The position numbers and the translations under genes are program-made. This document shows positions 1 through 43,612 of a stretch of DNA of 43,612 bases, piece after piece. The stretch is from positions 1 to 43,612 of the forward strand of contig JAHECW010000025.1 in assembly GCA_024641545.1 (NCBI GenBank), read 5' to 3'. This DNA is from Acidobacteriota bacterium (GTDB taxonomy: Bacteria; Acidobacteriota; Thermoanaerobaculia; Thermoanaerobaculales; Sulfomarinibacteraceae). Position 1 is the stretch's first letter, and every line of letters begins with the position of its first letter. Below the pieces are notes generated by a model, which worked only from the letters and a program-made list of their open reading frames with translations, did not search any database and was not told the DNA's origin.

Positions 1-518
1 CAGATCTCCGGAGCACCGGGATGGATGGTCGGGTCGCCGTCGTCGCAGTCGTCGCCGCCGCAAGCGGCAGCCTCGAAACCATCGAGATCGGCGTCCGCGC
101 AGCCACCCGGGTCGTCGCTGACCTCGAAGGTGAGCGCGACCGTCGCCCGGTTGCCGTCGCGGTCATCGACACGGACACTCGAGCTCCAGGTCCCCGTCGG
201 TCCGGATCCGTCGAGGACGTACGCCGAGGTGTAGACTCCGCCCCCCTGGTGCGTGAGTGATGACCGGAATCGGCGGCGGCCGGTCGGATCCGTGACCGTG
301 ACGGTCGATCGTCGCAGCCGGGTCACCGGATCACCGTTTTCGTCGGTCACGACCGCCTGCACCGCCACCTGATCCCCCGGTGCGTACACCGCCGCGTTGG
401 TTGTCGCCGTCAGATTGATCTCGGCACCCTCGGCGGGTGGGGCGGATCCGATGACGGCTCCGATGAACATCGCGAATGCAATCGACTCCAGTTGAAACAC
501 ACTCTTTCTTTTCCTCAT
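1..518 (-). CDS. Secreted protein with MopE-type metal-binding motif (3' end cut by window edge)
   Basis: The reading frame runs leftwards off the window, so only the first 172 codons are visible. The start is the ATG at 516-518, preceded by a good GGAGGG ribosome site. The N-terminus begins with basic residues and a hydrophobic stretch ending near an Ala-rich cleavage region (PPAEGAE), so export is likely. Residues about 30-135 look like a beta-sandwich of the macroglobulin/Ig type (APGDQVAVQAVVTDENGDPV). Residues about 140-172 hold an acidic, Cys-containing repeat (DADLDGFE...CGGDDCDDGDPTIHPGAPEI). This matches the putative metal-binding motif family named after the methanotroph copper protein MopE. 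Copper binding is known for MopE itself; for this protein it is inferred. The gene is divergent from the copper-chaperone operon, which fits a metal role. More repeats may lie beyond the edge. Confidence 0.8.
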   Translation of the reverse strand, partial: MRKRKSVFQLESIAFAMFIGAVIGSAPPAEGAEINLTATTNAAVYAPGDQVAVQAVVTDENGDPVTRLRRSTVTVTDPTGRRRFRSSLTHQGGGVYTSAYVLDGSGPTGTWSSSVRVDDRDGNRATVALTFEVSDDPGGCADADLDGFEAAACGGDDCDDGDPTIHPGAPEI

Positions 519-861
519 GGCGCCCTCCGTTTTGAATCTCGGTGCGTCCGAGGTTGGATCCTCGATTGACCGAGTAATTGAGATTGAATATTGAAAACCT
601 GCCTCCTTTCTTCAACCTCATGCATATTTGACGATATAGCCAAGTAGCGATTGAATCGAGTGATCCGGGTCACGGCGCCAACTCGGATGGGCCTCGCGAA
701 TCGACCCGACGAAGGTCATCCTGATCAACCCGGCCTCCAGCTCGGTTCGTGACATGGGTGACCGCTGATCCTCGATTGCGCTTGGTTTTCTCTCGAACCC
801 CGGTGACTCACGATCGGGCGAATTCCTTGACAGCCGTTTTTGCCTCGACGATGATCGCGGT
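519..861. other. Divergent intergenic region between MopE-like gene and nosL-like operon
   Basis: This 343-base stretch separates two divergent genes and holds no convincing coding frame; the overlapping frames on both strands lack family resemblance. The A/T-rich part at about 560-620 lies upstream of the minus-strand gene and may contain its promoter. The right end contains a sigma-70-like promoter listed separately. I found no GG-N10-GC sigma-54 element and no TGTCTCA site here. Confidence 0.6.
827..855 (+). promoter_or_regulatory. Possible sigma-70 promoter of nosL-like operon (leaderless?)
   Basis: TTGACA at 827-832 is a perfect -35 hexamer. A 17-base spacer leads to GATGAT at 850-855, which matches 4 of 6 bases of the -10 consensus. 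The expected transcription start, six to seven bases later, coincides with the A of the ATG at 862. No Shine-Dalgarno sequence precedes that ATG, so a leaderless transcript is possible. Prediction by eye only. Confidence 0.4.
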
Positions 862-1326
862 ATGTTTCGACTCCAGCCGGGACCGATCGCGCTCATGGTT
901 GCGTGCCTCGTGGTGTTCACGGCCGCGGCGGTGGAAGGACCGCCCCCTCCGGGACCGAAGGACCGCTGCGCCGTCTGTGGGATGTTCGTCGCCCCGCATC
1001 CCAATTGGATCGCCACCATCGTCGAAGCCGACGGTTCCAGGCACTACTTCGACGGCCCCAAGGATCTCTTCCGCTTCCTCTCGCGCGAGGACGATCCGCC
1101 GACCGGGGATCCCGAGATCTGGGTCACCGACTACTACACCACCAAACCGTTGCGCGCTCGCGACGCCGTCTTCGTTCGCGGCTCGGATGTTCTCGGACCC
1201 ATGGGCGCGGAGCTCGTTCCCCTGGCCTCGATCGAGCTCGCCGAGAGCTTTCGGACGGACCACGGCGGCGAGGACCCCCTGTCCTTCGAAGAGATCGACG
1301 GCGCCGTGCTGCGGTCGCTCGAGTAG
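862..1326 (+). CDS. NosL-family copper chaperone-like protein
   Basis: This 154-aa protein has an N-terminal signal or anchor segment (residues about 8-24). It is followed by the NosL-type core C36-A-V-C39-G-M41, then HPNW and a D-G-S-R-H-Y-F-D-G-x-K-D segment. NosL proteins bind Cu(I) and support copper-site assembly in nitrous oxide reductase; the Cys/Met motif is the metal-binding part. No N2O reductase catalytic gene is visible here. The likely clients are the cupredoxin proteins downstream, which is inference from context. There is no clear lipobox, so it may be membrane-anchored rather than a lipoprotein. It is the first gene of a run ending at 6878. The ATG at 862 gives a good signal peptide but has no obvious ribosome site. 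Confidence 0.85.
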   Translation: MFRLQPGPIALMVACLVVFTAAAVEGPPPPGPKDRCAVCGMFVAPHPNWIATIVEADGSRHYFDGPKDLFRFLSREDDPPTGDPEIWVTDYYTTKPLRARDAVFVRGSDVLGPMGAELVPLASIELAESFRTDHGGEDPLSFEEIDGAVLRSLE

Positions 1327-1372
1327 CCGCGATGATCTGCGCCGGCAGTGAACCGCTGCAGCGGGAGGTAAG

Positions 1373-1702
1373 GTGAGCCGGTCGCGGAGCTTCGGGGCCT
1401 TTACCGCGGTCGGATTGGCGACGGTCGCGGCACTGGTCCTGTGGGCCAACAGCGAGGGGCGGCGCTGGCAGCGGGAGGATCTTCCTCGGCTCCGGCTGCT
1501 CGTCACCCGCCTGGATCTCACGGATCTCGCGCTGTGGACCGAAGCGCGGTACACCCGACACCCGTCGCAGACCGATCTCTTCTCCGCCTTTCAGGACTTT
1601 CCGGCGGCGCCGGAACACTTTCCCTCCGGTTCGATCACGGGACCGCCGCCGGCCCTGAGAGGGACCGGTGAAACTTCCGGAGTCCGCGTCGGCCGGCCAT
1701 GA
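1373..1702 (+). CDS. Small membrane-anchored protein of the copper operon
   Basis: A 109-aa protein starting with GTG at 1373 behind a good GGGAGGT ribosome site. Residues about 8-26 form one hydrophobic helix (FTAVGLATVAALVLWA), followed by a basic and hydrophilic tail of about 80 residues rich in Arg, Pro and Gly. The topology suggests an N-terminal anchor with the rest in the periplasm. Its stop overlaps the next start as ATGA, which indicates translational coupling with the permease. I recognise no family or metal motif. Its position suggests an accessory part of the ABC/copper assembly system. Confidence 0.7.
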   Translation: MSRSRSFGAFTAVGLATVAALVLWANSEGRRWQREDLPRLRLLVTRLDLTDLALWTEARYTRHPSQTDLFSAFQDFPAAPEHFPSGSITGPPPALRGTGETSGVRVGRP

Positions 1703-2856
1703 GACGTCATTTCCGGATCCTCGACTTCGCTCTCGCGTCGCTCCGGCGCCGGCGGCTCAAGAACTGGGCCATCGTTGCCGTCTACGCCTTCACCGTGACG
1801 ATCGTGTCGTCGGTTCTCTTGCTGACCAACGCCATCCGTCAGGAGGCGGCTCTGCTGCTCGTCGGCGCGCCCGAACTGACGGTCCAACGGGTGGTGGGGG
1901 GACGGCACGCGCCGATCGCGGTCGAGGTCACGGAAACCATCGCCACGCTGCCCGGCGTCGTCGAGGCGCAGCCCCGCTACTGGGGTTACACCTACGACGC
2001 CGTCACAGACTCGACGATCACGGTCATCGGGGCGGGTCCGGGCAGCGCCGAGCTCGAGATGGTGGAGGGCCGCCTTCCGGAACACTCGACCGAGTGCGCG
2101 GTGGGCGCCGGCGTCGCCGCCATGTGGGGGGCCGAGGTCGGCGGCGAGGTCATCCTCATCGACGCCTCGACCACCGGTGTCCTCTACGAGGTGGTCGGGA
2201 CCTTCGCCGCGCCTTCCGACATCCTGACCAACGACCTCGTCGTCATGACCGGTGACGAGGCCGCTTTGTTTCTCGGGCTTCCCGAAGGGTGGGCGACGGA
2301 TCTCGCGGTCCGCATCGCCAATCCGGCCGAGGTCGACACCATCGCGACCAAGATCAAGCGGGCGTTCCCGGACTCGCGGCCGATCACCCGCAGCGAGGTC
2401 CTCCGCACCTACGACGCGGTCTTCCACTGGCGCAGCGGCATGATGCTGGCGATGCTCTCGGGCGGGCTCATCGCCTTCGCCATCCTGGCCTGGGACAAGG
2501 CGACCGGGCTGAGCGCCGAGGAACGCAAGGAGATCGGCATCCTCAAGGCGGTGGGTTGGGACACCGGCGACGTTCTGGAGCTCAAGATGTGGGAGGGCGT
2601 GGTCATTTCGGTGACCTCGCTGCTGCTCGGGCTCATCGCCGCCCTGATCCACGTCTTTCTGCTCGGGGCGCCGCTTCTGACACCGGTGCTGCGCGGCTGG
2701 TCGGTGCTCTTCCCGGAGCTGCATCCGGTGCCCCACATCGATCCCTATCTGCTCGTTTCCATCGCCTTCCTGACGGTGGTGCCCTATGTTGCGGCGACCG
2801 TCGCTCCGTCGTGGAAGGCCGCGATCACCGATCCCGATTCGGTGGTGCGGGGATGA
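1699..2856 (+). CDS. ABC transporter permease, FtsX/MacB-type
   Basis: A 385-aa inner-membrane protein. It has one N-terminal helix (residues about 23-47), a periplasmic domain of roughly 200 residues, and three C-terminal helices (about 248-270, 296-325 and 350-375). This is the FtsX-like MacB/LolC layout. The AEERKEIGILKAVGWDTGDV segment before the second C-terminal helix is the conserved coupling region of this family. Such permeases usually do not pump small solutes; they drive mechanical work on periplasmic or envelope substrates. The start overlaps the upstream stop (ATGA) and its stop overlaps the ATPase start (ATGA). It therefore forms the transporter with the next gene. In nos clusters an ABC system (NosFY) helps copper-site assembly; a similar role is inferred here. 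Confidence 0.88.
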   Translation: MRRHFRILDFALASLRRRRLKNWAIVAVYAFTVTIVSSVLLLTNAIRQEAALLLVGAPELTVQRVVGGRHAPIAVEVTETIATLPGVVEAQPRYWGYTYDAVTDSTITVIGAGPGSAELEMVEGRLPEHSTECAVGAGVAAMWGAEVGGEVILIDASTTGVLYEVVGTFAAPSDILTNDLVVMTGDEAALFLGLPEGWATDLAVRIANPAEVDTIATKIKRAFPDSRPITRSEVLRTYDAVFHWRSGMMLAMLSGGLIAFAILAWDKATGLSAEERKEIGILKAVGWDTGDVLELKMWEGVVISVTSLLLGLIAALIHVFLLGAPLLTPVLRGWSVLFPELHPVPHIDPYLLVSIAFLTVVPYVAATVAPSWKAAITDPDSVVRG

Positions 2857-3560
2857 TGACGAGCGGCGCGAATCCGCTGGTGAGCGTCGACGACGTCACC
2901 AAGACCTACAACCGCGGCGCTCCGGACGAGGTTCGGGCGGTGCGCGGGGTGTCGACATCGGTCTCGGCGGGGGAAGTCCTCGTCCTCGAGGGCCCGAGCG
3001 GTTCGGGGAAGACCTCGCTGCTCACCATGATCGGCTGCATGAGCCGTCCGACCTCGGGTCAGGTCGCGGTCGACGGCCGCCGGGTGTCGCGCCTCTCGGA
3101 GGTCGCCCTGACATCGATTCGGCGCTCGACCTTCGGTTTCATCTTCCAGCACCTCCACCTCATCCCGAATCTCTCGGTCGAGGACAACATCATGATCCCG
3201 ATGGTTCCGACGGGACTCTCGCCGGTCGAGATGAAGCAACGGGTGCAACGAGTGCTGGCCGAGATGCACCTCGAACACCGCCGGACGGCCCTCGCGGGCA
3301 GGATCTCCGGCGGCGAGCAGCAGCGCACCGCCGTCGCGCGGGCGCTGGTCAACCGGCCGTCCATCGTCATCGCCGACGAGCCCACCGCCCATCTCGACAG
3401 CGAGCTGTCATCCGAGCTGCTGGAGATCTTCGCCGATCTCAACGCGAGAGGCACAACCGTCATCATCGCGACCCACGACCCGCGGGTCATCGACCACCCG
3501 ATCGTCCACCGGCGGCTGCTGCTCAGGGATGGCGAGGTCGTCGGAGAGCACGCGCCGTGA
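2853..3560 (+). CDS. ABC transporter ATP-binding protein, LolD/MacB-type
   Basis: A 235-aa ATPase with every expected motif: Walker A GPSGSGKT (residues 47-54), signature SGGEQ (152-156), Walker B IVIADEP (171-177) and the H-loop ATHD with His208. Length and the EVRAVRGVS segment match the LolD/MacB/FtsE subgroup that pairs with FtsX-type permeases. The start is the first ATG of ATGATG at 2853, which overlaps the permease stop. The frame continues upstream without a stop, but the upstream part is out of frame with the permease and has no family similarity. It should energise the 1699-2856 permease from the cytoplasm. The end overlaps the next GTG start by GTGA. Confidence 0.93.
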   Translation: MMTSGANPLVSVDDVTKTYNRGAPDEVRAVRGVSTSVSAGEVLVLEGPSGSGKTSLLTMIGCMSRPTSGQVAVDGRRVSRLSEVALTSIRRSTFGFIFQHLHLIPNLSVEDNIMIPMVPTGLSPVEMKQRVQRVLAEMHLEHRRTALAGRISGGEQQRTAVARALVNRPSIVIADEPTAHLDSELSSELLEIFADLNARGTTVIIATHDPRVIDHPIVHRRLLLRDGEVVGEHAP

Positions 3561-4564
3561 TCCTCCATCCGGGTGTCCTCGGTCTGCTCATCGGAGGCGC
3601 GGTGGTCGTCGCGCTGATGGTCGTCGGCTCGCTCGTCGGGCTGCAGATTCTGCGCGCCTGGGACCCCTCTTCGAGCTCCGAGAACCAACTCGCTCTCGAG
3701 CGCCGGACCTATCTCGTCTCGGCCCTGGTCGGTGTCGCCCTGTGGATCGAGATCGGTTCGGCGCTGCTCTTTGTCCACACCGCCGAAGATCTCCACGAGC
3801 TCTTTGTCGGCGCCATGTGCGCGACCGGCTCGCTCAACGCCAACCCGGTGGGGTGGTGGGTGCTCGCGACCAAAGGGGCCATGGTGCTGCTCTTCCCGGT
3901 CTGGCTGGCGCTCAACGGTCTCGACCAGCGCGCCGGCGACTACCCGGTGGTGCGGTTGAAGTACGGTCTGCTGGTGGTGCTGACACCCATTGCGCTCGCC
4001 GATCTCGTGCTCCAGATACAGTACTTTCGCGGGATTCGCCCGGACATCATCACCTCGTGCTGCGGGTCGCTGTTCTCCGAGTCCGGCGATCACCTCACCA
4101 GCGACCTGGCTTCCGTGCCGGCCGCGGGGGCGCTGCCGCTCTTCGGCCTCGCTTCGGCCATCTTTCTTGCGGCCCTGGCTTGGGCCCGATTCGGCCGGCG
4201 GCCGGTGTCGATGGGGGTGGTGGCGGTCCTGGCTCCGGTCATCCTCGGGATCGGGATCGCTTCGATCATCTCTTTTGTCTCGGTGGCGTACTACGAGCTG
4301 CCCACCCACCACTGTCCCTTCGACCTCTTTCAGGGATCGAGCCGGTACGTGGGGTATCCTTTGTTGATCAGCCTCGTCACAGCGGTCGTATCGGCGGCGT
4401 TGCCCGGGATCCTGCACCCCCTGGCGCGCCGGTCGGACCTGGATGGACTGGTGGCGAAATCGGAGAAGAAATGGCTCACCGTCTCAGTTGCAGCGTACTC
4501 GGTCTTTCTCGTCTTCGCGGTCTGGCCGCTGGTTTTCGGCAACCTCGCCCTGGAGCTGATGTGA
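3557..4564 (+). CDS. Eight-helix integral membrane protein of the copper operon
   Basis: A 335-aa membrane protein starting at GTG 3557, within the stop of the ATPase gene (GTGA overlap). About eight hydrophobic helices are visible, at residues near 5-28, 52-75, 93-118, 133-158, 188-210, 216-245, 263-286 and 305-333. Between helices lie conserved-looking polar segments: MCATGSLNANP, a DYPVVRLKY segment, and DIITSCCGSLFSES with a vicinal Cys pair. Another Cys and several His (THHCPFD) face the same compartment by simple topology. These could bind metal or heme. I cannot assign a named family with confidence. Its tight coupling to the transporter and SCO1 genes suggests a role in copper-site maturation or electron flow. 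Confidence 0.8.
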   Translation: MILHPGVLGLLIGGAVVVALMVVGSLVGLQILRAWDPSSSSENQLALERRTYLVSALVGVALWIEIGSALLFVHTAEDLHELFVGAMCATGSLNANPVGWWVLATKGAMVLLFPVWLALNGLDQRAGDYPVVRLKYGLLVVLTPIALADLVLQIQYFRGIRPDIITSCCGSLFSESGDHLTSDLASVPAAGALPLFGLASAIFLAALAWARFGRRPVSMGVVAVLAPVILGIGIASIISFVSVAYYELPTHHCPFDLFQGSSRYVGYPLLISLVTAVVSAALPGILHPLARRSDLDGLVAKSEKKWLTVSVAAYSVFLVFAVWPLVFGNLALELM

Positions 4565-5184
4565 CTCTCGCCCGGACGAGCCGCGAACGGCGGGACCCGC
4601 GACGCATCGCCTGTCGCGGCCTGCGCCGCGCTTCGGCTCTCGTCACCGCCGCCGCTCTTCTTGCGGGCGTGCCGCTGGCGGCGGCCCCGCCCTACACCAC
4701 CGCCGAGATCACCGTCGCGCTGCCCGATGTGGCCCTCATCGATCAGGACGCGCAGGTCGTCAAGCTCCATGAGCTGGTCGAGGGAAGGGAGGTCGTGATG
4801 GTGGACTTCATCTTCGGCACCTGCACCACCATCTGCCCGATCCTCTCGGCCGGGTTTTCCAACCTCCAGCGCCGGATGGGATCGGGCCCCGGCGGGCCGA
4901 CCCTGATCTCCGTCTCCATCGATCCCGAGCACGACAGCCCGGAGATCATGACCACCTACCTCAAGCGGTATCGGGCGCAACCCGGATGGTCGTTCCTCAC
5001 CGGCGACCGCGATGACATCGACACGGTCATGCGTGCCTTCGACGCCTATATCCCGAACAAGATGTCGCACCAGCCGATTACATTCATCAAAGCGACGGCG
5101 CCGAATCAATGGGTGAGGATCGACGGGCTCGTGTCCACGGCGGATCTCATCGCCGAGCTCGAGAAGATACGTGGAGGTGAGTGA
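4561..5184 (+). CDS. SCO1/SenC-family copper chaperone
   Basis: A 207-aa protein with a basic N-terminus, a hydrophobic export or anchor segment (residues about 25-42, ending AAAPP) and a thioredoxin-like fold. The SCO signature C88-T-T-I-C92-P is present, and His170 in KMSHQP sits where the third copper ligand of SCO proteins is found. DFIFGTC, ISVSIDPEHDSP and WSFLTGDRDD are typical of the family. SCO proteins deliver copper or reduce cysteines for Cu sites such as CuA of cytochrome oxidase. No oxidase gene is seen here, so the cupredoxin proteins downstream are the likely targets. The GTG start at 4561 overlaps the previous stop (ATGTGA). It ends in TGATG with the next gene. Confidence 0.92.
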   Translation: MTLARTSRERRDPRRIACRGLRRASALVTAAALLAGVPLAAAPPYTTAEITVALPDVALIDQDAQVVKLHELVEGREVVMVDFIFGTCTTICPILSAGFSNLQRRMGSGPGGPTLISVSIDPEHDSPEIMTTYLKRYRAQPGWSFLTGDRDDIDTVMRAFDAYIPNKMSHQPITFIKATAPNQWVRIDGLVSTADLIAELEKIRGGE

Positions 5185-6878
5185 TGAAGATGCGCGCCGG
5201 ACGGGTCGGATGTCTCGCACTTCTTTCAGTCGTTGCGCTCCTCCCGGTGCCGGCGTCGGCCGAAGAAACGGCCGCTGCGGCGGCTCCGGTCGCTTCGTCC
5301 GACCACGGCTGGCGGATGTACCACGAGGGCATCAACCCCGACGGGGAACCCATGCGGGCCACGGTCCAGGGCGATATCCCGGTGGACGGCACCATGTTCA
5401 CCTGTGTCAGCTGCCACCTTCGCAGCGGCCTCGGGTCGCTCGAGGGCACGGTGATCACCCTGCCGACCAACTGGGGCTACCTGGGGCGGCCGCTGGTGGG
5501 CGCCGACATGTCCGACTCCGCCCGCGAGCGGCTGCCGAAACCGCTGAAGCGGGGCGAATTCCGGCCGGCCTATGATGACCGGTCGTTGGCGAGGGCGATC
5601 CGCATGGGCAAGGACCCGAACGGACGTGTCTTCGACCTGGTCATGCCCCGGTATGCGCTCGACACGAACGAGATGGACACGCTCATCGGCTATCTCAAGC
5701 GGCTCTCGGCCGAGGTCTCGCCCGGTGTCACCGAGTCAACCCTGCACTTTGCCACCGTGATCACCGACGGAGTCAGCGAATCCGACCAGAAAGCAATGGT
5801 GGCCGTCCTCCAGGCGCATGTTCAAGACCACAACAGCCAGGTCCGGCACGAGGACGAAAGAAAGCGACGCGGACCGTTCTACATGCAGGAGAAGTGGGAT
5901 CCCTACCGGCGGTGGCAGCTTGATGTGTGGCGTCTGCACGGCGCCCCGGAGAGCTGGTCCGGCCAACTTGACGAGTACTACGAGAAACAACCGGTCTTCG
6001 CCCTCCTGGGTGGGATCAGCGCCGGGTCGTGGCAACCGATTCACGACTACTGCGAGCTTCATCAGATCCCCGATCTCTTCCCCATTACCGATTTTCCGGT
6101 GATCTCCGACGGCGACTGGTACACCGTCTATTTTTCAAAGGGTTTCTACCAGGAGGGTGAGGCGGCGGCTCGTTATCTTCGTCGGGCCGACGATGCGGTC
6201 AACGCGGCGCCACTCGTACAGATCTACCGTGACACACCCCGAGGCCGGGCGTACGCGCGAGGGTTTCGGGATACCCGCGAGCTGATCGGGATGTCGCCGC
6301 CGAGCGAACGCGTGGTTGCGGCGGACGAGGCTCTCAGCGCAGAAACCCTGAACGAGATCGTGGCCCAGAACCCCGGCGCGGTCCTCGCGCTGTGGGTCGG
6401 CGGAGACGATCTCCGGGCGCTGACGACCTTCGAGACGAACCCAAGGCCGGTGGCGACCATCCTGTCGGCGACCCTGCTCGGCGACAACCTTGCGGCGGTG
6501 CCTGAAGGCGTCCGGGGATTCACCCTGATCACCCAACCGACGGCGTTCCCCGAGGACAAGGTCCGAACCCGGCTCGCCATCGAACGGTGGCTCAAGATCC
6601 GAAACATCCCGGTCACCAATTACGAGATCCAGGCGAACATGTACTTCGTCGGCTGGAACCTCGCCGGCCTGGTCAAGATGATGCGGAATGAGGTCTACCG
6701 TGACTACTTCCTCGACATCGTGGACATGATGCGGGACCAGGACTACGCCGTCGGGGTTTATGAGAGGTTGAGTTTCGGACCCGGCCAGCGCTACGCCTCC
6801 AAGGGCTGCTATCTCACCGAGCTCACCGCCGGAGCCGAGCCGAGCCTCGAGAAGAAGAGCGGCTGGGTCGTTCACTGA
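5184..6878 (+). CDS. Monoheme cytochrome c fused to a periplasmic-binding-protein-like domain
   Basis: A 564-aa exported protein with signal peptide residues about 1-26 (LLPVPASAEE). Residues about 35-165 form a class-I-like cytochrome c. The heme motif is C74-V-S-C77-H78 and the probable axial Met154 lies in DLVMPRY, followed by a C-terminal helix (TLIGYLKRL). Residues about 185-540 resemble a type-1 periplasmic binding protein, with features such as FALLGGISAGSWQPIHDYCE, GFYQEGEAAARYL and GRAYARGFRD. The start ATG 5184 is chosen because GGAGG ends six bases upstream; the earlier in-frame GTG at 5181 is too close. It is translationally coupled to SCO1. A combined electron carrier and ligand sensor or scaffold is inferred. 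The bound ligand is unknown. Confidence 0.85.
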   Translation: MKMRAGRVGCLALLSVVALLPVPASAEETAAAAAPVASSDHGWRMYHEGINPDGEPMRATVQGDIPVDGTMFTCVSCHLRSGLGSLEGTVITLPTNWGYLGRPLVGADMSDSARERLPKPLKRGEFRPAYDDRSLARAIRMGKDPNGRVFDLVMPRYALDTNEMDTLIGYLKRLSAEVSPGVTESTLHFATVITDGVSESDQKAMVAVLQAHVQDHNSQVRHEDERKRRGPFYMQEKWDPYRRWQLDVWRLHGAPESWSGQLDEYYEKQPVFALLGGISAGSWQPIHDYCELHQIPDLFPITDFPVISDGDWYTVYFSKGFYQEGEAAARYLRRADDAVNAAPLVQIYRDTPRGRAYARGFRDTRELIGMSPPSERVVAADEALSAETLNEIVAQNPGAVLALWVGGDDLRALTTFETNPRPVATILSATLLGDNLAAVPEGVRGFTLITQPTAFPEDKVRTRLAIERWLKIRNIPVTNYEIQANMYFVGWNLAGLVKMMRNEVYRDYFLDIVDMMRDQDYAVGVYERLSFGPGQRYASKGCYLTELTAGAEPSLEKKSGWVVH

Positions 6879-6937
6879 CGGCAGCGGAAGATCGGTTCCT
6901 CTCACATCCGGTGAGATCTGTCTGATCCGGCGACACA

Positions 6938-6972
6938 GTGTCTCATCTTGCTCCGTGAGACACCTTGAGACA
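6938..6972. promoter_or_regulatory. TGTCTCA/TGAGACA operator-like cluster (candidate activator sites)
   Basis: GTGTCTCA (6938-6945) and TGAGACAC (6956-6963) form a perfect 8-base inverted repeat with a 10-base spacer. A further TGAGACA begins at 6966, exactly 10 bases (one helical turn) after the previous one at 6956. The same heptamer clusters recur at 31550-31580 and 33385-33410 around the sigma-54 activator gene. The position, about 225-260 bases upstream of the -24/-12 element, suits an enhancer for a sigma-54 activator. Binding by that protein is inference. Confidence 0.55.
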
Positions 6973-7082
6973 GAGAGGCAGTCAGGTCTCGGGGGGCCGG
7001 AAAGGCGCGCCACCACGAGCTTTCACCGCTATCCCGCGGTGAAAGACGGTCGCTGGCCCCTGGTTTTCAGCCCCCTGGCTTT

Positions 7083-7090
7083 GTGTCTCA
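7083..7090. promoter_or_regulatory. Additional GTGTCTCA half-site
   Basis: A fourth copy of the heptamer, about 110 bases upstream of the -24/-12 element and embedded in the loop side of a TTTGTG/CACAAA inverted repeat (7080-7099). Alone it could be chance; its closeness to the cluster at 6938-6972 makes it worth listing. Confidence 0.35.
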
Positions 7091-7145
7091 CATCACAAAA
7101 GACAAACTGGGCGGCGGCGCGCACTCCTCAAGCTATTTCTTTGTA

Positions 7146-7158
7146 AATCATTTATTTG
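7146..7158 (+). promoter_or_regulatory. Possible IHF-binding site
   Basis: AATCATTTATTTG matches the IHF core WATCAANNNNTTR with one mismatch and lies in a strongly A/T-rich tract. It sits between the upstream operator-like cluster and the sigma-54 element, where DNA bending normally helps activator contact. Match by eye only; short A/T-rich matches are easily found by chance. Confidence 0.3.
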
Positions 7159-7196
7159 TAATAAATTAAGATTTTTTTTCGAAAAGGTCGCGGACC

Positions 7197-7212
7197 TGGC
7201 ATTGATATTGCG
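7197..7212 (+). promoter_or_regulatory. Sigma-54 (RpoN) promoter of the giant protein/cupredoxin operon
   Basis: TGGCATTGATATTGCG fits the consensus TGGCAC-N5-TTGCW: the invariant GG (7198-7199) and GC (7210-7211) are exactly 12 bases apart, and both flanking blocks (TGGCA and TTGC) are intact. Transcription should start near 7222-7224, about 185 bases before the ATG at 7408. Upstream operator-like repeats and a possible IHF site complete a classical sigma-54 arrangement, and an activator of that class is encoded at 31642-33036. Confidence 0.7.
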
Positions 7213-7407
7213 TATCGACTGGTCACGCGAGTCCAAAACGTTCAAGACGTCAACGACGGACGACGAAAAGAAAGTGAGAGCGAGTGTGATCACGAATACG
7301 AAAACACGAAACGCCTCGAGGAAGAGATGCAATCGGTCTTCAGTCGACCAACCCAATCCCCGGTTTGCTGCCGGGATCGGCCAACGAGAGATTCAGGAGG
7401 AGAACTC

Positions 7408-10400
7408 ATGAGAACCAGAGTATGTTGTTGGGGAGCATCCGCGCCGAAAGCGACCATCGCTTTGCTGGCGCCGGTGCTGTTTCTGGCCCTGGCGTTCGCG
7501 GCCTCGCCGGCTGCGGCCCAGACCCTCACCGTGGTGGACGGATCGAACAACGCGATCTCGATCACCAACTACCAGTGGGTCGTGGAGGAGGATCTCACCT
7601 ACCACGTGCCCTTTGACTCCAGTGGCAACCCGGTGCCCGAGAACGACATGCAGTCGCTCAGCTTCCACCGCAGCTATATGCCGCTGGTCGCCGAGGGAAC
7701 CAGCGAAGCTGGGTTCTCGTTTGTCCGTGATGCCGCCAAGTACTACTTCGTGTCGGTGCTTCCCGACTCCGGTTACAGCATCGGCGGCGCCCAGATCGCG
7801 CCCGGTGACACCGAGGTCACGGTCTACGTCAACCCGCACCCGATCCCAACCGCGCAGATCGTAGTCCAGGTCTGCGAGGACAAGGCCCCGATCAACAACG
7901 TCTGCGATCCCGGCGAACAGCCCCTCCAGGGCTTCAAGATCGTGCTCGAGGACGGCGGCGGCCGCTACGGCATGTCCGCCGGTGTCCAGAGCTACGACGT
8001 CTGGGGCAACCCGCTCGGGACGACCTACCTCGACAACGTCGGCACCGTCGACCGGCTCGGCAGCGGCATCGACACCGACGCCGAGGGCATGGCCTACATC
8101 AAGAACCTCGCCCCCGGCAAGTACGGCATCATCGTCGTGCCGCCGCCCAACACGACCTGGGTGCAGACCGCGACCATCGAGGGCAAGAAGGTCATCGACG
8201 CCTGGGTCAAGGCCAACGAGCCGCCCTTCTTCGCAGAGTTCGGCCCCCCGGGGCCGCATGTCTTCATCAGCTTCGTCGAGCCGTTCAACGCCCTGGCAGG
8301 CGCCAGCGGACCCGATGTCTCGGGCCAGGTGGTGAACCTGCACATGTCGCGGCCGCCCGAGTTCGCCATGTACGCCGGTGGTCCGTTCCCGCACACCAAC
8401 TGCTGGATCGGACTCAATGACTTCTCGACCGGTGTGCCGCTCGAGGGTCTTTACGCCCAGCCGTGCAGCGACAACGGCTTCTTCACGATTCCCAACGTTC
8501 CTCCCGGCCAGTACCAGATGGTCATCTGGGACGACAACCTCGACCTCGTCTTCAACTCGATGGCGCTGACCGTCAAAGCCGACGGCAGCTGCAACGACCG
8601 CAACACCTGCGACCTCGGGCTGGTCCCGACCAGGCAGTGGTTCGCCCGCACCGAGAATTGGGTCTTCAACGACCTCAACGGCGACGGCCGTCGCCAGTGC
8701 AATACCGAGGCCTGCAACAGCATCGCCGCCGGCGACGAGGTCGGCATTCCCGAGCAGGCGGTCAACCTCCGCTGGCGCGACGGCACCATGTACCAGAGCG
8801 CCCCGACCGACCTCACCGGATTCGTGCCGTTCGACGAGACCTTCCCGTTCTTCAGCTGGCTCGTCGCCGAGGTCGACTTCGCCCGCTTCAAGGCCACCGG
8901 TGCGACCTTCTACACCGATGACGGCGGCCCGATCGATCCTCTGAACCCCAACTCCTGGGACAGCAACCTCAAACCGCAGCACCAGGGCAACCCGGCCGAT
9001 CCGGGGATGTGGATCCACAACGGTTACAACGGTGAGGCCGGCGACGCGCGCACCGAACAGGGCGTCGTCCTCACCCAGGCCTTCCAGGCCTTCCTCGGTC
9101 AGACCAACGTGATCGAGTGGGGCAAGGCGCCCTACGGCGCCGGCGAGAACGGCGGCATCAGCGGTATCGTCTTCTACTCGGTGACCCGCGCCGAGGACGA
9201 TCCGCGCTACGGCGGCGCCGAACCGTGGGAGCCGGGCATTCCCGGTGTCACGGTCAACCTCTACGATGCGGCCGGCACCACTTTGCTCGCCACCGCGACC
9301 ACCGACAGCTGGGATGCGACCCCGCCGGAGAACTGCCAGATCGGCAGCAGCATCCCCTTCATCTACAACGAGGGCCAGGCGGATCAGCGCTACATCGACT
9401 GCTACGACGGGATCCGCAACTGGAACCAGATGCGCCCCGGCGTTTTCGACGGCGGCTATGCCTTCGACGAGATCTGTCAGGGCGGTCTCGACCCTGACGG
9501 CACCTGCACCACCGGCACCCTCACGAGCCCGATTCCGAGCGGCCGCTACATCGTCGAGGTGGAGCCGCCCAACGGGTACCAGATCGTCAAGGCGCAGGAC
9601 AAGAACGTCGACTTCGGCGACGAATATGTCCAGAGCCCCCTGCTGCTGCCCGCGGAGTGCGTGGGTGCTACCTATTCCGTGCCCCAGTACCTGTCGCTCA
9701 ATGACCGGCCGTCGGTGAGCGACCTCGACAAGGTCGAGGCGGCGCTCGCCGGCCAGACCCTCAACCTCTGCGACCGTAAAAAGGTAGCGGTGTCGGGCGG
9801 CAACAACGCCGCGGCCGACTTCTTCCTCTTCACCCCGGTGCCGATCGCGGCGCACGCGACCGGCTTCATTCTCGACGACACCGCCAACGAGTTCGACCCG
9901 AACTCGCCGCAGTTCGGCGAGAAGTACGCGCCGCCCTTCCTGCCGGTGTCGATCCGCGACTGGACCGGCCGCGAGATCGGCCGCACCTTCTCCGACGCCT
10001 ACGGCCGCTACAACTTCGTCGCGCCGTCGACGTGGACCAACAGCCTGCCGCAGCCGAGCGGCATGTCGCCCAACATGCTGACGACCTGCATGAACGACCG
10101 ACTCCGGCCGGACGGCACGCCCGATCCGCTGCACAACCCGCAGTACTCCCAGTTCTGCTACACCTTCCAGTACATGCCGGGCTCGACGGTCTACCTCGAC
10201 ACCCCGGTGGTCCCGGTCTCGGCCTTCACCGGTTCCGACCAGTTCCCGCTCGACTGCGAGTTCGGCAACCGAACCCCGCGCATCTACTCGGCGACCAACG
10301 CCGCCGGCCAGGGCCCGTACTTCACCGGCAACGCCAATGACGTCAGCCGCAACAACTTCGTGATCACCTCCATGGGGATCGTCGAGGTTCCCAACCCCGA

Positions 10401-12621
10401 GTACCAGGGCGTCAACGGCCCGCCGACGGTGCCGAAGAACATCACCCGCGACTACGGCTTCGGCTGCCCGTTGGTGCCGGCCGTGACCATCGGCGGCGTT
10501 GCGATGACCGGCCTCACCTGTGGGGTGGACGGCAACGGACGCGAAACCGTGACCGGCAAGGTCAACGGCAACGGCGGCCAGCTCGTGGTGACCCGCAACG
10601 ACAACCGGATGACTTCGATCAACTCGGTTTTCGTCCAGCGCAACCTGCGCCAGGGCGGCGCCCTCAAGACGGTGCCCGGCCAGTTCCCGACCATCCAGGC
10701 GGCCATCGACGCGGCCAACGAGAACGACCTCATCCTGGTCGCGCCCGGGACCTACACCGAGATGGTCATCATGTGGAAGCCCGTCCAGCTCCAGGGCTGG
10801 GGCGAGGGAACCCAGATCGATGCCGTCAAGAACCCGCCCGAAGCGCTCCAGACCTGGCGCAACGCGGTCCAGGGCCTCGTCGAGGGGAACTACCCGACCG
10901 CCAACCCGCCCGGCTACACCGTGACGCTCGTGCCCGGTCAGGAGGCCGCCTTCGGCGGTGTCGAGCCGGCGGCGCTGTGGACCGAGGAGGGCACCGGGAT
11001 TCTGGTGCTCGCCAGGGCCGGAGCGTTCAACGTCAATCGCAACCAGGGCGCCCGGATCGACGGTTTCACCGTCTCGGGAGCCGACACCGGCGGCGGCATC
11101 ATCGTCAACGGGTTCGCTTCGAACATGCGGATCTCCAACACCCGCGTCATCAACAACAGCGGCCAGTACGGCGGCGGGATCCGCCTCGGCCATCCGACGC
11201 TCATCGCCCAGGGCGCAGCCGCCTGCGGCAACGGCGTCGATCTCTGCTACCCCGACGCCCAGAACGACAACATCGTGATCACGAACAACTACATCGGCCA
11301 GAACGGCGGCATGAACGGCGCCGGTGGCGGCGTCTCGCTGTGCACCGGGTCGGAGAACTACCGCCTGACCGACAACTACATCTGCGGCAACTTCAACCTC
11401 GAGCAGGGCGGCGGCGTGGCCCACTTCGGCTTCTCCGGCAGCCCCAACAACGGGTCGAACGTGATCGCACGCAACGTGATTGCTTTCAACGACAGCTTCG
11501 TCCAGACCCCCGGGTTCTCGCCCTCAGGGGGAGGCCTGCTCATCACCGGTCAGCCGGCGCTCTTCGGCGAGCCGCTGAGCCGTGGGACGGGGAATGTCCT
11601 CGTCGACAGCAACCTTCTCATCGGCAACGCGGCCGAAGCCGGTGACGGCGGCGGGATCAGCCTGCGCCAGGTCAACGGCATGGATGTCGCGAACCGGCCG
11701 AACAACAACAACCAATGGCACTCGGTCACGATTGTCAACAACATGATCGTCAACAATTTGTCGGCCCTCGCCGGCGGCGGGATCGCCTTGGCCGACGCCG
11801 CCAAGGTGGTGATCCGGCACAACACGATCGCCAACAACGACAGCACGGCGACGACAGGCGCCGCCTTCCCCCTCGGGTCGCCGACCCTGTCGACCGGACA
11901 GCTCGGCGCCGGCATCGCCGCCCGCGGCCACAGCCAGGGGCTTCTGAACGCCCTCGGCGCCATCGCAGGCTTCTCCAACCCGACGCTGGTCGACAACATC
12001 GTCTGGCACAACCGAAGCTTCCGCTTCAACGGCCTCGGAACCACTCCCGACCCGAACCTCGGCACGTCCTGGTTCGGCCTCTGCCCGGCAGTCGGCGGCG
12101 ACGCTGCCAACTGCGACGCAACGGTCGTCGGTGACTGGTCCGGGGATCAGGCCTACTACAGCGACCTGAGGGTGATCGGCGCCGCGGGGAGCCTGACCTG
12201 CACCGGCTGCATCGTGACCGGCGGGGCCGACCCGCTCTTCGTCTCCGAGTACGCCACCGGCAGCCGGGTTCCGACCATCAACCAGCCGGAGCAGCAGACC
12301 ATCTTCGTGCCGGCGGCCTTCGACGAGGGCGGCAACTACATCCGCCTCCGCTTCGGACCGCTGACGCGATGGGACACCCAAACCGGTGCGCTTTTCGGCG
12401 ACTACCACCTCCGGAGTGGATCTCCGGCCATCAACACGGCCGGCACCACTCAGCCCGGGTACGACTTCGACGGCCAACCGCGCCCCGAGCCGGGCACCAG
12501 GACCCTGCCGGACATCGGTGCCGACGAGGTCAATCCCCCCGGCGCCCTCAAGGTCCAGCAAGACGTCGGCGGCTTCACCGCCTACACCGACCTCGAGCTC
12601 GACAACGGCCTCGTCGAGTAA
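7408..12621 (+). CDS. Giant secreted SdrD/Cna-B-like and beta-helix protein (1737 aa)
   Basis: AGGAGG at 7395-7400 sits seven bases before ATG 7408, which opens a clear signal peptide (residues about 1-36, ending AASPAAAQ). Residues about 35-930 contain several prealbumin-like SdrD/Cna-B-type units. These show phrases such as NDLNGDGRRQCNTEA, GISGIVFY...GIPGVTVNLYD and SDAYGRYNFVAPS. Residues about 1090-1560 are a right-handed parallel beta-helix with the PTIQAAIDAANENDLILVAPGTY entry and many N-N/G-G-G-I rungs. The end (YHLRSGSPAINTA...PDIGADEV) resembles the choice-of-anchor-Q type of tail. Many Cys occur in spaced pairs. No catalytic motif is evident, so a surface scaffold or binding partner for the cupredoxin proteins is inferred. 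It is the first gene after the sigma-54 promoter. Confidence 0.88.
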   Translation: MRTRVCCWGASAPKATIALLAPVLFLALAFAASPAAAQTLTVVDGSNNAISITNYQWVVEEDLTYHVPFDSSGNPVPENDMQSLSFHRSYMPLVAEGTSEAGFSFVRDAAKYYFVSVLPDSGYSIGGAQIAPGDTEVTVYVNPHPIPTAQIVVQVCEDKAPINNVCDPGEQPLQGFKIVLEDGGGRYGMSAGVQSYDVWGNPLGTTYLDNVGTVDRLGSGIDTDAEGMAYIKNLAPGKYGIIVVPPPNTTWVQTATIEGKKVIDAWVKANEPPFFAEFGPPGPHVFISFVEPFNALAGASGPDVSGQVVNLHMSRPPEFAMYAGGPFPHTNCWIGLNDFSTGVPLEGLYAQPCSDNGFFTIPNVPPGQYQMVIWDDNLDLVFNSMALTVKADGSCNDRNTCDLGLVPTRQWFARTENWVFNDLNGDGRRQCNTEACNSIAAGDEVGIPEQAVNLRWRDGTMYQSAPTDLTGFVPFDETFPFFSWLVAEVDFARFKATGATFYTDDGGPIDPLNPNSWDSNLKPQHQGNPADPGMWIHNGYNGEAGDARTEQGVVLTQAFQAFLGQTNVIEWGKAPYGAGENGGISGIVFYSVTRAEDDPRYGGAEPWEPGIPGVTVNLYDAAGTTLLATATTDSWDATPPENCQIGSSIPFIYNEGQADQRYIDCYDGIRNWNQMRPGVFDGGYAFDEICQGGLDPDGTCTTGTLTSPIPSGRYIVEVEPPNGYQIVKAQDKNVDFGDEYVQSPLLLPAECVGATYSVPQYLSLNDRPSVSDLDKVEAALAGQTLNLCDRKKVAVSGGNNAAADFFLFTPVPIAAHATGFILDDTANEFDPNSPQFGEKYAPPFLPVSIRDWTGREIGRTFSDAYGRYNFVAPSTWTNSLPQPSGMSPNMLTTCMNDRLRPDGTPDPLHNPQYSQFCYTFQYMPGSTVYLDTPVVPVSAFTGSDQFPLDCEFGNRTPRIYSATNAAGQGPYFTGNANDVSRNNFVITSMGIVEVPNPEYQGVNGPPTVPKNITRDYGFGCPLVPAVTIGGVAMTGLTCGVDGNGRETVTGKVNGNGGQLVVTRNDNRMTSINSVFVQRNLRQGGALKTVPGQFPTIQAAIDAANENDLILVAPGTYTEMVIMWKPVQLQGWGEGTQIDAVKNPPEALQTWRNAVQGLVEGNYPTANPPGYTVTLVPGQEAAFGGVEPAALWTEEGTGILVLARAGAFNVNRNQGARIDGFTVSGADTGGGIIVNGFASNMRISNTRVINNSGQYGGGIRLGHPTLIAQGAAACGNGVDLCYPDAQNDNIVITNNYIGQNGGMNGAGGGVSLCTGSENYRLTDNYICGNFNLEQGGGVAHFGFSGSPNNGSNVIARNVIAFNDSFVQTPGFSPSGGGLLITGQPALFGEPLSRGTGNVLVDSNLLIGNAAEAGDGGGISLRQVNGMDVANRPNNNNQWHSVTIVNNMIVNNLSALAGGGIALADAAKVVIRHNTIANNDSTATTGAAFPLGSPTLSTGQLGAGIAARGHSQGLLNALGAIAGFSNPTLVDNIVWHNRSFRFNGLGTTPDPNLGTSWFGLCPAVGGDAANCDATVVGDWSGDQAYYSDLRVIGAAGSLTCTGCIVTGGADPLFVSEYATGSRVPTINQPEQQTIFVPAAFDEGGNYIRLRFGPLTRWDTQTGALFGDYHLRSGSPAINTAGTTQPGYDFDGQPRPEPGTRTLPDIGADEVNPPGALKVQQDVGGFTAYTDLELDNGLVE

Positions 12622-12639
12622 CAGCAACCAGCAACCCAT

Positions 12640-12661
12640 CCCCGCCGGGGAACCGGCGGGG
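12640..12661 (+). other. Intercistronic hairpin
   Basis: CCCCGCCGG (12640-12648), loop GGAA, CCGGCGGGG (12653-12661): a perfect nine-base-pair GC stem closed by a GNRA tetraloop. It is not followed by a T-run, so it is unlikely to terminate transcription. It lies between the giant gene and cupredoxin gene A and may stabilise or process the message to set unequal expression. Confidence 0.6.
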
Positions 12662-12687
12662 GTGCTTGACCTACCAAGGAGTGAACC

Positions 12688-13944
12688 ATGGAACGCAAAT
12701 GGCTCTACACAACGCTGATGGTGGTAGCGGTCGCGCTGGTGCTGGTCGCAGCTCCGGCATCCGCCAGCCACATCGACGTCCAATGTCCGGGTGACACTAA
12801 TGGCAACGCCCTCCGGGACGGTGCAGAAGTGTGGCCCGCCAACCAGCAGTGCATGCACCTCACCTCGGGGGACGGCTACGTGACGATGGCCGACGGCCGG
12901 GTGATGTACATCTTCGGTTTCGCCAATGCCACCGGCTGGAATCCCGCCAACGTCATGACCGACGGCATCCTCGCCGCGGCCTACCCAGGACCGATCATCG
13001 CGCTCGACGAGGGCAGTGAGTTCTACCTCAGCCTGTCCAACGTCGGCATGCTCGTGCGCCCCGACCTCTTCGACCCGCACACCGTCCACTGGCACGGTTT
13101 CCCGCAGGCTTCGTCGGTCTTCGACGGGCTGCCCGAGTCCGGCCTCGCCATCAATATGGGCGCGACCCTGACGTACTACTACAACGTCCAGGATCCCGGC
13201 ACCTACATGTACCACTGCCACGTCGAGGCCACCGAGCACATGCAGATGGGCATGCTCGCCAACCTCTATGTCCGGCCCAAGCAGAACCGGCTGCCCGGCG
13301 GCACCAACCTCAACGGCTTCACCCACCAGGCGGGCTTCAAATACGCCTACAACGACGGTGACGGCTCGACCCGCTACGACGTCGAGGCCCCGATCCAGAT
13401 GAGCTCCTTCGACAGCAGCTTCCACGATGCTTCGGAGAGCGTCCAGCCGTTGCCCTTCGCGCTGATGCGCGACGACTACCCGATGCTCAACGGCCGCGGG
13501 TACCCGGACACGGTCGTCGATATGGCGCTGCCGGCGCCGGCCGAGAACGGCGGCAAGACGTCGCAGTTCGAGGACGCGCTGATCACCGCGCAGCCGGGCC
13601 AGAGGGTCCTGCTCCGGATCTCCAACATCTCGATCACCCGCTACTACACCCTGCAGACGCTGGGACTCCCGATGACCGTGGTCGGTCGCGACGCCAAGCT
13701 GCTCCGCGGTCCGAGCCCCGATGGTGGGATCACCCCGGGCAAGAACCTCTACTACGAAACCAACTCGGTGAGCCTGGGCGGCGGCGAGACCAACGACGTG
13801 ATCATCGAGATCCCGGCCGACGCCAACCCCGGCGACACCTACTTTCTGTACACCAGCAACCTGAACTACCTCAACAACGGTGATGAGGAGTTCGGCGGCA
13901 TGATGACCGAGATCCGCGTCGGCTCCGGTCTGCTGCTCAACTGA
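12688..13944 (+). CDS. Multicopper oxidase subunit A: cupredoxin protein with HWHG and type-1 copper site
   Basis: A 418-aa exported protein (signal residues about 1-27, ending ASASHID) behind AAGGAG. It has two cupredoxin domains. Domain 1 holds H131-T-V-H134-W-H136-G and H176-C177-H178-x5-H184-x4-M189. That supplies four trinuclear-site histidines (134, 136, 176, 178) and a complete type-1 set (His131, Cys177, His184, Met189). Domain 2 (about 230-418) keeps the fold but lacks ligands: YTLQTLGLPM stands where HPxHxHG would be, and YTSNLNYLNNGDEEFGGMM where the second Cys-His motif would be. A complete multicopper oxidase needs four His pairs and this protein has two. Subunit B carries the other two. 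Expected location is periplasm or cell surface. The oxidised substrate is unknown. Confidence 0.88.
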   Translation: MERKWLYTTLMVVAVALVLVAAPASASHIDVQCPGDTNGNALRDGAEVWPANQQCMHLTSGDGYVTMADGRVMYIFGFANATGWNPANVMTDGILAAAYPGPIIALDEGSEFYLSLSNVGMLVRPDLFDPHTVHWHGFPQASSVFDGLPESGLAINMGATLTYYYNVQDPGTYMYHCHVEATEHMQMGMLANLYVRPKQNRLPGGTNLNGFTHQAGFKYAYNDGDGSTRYDVEAPIQMSSFDSSFHDASESVQPLPFALMRDDYPMLNGRGYPDTVVDMALPAPAENGGKTSQFEDALITAQPGQRVLLRISNISITRYYTLQTLGLPMTVVGRDAKLLRGPSPDGGITPGKNLYYETNSVSLGGGETNDVIIEIPADANPGDTYFLYTSNLNYLNNGDEEFGGMMTEIRVGSGLLLN

Positions 13945-13955
13945 GGAGGATGACG

Positions 13956-15335
13956 ATGAAACACTTCATGAGACCAAAAGCAGCGGTTCCCGTCGTCCTC
14001 GGGACTGCGGTGCTCCTGGCGTTGACCGCAGCGCCGGCAGCGGCCGCCATCCAGGGCATCGAGGGAACCCTCACCGGGACCACCCGCTCATTCGTTCTGA
14101 CGGCGAAGGCGGACTACGTGACCAGCGCCGACGGCGCCAGCCTCCTGATCTGGGGCCTGACCGACGGCACCCGGGCTCAGTACCCGGCGCCGACCCTGAT
14201 CGTCAACCAGGGTGAGACCATCGAGATCACCCTCAACAACGAGCTCGCGGCGTCGACCTCGCTCATCTTCCCGGGCCACGACGTGGCCGGGGCGGGTGAT
14301 TGCACGGATACCTCGGGGCTGCCTGCCCCGGGGCCCGGCGACGCCACCGGAAGAATCACCTGCGAAGCGCCGGCCGCCGGCTCGGCGACCTACACGTTCC
14401 CGGCTGAGAACGCCGGCACCTACCTCTACCACAGCGGCACCAACGCGGCGCTGCAGTCGGAGATGGGCCTCTTCGGTGCGATCATCGTCCGGCCCTACGG
14501 TTTCGACGAGCTCAACCCGACGGCCTACGGCCACCCCAAGACCGGGTACGACCGGGAGTACCTCTTCATCCTGTCGGAGATGGACTCGCGAATTCACGAC
14601 GCCGTCGAGTTCGGCGACTCGCTCGCGGGAACCGAGTTCCTCGGCGACTACTTCTCCAACTACTGGTTCATGAACGGCCGCACCGCGCCGGACACGCTGT
14701 CCGAGCCCAATGTGCCCTGGTTGCCGACCCAGCCGTACAACACCCTGCCGCGGATGACTCCCGGCGAGACGGTGCTGATCCGCGTCGTCGTCGCCGGCCG
14801 CGACGCCCACCCCTTCCACCATCACGGCAACCACGCTCTGATCGTGGCCCGCGACGGCCGGATGCTCGAGAGCGCGCCGGGCCAGGGTCCCGATCTCGGC
14901 TACCAGGTCTTCACCACCCAGGCGATCCCGGGCGAGACCTACGACGCCACCTTCACCTGGACCGGTGCGAACATGAACTGGGACATCTACGGCACCCCCG
15001 CCGACGGGATGCCGGCGCACACCTGCAACGGTCTGGCGACGCCGTCTCCGGGCTTCGACCCGGTGACCCACGAGTACTGCCCCGACCACGGCAAAGCGCT
15101 GCCCGTGCACCTTCCCGAAAACCTCGACCTGGCCTTCGGCGGGTTCTGGAGCGGCAGCCCCTTCATGGGCGCCGCAGGGGCTCTGCCTCCGGGCGAGGGT
15201 GGCCTCAACCCGAACTCGGGCTACACCTTCATGTGGCACTCCCACACCGAGAAGGAGCTCACCAACAACGACATCTTCCCGGGCGGCATGCTGACGATGC
15301 TCATCGTCGAGCCCCCCGGCACCGTGATCGAATGA
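13956..15335 (+). CDS. Multicopper oxidase subunit B: cupredoxin protein with HPFHHHG and HSH
   Basis: A 459-aa exported protein. ATG 13956 is preferred over 13950 because AGGAGG (13944-13949) directly abuts 13950 but is six bases from 13956. The signal peptide is residues about 1-30 (TAAPAAAA). Domain 1 is degenerate (SLIFPGHDV; YLYHSGTNAALQSEMG). Domain 2 carries H285-P-F-H288-H-H290-G-N-H293 and W-H428-S-H430-T-E-K-E...FPGGM. These are the third and fourth copper-binding motifs of multicopper oxidases, with Ser429 replacing the type-1 Cys. The protein thus offers four trinuclear-site His and no type-1 copper, exactly complementing subunit A. The gene starts 12 bases after the A stop, so roughly equal synthesis is likely. 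Confidence 0.88.
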   Translation: MKHFMRPKAAVPVVLGTAVLLALTAAPAAAAIQGIEGTLTGTTRSFVLTAKADYVTSADGASLLIWGLTDGTRAQYPAPTLIVNQGETIEITLNNELAASTSLIFPGHDVAGAGDCTDTSGLPAPGPGDATGRITCEAPAAGSATYTFPAENAGTYLYHSGTNAALQSEMGLFGAIIVRPYGFDELNPTAYGHPKTGYDREYLFILSEMDSRIHDAVEFGDSLAGTEFLGDYFSNYWFMNGRTAPDTLSEPNVPWLPTQPYNTLPRMTPGETVLIRVVVAGRDAHPFHHHGNHALIVARDGRMLESAPGQGPDLGYQVFTTQAIPGETYDATFTWTGANMNWDIYGTPADGMPAHTCNGLATPSPGFDPVTHEYCPDHGKALPVHLPENLDLAFGGFWSGSPFMGAAGALPPGEGGLNPNSGYTFMWHSHTEKELTNNDIFPGGMLTMLIVEPPGTVIE

Positions 15336-15351
15336 GCAGGGGAGTGACACC

Positions 15352-17229
15352 ATGAAACACCAAAGCATCAAGACATTGCTGGGGAGAACGGTACTGGTGG
15401 CGGCCCTGCTCGCCCTGGTTGCCGGCTCCGCCTCGGCGGCAACCTATAACCTCAGGGCCGGCGCCGCCACCGTGAACTACGGAACGGCCGTCGAGATGTG
15501 GGGCTACGCACTGGTCTCCTTCGATCTCGAGGACGGCAGCGGAGTCCAGGCCGGAGCAGACACCGTCATGGTTCCCGGCCCGATCATCTACGTGCCGGCC
15601 GGCCAGAGCCTGACCATCAACCTCAGCAACGGTCTCGGAGTGACCACGTCCGTCGTGGTTCAAGGCCAAACCCTCACGGGTACGCCACAGTTCAACGCCG
15701 ACGGCCGGGTCACCGCCTTCACCGACGAGGCGGCGCCGGCCACCGGCACCGCCAGTTACACATGGGCCGCCGGCGAGCTCCGGCCCGGCACCTATCTCTA
15801 TTCCAGCGGCAGCCACCCCGCCGAGCAGGTCCACATGGGTCTCTACGGCGCGATGGTGGTCGATGCCGACAGTGACGGTGATCCGGCGACCCTCGAGGCC
15901 TACCCCGGCGTCTTCTATGATCGGGACATCGTCGTCCTCTACAGTGAGGTCGACCCGGCCCGGCACAACGACACGGTCTCCAAGACCGCAAAGGCCCTCA
16001 ACTACAAACCGAAGTACTTCCTGGTCAACGGTGATCCGACCGGCAACAGCGTCCTGACCGATCCGGCCGCAGACATCGACTCGCGGGTGCTCCTGCGCTT
16101 CGTCAACGCCGGTCTCCTCAGCTACGTTCCGACCCTGCTCGGCGAGGATCTCGAGTGGGTCGCCGAAGACGGCAACATGTACCCGTACTCTCGCGTGTCC
16201 TACAGCGCCCTCCTGGCGGCCGGCAAGACCATGGACGCGTTTTGGGTTCCGACCACGGTGGACCGCCACGCGCTCTACGACCGCCGGTTGCACATGACCG
16301 CCAACGGATACCCCAACGGCGGCCTGCGCGCATTCCTCGACTCCGGATTCGTCAATGTGCCGGTGGCCGATGCCGGGACCGATTCGTCTCACGTGGCCCT
16401 CGGCACCCCCATCACCTTTGACGGGTCGGCGTCAGCCGGCTCGGGAACCTACGTTGCCTGGAACTGGTCCCTGGTGGGCTTCCCGGCCGGCAGCGCCGCG
16501 GCGCTCGTGGCGGACGCTGTCGATCCCAGCATCGTGCGCATCACTCCGGACGTTCCGGGCACCTACACCGCCCGCCTGGTGGTCACCGATGACTCCGGGT
16601 TGTCGAGCGCTCCCGACACGGTCAACGTCTTCACCAACCTGCCGCCGGTGGCCAAGGCCGGCGCCGACCAGGCGGTGGATGTCGGCGCGGTGGTCAGCCT
16701 CGACGGCAGCCTTTCCTACGATCCGGACTCGGTCGACACGATCCAGAGCTATGACTGGGTGGTGACGGCGCCGAACACCTCGACCTTCGCGCTGACCGGG
16801 GCCCTGACCTCGTTCATCGCCAATCAGGCGGGGACCTACAGCGTCGATTTGACCGTCAGTGACGGTGAGCTTACCGGCATGGACGCCATGGTCGTCACGG
16901 CCTCGGTCCACGTCAACCAGCCGCCCAACGCCGCCGCCGACTTCTTCCAGGTCCTCTGGAAGTCCACCGGCAACGCGCTCAACGTGTTGGTCAACGACAG
17001 CGACCCCGACGGCGCCATCAATCCGGCGAGTCTGTCGATCGTGACCAGCCCGATGGCAGGTGCCACTGCGGTTCCGACCCAGTTCCCCGCAGCTTCCGGC
17101 AACTACGTCATCATGTACACGCCGAAAACCGGCTTCAAGGGAACCGACTTCTTCACCTACTCGATCTGCGACAGCGAGGTGCCCGCGGCCTGCTCGGTGG
17201 CGCAGGTTCGGGTGAATGTCGTCAAATAA
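15352..17229 (+). CDS. Cupredoxin-like subunit C with PKD and cadherin-like tail (no copper ligands)
   Basis: A 625-aa exported protein (signal residues about 1-29, ending AGSASAAT), with a GGGGAG ribosome site and start 17 bases after B. Residues about 30-330 align in layout with subunits A and B: an MWGYAL strand, PGPIIYVPAGQSLTINL, and YLYSSGSHPAEQVHMGLYGAMVV. The copper motifs are gone: VVVQGQTL replaces HWHG and no HCH or HSH remains. Residues about 335-425 and 430-520 are two PKD-like Ig domains (ADAGTDSSHVALG; AKAGADQAVDVGAVVSLDGSLSYDPDS). Residues about 525-625 are a cadherin-like unit (NVLVNDSDPDG, GFKGTDFFTYSI). A structural third pair of domains completing a six-domain ring, plus an attachment stalk, is the simplest inference. 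Confidence 0.82.
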   Translation: MKHQSIKTLLGRTVLVAALLALVAGSASAATYNLRAGAATVNYGTAVEMWGYALVSFDLEDGSGVQAGADTVMVPGPIIYVPAGQSLTINLSNGLGVTTSVVVQGQTLTGTPQFNADGRVTAFTDEAAPATGTASYTWAAGELRPGTYLYSSGSHPAEQVHMGLYGAMVVDADSDGDPATLEAYPGVFYDRDIVVLYSEVDPARHNDTVSKTAKALNYKPKYFLVNGDPTGNSVLTDPAADIDSRVLLRFVNAGLLSYVPTLLGEDLEWVAEDGNMYPYSRVSYSALLAAGKTMDAFWVPTTVDRHALYDRRLHMTANGYPNGGLRAFLDSGFVNVPVADAGTDSSHVALGTPITFDGSASAGSGTYVAWNWSLVGFPAGSAAALVADAVDPSIVRITPDVPGTYTARLVVTDDSGLSSAPDTVNVFTNLPPVAKAGADQAVDVGAVVSLDGSLSYDPDSVDTIQSYDWVVTAPNTSTFALTGALTSFIANQAGTYSVDLTVSDGELTGMDAMVVTASVHVNQPPNAAADFFQVLWKSTGNALNVLVNDSDPDGAINPASLSIVTSPMAGATAVPTQFPAASGNYVIMYTPKTGFKGTDFFTYSICDSEVPAACSVAQVRVNVVK

Positions 17230-17238
17230 CTAAACCTG

Positions 17239-17273
17239 GGTCGGCGGGCGATCTCCGGATCGCCCGCCCGACC
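17239..17273 (+). other. Strong GC hairpin at end of cupredoxin operon
   Basis: GGTCGG-CGGGCGATC pairs with GATCGCCCGCCCGACC around a TCCG loop, with a single bulged base. About fifteen base pairs begin nine bases after the subunit C stop. It is followed by TTGATCT only, so on its own it is a 3'-end protecting stem or weak terminator. A second, classical terminator follows. Confidence 0.65.
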
Positions 17274-17288
17274 TTGATCTGTGCGATA

Positions 17289-17321
17289 GGGCGCTTTCCG
17301 GAGGGAAAGCGCCCTTGTTTT
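17289..17321 (+). terminator. Intrinsic terminator of the cupredoxin operon
   Basis: GGGCGCTTTCC (17289-17299) pairs perfectly with GGAAAGCGCCC (17304-17314) around a GGAG loop and is followed by TTGTTTTC. An 11-base-pair stem with a T-rich tail is a textbook rho-independent terminator. It separates the sigma-54-driven operon from the lipoprotein/protease genes, which should therefore have their own promoter between 17322 and 17422. Confidence 0.85.
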
Positions 17322-17422
17322 CGAAATACGAGTGCTCGCGGAATTGTTGCAACCGCTGCGGTATACGTCTCAATCGGGGCGATCAACGGTGACGCCGATA
17401 CCACCGCTCGGAAGGAATAGAA

Positions 17423-17908
17423 ATGGAAACAAAGAGAATCGTGCGACGGACGGGACCGGGTTGGACATCGGTCGTGGTCCAGGTGGTGGTCATCGCGGCA
17501 GGGCTGTCGATCTTCGGCTGCGCGAGCACGAAGAATGACGTGCCCTCGGTGGCGCCTGCGGCCTCTGCCGAGGCGGCCCCGAGCCTGGAAGAACGTTGGG
17601 GCGTCGAGGTTGTCGCACTGCGGCTGACCGGTGCGAACTACATGCTCGATTTCCGCTACAAGGTGCTCGATCCCGAGAAGGCGGCGGAGCTCTTCGTCCA
17701 CGCCAACAAGCCGGTGCTGATCCACCATTCGAGCGGCGCCAGGCTCGAGGTGCCCAGACCCGCGAAAACCGGTCCGTTGCGGCCGACCAACCCACCCCAG
17801 GCCGGGCGCATCTACTTCATGTTCTTTTCCAACCCCGGCGTTGTTCGGCCGGGCGACGAAGTGACGGTGAAGATCGGCGATTTTGAAGCCGACCTGGTGG
17901 TGGAGTAA
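17423..17908 (+). CDS. Probable lipoprotein, unknown function
   Basis: A 161-aa protein behind GAAGGA. A long N-terminal segment ends LSIFGCAST, a plausible lipobox with Cys at residue 33, although Phe at -2 is unusual. The mature part is a compact beta-rich domain with phrases such as YMLDFRYKVLDPEKAAELF, KTGPLRPTNPPQAGRIYFMFFSNPG and EVTVKIGDFEADLVVE. I have the impression of a conserved uncharacterised secreted family but can name none. The gap to the subtilase start is three bases, so the two are probably co-transcribed. No clear promoter was found upstream; TATACG at 17362-17367 lacks a matching -35. Confidence 0.8.
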   Translation: METKRIVRRTGPGWTSVVVQVVVIAAGLSIFGCASTKNDVPSVAPAASAEAAPSLEERWGVEVVALRLTGANYMLDFRYKVLDPEKAAELFVHANKPVLIHHSSGARLEVPRPAKTGPLRPTNPPQAGRIYFMFFSNPGVVRPGDEVTVKIGDFEADLVVE

Positions 17909-17911
17909 GAC

Positions 17912-20900
17912 ATGTTTCGACCTGTGAACCGGATTTCGAGGACGGTTTTCGTCGCGGTGGCCGTTGCGCTCGGCGCAAGCCGGGTCTACGGCGGCGGTCT
18001 GAGCCCCGAGCTTTCGGATGTCCTTCGAACCGCCGTCCCCGACGACGAGATTGCGGTGATCATCGAGCTTGCCGACCGTCTCGATGTCGACGCCCTGGCA
18101 TTCCCGACCACGATCGCCCGAAGGGTCGGCGTCGCAACCGCGCTGCGGGGCAGGGCGGTCACGGCCGAGGCGCCGGTTCAAGTTTTTCTGGCTGACCGAG
18201 GCGCAACGAGCGTGCGCTCGTTGTGGGCCATCGGCGGGATTGCCGCCCGCGTCCGCGCCGAGACCATTTTCGAGCTCGCCCGCCTGCCGGGTGTCGCCGG
18301 CGTTCGTCTCGACGGCGTCGTGGCGCTGCCCGAGGCGCCGCCGAAAGCGGCGGCCGCCGGCGGTTGGAATCTCGAATTGGTCGGCGCCCCCGATCTCTGG
18401 GCGCGGGGCATCGACGGCGACGGTGTCGTCGTGGCGGTGGTGGATTCTGGTGTCGATGCCGCCCACGCGGACCTCGGCCCGCGCTGGCGGGGTGGCGACA
18501 ACAGCTGGTTCGACCCCCATGACGAACACCCGACGCCCTACGACGCCGACGGTCACGGCACCCAGGTCGCCGGTCTCACCATCGGCGGCGACGCCACCGG
18601 CTCCGCCGTCGGAGTTGCGCCGGGTGCGCGGTGGATCGGCGGCAAGACCTTCGACGACAACGGGCTGTCGACCTTCAGCGCGACCCACGAGATCTTCCAG
18701 TGGCTGCTCGACCCCGACGGCAGCCCGAGCACCGACGACGCGCCTCATGTCGTCAACAATTCGTGGGGTTTTCCCGACCAGCCCGGGGAGTGCTTCGAAG
18801 AGTTCGCTCCCGACATCCAGGTTCTGCGTGCGGCCGGCATCGCCGTCGTCTTCTCGGCCGGCAACAGCGGGCCGAACTCGGCGACGAGCGTCAGTCCCGC
18901 CAACAACCCCGGCGCGTTTGCGGTCGGCGGCAGCGATGAGTCGGACGAGGTGATGACGAGCTCGAGCCGCGGCCCTTCGGCGTGCGGCGGCGGCATCTTC
19001 CCCGCCCTCGTGGCGCCGGGTGACGGGGTCCGCACCGCGGACCTGACCTTCGGCGGGGTTTTCCCGGAAGCGACCACCGATGTCCTCGGCACCTCCTTCG
19101 CCGCGCCCCACGTCGCCGGCGCCATGGCCCTGCTGGTGAGCGCCCACCCGCGGGCGACCGTCAACCAACTCGAACAGGCGCTGCTCGCCGGCGCCGAGGA
19201 CATCGGGCCGGACGGCCCCGACGACGAATCGGGCTATGGGCGTCTCGACATCGTCAAAGCCGAGGCGGCGCTGGCCGCCATGGTCGGCACCGGCGCCGCC
19301 ACGGTCTACACCAACGAGGGCGCGTATCTCTCGGCACTCGCAGGCCAGAACACGATCAGCGAAGGCTTCGAAGACGACGTCGCGTGGGCCGCGGCTCGCA
19401 TTCCGGCGACCACTGCGAGTGTCGCGAGCCAGGGGGTGACCTGGACATCCAACCACCCCGACAACGGCATCACCACCGGTTTCGGCGCCGCCCGGACCGG
19501 CAACTGGGGACTCTACTCGCTGCCCCACGGCGACCAAACCTTGACGCAACCCGGCGACTTCATCACGGATGGCTTCGCGGGTTCGAGCTCGACACCGATG
19601 ACCGCGGTCGGCGGTTGGTTCGTCAGCACCTCGGGCGGCAACGTCGCACTCGTCCTCGACGGCGACGACGCCAACCCGGTCAATCTCGGTCCGGTCGGGG
19701 TGGTGCACACGTTCCTCGGCGCTGTGGTTGCCGGCACCTTCAGCACCTTTGAATTCCGCGAGACGGAGGGCACGGTCGAGGATCCGAAACTGGTTTTCGT
19801 CGATGACGTCTCCATTGGCGTGACCGCCGGCGGCGGCAACCGGCCGCCGGTCGGCACCATCCTGCAGCCGGTCGCGGACGTCACGGTTGGCGTCGGAGAA
19901 GCCGTCTTCTTCGCGGGCGCGGTGAGCGACCCGGACGGTGACGGGATCACCGTTCTTTGGGATTTCGGCGATGCGACGACCTCGACCGCGCTCACGCCGG
20001 GCAACCACAGCTACGCGGCCGCAGGCTCCTACGCGGTGAGCTTCACCGCCACCGACGACCACGGTCTCGCCGATCCGACACCGGACACCCGGCTGGTCTC
20101 GGTGATCGATCCGCCGTCACCGCAGACCGGCGTCGTCGCCGGCGTGGCGAACTTCCCAGGCGCCCTCGGGAGTGACTGGCACACCGATCTCTTCCTGCAC
20201 AACGCCTCTTCGAGTGCCGTCTCGCTGTCGCTGGCGTTCAGCCCGGCGAACGGCACTCCGGGCGATCCGGTGCCCCTGACGGTTCAACCCGACCAGACGG
20301 CGGCCTTCGAGGACGTTGTCAACACCGTCTTCGGCATCACCGGCAGCGGTGCGATCCATTGGGCGGTGGTTTCCGGGGACGCCGCCGGGCTTCTGGTTTC
20401 GGCCAATACCTACAACCGGGTGGATGCCAGCCACCGTTTCGGCCAGCAGATCCCGGGCGTTCGTTGGTCCGATGTCTCACCGGAAGGGACGTCGGTCTGG
20501 CTGCCGGCCCTGGCGGGTCCCTACCGGAGTAATCTCGGCTTCGCGACCGACGAGACCTGCACCACGGTCACCATTCGCGGCTACGATCGGATCGGGCTTC
20601 AAGTCGCAGCGAGGGTCCTCGATGTCCAGCCCCTGACCTGGATCCAGCTCAACGGGATCTTCCGCAACGTGTTTCCCGGTCTCATCGGCGATCCCGATGC
20701 TGTGACCGTCGCCGAAAGCGTCCACCGGTTTGAGGTTGTAGGAGAGAACGGGCGCGTGGTGGCCTACACCAGCATCATCGACAATCAGACCAGCGACGGC
20801 AGTTATATGCTCGGCCAGCTGCCGGCCGCCGGTCTGCAGCCCTCGTGGCTTCCGGGCGCGGCCAAGATCAGCGGGGCGAACGACAGCCGGTGGCGAAGCG

Positions 20901-21598
20901 ATGTGATCGTCATGCACGTCGGCGGCTCCACCGACGCGACGAACTTCGGCTTCTTCCCTCCGGGCGCCAACCCCGCCGGATCCGTCGACACCGCGGCCGT
21001 GGCGCTGGGTCCGGGCGAGAGTGCGGTCGAGGAGGACATTCTCGGCGGCCTCTTCTCCTACCAGCCGCCCGCAGTGGGCAGCCTGCTGGCGGTTTCCCCC
21101 CTCGCCTCCGGCGGCCTGGTGTGGATGCGCACCTACACCGAGGAGCCGGTCGCCGGCGGGGTCACGCGGACCTACGGTCAGGCCATCGGCCCGCGGCGCC
21201 AGGAGGCCATGGTCACGGCCTCGTCCGAGGGCCGTATCTGCGGCTTCAGCCACAATCAGACCACCCGCAGCAACCTGATTCTCCAGAACACGAGATCCGC
21301 CGACGGCGAGTACCTGGCGAGCACCGTGCGGGTCGACGTGCTCGGGCCCGACGGCCGACTGCTGCACCGGCAGGACTACGCGCTGGCGCCCGGTGAGTAC
21401 CGTCAGCACAATCGTTTCATCGACGACTACGGAATCGCTCGGCTCGAGGCCGGGACCGCCGTCGTCACCATCCTCGATCAGATGATCCCGGGTGAGATCG
21501 GTGGCGTCGACGCCATGGTCTCCGAGGTCAACGGCAATGTCAGTGCCGGGACCAACGACGGTCGTTTGATCCGCGCCCAGGGGCCGGGGCTGCCGTAG
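17912..21598 (+). CDS. Secreted subtilisin-like (S8) serine protease with shared surface domain and PKD domain
   Basis: A 1228-aa protein with signal residues about 1-28 and an inhibitor-like propeptide (about 30-150). The S8 catalytic domain (about 160-450) has Asp178 in VVDSGVD, His215 in DGHGTQVAG, Asn318 in SAGNSGPN and Ser395 in GTSFAAPHVAGAMALL. All catalytic residues are present. Residues about 465-640 hold a domain starting EGFEDDVAW with NWGLYSLPHGD, shared with the next two proteins. A PKD domain follows (about 650-735, WDFGDATTS). The last 480 residues are beta-rich and unassigned. The start ATG lies three bases after the lipoprotein stop. It may process surface proteins made from neighbouring genes (inference), or degrade external protein. 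Confidence 0.92.
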   Translation: MFRPVNRISRTVFVAVAVALGASRVYGGGLSPELSDVLRTAVPDDEIAVIIELADRLDVDALAFPTTIARRVGVATALRGRAVTAEAPVQVFLADRGATSVRSLWAIGGIAARVRAETIFELARLPGVAGVRLDGVVALPEAPPKAAAAGGWNLELVGAPDLWARGIDGDGVVVAVVDSGVDAAHADLGPRWRGGDNSWFDPHDEHPTPYDADGHGTQVAGLTIGGDATGSAVGVAPGARWIGGKTFDDNGLSTFSATHEIFQWLLDPDGSPSTDDAPHVVNNSWGFPDQPGECFEEFAPDIQVLRAAGIAVVFSAGNSGPNSATSVSPANNPGAFAVGGSDESDEVMTSSSRGPSACGGGIFPALVAPGDGVRTADLTFGGVFPEATTDVLGTSFAAPHVAGAMALLVSAHPRATVNQLEQALLAGAEDIGPDGPDDESGYGRLDIVKAEAALAAMVGTGAATVYTNEGAYLSALAGQNTISEGFEDDVAWAAARIPATTASVASQGVTWTSNHPDNGITTGFGAARTGNWGLYSLPHGDQTLTQPGDFITDGFAGSSSTPMTAVGGWFVSTSGGNVALVLDGDDANPVNLGPVGVVHTFLGAVVAGTFSTFEFRETEGTVEDPKLVFVDDVSIGVTAGGGNRPPVGTILQPVADVTVGVGEAVFFAGAVSDPDGDGITVLWDFGDATTSTALTPGNHSYAAAGSYAVSFTATDDHGLADPTPDTRLVSVIDPPSPQTGVVAGVANFPGALGSDWHTDLFLHNASSSAVSLSLAFSPANGTPGDPVPLTVQPDQTAAFEDVVNTVFGITGSGAIHWAVVSGDAAGLLVSANTYNRVDASHRFGQQIPGVRWSDVSPEGTSVWLPALAGPYRSNLGFATDETCTTVTIRGYDRIGLQVAARVLDVQPLTWIQLNGIFRNVFPGLIGDPDAVTVAESVHRFEVVGENGRVVAYTSIIDNQTSDGSYMLGQLPAAGLQPSWLPGAAKISGANDSRWRSDVIVMHVGGSTDATNFGFFPPGANPAGSVDTAAVALGPGESAVEEDILGGLFSYQPPAVGSLLAVSPLASGGLVWMRTYTEEPVAGGVTRTYGQAIGPRRQEAMVTASSEGRICGFSHNQTTRSNLILQNTRSADGEYLASTVRVDVLGPDGRLLHRQDYALAPGEYRQHNRFIDDYGIARLEAGTAVVTILDQMIPGEIGGVDAMVSEVNGNVSAGTNDGRLIRAQGPGLP

Positions 21599-21635
21599 GG
21601 CGGTCCGACGACCCTCCCAGAACGGAGGAACGGTC

Positions 21636-24398
21636 ATGAACAGGACAGTTTCAACATTGCGTTCGCGATGGACGGCTGCCGCATTGGCAGCGTTCGCGAC
21701 GGTCGGCACGGCCCTCGCGGCACCACCGGTGGCGGTGAACGACGCATTCACCGCGAGATCCGGCATCCTGCTCCAGGTTGAAGCCCCGGGCGTGATGGAG
21801 AATGACTACGACTTCGGCGGCGAACCGCCGCCGCCGCCGTCGGCGGTGGCCTCCCTCGCCTCTCCCGCGAGCTTCGGTGTGCTGGTGCTCAACGGCGACG
21901 GTTCGTTCGATTACACCTCCGACGTGGGATTTTTCGGTGTCGACACCTTCAGCTACTCCTTTACCGACAGCACCGGGACCAGCAACATCGCTACGGTGGC
22001 GATCACCGTCAACGGCTGCGAGGCCGGGGTCGCGCCGACCCAGTGGGTGTGCTGGGTCGAGGGGGCCTACCTCGCGAAGGCGGCGGAGCTCGGCCTCAGC
22101 ACGTTCTTCGAGAGTTTTGAGGACGATGTGGCCTGGGCCATTGCACGGTCTCCGGACACCGTGCCCAGCGTCACCAGCCGATCCGTCACCTGGGCGTCCA
22201 ACTTCTCATTCAACAACATCACCACCGGGTACGCAGGAGCGCGCAGCGGCAACTGGGGTATCTACTCGCTGCCGCACGGCGACCAGTCGGGGCCGTTCGG
22301 GACGCCCATTCACGACGGTTTCACCGGAACCGCCTCGAGCCCGGATGCGCTGCTCGGCGTCGGCGGTTGGCTGGTCGGCAGCCAGATAGGTTCTTCGGCC
22401 GACCTTATCGTCTCCTACGACGGCGGTGCGACGGTTACGGCAAATTTTCCGAACCACACCCTTGATTACAGCCACAGGTTCTTCGGTTTCATCGACACCG
22501 CCGGTTTCACCTCGTTCGAGGTCGTGGAAACCAACGGCACGGTGGGTCAGCCGTTCTTCGTCTTCGCCGACGACTTTTCCTTCGTTGTCCCCGGCAACGA
22601 CTCGACGCCGCCGCGGGTCGTCGAGATCGGCTCGTGGGAGGACACGGGTGACGGGGTCCTGTCCGAGGGCGAGATCACCGATGTCCTCATCACACAGTTG
22701 ATGGTGCGCTTCAGCGAGCCGGTTCAGGACCCGCCCGGCGACAGCGATCCGGACGACGTCACCAACCCTGCCAACTATCTGCTCTTCGACGACGGCGGGG
22801 ACGGTTTCGATACCATCGACTGCGCGGGCGGGATCGCGGCGGGGGACAACCCCATCACCGTCGAGGTCTGGGAGTATCTCAGCGGAGACCCGTCTCAGAC
22901 CTGGCTCGGCGTCAACGGCGGCCTCGAACTCCCTGCGGGTTCGTACCGGCTGCTGGTGTGCGGCACGACCTCGATCGTCGACTGGGCCGGCAATGTCCTC
23001 GACGGAGACGGCAACGGCACCGGCGGCGACGATTTCGTGCGTAATTTTTCGGTTGCCTCGGCCGCCGTGCCGGTGATTTCCATCGCCGACGTCGCAGTGG
23101 TCGAGGGCGATGTCGGCACCACCGACGCAGTGTTCACCATCTCGCTCTCGACGACTTCGGACTCCCAGGTTTCGGTCACCTATGCCACCGTCGGGGGTAC
23201 GGCCACCTCGGGTGTCGATTACCTGCCGGCAGGCGGCACCGCGGTTTTCCCGCCGCAGACGCTCACCCAGACGATCACCGTCCTCGTGGTCGGTGATCTC
23301 GACCCCGAGGCCGACGAGACCTACACCGTCGAGCTGACGGCGCCGGTCAACGCCACCATGGGCGATCCCAGCGGCGCCGGCACCATCATCGACGACGACG
23401 CATGGACCTGGTTTGTGGCTCCGGACGGCAACGACCTCAACGATTGTCTGACCACGACGACGGCGTGTCTGACCATCTCGGAGGCGGTGTCGCGAGCCGC
23501 CGCCGGCGATCAGATCAAAGTCGCCCGCGGAGTCTACGGTGAGCACCTCACTGTGACGTCCGACCTCACCCTCCTCGGCGAGACGCCCATGGGCACGGTG
23601 ATCGACGGCGGCGGCATCGGAACGGTGGTCAGCATCGGTCCGGGCGCCAACGTGACGATGCAGGGGTTCGAGATTCGCGGCGGCGGCATCGGCGGCATCT
23701 CCAATGACGGCGCCCTTGTTCTCTCAAACAGCTGGGTTCACGGGAACGGCGACGGCTTGGCCTCGAGCTTCGGCGGGCTTGCCAACCAGGGGACGGCCCT
23801 CGTCGACAGGGTCGCCATCAGCAACAACATGGGCGAAACCGCCGATGGCGTGTCCAACTCGGGCCAGCTCACCGTCTTGAACTCGACCATCGCCGAAAAC
23901 AACGGCGCCGGCGGGCTCGGGATCGACAACCTCCCGGGCGCCGGCCTCGATCTCCTCTATTCCACCGTGGCGGCCAACGGCAGCCTCGGCATCGGTGTCG
24001 GTGATCCCGGCGCCACTTCGATGCGCGGCACCATCGTCGCCGGTCACACAACGGCCAACTGTGACGGCGCCGTCGTCACCCTGGGCCACAACCTCGAGGA
24101 CCGGAACACGTGCGTGCTCGATCCGGCGTCCAACGACGTCATCGCCACCGACCCGCTGCTGGCGCCTTTGGCCCACCACGGCGGCTCTTCGCCGACCATG
24201 GCTCTCGCCACCGCGAGCCCGGCCGTCGATGCCGCCGAGACCGTCGGTTTGCCGGCATCAGATCAGCGCGGAGTCGGCCGACCCCTCGACGGCGATCTCG
24301 ACGGTACTCCGGTCGGTGACATCGGCGCCTACGAGCTCCGCCCCGGCGCCATCTTCGACGACGGATTCGAGGGCGGCGACACCTCGGCATGGAACTGA
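21636..24398 (+). CDS. Large secreted surface protein with Calx-beta and beta-helix domains (paralog 1)
   Basis: A 920-aa protein behind GGAGGAAC, with signal residues about 1-28. In order: a cadherin-like unit (about 29-125, VNDAFTARSG...DTFSYSFTDSTG); the EGFEDD/NWGIYSLPHGD domain shared with the subtilase (about 145-325); a SwmB/Ig-like unit (about 330-470); a Calx-beta domain (about 480-590, GTATSGVDYLPAGGT); and a parallel beta-helix (about 590-830, TWFVAPDGNDLNDC...AVSRAAAGDQIKVARGVY). A choice-of-anchor-Q-like end follows (SPAVDAAET...DGTPVGDIGAYE). The C-terminus is IFDDGFEGGDTSAWN, a short tag also seen in two other proteins here. No enzyme motif is visible. A surface adhesin or polysaccharide-interacting role is inferred. 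Its stop overlaps the next start as TGATG. Confidence 0.88.
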   Translation: MNRTVSTLRSRWTAAALAAFATVGTALAAPPVAVNDAFTARSGILLQVEAPGVMENDYDFGGEPPPPPSAVASLASPASFGVLVLNGDGSFDYTSDVGFFGVDTFSYSFTDSTGTSNIATVAITVNGCEAGVAPTQWVCWVEGAYLAKAAELGLSTFFESFEDDVAWAIARSPDTVPSVTSRSVTWASNFSFNNITTGYAGARSGNWGIYSLPHGDQSGPFGTPIHDGFTGTASSPDALLGVGGWLVGSQIGSSADLIVSYDGGATVTANFPNHTLDYSHRFFGFIDTAGFTSFEVVETNGTVGQPFFVFADDFSFVVPGNDSTPPRVVEIGSWEDTGDGVLSEGEITDVLITQLMVRFSEPVQDPPGDSDPDDVTNPANYLLFDDGGDGFDTIDCAGGIAAGDNPITVEVWEYLSGDPSQTWLGVNGGLELPAGSYRLLVCGTTSIVDWAGNVLDGDGNGTGGDDFVRNFSVASAAVPVISIADVAVVEGDVGTTDAVFTISLSTTSDSQVSVTYATVGGTATSGVDYLPAGGTAVFPPQTLTQTITVLVVGDLDPEADETYTVELTAPVNATMGDPSGAGTIIDDDAWTWFVAPDGNDLNDCLTTTTACLTISEAVSRAAAGDQIKVARGVYGEHLTVTSDLTLLGETPMGTVIDGGGIGTVVSIGPGANVTMQGFEIRGGGIGGISNDGALVLSNSWVHGNGDGLASSFGGLANQGTALVDRVAISNNMGETADGVSNSGQLTVLNSTIAENNGAGGLGIDNLPGAGLDLLYSTVAANGSLGIGVGDPGATSMRGTIVAGHTTANCDGAVVTLGHNLEDRNTCVLDPASNDVIATDPLLAPLAHHGGSSPTMALATASPAVDAAETVGLPASDQRGVGRPLDGDLDGTPVGDIGAYELRPGAIFDDGFEGGDTSAWN

Positions 24399-27300
24399 TG
24401 ATGCACGAATCCACCACCGCGCGACCGGACCGATCCTTCACAGCAACGCATGCCGGGGGTCGGCGCGCGATCCTGCGCGTGGTGCTCGGGTTCGCGGCCG
24501 CGGTTGCGGCTGCGGCCGCCGCCGCGGGGCAGTCTCCGATCGCGGTGAACGACGCCTTCACGGCGAGATCCGGGATCCTGCTCCAGGTCGAAGCCCCGGG
24601 CGTGATGGAGAACGATTTCGACTTCGGCGCCGAACCGCCGCCTCCAGCGGCGGCGGTGGCCTCTCTCGTCTCTCCCGCGAGCTTCGGCCTCCTGGTGCTC
24701 AACGGAGACGGTTCGTTCGACTACACCTCCAACGTGGGGTTTTCCGGGGTCGACACCTTCAGCTACTCCTTTGTCGACAGCACCGGGACGAGCAACGTTG
24801 CGACGGTGGCGATCACCGTCAACGGTTGCGAGGCCGGGGTCGCGCCGACCCAGTGGGTGTGCTGGGTCGAGGGGGCCTACCTCGCGAAGGTGGCGGAGCT
24901 TGGTCTGAGTACTCTTTCTGAGGGGTTCGAAGATGATGCGACGTGGGTCGCGGCGCGATCGCCGGACACCGTGCCGAGCGTCCTCAGCCGAGGCATCACC
25001 TGGGCATCCAACTTCTCCTTCAACAACATCACGACCGGTTACGGAGCGGCGCACAGCGGCAACTGGGGCGTGTACTCGCTGCCGCACGGCGACCAGTCGG
25101 GGCCGTTCGGGACGCCCATCCATGACGGTTTCACCGGAACCGCTTCGAGCCCGGACGCGCTGCTCGGCGTCGGCGGCTGGCTGGTCGGCAGCCAGATCGG
25201 CTCCTCGGCCGACCTCGTCGTCAGCTACGACGGCGGTGCGACGGTTACGGCCAATTTTCCGGACCACACCCTTGACTACAGCCACAAGTTCTTCGGCTTC
25301 ATCGACACCGCCGGTTTCACCTCGTTCGAGGTCGTGGAAACCAACGGCACGGTTGGCCAGCCGTTCTTTGTCCTTGGCGACGACTTTTCGATCGTCCAGT
25401 CGGGGGTTGACTCGACGCCGCCGCGGGTCGTCGAGGTCGGGTCGTGGGAGGACACCGGCGACGGCGTCCTGTCCGACGGCGAGGTCACTGACGTCCTCAT
25501 TACCCAGTTGATGGTGCGCTTCAGCGAAACGGTGCAGGACCTGCCCGGCGACAGCGAACCGGACGACGTCACGAATCCGGCCAACTACCTCCTCTTTGAC
25601 GACGGCGGGGACGGATTCGACACCGTCGACTGCGCGGGCGGCATCGCGATTGGAGATCACCAGATCCCGCTCACGGTCTGGAGCTACACGTCCGGGAACC
25701 CATCCGAGACCTTGCTCGAGGTGAACGGTGGATTGGAGCTGCCGGTAGGGGTCTACCGGCTTCTGGTCTGCGGCACGACGTCCATCGTCGACTGGGCGGG
25801 AAATGTTCTCGACGGCGACGGCAACGGCACCGGCGGCGACGACTTCGTCCGTAACTTCGAGATTTCGGGACCCATAAACTCGGCGCCGACGGCGGACCCG
25901 CAGTCGGTTTCGACGGCGGAGGACACGGGGCTGGGGATCATCCTGACGGGATCGGACCCTGATGGAGATCCGATGAGCTTTGCCATCGCCACGGGTCCGA
26001 GCCACGGCGTCCTGACCGGGACGCCACCGAGTGTGACCTACACACCGGGACCGAACTACTTCGGCCCCGACAGCTTCACCTTTACCGCGACCGACGGGGT
26101 CCTGACCTCGGCGCCGGCGACGGTGTCGATCACGGTGACGGCGGTCAACGACGTCCCGCTGGCGGTGGATGACGGGGCGGCGACCGACGAGGACGTCGCG
26201 GTGAGCATCGCGGTGCTGACGAACGACGCCATCGGCGATCCGCCGACGACGATCACGGCGGTGACGCAGGGGACGAGCGGGTCGGTGGCGATCGATCCCG
26301 GCGCGACGTCGGTGAGCTACACCCCGAACCTGAACTTCCACGGCGGCGACAGCTTCAGTTACACGATCACGGACCTCGACGGCGAGACCAGCACGGCGAC
26401 GGTGGCGATGACGGTCAACCCGGTCAACGACACGCCGGTGGCGGCCGACGACAGCGCCGCAACCGACGAGGATGTGGCGATCAGCATCGCGGTGCTGACG
26501 AACGACGCGCTCGGCGACGAGCCGGCGACGATCACGGCGGTGACGCAGGGGACGAGCGGGTCGGTGGCGATCGATCCTGGCGCGACGTCGGTGAGCTACA
26601 CCCCGAACCTGAACTTCCACGGCGGCGACAGCTTCAGTTACACGATCACGGACCTCGACGGCGAGACCAGCACGGCGACGGTGGCGATGACGGTCAACCC
26701 GGTCAACGACGCGCCGACGGCGGATGCCGGACCCGATCAGACGGTCTTCGTGACCGACACGGTGACGCTGGACGGGAGCGGCTCGTCGGATGTCGACGGT
26801 GACACTCTGAGCTACGCCTGGACCTTGACGGCGGTGCCGGTGGGCAGCGGTGCGGCGCTGTCGAGCGCGACGGCGGTGATGCCGACGTTTGTGGTCGATC
26901 TGCCGGGCGACTATGTCGCCGAGCTCATCGTCTCCGATGGGGCGCTCTTCAGCCTGGCGGACACGGTGACGATCAGCACCACGAACTCGGCGCCGGTGGC
27001 GAATGCCGGTCCGGATCAGTCGGCCTTCGTGACCGACACGGTTTTTCTCGACGGCAGCGGCTCGTCGGATGTCGACGGCGACCCGCTGACGTATGCGTGG
27101 TCGTTCTTCTCGGTGCCGGCGGGCAGCGCGGCGGCGCTCTCGAGCCTGACGGCGGAGATGCCGACCTTTGTGGTCGACCTGCCCGGGACCTATGTGGTCC
27201 AGCTCATCGTCAACGACGGTGTGGTCTCGAGCGCGCCGGACACGGTGCTGATCTCGACCGACAACTCGGCGCCGGTGGCGAATGCCGGTCCGGATCAGTC

Positions 27301-29980
27301 GGCCTTCGTGACCGACACGGTGACCCTCGACGGGAGCGGATCATCGGACGCGGACGGCGACCCGCTGACGTATGCGTGGTCTTTCACCTCGCGGCCGCCG
27401 GGCAGCGCGGCGGCGCTCAACGACCCGACGGCGGAGATGCCGACCTTTGTGGTCGATCTGCCGGGCGATTACGTCGTCCAGCTCATCGTCTGGGACGGTA
27501 CGGTCTTCAGCACGCCCGACACGGTGCGCATCTCGACGACCAACTCGGCGCCGACGGCGGACCCGCAGTCGGTTTCGACGGCGGAGGACACGGGGCTGGG
27601 GATCGTCCTGACGGGATCGGACCCTGATGGAGATCCGATGAGCTTCGCCATCGCCACGGGTCCGAGCCACGGCGTCCTGACCGGGACGCCACCGAGTGTG
27701 ACCTACACACCGGGACCGAACTACTTCGGCCCCGACAGCTTCACCTTTACCGCGACCGACGGGGTCCTGACCTCGGCGCCGGCGACGGTGTCGATCACGG
27801 TGACGGCGGTCAACGACGTCCCGCTGGCGGTGGATGACGGGGCGGCGACCGACGAGGACGTCGCGGTGAGCATCGCGGTGCTGACGAACGACGCCATCGG
27901 CGATCCGCCGACGACGATCACGGCGGTGACGCAGGGGACGAGCGGGTCGGTGGCGATCGATCCCGGCGCGACGTCGGTGAGCTACACCCCGAACCTGAAC
28001 TTCCACGGCGGCGACAGCTTCAGTTACACGATCACGGACCTCGACGGCGAGACCAGCACGGCGACGGTGACGATGACCATCAACCCGGTCAACGACACGC
28101 CGGTGGCGGCCGACGACAGCGCCGCAACCGACGAGGATGTGGCGATCAGCATCGCGGTGCTCGTCAACGACGCCATCGGCGATCCGCCGACGACGATCAC
28201 GGTGGTGACGCAGGGCGCGAGCGGGTCGGTGGCCATCGATCCCGGGGCGGCGACGGTGAGCTACACGCCGGATCCGAACTTCCACGGTCTCGACAGCTTC
28301 AGTTACACGATCACGGACCTCGACGGCGAGACCAGCACGGCGACGGTGGCGATGACGGTCAACCCGGTCAACGACGCGCCGACGGCGGACGACCAATCGG
28401 TGTCAACACCCGAAAACACCGCCCTTGCCATTACCTTGACCGGCGGTGATGTCGATGGCGATGTCCTTTCTTACGCCATCGAAGCCGGGCCGGCCCACGG
28501 CGTCCTGACAGGCACGCCGCCAGACGTGTTGTACTCACCCGACACCAACTACATCGGTCCGGACGGTTTCACCTTCACCGCTCACGATGGCCTCCTCAAC
28601 TCCACGCCGGCCACGGTGTCCATTACGGTCACGGCGAACGGGCTTCCGGTGCTGACGATCGGCGACGCGAACGTTTCAGAATCGGACACCGGCACCACCA
28701 ACGTCACGGTGCTGGTCAGCCTCTCGGAGCCGAGCCCGATCAGCATCACGGTGGACTTCGCGACCGCCGATGGGTCGGCGGTTGCCGGTCTCGACTACGT
28801 TGCGGCGAGCGGAACGCTGACGATCCCAGCCTTGGCGACGAGCCATGACCTGATTCTCGAAGTCATCGGCGATCTCATCGACGAGCCCGACGAGACCTTC
28901 TCGGTGAGTCTCTCCAACCCGGTGGGGGCGACCCTCGGCACACCGTCGAGCGGGGCGGTGACCATCATCGACAACGACCCGAGAACCTGGTTCGTGGCAC
29001 CCGGAGGAAACGATCTCAACGACTGCCTGACGGCGGCGACCGCGTGTCTGACGATCTCGGAGGCCGTGTCGAGGGCGATCGATGACGATGTCATCAATGT
29101 CGCTCGCGGCGTCTATGCCGAGCAGCTCGTCCTGCCCGTCAATCTCACGCTCATGGGTGAGCTGCCCCTCGGTACGGTCATTGACGGCGGCGGGACCGGC
29201 GTTGTGGTGGACGTTTCTCCAACCACCACGATCATGATGAGCGGCTTCGAGGTTCGCAATGGCGCCACCGGCGGAATCGCGAACCAGGGAGATCTCACCA
29301 TCGAGGACTGCTGGGTTCACGACAACGGCAACGGATTGCCGTCGAGCTTCGGAGGCATTGACAACCAGGGGACGGCCCTCATCGACAGGGTCGCCGTCAG
29401 CAACAACTTGGGCGACACCGCCGGCGGCGTGTCCAACTCGGGCCAACTCACCATCGTAAACTCGACCATCGCTGGAAATCAGAGCAGTGGCGGACCGGGG
29501 ATCGACAATCATCCGGGTGCAAGTCTCGATCTCGTGTACTCGACCGTGGCCGGCAACGGCAGCCTCGGCATCCGCGTCGGCGGCATCACCACGATGCGCG
29601 GCACCATCATTGCAGGTCATGGCACCGCCAACTGCGACGCCGGAGTCGCGACCCTCGGTCACAACCTCGAGGACGCGGACACCTGCGGGCTGCAGATCGC
29701 AGGCGGCGATCTCATCGGTGTTGATCCGTTGCTGGCACCCCTTGGCTACCACGGTGGTTCGTCGCCGACCCTCGCGATCACGATCGAGAGTCCTGCGGTC
29801 GATGCCGCCGAGAGCGTCGGAGCTCCGGCGACCGACCAGCGCTTCGTCGTCCGGCCTCTCGACGGCGATCTCGACGGTACTGCGATGAGCGATATCGGCG
29901 CCTTCGAGGCGATCCCAGGCGTGCTCTTCGACGATGGTTTCGAGAGCGGTGACACGTCAACCTGGAGCAGCTCGAACTGA
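24398..29980 (+). CDS. Giant secreted repeat protein (paralog 2, 1860 aa)
   Basis: The start is taken at ATG 24398, within the upstream stop (TGATG); ATG 24389 and 24401 are in the same frame. A basic stretch and an Ala-rich hydrophobic segment (about 22-46) act as signal peptide. Residues about 47-490 and the last 330 residues closely copy the neighbouring 920-aa protein. The middle (about 490-1410) adds cadherin/VCBS-like units (VAVDDGAATDEDVA..., FSYTITDLDGETSTATV), three PKD-like units (NAGPDQSAFVTDTV) and further cadherin-like units, many at a 93-residue period. Calx-beta and beta-helix domains follow. The C-terminus is LFDDGFESGDTSTWSSSN. It looks like a duplication of the upstream gene followed by repeat expansion. 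An elongated adhesin-like role is inferred. Confidence 0.88.
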   Translation: MMHESTTARPDRSFTATHAGGRRAILRVVLGFAAAVAAAAAAAGQSPIAVNDAFTARSGILLQVEAPGVMENDFDFGAEPPPPAAAVASLVSPASFGLLVLNGDGSFDYTSNVGFSGVDTFSYSFVDSTGTSNVATVAITVNGCEAGVAPTQWVCWVEGAYLAKVAELGLSTLSEGFEDDATWVAARSPDTVPSVLSRGITWASNFSFNNITTGYGAAHSGNWGVYSLPHGDQSGPFGTPIHDGFTGTASSPDALLGVGGWLVGSQIGSSADLVVSYDGGATVTANFPDHTLDYSHKFFGFIDTAGFTSFEVVETNGTVGQPFFVLGDDFSIVQSGVDSTPPRVVEVGSWEDTGDGVLSDGEVTDVLITQLMVRFSETVQDLPGDSEPDDVTNPANYLLFDDGGDGFDTVDCAGGIAIGDHQIPLTVWSYTSGNPSETLLEVNGGLELPVGVYRLLVCGTTSIVDWAGNVLDGDGNGTGGDDFVRNFEISGPINSAPTADPQSVSTAEDTGLGIILTGSDPDGDPMSFAIATGPSHGVLTGTPPSVTYTPGPNYFGPDSFTFTATDGVLTSAPATVSITVTAVNDVPLAVDDGAATDEDVAVSIAVLTNDAIGDPPTTITAVTQGTSGSVAIDPGATSVSYTPNLNFHGGDSFSYTITDLDGETSTATVAMTVNPVNDTPVAADDSAATDEDVAISIAVLTNDALGDEPATITAVTQGTSGSVAIDPGATSVSYTPNLNFHGGDSFSYTITDLDGETSTATVAMTVNPVNDAPTADAGPDQTVFVTDTVTLDGSGSSDVDGDTLSYAWTLTAVPVGSGAALSSATAVMPTFVVDLPGDYVAELIVSDGALFSLADTVTISTTNSAPVANAGPDQSAFVTDTVFLDGSGSSDVDGDPLTYAWSFFSVPAGSAAALSSLTAEMPTFVVDLPGTYVVQLIVNDGVVSSAPDTVLISTDNSAPVANAGPDQSAFVTDTVTLDGSGSSDADGDPLTYAWSFTSRPPGSAAALNDPTAEMPTFVVDLPGDYVVQLIVWDGTVFSTPDTVRISTTNSAPTADPQSVSTAEDTGLGIVLTGSDPDGDPMSFAIATGPSHGVLTGTPPSVTYTPGPNYFGPDSFTFTATDGVLTSAPATVSITVTAVNDVPLAVDDGAATDEDVAVSIAVLTNDAIGDPPTTITAVTQGTSGSVAIDPGATSVSYTPNLNFHGGDSFSYTITDLDGETSTATVTMTINPVNDTPVAADDSAATDEDVAISIAVLVNDAIGDPPTTITVVTQGASGSVAIDPGAATVSYTPDPNFHGLDSFSYTITDLDGETSTATVAMTVNPVNDAPTADDQSVSTPENTALAITLTGGDVDGDVLSYAIEAGPAHGVLTGTPPDVLYSPDTNYIGPDGFTFTAHDGLLNSTPATVSITVTANGLPVLTIGDANVSESDTGTTNVTVLVSLSEPSPISITVDFATADGSAVAGLDYVAASGTLTIPALATSHDLILEVIGDLIDEPDETFSVSLSNPVGATLGTPSSGAVTIIDNDPRTWFVAPGGNDLNDCLTAATACLTISEAVSRAIDDDVINVARGVYAEQLVLPVNLTLMGELPLGTVIDGGGTGVVVDVSPTTTIMMSGFEVRNGATGGIANQGDLTIEDCWVHDNGNGLPSSFGGIDNQGTALIDRVAVSNNLGDTAGGVSNSGQLTIVNSTIAGNQSSGGPGIDNHPGASLDLVYSTVAGNGSLGIRVGGITTMRGTIIAGHGTANCDAGVATLGHNLEDADTCGLQIAGGDLIGVDPLLAPLGYHGGSSPTLAITIESPAVDAAESVGAPATDQRFVVRPLDGDLDGTAMSDIGAFEAIPGVLFDDGFESGDTSTWSSSN
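25877..26496 (+). repeat. Long internal repeat, copy 1
   Basis: About 620 bases recur 1665 bases (555 codons) downstream at 27542-28161, in frame. I counted only about five base differences, clustered near the 3' part. It encodes one cadherin-like unit plus most of two further units. Near-identity at synonymous sites suggests recent duplication or gene conversion. Confidence 0.85.
26705..27541 (+). repeat. Three tandem PKD-like units of 279 bases
   Basis: Three in-frame units of 279 bases (93 codons) start near 26705, 26984 and 27263, each with a NAGPDQ...FVTDTV...LDGSGSSD...DGD core. The second and third share long identical runs. The flanking cadherin-like units at 26149 and 26428 have the same 279-base spacing, which suggests that period is favoured during expansion. 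Confidence 0.8.
27542..28161 (+). repeat. Long internal repeat, copy 2
   Basis: Second copy of the block at 25877-26496; see that entry. Differences include the third base of an Ile/Val codon near the start and three changes in the segment encoding TVTMTINP versus TVAMTVNP. Confidence 0.85.
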
Positions 29981-30045
29981 ACCTGCCATTCGACGCCAAG
30001 GGTGGCGGCGCCGACCGCGATCACTGATCGTCGGCCGGCAGTGGT

Positions 30046-30807
30046 TCAGTCGGGGATCACCCGCCCCGAGGTCTGCCGCCGCAGGGGTGTGTCCGGTCTG
30101 CCATCCCAACAGAAATAGACCTCGTCGATGCCAAAGAACTCGCCCGCGAGCGAGTGGGTGAGGGTCACCGTTCTGAACGCTGCGGCGCTGTTGATGATAC
30201 CGAAGAACTGACGATTCCCACTCGGCAAACCGGAAGAGGCGGCAGTGGCCTCATCCCCGGCATCGTTGTTGAAAATGAGATTGCCGTTGCCGAAGTCGCC
30301 GTAATCCGTCGTGTAGAAACCGAAGTGGTTGATGGGGATGTCGAAGGTCAACGTGATGACCTGGGGAACGATGAGACGATTCTCCTCGATCCCCATCCAC
30401 TGGGTGCCGTCGGTTGCGAACGCCCCTTGGTACCGCTGGTTCCAGATCCCGAGACTGGGGGGATTGTTCGTTGTGACGGTCAGACCTGCCGCGGTGAGGG
30501 TTGAAGCGTTGATCTGATTTGTCGCCGACAGGCTTTCAAAGCTCTCCAGCGAAATCGTCCTGCAGGTGACCGCATCGAGGAAGGCCTCTTTTACGGTGAA
30601 CATGACGGTTTCTTTTGGATCGAAGTTCTTGACCGCTGGTTGAGGCGGAAGAGGTGGAGGAGGCACGCCGCCTCCGGTTTCGGTCAACCCCAAGATGCCC
30701 CGTTCCACCGCGGGTAGGGGCGGTGAAATCATCGCTACTGCGCCGGCACACATCCAAACGATCACGAGCCAACGAAAGCATCGATATCGGCAGAAACTCT
30801 GCATCAT
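30046..30807 (-). CDS. Small secreted beta-sandwich protein, PEP-CTERM-ectodomain-like
   Basis: A 253-aa protein with a hydrophobic signal segment (residues about 10-32, ending SPPLPAV) and a Pro/Gly-rich linker (about 45-60). A domain follows with the pattern SLESFESL...LTAAGLTV...GIWNQRY...MGIEE...ITLTFDIPINHFGFYTTDYGD...EFFGIDEVYF. That layout is common in the ectodomains of PEP-CTERM-type exported proteins. It also resembles in outline the EGFEDD/FFGFIDTAGF domain of the nearby subtilase and large surface proteins. No PEP-CTERM tail is present. The double ATG at 30802-30807 is preceded by GAGGCGGG. It is convergent with the giant repeat protein gene. TATACT at 30877-30882 on this strand could be a -10 element. 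Function unknown. Confidence 0.8.
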   Translation of the reverse strand: MMQSFCRYRCFRWLVIVWMCAGAVAMISPPLPAVERGILGLTETGGGVPPPPLPPQPAVKNFDPKETVMFTVKEAFLDAVTCRTISLESFESLSATNQINASTLTAAGLTVTTNNPPSLGIWNQRYQGAFATDGTQWMGIEENRLIVPQVITLTFDIPINHFGFYTTDYGDFGNGNLIFNNDAGDEATAASSGLPSGNRQFFGIINSAAAFRTVTLTHSLAGEFFGIDEVYFCWDGRPDTPLRRQTSGRVIPD

Positions 30808-30955
30808 CCCGCCTCAACCAACCTCGGGCGGAGCCCCGACCAGTCCGTCTGTGTTTTAAGCCGTTGCACGTCTCTCAGTATAGACGATGCCGGACGTCGA
30901 TCGTTGGTTTTCCTCCGAAATCGTCTCACCGGAGGTGCGTCCTGAGGTGATCGGG

Positions 30956-31192
30956 TCAGTTCGATCGTCGGTCGAACACGTCGGTCAAGTGGAGATGGTG
31001 TGCTTCAATATTCATGGCCGAGTTGGACTCCCACTCGGTCACCACCCGTCTCATGGTCCGCACGCAATCGTGGACGACACAGCAGACGAGTTCACACTCG
31101 TCGCTTTCACATCTCTCTCGCTCGGCATCGACGATCTCCGCGAGCTCGGCACACAGTTCATCGACACGATTCATGGTATTCCTACACGTCAT
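30956..31192 (-). CDS. Small Cys-rich protein behind a sigma-54 promoter
   Basis: A 78-aa frame (72 aa if begun at the second ATG, 31174, which has the better AGGA ribosome site). It is predicted to be mostly helical and acidic (NRVDELCAELAEIVDAERERCESDECELVCCVVHDCVRTM). Five cysteines sit within about 22 residues: C-x5-C-x3-C-C-x4-C. No signal peptide is seen, so it should be cytoplasmic. I recognise no family. Support for its being real comes from the strong sigma-54 promoter 67-85 bases upstream, GC-rich third codon positions and the ribosome site. A metal- or redox-binding small protein is a reasonable inference. An overlapping plus-strand frame (30887-31255) has no such support. Confidence 0.6.
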   Translation of the reverse strand: MTCRNTMNRVDELCAELAEIVDAERERCESDECELVCCVVHDCVRTMRRVVTEWESNSAMNIEAHHLHLTDVFDRRSN

Positions 31193-31258
31193 GACAGCCC
31201 CCCGATGCTGATCCCGGCATCCCTCGATTCAGATGCCCGACCCGCTCCAGAATGATAA

Positions 31259-31273
31259 GCAAGCACCATGCCA
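31259..31273 (-). promoter_or_regulatory. Sigma-54 promoter of the small Cys-rich gene
   Basis: On the minus strand the sequence TGGCATGGTGCTTGC fits TGGCAC-N5-TTGC, with GG and GC exactly 12 bases apart and one mismatch (T for C at position 6). The same mismatch occurs in the promoter at 7197. Transcription should begin near 31247 and reach the ATG at 31192 or 31174 after a leader of about 55-75 bases. The gene at 30046-30807 could be read through from it. Confidence 0.72.
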
Positions 31274-31549
31274 TATAAAGCGTACGGCATGACGATCCGG
31301 CAAAGTGTAATTGAAATCACGAATCAATGGCGATAATAAGGACAACATCTTTCGGGGTTCTCGTCGGCCACAATCGCTTGGCCTTCTAAGTCTATTGGTC
31401 ATAGTATTTATGGATCCATGGAATGAGCTGAGCTCAATCTCCGGGTCCGCCACCGATATCCATTTCCGTTCAAAATGAGGGATCGACGACCGACGCGGCA
31501 GCGCCTGGTCCGTTCGGGCATCGTCACTGACGAACATTTGAGGACGAGA

Positions 31550-31580
31550 TGTCTCACGGGGCGATCGGTCTCTGAGACAC
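31550..31580. promoter_or_regulatory. TGTCTCA-N16-TGAGACA operator-like inverted repeat
   Basis: TGTCTCA (31550-31556) and TGAGACA (31573-31579) face each other with a 16-base spacer, which differs from the 10-base spacer at 6938-6963 by six bases. It lies just beyond the 3' end of the sigma-54 activator gene and about 280-320 bases upstream of the minus-strand sigma-54 promoter, like the arrangement at 6938/7197. Function inferred from this parallel. Confidence 0.5.
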
Positions 31581-31641
31581 ATTGCGACACACGACGACCC
31601 GGATCGAATCCCGGTGCGCGGACGCCCGAGGAACGGGCCGG

Positions 31642-33036
<1,395 letters not shown>

Positions 33037-33119
33037 CGCCTCACCAACTCTCGAGAACCGAGAGAATTATTTGGCGTCGTCCCCCCCCGAGAATCCATCG
33101 TGACGTCGCGTAGGAAATG

Positions 33120-33147
33120 TGTATCACGAAGTCGATTGTCTTGTCAA
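33120..33147 (-). promoter_or_regulatory. Probable sigma-70 promoter of the activator gene
   Basis: On the minus strand, TTGACA (33142-33147) is a perfect -35. A 16-base spacer leads to GATACA (33120-33125), a fair -10. The start of transcription would be near 33113, giving a leader of about 75 bases before the ATG at 33036. Housekeeping expression of an activator that then acts with sigma-54 is the usual arrangement. Confidence 0.5.
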
Positions 33148-33384
33148 AGAACAGAGGCTGTTCATCGAGTGTTCAGTCAAGGGAGCAACTGCTCGAACCG
33201 TTGCCCCGTGACCGCGATCGACGGCCGCCCTCGAGAGTCGGTAGGAGAAAGATAAAACGCTCATTATGAGATAGTTGGAGAGATCTCTTTGGACGGCCCG
33301 TCCGGCTCGCTCAGCGCTTGTCGGCCCGGCGTTGAGCGTGGGGGTCGGGGTGCCGTCTTGGTTTCGAGGGTGCCGCCGGGTGGG

Positions 33385-33410
33385 TTGTCTCATGTCTCAA
33401 AAGTGTCTCA
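33385..33410. promoter_or_regulatory. Three direct TGTCTCA repeats upstream of the activator gene
   Basis: TGTCTCA starts at 33386, 33393 and 33404, all in the same orientation and the last two 11 bases apart. They lie about 240-270 bases upstream of the predicted activator promoter. No sigma-54 element with correct spacing was found between them and the gene, so autoregulation is only a possibility. Confidence 0.45.
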
Positions 33411-33465
33411 CTTTTCGGGCCGAATTGACGCCGGAACAACGGCTTCCATCGTTCGTTCCGAGGAC

Positions 33466-34548
33466 CTACCCGAGCGCGGCGTACCGGATCAGTCGGCGGC
33501 ACCGTCGATCGAGGTAGTGGACGAGGATCCAGAAGCGTCTGAACGCCGGATTGCGGGTCTGATGGTGGTGGTAGCGGTAGTAGATCTGCTGCACGATCAC
33601 CGCGAGGCGGAACACTCCATAGACTTCGTAGAAAGCCCAGTTGTCAGGTCTGGCCCGACCCGTTTTTTCAAAATAGGCATCGACGATCTCGCGTCGGGTC
33701 AACATCCCGGGCAGGTGGGTCGGCTGCCGCCGGGTCGACCGGGCCACCCGGTCGTCGTCGTTCTGTACCCAGTAGGCGAGACTGTTGCCGAGATCCATGA
33801 GCGGGTCGCCGAGGGTCGCCATTTCCCAGTCGAGAACCGCCCGAATCGAAGCGGGATCATCCGGGTCGAGGACCAGATTGTCGAGCCTGAAATCGCCGTG
33901 GACGACGCAGGTGGCGACGTCGTCGGGGGTGTTCTCCCTCAGCCACCGGCGCACCTTCCGGCAGCTCGGCACGTTCCAGGTTCGCGCCTTGACGTAGCGG
34001 TCGCACCAACCGTCGATCTGGCGCTTCGCATAGCCCGGGCCTTTGCCGATGGTCTCCAACTCGGTGCCGGCGGGATCGACGGCGTGCAGCGCCACCAGCG
34101 CGTCGACCGCATTGAGACAGAGCCGGCGGGCCGTCTCACGATCGAGGAGAACGCCTTCCGGCGGGCGGCGGTGGAGCACGACCCCGGGTACCCGCCGCAT
34201 GAGATAGAACTCGTCGCCCAGGACCTCGGGGTCGCTGCAGTAGGCGAGGACCTCGGGCACCAGGGGAAAGACCGGCCGGAGCGCCCGTTGGATCAGGGAC
34301 TCACGTCCCATGTCGTGCGCCGACCTCGCCTTGGTCCCCGCCGGCGGCCGGCGCAGCACCAGATCGTGATCCGGGTACTCGAGCCGATAGGTCCAATTGG
34401 AGGCGCCGCCCGAGAACTGCGAGACTCGAGGGGTACCCTCGATCTCCGGCAACGTGACTCGGAGCCACCTGCCAAGCGCCTCGAGATCGAGCTCCTCGCC
34501 GGGGCGGACGGCGCCCGCATCGGGTACGGCTGGTGGTGCTGCGCTCAC
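33466..34548 (-). CDS. Aminoglycoside phosphotransferase-family kinase (ACAD10/11 N-domain-like)
   Basis: A 360-aa protein with the kinase fold: an N-terminal ATP region (FSGGASNWTYRLEYPDHDLVLRRPP), catalytic loop VVHGDFRLDN (about 235-245) and metal-binding LDWEMATLGDP. These are the conserved marks of the APH/choline-kinase-like group. Members of this group occur beside, or fused to, acyl-CoA dehydrogenases of the ACAD10/11 type, where they phosphorylate hydroxyacyl-CoA substrates. The start is GTG 34548, overlapping the dehydrogenase stop (GTGA). The open frame extends far upstream, but that part is antisense-like shadow of the dehydrogenase in another frame. Resistance to aminoglycosides is not implied. 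A role in degradation of hydroxy fatty acids is inferred from the pair. Confidence 0.9.
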   Translation of the reverse strand: MSAAPPAVPDAGAVRPGEELDLEALGRWLRVTLPEIEGTPRVSQFSGGASNWTYRLEYPDHDLVLRRPPAGTKARSAHDMGRESLIQRALRPVFPLVPEVLAYCSDPEVLGDEFYLMRRVPGVVLHRRPPEGVLLDRETARRLCLNAVDALVALHAVDPAGTELETIGKGPGYAKRQIDGWCDRYVKARTWNVPSCRKVRRWLRENTPDDVATCVVHGDFRLDNLVLDPDDPASIRAVLDWEMATLGDPLMDLGNSLAYWVQNDDDRVARSTRRQPTHLPGMLTRREIVDAYFEKTGRARPDNWAFYEVYGVFRLAVIVQQIYYRYHHHQTRNPAFRRFWILVHYLDRRCRRLIRYAALG

Positions 34549-35753
34549 GACTTTGCTTCGAGCCCGTAGGATCGGAGAATCCGCCGCGCCACGACCTGCT
34601 TGTGGACCTCGTCGGCGCCGTCGTAGATCCGCGCCGCGCGTTCGTGCGCCCACCACATGGCGATCGGGGTGTCGTCGGTCATCCCGAGACCGCCGAGGGT
34701 CTGCACGGTCCGGTCGAGGATTCGCTGGAGGGTCCCCGCCACCGAGAACTTGATCAGCGAGATCTCCTCGCGGGCGGCGTGGGCGCCCTCGTTCTCGATC
34801 CGCCAGGCAGTGTGGAGAACCATCAGCCGTGCGGCCTGGATCTCGGCCCGGCTCTCGGCGATCCACTCCTGCACCGTCTGCTTGGCGCCGAGCGGTTTCC
34901 CCGGTGCGAGCTCGCGCTCCACAGCGCGCCGGCACATGATGTCGAAGGCGCGTTCCGAGACCCCGATCCAACGCATGCAGTGGTGGATCCGGCCCGGGCC
35001 GAGCCGGCTCTGGGCGAGGGCGAAGCCCATTCCCTCGCCGCCGAGTAGATTTCCGGCGGGGACCCGCGCGCCGTGATAGGCGACCTCTCCGTGGCTCGCC
35101 CAGTCGCCGCCGCGATGGCCCATGATCGAAAGGTTGCCGATGAAGTCGTAGCCTTCGGTGTCGGTCGGGACGATGAGCATGCTCGCCCGCCGGTAGCGGT
35201 CTTCGTGGTCGGGATCGGTGAGCGCCATGCAGATGGCGAAAGCGGCGCCGTCGGCGCCGGTGGCGAACCACTTGTGGCCGCGGATCACGTAGTCTTCGCC
35301 GTCCTTGACGGCGGTGGTCCCCAGCCACACCGGGTTCGAGCCGGCGAACTCGGGTTCGGTCATGGTGAAGCAGCTGCGGATCTCGCCGCGGACCAACGGC
35401 AGCAGAAAACGCTCCTGCTGCTCGGGGGTGCCGAACTCCATGAGCAGCTCCATGTTGCCGACATCCGGCGCCTGGCAGTTGAAGACATAGTGGCCCAGCG
35501 GGCTGCGCCCGAGCTCCTCGGACATGTGGGCGAACTCGGTCAGCGAGAGCCCGGCGCCGCCGTACGCCTCGGGTACGTGCGCGGTCCAGAGACCGGTCTC
35601 ACGGGCCCGAGCCCGGCACCGTTCGAGCTCCGGCAGCATCGCGACAAAGCCCTGATTGAGAAAGCCCTGCTCGAGAGGATCGACCTCTTTGGCGAGGAAC
35701 TCGCGGACGAGCGTGGTGATCGATTGGACCCGGGGCGAGGTGGAAAAGTCCAT
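34545..35753 (-). CDS. Acyl-CoA dehydrogenase, ACAD10/11-like
   Basis: A 402-aa flavoenzyme starting at ATG 35753 behind GGAGGAG; an upstream in-frame ATG at 35849 has no ribosome site. Family marks: CFTMTEPEFAGSNP (FAD/substrate segment, about 130-145), YVIRGHKWFATGADG, and a C-terminal GGLGMTDDTPIAMWWAHERAARIYDGADEVHKQVVARRIL containing the usual Arg and catalytic-region pattern. It oxidises an acyl-CoA to the enoyl-CoA and passes electrons to ETF. Translational coupling with the kinase gene (stop/start overlap at 34545-34548) indicates that the two act in one pathway, as in ACAD10/11 fusion proteins of animals. Length is normal for the family. Confidence 0.92.
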   Translation of the reverse strand: MDFSTSPRVQSITTLVREFLAKEVDPLEQGFLNQGFVAMLPELERCRARARETGLWTAHVPEAYGGAGLSLTEFAHMSEELGRSPLGHYVFNCQAPDVGNMELLMEFGTPEQQERFLLPLVRGEIRSCFTMTEPEFAGSNPVWLGTTAVKDGEDYVIRGHKWFATGADGAAFAICMALTDPDHEDRYRRASMLIVPTDTEGYDFIGNLSIMGHRGGDWASHGEVAYHGARVPAGNLLGGEGMGFALAQSRLGPGRIHHCMRWIGVSERAFDIMCRRAVERELAPGKPLGAKQTVQEWIAESRAEIQAARLMVLHTAWRIENEGAHAAREEISLIKFSVAGTLQRILDRTVQTLGGLGMTDDTPIAMWWAHERAARIYDGADEVHKQVVARRILRSYGLEAKS

Positions 35754-35873
35754 GGGGTGCTCCTCCGGCGAATCTAACACAGGCGTTGGTATCGAATGGC
35801 TGAGTGGTTGCATCAATTGCGAAGTGGTATCGTATCGTCCAACGAACACGAGCGCGGGGAAAATGGAGGGGTC

Positions 35874-36326
35874 ATGGCTGCTGCGGATTCAAGTGGGGGA
35901 GTCGTGAACAACACACCGGTCCATCTGTGGATCGTCGGCGTCCTGGCGGTGCTGTGGAATGCGGTGGGCGCTTTCGATTACCTGGCCACGCAGTTCAAGC
36001 TCGAGTTCTACATGGGGAAATACGAACCGGAGATGCTCGAGTACTTCTTCGGCATCCCTTCGTGGGCGATCGCAGGTTGGGCCACCGCCGTTTGGTTTGG
36101 GCTGGCGGGATCCATCGGGCTGCTCTTGCGCAGGCGGTGTTCGGTGTGGCTCTTCGGTATCAGCATCGTCGGGATGGTTCTCAGCACCGTCCACGGGTTC
36201 TTCCTGTCCGACGGTCTCGAGATCATGGGTAACGGTTACCTGTACATGTCGGTCCTCGTCTGGTTCATCGCCATCGGGCTCTTCTTTTATGCGCTGGCGA
36301 TGGGCAAACGGGGTGTCTTGAGCTGA
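35874..36326 (+). CDS. Four-helix membrane protein, unknown function
   Basis: A 150-aa protein starting at ATG 35874 shortly after GGAGGGG; GTG 35904 is an alternative start. Four hydrophobic helices are visible (residues about 16-36, 62-85, 90-113 and 122-142). The first contains LWNAVGAFDYLATQ and is followed by a loop FYMGKYEPEMLEYFFGIPSWAIAGWA. I believe this pattern belongs to a small family often labelled sugar transporter without evidence. No transport motif is visible. It is transcribed divergently from the acyl-CoA dehydrogenase gene and ends convergent with the DUF6599-like gene. Confidence 0.8.
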   Translation: MAAADSSGGVVNNTPVHLWIVGVLAVLWNAVGAFDYLATQFKLEFYMGKYEPEMLEYFFGIPSWAIAGWATAVWFGLAGSIGLLLRRRCSVWLFGISIVGMVLSTVHGFFLSDGLEIMGNGYLYMSVLVWFIAIGLFFYALAMGKRGVLS

Positions 36327-36344
36327 GCTCGGCGCCTGGTCTGA

Positions 36345-37274
36345 TCACCTTCTTGACGCCGCCTCGGTGGCTTCGGCGATCAGTCGACTCAGAATGTCCT
36401 CCCGTTCCTGGACGAGCATGTCGCCGTGGATCCCGGCGATGAGGTTCCCGCTGCGCACCACGGACCCCTGGCCGAAGATTGGGTCGGTGGTGCGGAAACC
36501 GTCGTCGCCGAACGTCGGCGCCCCGCGGGCGATGGTCTCCCGACTCTCAAAGTGGGCACGCAACGCCGCCACGGCGGCGACGGCATCGGCTTCGGCCCCG
36601 AGATCGGTAACGAAGAGCTCGGCCCGCCGGCCGTCGATCTCATAGCCCGCCAGCACGCCGCCGGGGAGGAAGGAGTGCCCGAGTAGGTTGCTCGGGACAT
36701 AGCGCTCGCTCCCGGCCTGGCGGTGGGTTTGGGGCAACGGGGCGAGAATCGCCGGCGGTGAAACCGATCCGTCGGCACCGCCTGCGACCCCGGACACGAG
36801 CTTCTCGAGCATCTCGACGAGCTCCTGCCGGTCGTCGTCCGCCTCGCCGTGGATGAAGATCGAGCCCCGGAAGGCGGCGGCGATACTTCCGCTCCGGTAG
36901 CCCTCGGCGCCCCACTGCATGGGTTCGAGCCCCGCCGGTCTGGCGGCGCTGTAGATCCCGAAGGCGCCGAGCTCGCTTCCCATGTCGTAGAGATCGAGGG
37001 TGACGCAGGCCAACGGGTCGCCGCCGAGCTGGTAGCGGATGTGGAGAAGCCGGCGAAAGCCGTGCGATTGGTATCGTTCGGCGCCGCCGTTGAGATATTC
37101 GTAGAGGGTGTCGGGCGAGTACTCCGCGGGCCCCTCGGCGACGGTCCAACCGGCGAGTTCCGACGCGGCAGGCAAGAGGCGGGTCATCGGTGGCGTTGCG
37201 GTTGTGATCGGGTCCCCCCCTGCGCAACCCGCCAGACCGACGGTCAACGCCAGGATCAGGGTTCTGGCGGTCAT
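36345..37274 (-). CDS. DUF6599-like lipoprotein
   Basis: A 309-aa protein starting at ATG 37274. The signal peptide ends VGLAGC, a good lipobox with Cys at residue 17. The mature protein has the pattern I associate with DUF6599: DTLYEYLNGGAERYQSHGF, then TLDLYDMGSELGAFGIYSAARP, and a C-terminal repeat of similar folds. Function of the family is unknown. It follows the aldo/keto reductase gene after a five-base gap, so the two are co-transcribed. The open frame upstream of 37274 is a shadow of the reductase gene. Confidence 0.85.
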   Translation of the reverse strand: MTARTLILALTVGLAGCAGGDPITTATPPMTRLLPAASELAGWTVAEGPAEYSPDTLYEYLNGGAERYQSHGFRRLLHIRYQLGGDPLACVTLDLYDMGSELGAFGIYSAARPAGLEPMQWGAEGYRSGSIAAAFRGSIFIHGEADDDRQELVEMLEKLVSGVAGGADGSVSPPAILAPLPQTHRQAGSERYVPSNLLGHSFLPGGVLAGYEIDGRRAELFVTDLGAEADAVAAVAALRAHFESRETIARGAPTFGDDGFRTTDPIFGQGSVVRSGNLIAGIHGDMLVQEREDILSRLIAEATEAASRR

Positions 37275-37279
37275 CGGTC

Positions 37280-38464
37280 TCAGGCCCGGTGAAGATCGAG
37301 CCGAGCGCGGGCGTCGAGGAGTCCCGCGCGGACCTCGCGGCCGAATGGGCACGCAGCGTCGCACGAGCCGCGGCAGTCGGCGCAGGCCTCGGCTTTTGCG
37401 ACACCGGGCAACCGACCGTAGAGCCTCATCGCTTCGGACTTCCGACCGTAGCAGCTGAAGTACATCTCGTAGCGCATGATCTCGGCGACGGCGACGCCGT
37501 GCGGACAGGCGGCCTCGCATGTGGTGCAGAACCGGCAGTAGCGGTGGACCATCTCGTCGGCGTAGCGTCGCAGCATGGCGGTCTCCGCCGCGGCGAGCCC
37601 GCGTCCCACCGCCGCGACGCTTTCCCTGATCCGGTCGAAATTGGTGAGGGTCACGGCCACGCTCGCGACCTCGGGGTGGCCGAGCGCCCACTTCAGGGTC
37701 GCCTGGTGGAACGAGAGCCCGCCTCTTTCGAGGTCCTCGATCTCGTGCTTGCGATTGCCGGCGCCGACCTTGAAGACCATGGTGCCGATGCCCTTCGCGG
37801 CGGCACGATTGAGGATCTCGTCCTGCTCCGGGTAGGAGACGAAGTCGTACTTGGTGAAAAAGACGTCGTACCGGCCGCAGTCGATTCCGGCTTCGAGAAA
37901 CTCCTGCATCCCGCCGTGGTGGCCGGCCAGCGCCAAGTGGCGGACCTTGCCCGCCTTCTTGGCGCGCTCGAAGGCCTCGAAAAGCGGCTCTGAAAGGACG
38001 TCGCCGGTTGATTCCACCTGGGCGTTGCAGTAGACATCGATGAAGTCGGTGCGGAGCCGTTTCAGGCTGGTGTCGATCTTCGCAGAGATGGTCTCGACGG
38101 TGTCTCCGGCCCCGGGAGGCGGCTCGCCGGTGAGGATGACGATCGTGTCCCTAGGCGTGCCGATTCTGGCTATTGCATCGCCGAGCGCCTCCTCCTCGCG
38201 TCCGTCCATGTATCCGCCTGAGGTGCAGAAGGTGTTGATTCCGGCCTCGAGGGCGGCCGCCATCAACGATGCGTTGTCGACGCCGTGGGCGCCGAAGGCG
38301 ATCTCCGACACCTGGAGGCCGGTGGCGCCGAGCGGCCGGTAGCGCATGGTCAGAGGAAGGTCTTCCGGCGGCGGTTCGGGGTCGCCCCGCCCACAGCCGA
38401 GTGCGACGCCGGCGGTGGCCGCGCCGAGCTCGAGAAATCTCCGCCGATCGATGGTTTCCACCAT
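37280..38464 (-). CDS. Tat-exported aldo/keto reductase with two C-terminal [4Fe-4S]-type Cys clusters
   Basis: A 394-aa protein with a twin-arginine leader (DRRRFLELGAATAG) followed by CGRG, possibly a lipobox. Residues about 40-300 form the aldo/keto reductase barrel (RYRPLGATGLQVSEIAFGAHGV, GINTFCTSGGYMDGREEEALG, DFIDVYCNAQ, VRHLALAGHHGG). The usual catalytic Tyr lies in GGYMDGREE, but His in the third sheet segment is not clearly present. The C-terminus holds CRFCTTCEAACPHG and CADCRGSCDAACPFG, ferredoxin-like clusters. This architecture is known in a subset of aldo/keto reductases but the substrate is unknown. An Fe-S enzyme exported folded by Tat is consistent with the leader. It precedes the DUF6599-like gene in one transcript. 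Confidence 0.88.
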   Translation of the reverse strand: MVETIDRRRFLELGAATAGVALGCGRGDPEPPPEDLPLTMRYRPLGATGLQVSEIAFGAHGVDNASLMAAALEAGINTFCTSGGYMDGREEEALGDAIARIGTPRDTIVILTGEPPPGAGDTVETISAKIDTSLKRLRTDFIDVYCNAQVESTGDVLSEPLFEAFERAKKAGKVRHLALAGHHGGMQEFLEAGIDCGRYDVFFTKYDFVSYPEQDEILNRAAAKGIGTMVFKVGAGNRKHEIEDLERGGLSFHQATLKWALGHPEVASVAVTLTNFDRIRESVAAVGRGLAAAETAMLRRYADEMVHRYCRFCTTCEAACPHGVAVAEIMRYEMYFSCYGRKSEAMRLYGRLPGVAKAEACADCRGSCDAACPFGREVRAGLLDARARLDLHRA

Positions 38465-38513
38465 GTTCCCGATCCTCGCAATCCGTCAGTTGGCGTCCCC
38501 ACTCTAACACCGA

Positions 38514-38549
38514 GCCGCCGGCTTGCCCTTCAGGGCCTTCACCGGCGGC
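38514..38549. repeat. Nested inverted repeat in divergent intergenic region
   Basis: GCCGCCGG (38514-38521) pairs with CCGGCGGC (38542-38549), and inside it GCCCT pairs with AGGGC (38525-38529 / 38532-38536) around a two-base loop. It can fold as a two-step hairpin or cruciform between two divergent genes. It may be a small interspersed palindromic element; genome-wide copies would show this. Confidence 0.5.
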
Positions 38550-38663
38550 AATGTCGCACTTCGTTATTGCGGCGCTTTGTGGAACCCTCGTGGTTCCTTG
38601 CGATCTTTGTGTCTCAACTGAGCGCCGCGGGTCGCGTTGAACGCCAAGGGAATGAATGAGCGT

Positions 38664-40292
38664 ATGCTGGAAAACCAGAATCGGCGGAATACAACAACCG
38701 TGACAGTCCTCCTTCGCAACCTGAAGCTGCCGCTCGACCACGACGATGGCGACCTGGCGCCCGCCGCTGCCGCCGTTCTCGGTGTCGACACCGCCGGGTT
38801 GGCGGTCCACGCCATCGTCAAGAAATCCCTCGACGCCCGCCGGCGGCGCGAGCCGCAGTTCCTCTACACCCTCGCCCTCGATCTCGATCCCGCGACCGAG
38901 GCGGCGTTGCTCAACCGCAAGCCCGTAGCGGTGGAGAGCTATGTCCCTCCTCTTCGTGCTGAGGTGCGCGGCCTTCGGTCCGGCGGCCGCGGGCGACCTC
39001 CCTTGGTCGTCGGTTGTGGTCCCGCCGGTCTCTTCGCCGCCTGGCGCCTGGTCGAGGCTGGCCTTGCGCCCATCGTCATCGAGCGCGGACCCGACGTCAC
39101 CGAAAGGACCCGGCGGTGGAACCGGTTTCTTCGCGGCGACGCCTTCGACCCCGAGAGCAACCTGCTCTTCGGTGAGGGCGGCGCCGGCGCCTACTCCGAC
39201 GGCAAGCTCTACACCCGGATCCGCGATCCCCGCGTGGGAGAGGTGCTCGAGGTCCTCGCGGCGAGTGGCGCACCGCGGTCGATTCTCTATGACGCCAAGC
39301 CGCACATCGGCAGTAACCTGCTGCCGTCGGTGGTGCGTCGGATGCGCCGGCGCATGGCCGAGGGCGGGGCCGAGTTTCGGTTCTCCACGCGGATGACCAG
39401 TCTCGTCGTGGAGGTTGGCCGCGTGTGCGGCGTCGAGCTCGCATCGGGCGGCGTCCTCGACGCCGACGCGGTCTTCCTCGGGCTCGGCCACTCCGCTCGG
39501 GAGACCATTCGCCGGCTCCACCGGGACGGCGTCGCCATGGAGCGCAAGCCGTTTCAGCTCGGCGCCCGGATCGAACACCCGCAACGGGTCATCAACCAGA
39601 TGCAATACGGGCCCTATAGTGAACATCCCCGACTCCCGGCCGCCGACTACCGGCTCGTGGCGAAGATCCCGGGCGGTGATCTCTTCAGCTTCTGCATGTG
39701 CCCCGGGGGCGAGATCCTCCCCGCCACCGAGAGACCGGGCTTCATCTGCGTCAACGGGGCTTCGCCCCTCGGCCGCCGCGGACGGTTCGCCAACTCGGGA
39801 TTTGTGATCACCCTCGATCCGAACCGTTTCCCGGGGGCGGGAGAGCTCGCCGGGATCGATCTCCAGGAAGAGATCGAGGCCCGGGCCGCGGCCCTTGCCG
39901 ACCACCCATTCGGCGCTCCGGCGCTGCGTCTGATCGATTTCCTTGCCGGGAGGTTGACCAACGGCGCCCTTCCCGAGTCGAGTTACCCGATGACGCTGAC
40001 CGTCGCCCCGTTCGAGGAGTTCCTGCCCGAGCCGATCCTCGATCCTCTTCGTGCCGGACTCTCCGAGCTGTGCCGGCGGTTGCCGATCCTGCGCCACCCC
40101 GAGGCCGTCATCGTCGGCCCCGAGTCACGCAGTTCGTGTCCGGTGCGGATCGTGCGTGACCAGCTGACCCTGCAGTCGCCGTCGTCAGCCGGCCTCTATC
40201 CCATGGGTGAGGGCGCCGGCCACGCCGGCGGCATCGTCTCGGCGGCCATCGACGGCCTGCGTTGCGCGGAAGCCTACCTCGCAACACGGTGA
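38664..40292 (+). CDS. FAD-dependent dehydrogenase, COG2509-type
   Basis: A protein of about 542 aa. The start is uncertain: ATG 38652 has its AAGGGA too close, ATG 38664 is acceptable, and GTG 38700 begins at the point where relatives usually start (TVLLRNLKLPLDH). An N-terminal domain of about 100 residues is followed by a dinucleotide-binding motif VVGCGPAGLFAAWRLVEAG and IVIERG. Next come NLLFGEGGAGAYSDGKLYTR and a C-terminal FAD motif GLYPMGEGAGHAGGIVSAAIDG. These are typical of an uncharacterised family of large FAD-dependent oxidoreductases widespread in bacteria. Substrate unknown. No partner gene is adjacent. TGTCTCA occurs upstream at 38610-38616, probably by chance. Confidence 0.88.
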   Translation: MLENQNRRNTTTVTVLLRNLKLPLDHDDGDLAPAAAAVLGVDTAGLAVHAIVKKSLDARRRREPQFLYTLALDLDPATEAALLNRKPVAVESYVPPLRAEVRGLRSGGRGRPPLVVGCGPAGLFAAWRLVEAGLAPIVIERGPDVTERTRRWNRFLRGDAFDPESNLLFGEGGAGAYSDGKLYTRIRDPRVGEVLEVLAASGAPRSILYDAKPHIGSNLLPSVVRRMRRRMAEGGAEFRFSTRMTSLVVEVGRVCGVELASGGVLDADAVFLGLGHSARETIRRLHRDGVAMERKPFQLGARIEHPQRVINQMQYGPYSEHPRLPAADYRLVAKIPGGDLFSFCMCPGGEILPATERPGFICVNGASPLGRRGRFANSGFVITLDPNRFPGAGELAGIDLQEEIEARAAALADHPFGAPALRLIDFLAGRLTNGALPESSYPMTLTVAPFEEFLPEPILDPLRAGLSELCRRLPILRHPEAVIVGPESRSSCPVRIVRDQLTLQSPSSAGLYPMGEGAGHAGGIVSAAIDGLRCAEAYLATR

Positions 40293-40327
40293 ACCGTGCC
40301 GGCGCCGCTTGCCGGTCGGCAATCGGT

Positions 40328-41326
40328 CTACCGCCGCCGGCGGCGGTTTCGAATTCCGGGAAGGCCCGCCATGGCCACTCCGGCGAACATGACCAGGAAC
40401 GCCGCTGACTTCATGAGCGGGTTCCGGGCCACACGCCGGGCCTGATCCAGACCCGCGAAGATCATCCGAACACCGGCGCTCCACAGCGATGTGTCGCCCG
40501 ATTCGAAGCCGTCGTTGAAGATCACGTCAGGTCGGGGCGTGGCTGTGGGTGTGGGCGCCACCGGAGTCGATGTCGGGGTGGAGGTGGGTGTGGGCGCCAC
40601 CGGGGTCGATGTCGGGGTCGAGGTCGGGGTGGGCGTCGGGGTGTTCGTCGGTGTCTGGGTGGGCGTCGGGGTCGGCCCCGCGCAGTCGGGATCGTTCTCG
40701 TCATAAACCAGATCGCCGTCGTTGTCGGTGCCGATGTTCGCGCCGGCGAAGCTCTCGGGGTAGCCCGCCGAGGCGGGGTTGCACGAGTCGGTCGGCATGT
40801 TGGGATGGTTGTTGCCGGGGTTGAGGTAGTACGACGGCAGCCTGTCCTCGGGCGGTGGCGCCGGGTCGTTGACGTGGCACCCCGCGGATGCGCAGGTTCT
40901 GCCGCTGGCGTCCGGCCCGACACCGGCGTTGAGGTGATGGGCCCGGAGGCCGGCGCCCCAACCGTTCGGTTGCGAAGGGTCCTGCGGGTCGACGCCGTGG
41001 CAGCCCATGCAGCTGATGGGAGCGAGACCGTTTCCACCCCCGGACAGGTTCAAAAGCACCGGGAACTCGTCGCCGCCCGCGCCGTAGTGGCAGGTGGCGC
41101 AATCGCCGCTGAGCATGGTGTTCCGGTGGATGTTGTGGAGGTTGCCCCAGGTCTGGCCGTCCACGGGTGACACGTAGCTGTTGTTCCGAAAGTCGCCGTG
41201 GCAGTAGCCGCAGTTTGTCGCGTCGTCGTTCACGCTCCACCGGTCGTAGGCCTCGGCTCCGGGGATCCCGACGAGCACACATCCGCAGACGATCAGGCCG
41301 GTACGGAGAGGATTGCTGATTTTCAT
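40328..41326 (-). CDS. Tetraheme cytochrome c with Pro/Thr stalk and C-terminal surface-sorting signal
   Basis: A 332-aa protein behind GAGGCGGCC with signal residues about 1-26. Heme motifs: C39-x2-C42-H, C76-x2-C79-H, C106-x2-C109-H, and a fourth, wider C145-x4-C150-H. Two His-rich loops could give bis-His ligation. Residues about 215-265 are a PTPT/TSTP stalk encoded by a low-complexity DNA repeat (about 40535-40680). Then comes IFNDGFESGDTSLWS (about 269-283), a transmembrane helix (about 306-322) and a terminal RNRRRRR. Stalk, short motif, helix and Arg cluster form the layout of sortase/exosortase-like C-terminal sorting signals. A cell-surface electron carrier is inferred. The CX4CH motif may need a dedicated maturation factor or may be unoccupied. 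Confidence 0.88.
   Translation of the reverse strand: MKISNPLRTGLIVCGCVLVGIPGAEAYDRWSVNDDATNCGYCHGDFRNNSYVSPVDGQTWGNLHNIHRNTMLSGDCATCHYGAGGDEFPVLLNLSGGGNGLAPISCMGCHGVDPQDPSQPNGWGAGLRAHHLNAGVGPDASGRTCASAGCHVNDPAPPPEDRLPSYYLNPGNNHPNMPTDSCNPASAGYPESFAGANIGTDNDGDLVYDENDPDCAGPTPTPTQTPTNTPTPTPTSTPTSTPVAPTPTSTPTSTPVAPTPTATPRPDVIFNDGFESGDTSLWSAGVRMIFAGLDQARRVARNPLMKSAAFLVMFAGVAMAGLPGIRNRRRRR
40535..40680 (-). repeat. Low-complexity repeat encoding Pro/Thr stalk
   Basis: Tandem GTGGGTGTGGGCGCC and GGGGTCGATGTC-like units on the plus strand, about 36 bases each, encode the PTP/TSTP linker of the cytochrome on the minus strand. Such repeats vary in length by slippage and are prone to assembly error. 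Confidence 0.75.
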
Positions 41327-41635
41327 GGCCGCCTCGCTTTCTTGGATCGGAGGTGCATGTCTTTATTTTCTCCGGTAAAGCTTCGCGAATGTGCGGTGGA
41401 AAAAATGTGACCCGGGACCACAAGGAAGACTATTTTTGCGCAAATGAGCAATTTACAAAGGAAGCCCCATCTCTCGGCCGCACCGCCGAACTCCGGGCGG
41501 CGGGGGCGCCGTCTCGACGCCGCCCGGGAGCTGGAACCACCAACCCTTCGACGCCGACGCCTGCGGTCACCGGCGATCCCGCGACCGCTCAGTGACCTTT
41601 GCAGCGAAGTGTTCGGTCGTCGAGAATGAAACCGA
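41327..41635. other. Intergenic region upstream of the cytochrome gene
   Basis: This 309-base stretch has no supported gene. The part at about 41345-41460 is lower in GC and probably holds the cytochrome promoter on the minus strand, but I found no convincing -35/-10 pair and no GG-N10-GC sigma-54 element or TGTCTCA site. The part at 41460-41590 is GC-rich with nothing recognisable. Confidence 0.55.
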
Positions 41636-43066
41636 TCAGGTGTCGATCGCGAGAAGGGTGTCGATGACATTCCGGGCGCTGTACGACACCTGTCCGGGCG
41701 GGATGAAACGGGCAATCTCCGCGAGATCGTCTCCCGTGGTGAGGAGCGATTTCTCGACGGCGCCGTCGTTCCGGATCTGGGGGTGGCCGGCGTTGGCCAC
41801 CAGCGCATTGCAGATGCACTTCCGACCGGTCGTGTCCGACTCCGTCCCACCCTTGGCGACGTAGGTGGTGATGGGTTCGGAGGCGCACCGGTAGCCGTAC
41901 TTCCCGTCATCCTTGCGATACACCTCGCGCAGATAACCGAGATCACAGATGCGGGTGCGCGAAAGATAGGTGTTCTCTTCGGACAGGCCGCCGTCCAACT
42001 GAGCCACCTTGAATGGGAAGCCGGTCGGTGAGGCACGGCGATCGGTGACCACCCGGGCGATTCCGGCGGCCGCCTCGCGGAGCAGGTCCCGTCGGTATTC
42101 CTCCGCGAGCCCGGATTCGTCGCAGAGCGCGAAAGCGGTTCCGACCTGGATCCCGGCGCCGCCGGCCGCCAACGCCTCACGCAGCTTTTCGGCAGACCCG
42201 CAGCCGCCGGCGACCCAGAACGGGAGTCCCAGTTCGCGGATTTTTTCGAGATCGACCACGTCCTTGTCGCCGTAGAGCGGCTCATCGCGTTCGTTGACCC
42301 GAAGCGTGCCGCGAGGGGGTGCGTTGTGGCCGCCGGCGGTGGGACCCTCGATGACGAATCCGTCGACCGTACCGTTGGACCTCCGCAGCATGGTCACCGC
42401 CAGTACATTGGACGCGATGATCGGGAGAAATCTCGGGCGGGCGAGCGGAGCGTGGTCACCCTCCATGAAGTCCCGCGGAACAAACCGCGCGAGGGTGTCG
42501 TCGCCGGGTCGTGATCCGGCGATGCTGATGCCGTAGGAAACCGGCTCGTGACGAGAAAGGCCGTCCAGCACTCCGGGAATCATGGTCGGAATCCCGGCGC
42601 CCATGATGACGTAGGCGGCACCGGCCAACATGGCGCCGTAGATCGACGGAAGGTGGGGGAGTTGGATCTTCTCCAGATAGTTGATGCCGACGTCGTGGTC
42701 GTGCCCGTCGCGGGCCAGAAAAACCTCCACGAAATTACCCAGGATGCAGAGCTCGTGGAGTTTTCTCGGCCCGACCATTTTGTGAAGCGGGATGGTCGCA
42801 TAGGGTCTGCCGTCGGCTTTGCCGCCGGCGATGTAGAACTTCTCCAGAGCACGTCTTGCCATGTCGGGAAACGGGAAAGCCTGCAATGCGCGGCGAACGT
42901 GGCCGCCGACGTCCCCGTCCTGGAGGCGTCTGATCATCACGATCTCGAGGGCGACACCGGATACCACGCCGAGTTGACCGAGCATCGAAACGGTCCGCGC
43001 AAGACGCCAATCCGAGATCGCGACACCCATTCCGCCCTGAATGATTTTCGGGTAGTCGACCTTCAC
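41636..43066 (-). CDS. Nitronate monooxygenase / FabK-like FMN oxidoreductase
   Basis: A 476-aa protein starting at GTG 43066, where the family N-terminus PKIIQGGMGVAIS begins; no good ribosome site is seen. Barrel motifs follow in order: LGVVSGVALE, GAAYVIMGAGIPT, VDGFVIEGPTAGGHNAPP, LPFWVAGGCGSAEKLREALAAGGAGIQVGTAF. These are FMN-binding and catalytic segments of the 2-nitropropane dioxygenase/nitronate monooxygenase family; the GGHN His is the usual active-site residue. It is about 100-150 residues longer than simple nitronate monooxygenases. The extra C-terminal part contains Cys pairs (RKCICNALVANAG) of unknown purpose. Detoxification of nitronates or an enoyl-thioester reductase role are both possible. 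Confidence 0.87.
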   Translation of the reverse strand: MKVDYPKIIQGGMGVAISDWRLARTVSMLGQLGVVSGVALEIVMIRRLQDGDVGGHVRRALQAFPFPDMARRALEKFYIAGGKADGRPYATIPLHKMVGPRKLHELCILGNFVEVFLARDGHDHDVGINYLEKIQLPHLPSIYGAMLAGAAYVIMGAGIPTMIPGVLDGLSRHEPVSYGISIAGSRPGDDTLARFVPRDFMEGDHAPLARPRFLPIIASNVLAVTMLRRSNGTVDGFVIEGPTAGGHNAPPRGTLRVNERDEPLYGDKDVVDLEKIRELGLPFWVAGGCGSAEKLREALAAGGAGIQVGTAFALCDESGLAEEYRRDLLREAAAGIARVVTDRRASPTGFPFKVAQLDGGLSEENTYLSRTRICDLGYLREVYRKDDGKYGYRCASEPITTYVAKGGTESDTTGRKCICNALVANAGHPQIRNDGAVEKSLLTTGDDLAEIARFIPPGQVSYSARNVIDTLLAIDT

Positions 43067-43137
43067 AGATCGAGCAGCTTACCAGCCGCCGAGATCACCG
43101 GAAAGTCAGACTGCGGCAACCGAATGCTTCACCAGGC

Positions 43138-43612
43138 TCAGCTGTCGGAGAAGTCGTTATCGAGCACGATCCGGTAGCGCGCCTTGCCCGCCCGCAGGTG
43201 GTCCATGGCATCGTTGACGCTGCTGAGTGGGAAGTGCTCGGTCTGGGCCTCGATGCCGTGGCGGGCGCAGAATTCGAGCATGGTGGCGGTGGTCGCCGGT
43301 GAACCGAGCGGTGAACCTGAAACGCTCTTCTGACCGGCGAGCAGGGTGAAGGCCGGGATCGGGAGAGGCGACGGCACCGCGCCGACCGAGTGAAGTCGAC
43401 CGCGCGGGCCGAGCGCCGCGAGGTAGGCGTTCCAGTCAAGGTCGACGTTGACCGTGGACAGAATGAAGTCGAGGCTGCCGCCGACGGCCCCGAGCTGGGC
43501 GGCGTCACGCGAGCTGACCACGTGGTGCGCACCCATTTCCCGTGCCTCGTCGGCCTTGGCGTCGGTGGAGGTGAAGGCGGTGACCTCGCAGCCCCACTTG
43601 TTGAGGAACTGC
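43138..43612 (-). CDS. Zinc-type alcohol dehydrogenase, YahK/cinnamyl-alcohol type (5' end cut by window edge)
   Basis: The gene enters from the right edge, and only the last 157 codons are visible. They encode the later part of the NAD(P)-binding domain (FLNKWGCEVTAFTSTDAKADEAREMGAHHVVSSRD) and the C-terminal catalytic domain (FILSTVNVDLDWNAYLAALGPRGRLHSVGA...ARYRIVLDNDF). This is the pattern of the NADP-dependent cinnamyl alcohol/YahK branch of medium-chain dehydrogenases. The zinc-binding N-terminal half lies outside. It ends 71 bases before the next gene on the same strand begins and may be in the same transcript. Confidence 0.9.
   Translation of the reverse strand, partial: QFLNKWGCEVTAFTSTDAKADEAREMGAHHVVSSRDAAQLGAVGGSLDFILSTVNVDLDWNAYLAALGPRGRLHSVGAVPSPLPIPAFTLLAGQKSVSGSPLGSPATTATMLEFCARHGIEAQTEHFPLSSVNDAMDHLRAGKARYRIVLDNDFSDS

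Follow-up and report, generated by a model that had tools for sequence, protein, structure and literature searches.

The copper ligands of a multicopper oxidase are divided over two of three neighbouring genes, A, B and C, in the window (the whole 43,612-nucleotide stretch of DNA that was analysed), and this division is real, ancient and strictly conserved. A type-1 site and four His pairs, the ligand set of a multicopper oxidase, are provided by A and B jointly and by neither of them singly. The trio is likely best explained as three proteins that would be secreted separately and form one oxidase, with a site between A and B and with C in the ring, and the findings point to a multi-protein form of a well-known enzyme that is apparently undescribed. 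No description of heteromeric or split multicopper oxidases was found in the open-licence literature searched, and to our knowledge the known two-, three- and six-domain multicopper oxidases all carry their copper ligands within one gene product. The first-pass annotation of this DNA had proposed that copper ligands are divided over A and B within a set of neighbouring genes at 12688-17229, and the ORF list, the Pfam matches and the ligand positions all agree with this. The features of the three genes are as follows.

12688..13944, + strand: gene A, a two-domain cupredoxin protein with predicted Sec export (ORF, Pfam, ligand positions, alignment with PDB 3g5w, 47 homologues).
13078..13095, + strand: A H131 (type 1) with H134 and H136 (trinuclear); invariant in 47/47, aligned with HTIHWH of 3g5w.
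13213..13254, + strand: A H176-C177-H178, H184 and M189, comprising a trinuclear His pair and the type-1 Cys, His and Met; invariant in 47/47, aligned with HCHVNVNEHVTMRGM of 3g5w.
13950..15335, + strand: gene B, a two-domain homologue with half of the putative trinuclear site in domain 2 (ORF, Pfam, 3g5w alignment, homologues).
14808..14825, + strand: B H287-PF-H290-H-H292, in which H290 and H292 are the trinuclear His; invariant in 46/46, aligned with HAIHTHG of 3g5w domain 2.
15237..15245, + strand: B H430-S431-H432, a trinuclear His pair with S431 at the type-1 Cys position; invariant in 45/45, aligned with HDH of 3g5w domain 2.
15352..17229, + strand: gene C, a two-domain homologue without copper ligands (residues about 26-331), followed in this genome by PKD and Big_9 domains at the C-terminal end (Pfam, profile comparison; adjoins B in 43/43 testable loci).

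The three ORFs, of 418 (A), 461 (B) and 625 (C) amino acids, lie on the + strand with gaps of 5 bases between A and B and 16 bases between B and C, and Cu-oxidase_3 is matched above its Pfam cut-off in all three proteins. All residues of a type-1 site, together with two trinuclear His pairs, are in domain 1 of A, and A domain 2 has no ligands; the ligand set previously assigned to A (H131, H134, H136, H176, C177, H178, H184 and M189, in domain 1 only) is correct, as is its numbering. Domain 1 of B is without ligands, and its domain 2 has two His pairs and a Ser in place of the type-1 Cys. The first-pass annotation had named these B ligands and the Ser correctly, but its B positions are 2 too low since they were counted from Met3; the B residue numbers used here (H287, H290, H292, H430, S431, H432 and E436) count from the first ATG. 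Two further B residues, His287 at a type-1 His position and Glu436 at the second, are invariant despite the lost type-1 Cys. C has the two-domain layout without ligands that had been described for it, and no ligand set is present in C here or in its homologues.

Two-domain oxidases coordinate their trinuclear copper with residues from two protomers, and are assigned to types A, B and C by the location of the type-1 copper (PMC13151041). The type-C enzymes (PDB 3g5w; also 2zwn) resemble the trio in having the type-1 copper in domain 1, four His pairs and a domain 2 without the type-1 Cys. The 3g5w chain displays this type-C pattern as HTIHWHG and HCHVNVNEHVTMRGM in domain 1 and HAIHTHG and HDH in domain 2. 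The best PDB profile match of A domain 1 is 3g5w, a complete oxidase, and B domain 2 (HPFHHHG, HSH...PGG) aligns with domain 2 of the same chain. A domain 2 aligns with a stretch of 3g5w domain 2 as well, with its ligands lost (YTSN where 3g5w has HDHV). Because A domain 1 and B domain 2 match 3g5w and the other domains are stripped, A and B have each lost what the partner kept. The two domains and N-terminal type-1 copper of type C are thus found in the trio (HCH...H...M in domain 1 of A, Ser at the domain-2 Cys position of B), whereas none of its chains has all four His-pair motifs. In 3g5w, one gene has all four motifs and would give three equal sites in a homotrimer; in the trio, by contrast, two paralogues carry two motifs each and the third paralogue carries none.

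Homologues were gathered in the window's class and phylum, in one large class belonging to this phylum, and by scanning a genome collection with B. In total, 47 A loci were detected in 37 genomes from at least four phyla, namely the window's phylum, Thermodesulfobacteriota, Planctomycetota and Myxococcota. The members outside the window's phylum are Desulforhopalus (Thermodesulfobacteriota), a Planctomycetota MAG, and two Myxococcales MAGs and Anaeromyxobacter oryzae (Myxococcota). Some of the 37 genomes have two to four copies of the A locus. Three or four A copies each are present in five large genomes from one class of the window's phylum (G715, G816, G613, G619 and G631), which indicates that the system expanded there.

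A is directly followed by B in 46/46 loci in which the contig extends far enough, and C comes next after B in 43/43; the search for A-B-C synteny recommended in the first-pass annotation thus recovers the same order, with the genes adjoining, in every testable locus of at least four phyla. All eight A ligands are invariant (47/47), as are H287, H290 and H292 of B (46/46) and H430, S431, H432 and E436 of B (45/45, one B ending at a contig edge). Across all homologues there are two His-pair motifs in A, two in B and none in C, and complete sites in A or B, named beforehand as the observation that would count against a split enzyme, were looked for among these homologues and were not found. Given the A-B-C linkage and the invariant ligands in 47 loci from 37 genomes, the division is not the product of decay in one genome, and the invariance of both halves over such a distance makes it hard to argue that either half is useless.

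No A-B gene fusion occurs among the surveyed loci; at each of these loci A, B and C are encoded separately, and with three genes per locus the six cupredoxin domains are not on one polypeptide as they are in six-domain oxidases. An apparent A-B fusion in locus L019 proved to be an assembly-gap artefact, in which the ORF crosses undetermined bases (XXXX) and B keeps its own signal peptide. Another oxidase of the window's own genome (G000) was also considered as a supplier of the missing halves, and was rejected. The only other Cu-oxidase_3 match in that genome, on contig 160 (L102:70-2454, - strand), is an ordinary three-domain, single-chain oxidase of 794 amino acids with all four His motifs of its own.

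Profile-profile comparison detects homology over both domains, with a probability of 99.7 for A and B and of 100 for B and C. A joint maximum-likelihood tree resolves A, B and C as one clade each with near-full support, and places B and C together; the three clades imply that the split predates the spread over these phyla, or that the genes spread as a unit. The distance matrices of A and B are correlated at 0.97, as expected of linked genes. The best profile match of C is 4bxs, a factor V relative. Coagulation factors V and VIII resemble the trio in their degenerate cupredoxin domains and, unlike it, are animal proteins without oxidase function.

The first-pass annotation had suggested a trinuclear site common to A and B, and one such site is likely, well ahead of any other reading, given motifs that are complementary, invariant and always adjacent and that match both domains of 3g5w. 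A domain 1 and B domain 2 are the only ligand-bearing domains and so provide the only complete set. A, B and C would be paralogous two-domain multicopper oxidase subunits, secreted separately and assembling into one oxidase, in which domain 1 of A (type-1 copper and two His pairs) would face domain 2 of B (two His pairs) across the A-B interface, and a single trinuclear copper site would form there. Electrons from an outside donor, which may be a metal, a phenol or a neighbouring cytochrome c, would enter at the type-1 copper of A and pass through Cys177 to His176 and His178, and O2 would be reduced to water at the A-B site. C would be a structural subunit in the third place of a trimeric ring. 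A 1:1:1 ring of A, B and C is slightly favoured as the form of the assembly. In a head-to-tail ring each domain 2 would meet the next domain 1, so that one ring of A, B and C would have exactly one A-domain-1/B-domain-2 interface, and such a ring is plausible because no testable locus lacks C and because the homology of C extends over both domains.

A two-gene version, in which B' is followed by A', is found in two genomes of the window's class (L121:4363-6617, on contig 22 of G060, and L122:4840-6848, on contig 9 of G061), and is rare, occurring in 1/396 genomes of a phylum sample. A' has the type-1 copper ligands and its His pairs (HTIHFHG and HCHVDTVLHIERGM in L121; HSIHLHG and HCHIDTALHMERGM in L122), and B' has the remaining His pairs in domain 2 only, as HFHG or HYHG and an HTH in which Thr replaces the Cys. 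A twin-arginine (Tat) export signal is present at the start of B' (MKRREFLKLGLG), and in both genomes A' lacks a signal peptide; in L121 the start of A' overlaps B' by ATGA. The Tat pathway exports folded complexes, and with the signal on B' only, A' is probably exported while bound to B'; this would indirectly support binding between such halves. When complete oxidases are included in a tree, A' joins A (94/85), and B' joins B and C (98/91). These groupings may reflect convergence, because the degenerate domain also varies between the groups. The A' proteins of L121 and L122 and the protein encoded at 21636-24398 of the window resemble one another in their C-terminal tails (DGFEGGDTSAWN; DGFETGNTSRWSN), which may be a lineage-specific sorting signal.

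Several genes near the trio recur in homologous loci, and in the window these are as follows.

3529..5184, + strand: ORF with an SCO1/SenC domain in its last part (about 4735-5064) and CTTICP, a likely copper chaperone; start uncertain.
5181..6878, + strand: cytochrome c (one CxxCH) joined to a periplasmic-binding-protein-like domain, a possible electron partner.
7327..12621, + strand: gene S, a 1764-amino-acid secreted protein with SdrD_B-like and other repeats (domain search, homologous loci).
17423..17908, + strand: gene D, a probable lipoprotein of 161 amino acids, conserved beside the cluster (homologous loci).

S, or a fused form of it, adjoins the cluster in most loci with long enough contigs; in L010 and L051 S and A are fused, and at least nine loci have S joined to C. 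These fusions indicate that S probably belongs to the same assembly as A, B and C, perhaps as an anchor or scaffold. The SCO1/SenC protein (CTTICP) and the single-haem cytochrome c fusion are found near ABC in the window, L010, L015, L017 and L042, with relatives of both in L039 and a relative of the cytochrome in L018, and their presence makes copper delivery and electron exchange plausible as accessory functions. In other phyla this pair is also found close to ABC, with position and orientation that vary. A secreted subtilase gene lies near the cluster in several loci (window 17912-21598, L009:12923-14854, L042:4279-6066), and the subtilases of L009 and L042 end in MopE-type putative metal-binding motifs.

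Structures were predicted with AlphaFold in two runs on the A-B read-through chains of L042, which are naturally in frame. Because the paralogues came out of register in alignments that mixed single rows of A, B and C, the row sets were picked by MAFFT trial. The resulting A-B models are of low confidence (pLDDT 61 and pTM 0.44 in run 1; pLDDT 72.5 and pTM 0.49 in run 2, with 26 rows). Foldseek recognises cupredoxin domains along the modelled chain, with matches to ceruloplasmin, factor V, the Mnx complex and laccases at E-values down to 5e-29. Query-normalised TM-scores for these low-confidence models are 0.22-0.28, with no superposition on known oxidases, and show that the domain arrangement predicted in these poor models differs from that of known oxidases.

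It is unlikely that A and B share a site in a ring of composition A2B or AB2, or in a higher oligomer, with C outside the catalytic ring as a link between the enzyme and S or the cell surface. Such a role would suit the extra PKD domains of C in this genome and the C-S fusions, and the B'-A' pair, which seems to work with no C gene within 11 kb, suggests that C is dispensable in some cases; however, C is present in 43/43 testable loci, and both of its cupredoxin domains are homologous with those of B, as expected of a ring subunit. A reading in which the proteins have no copper in common, with A as a single-site type-1 electron carrier, B and C as structural cupredoxin proteins and the remaining His pairs as relics, has very little probability. 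The low confidence of the A-B models, and an assembly that is itself deduced, leave some room for it, but relic His pairs would not stay invariant in 46-47 sequences across phyla while the sister domains lost all ligands. A nitrite-reductase-like complex, in which A would hold type-1 copper and the A-B interface a type-2 copper only, is extremely improbable: copper nitrite reductases do use intersubunit sites, with three His for the type-2 copper, and the first domains of A and B align with them at moderate scores, but A and B retain all eight trinuclear His, A has its best profile match in 3g5w, a complete oxidase, and a NirK-like function is rejected on the ligand count and on TIGR02376 (NCBIfam; 23-29 bits vs a cut-off of 296). 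None of the NCBIfam models reaches its cut-off on A, B or C.

The favoured A+B+C ring invites comparison with six-domain oxidases, which have been proposed to derive from triplication of a two-domain protein, and in which the trinuclear site lies between domains 1/6 or 2/3 and the bacterial type-1 copper in domain 2 (PMC3600357). Six cupredoxin domains and a single trinuclear site would be common to the proposed ring and to ceruloplasmin and MnxG-like proteins; the latter are single polypeptides, whereas the trio consists of three genes and has its type-1 copper in a domain of the first (odd) kind. In the Mnx complex, only MnxG is known to have the oxidase motifs, and MnxE and MnxF are small partners that are not known to be halves of a site. 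This complex of MnxE, MnxF and MnxG is a multimeric bacterial multicopper oxidase (PMC5622069), and its structure 9bxa is among the Foldseek matches.

The chances are about even that these genes represent a widespread and ancient hetero-oligomeric class of multicopper oxidases. In such a class, a type-C homotrimer would have been triplicated and its subunits specialised (one for the type-1 copper and half of the site, one for the other half and one for completion of the ring), giving a multi-gene counterpart of the six-domain chains, and B'-A' would be a minimal form exported preassembled. The trio resembles, at the gene level and without fusion, the triplication proposed in PMC3600357, with paralogues dividing the labour; as an unfused triplication step, it would make that idea testable in living bacteria. 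The operon would likewise offer the halves of a copper cluster in separately expressible and mutable form, and the trio would constitute a conserved, putative extracellular copper enzyme in several phyla.
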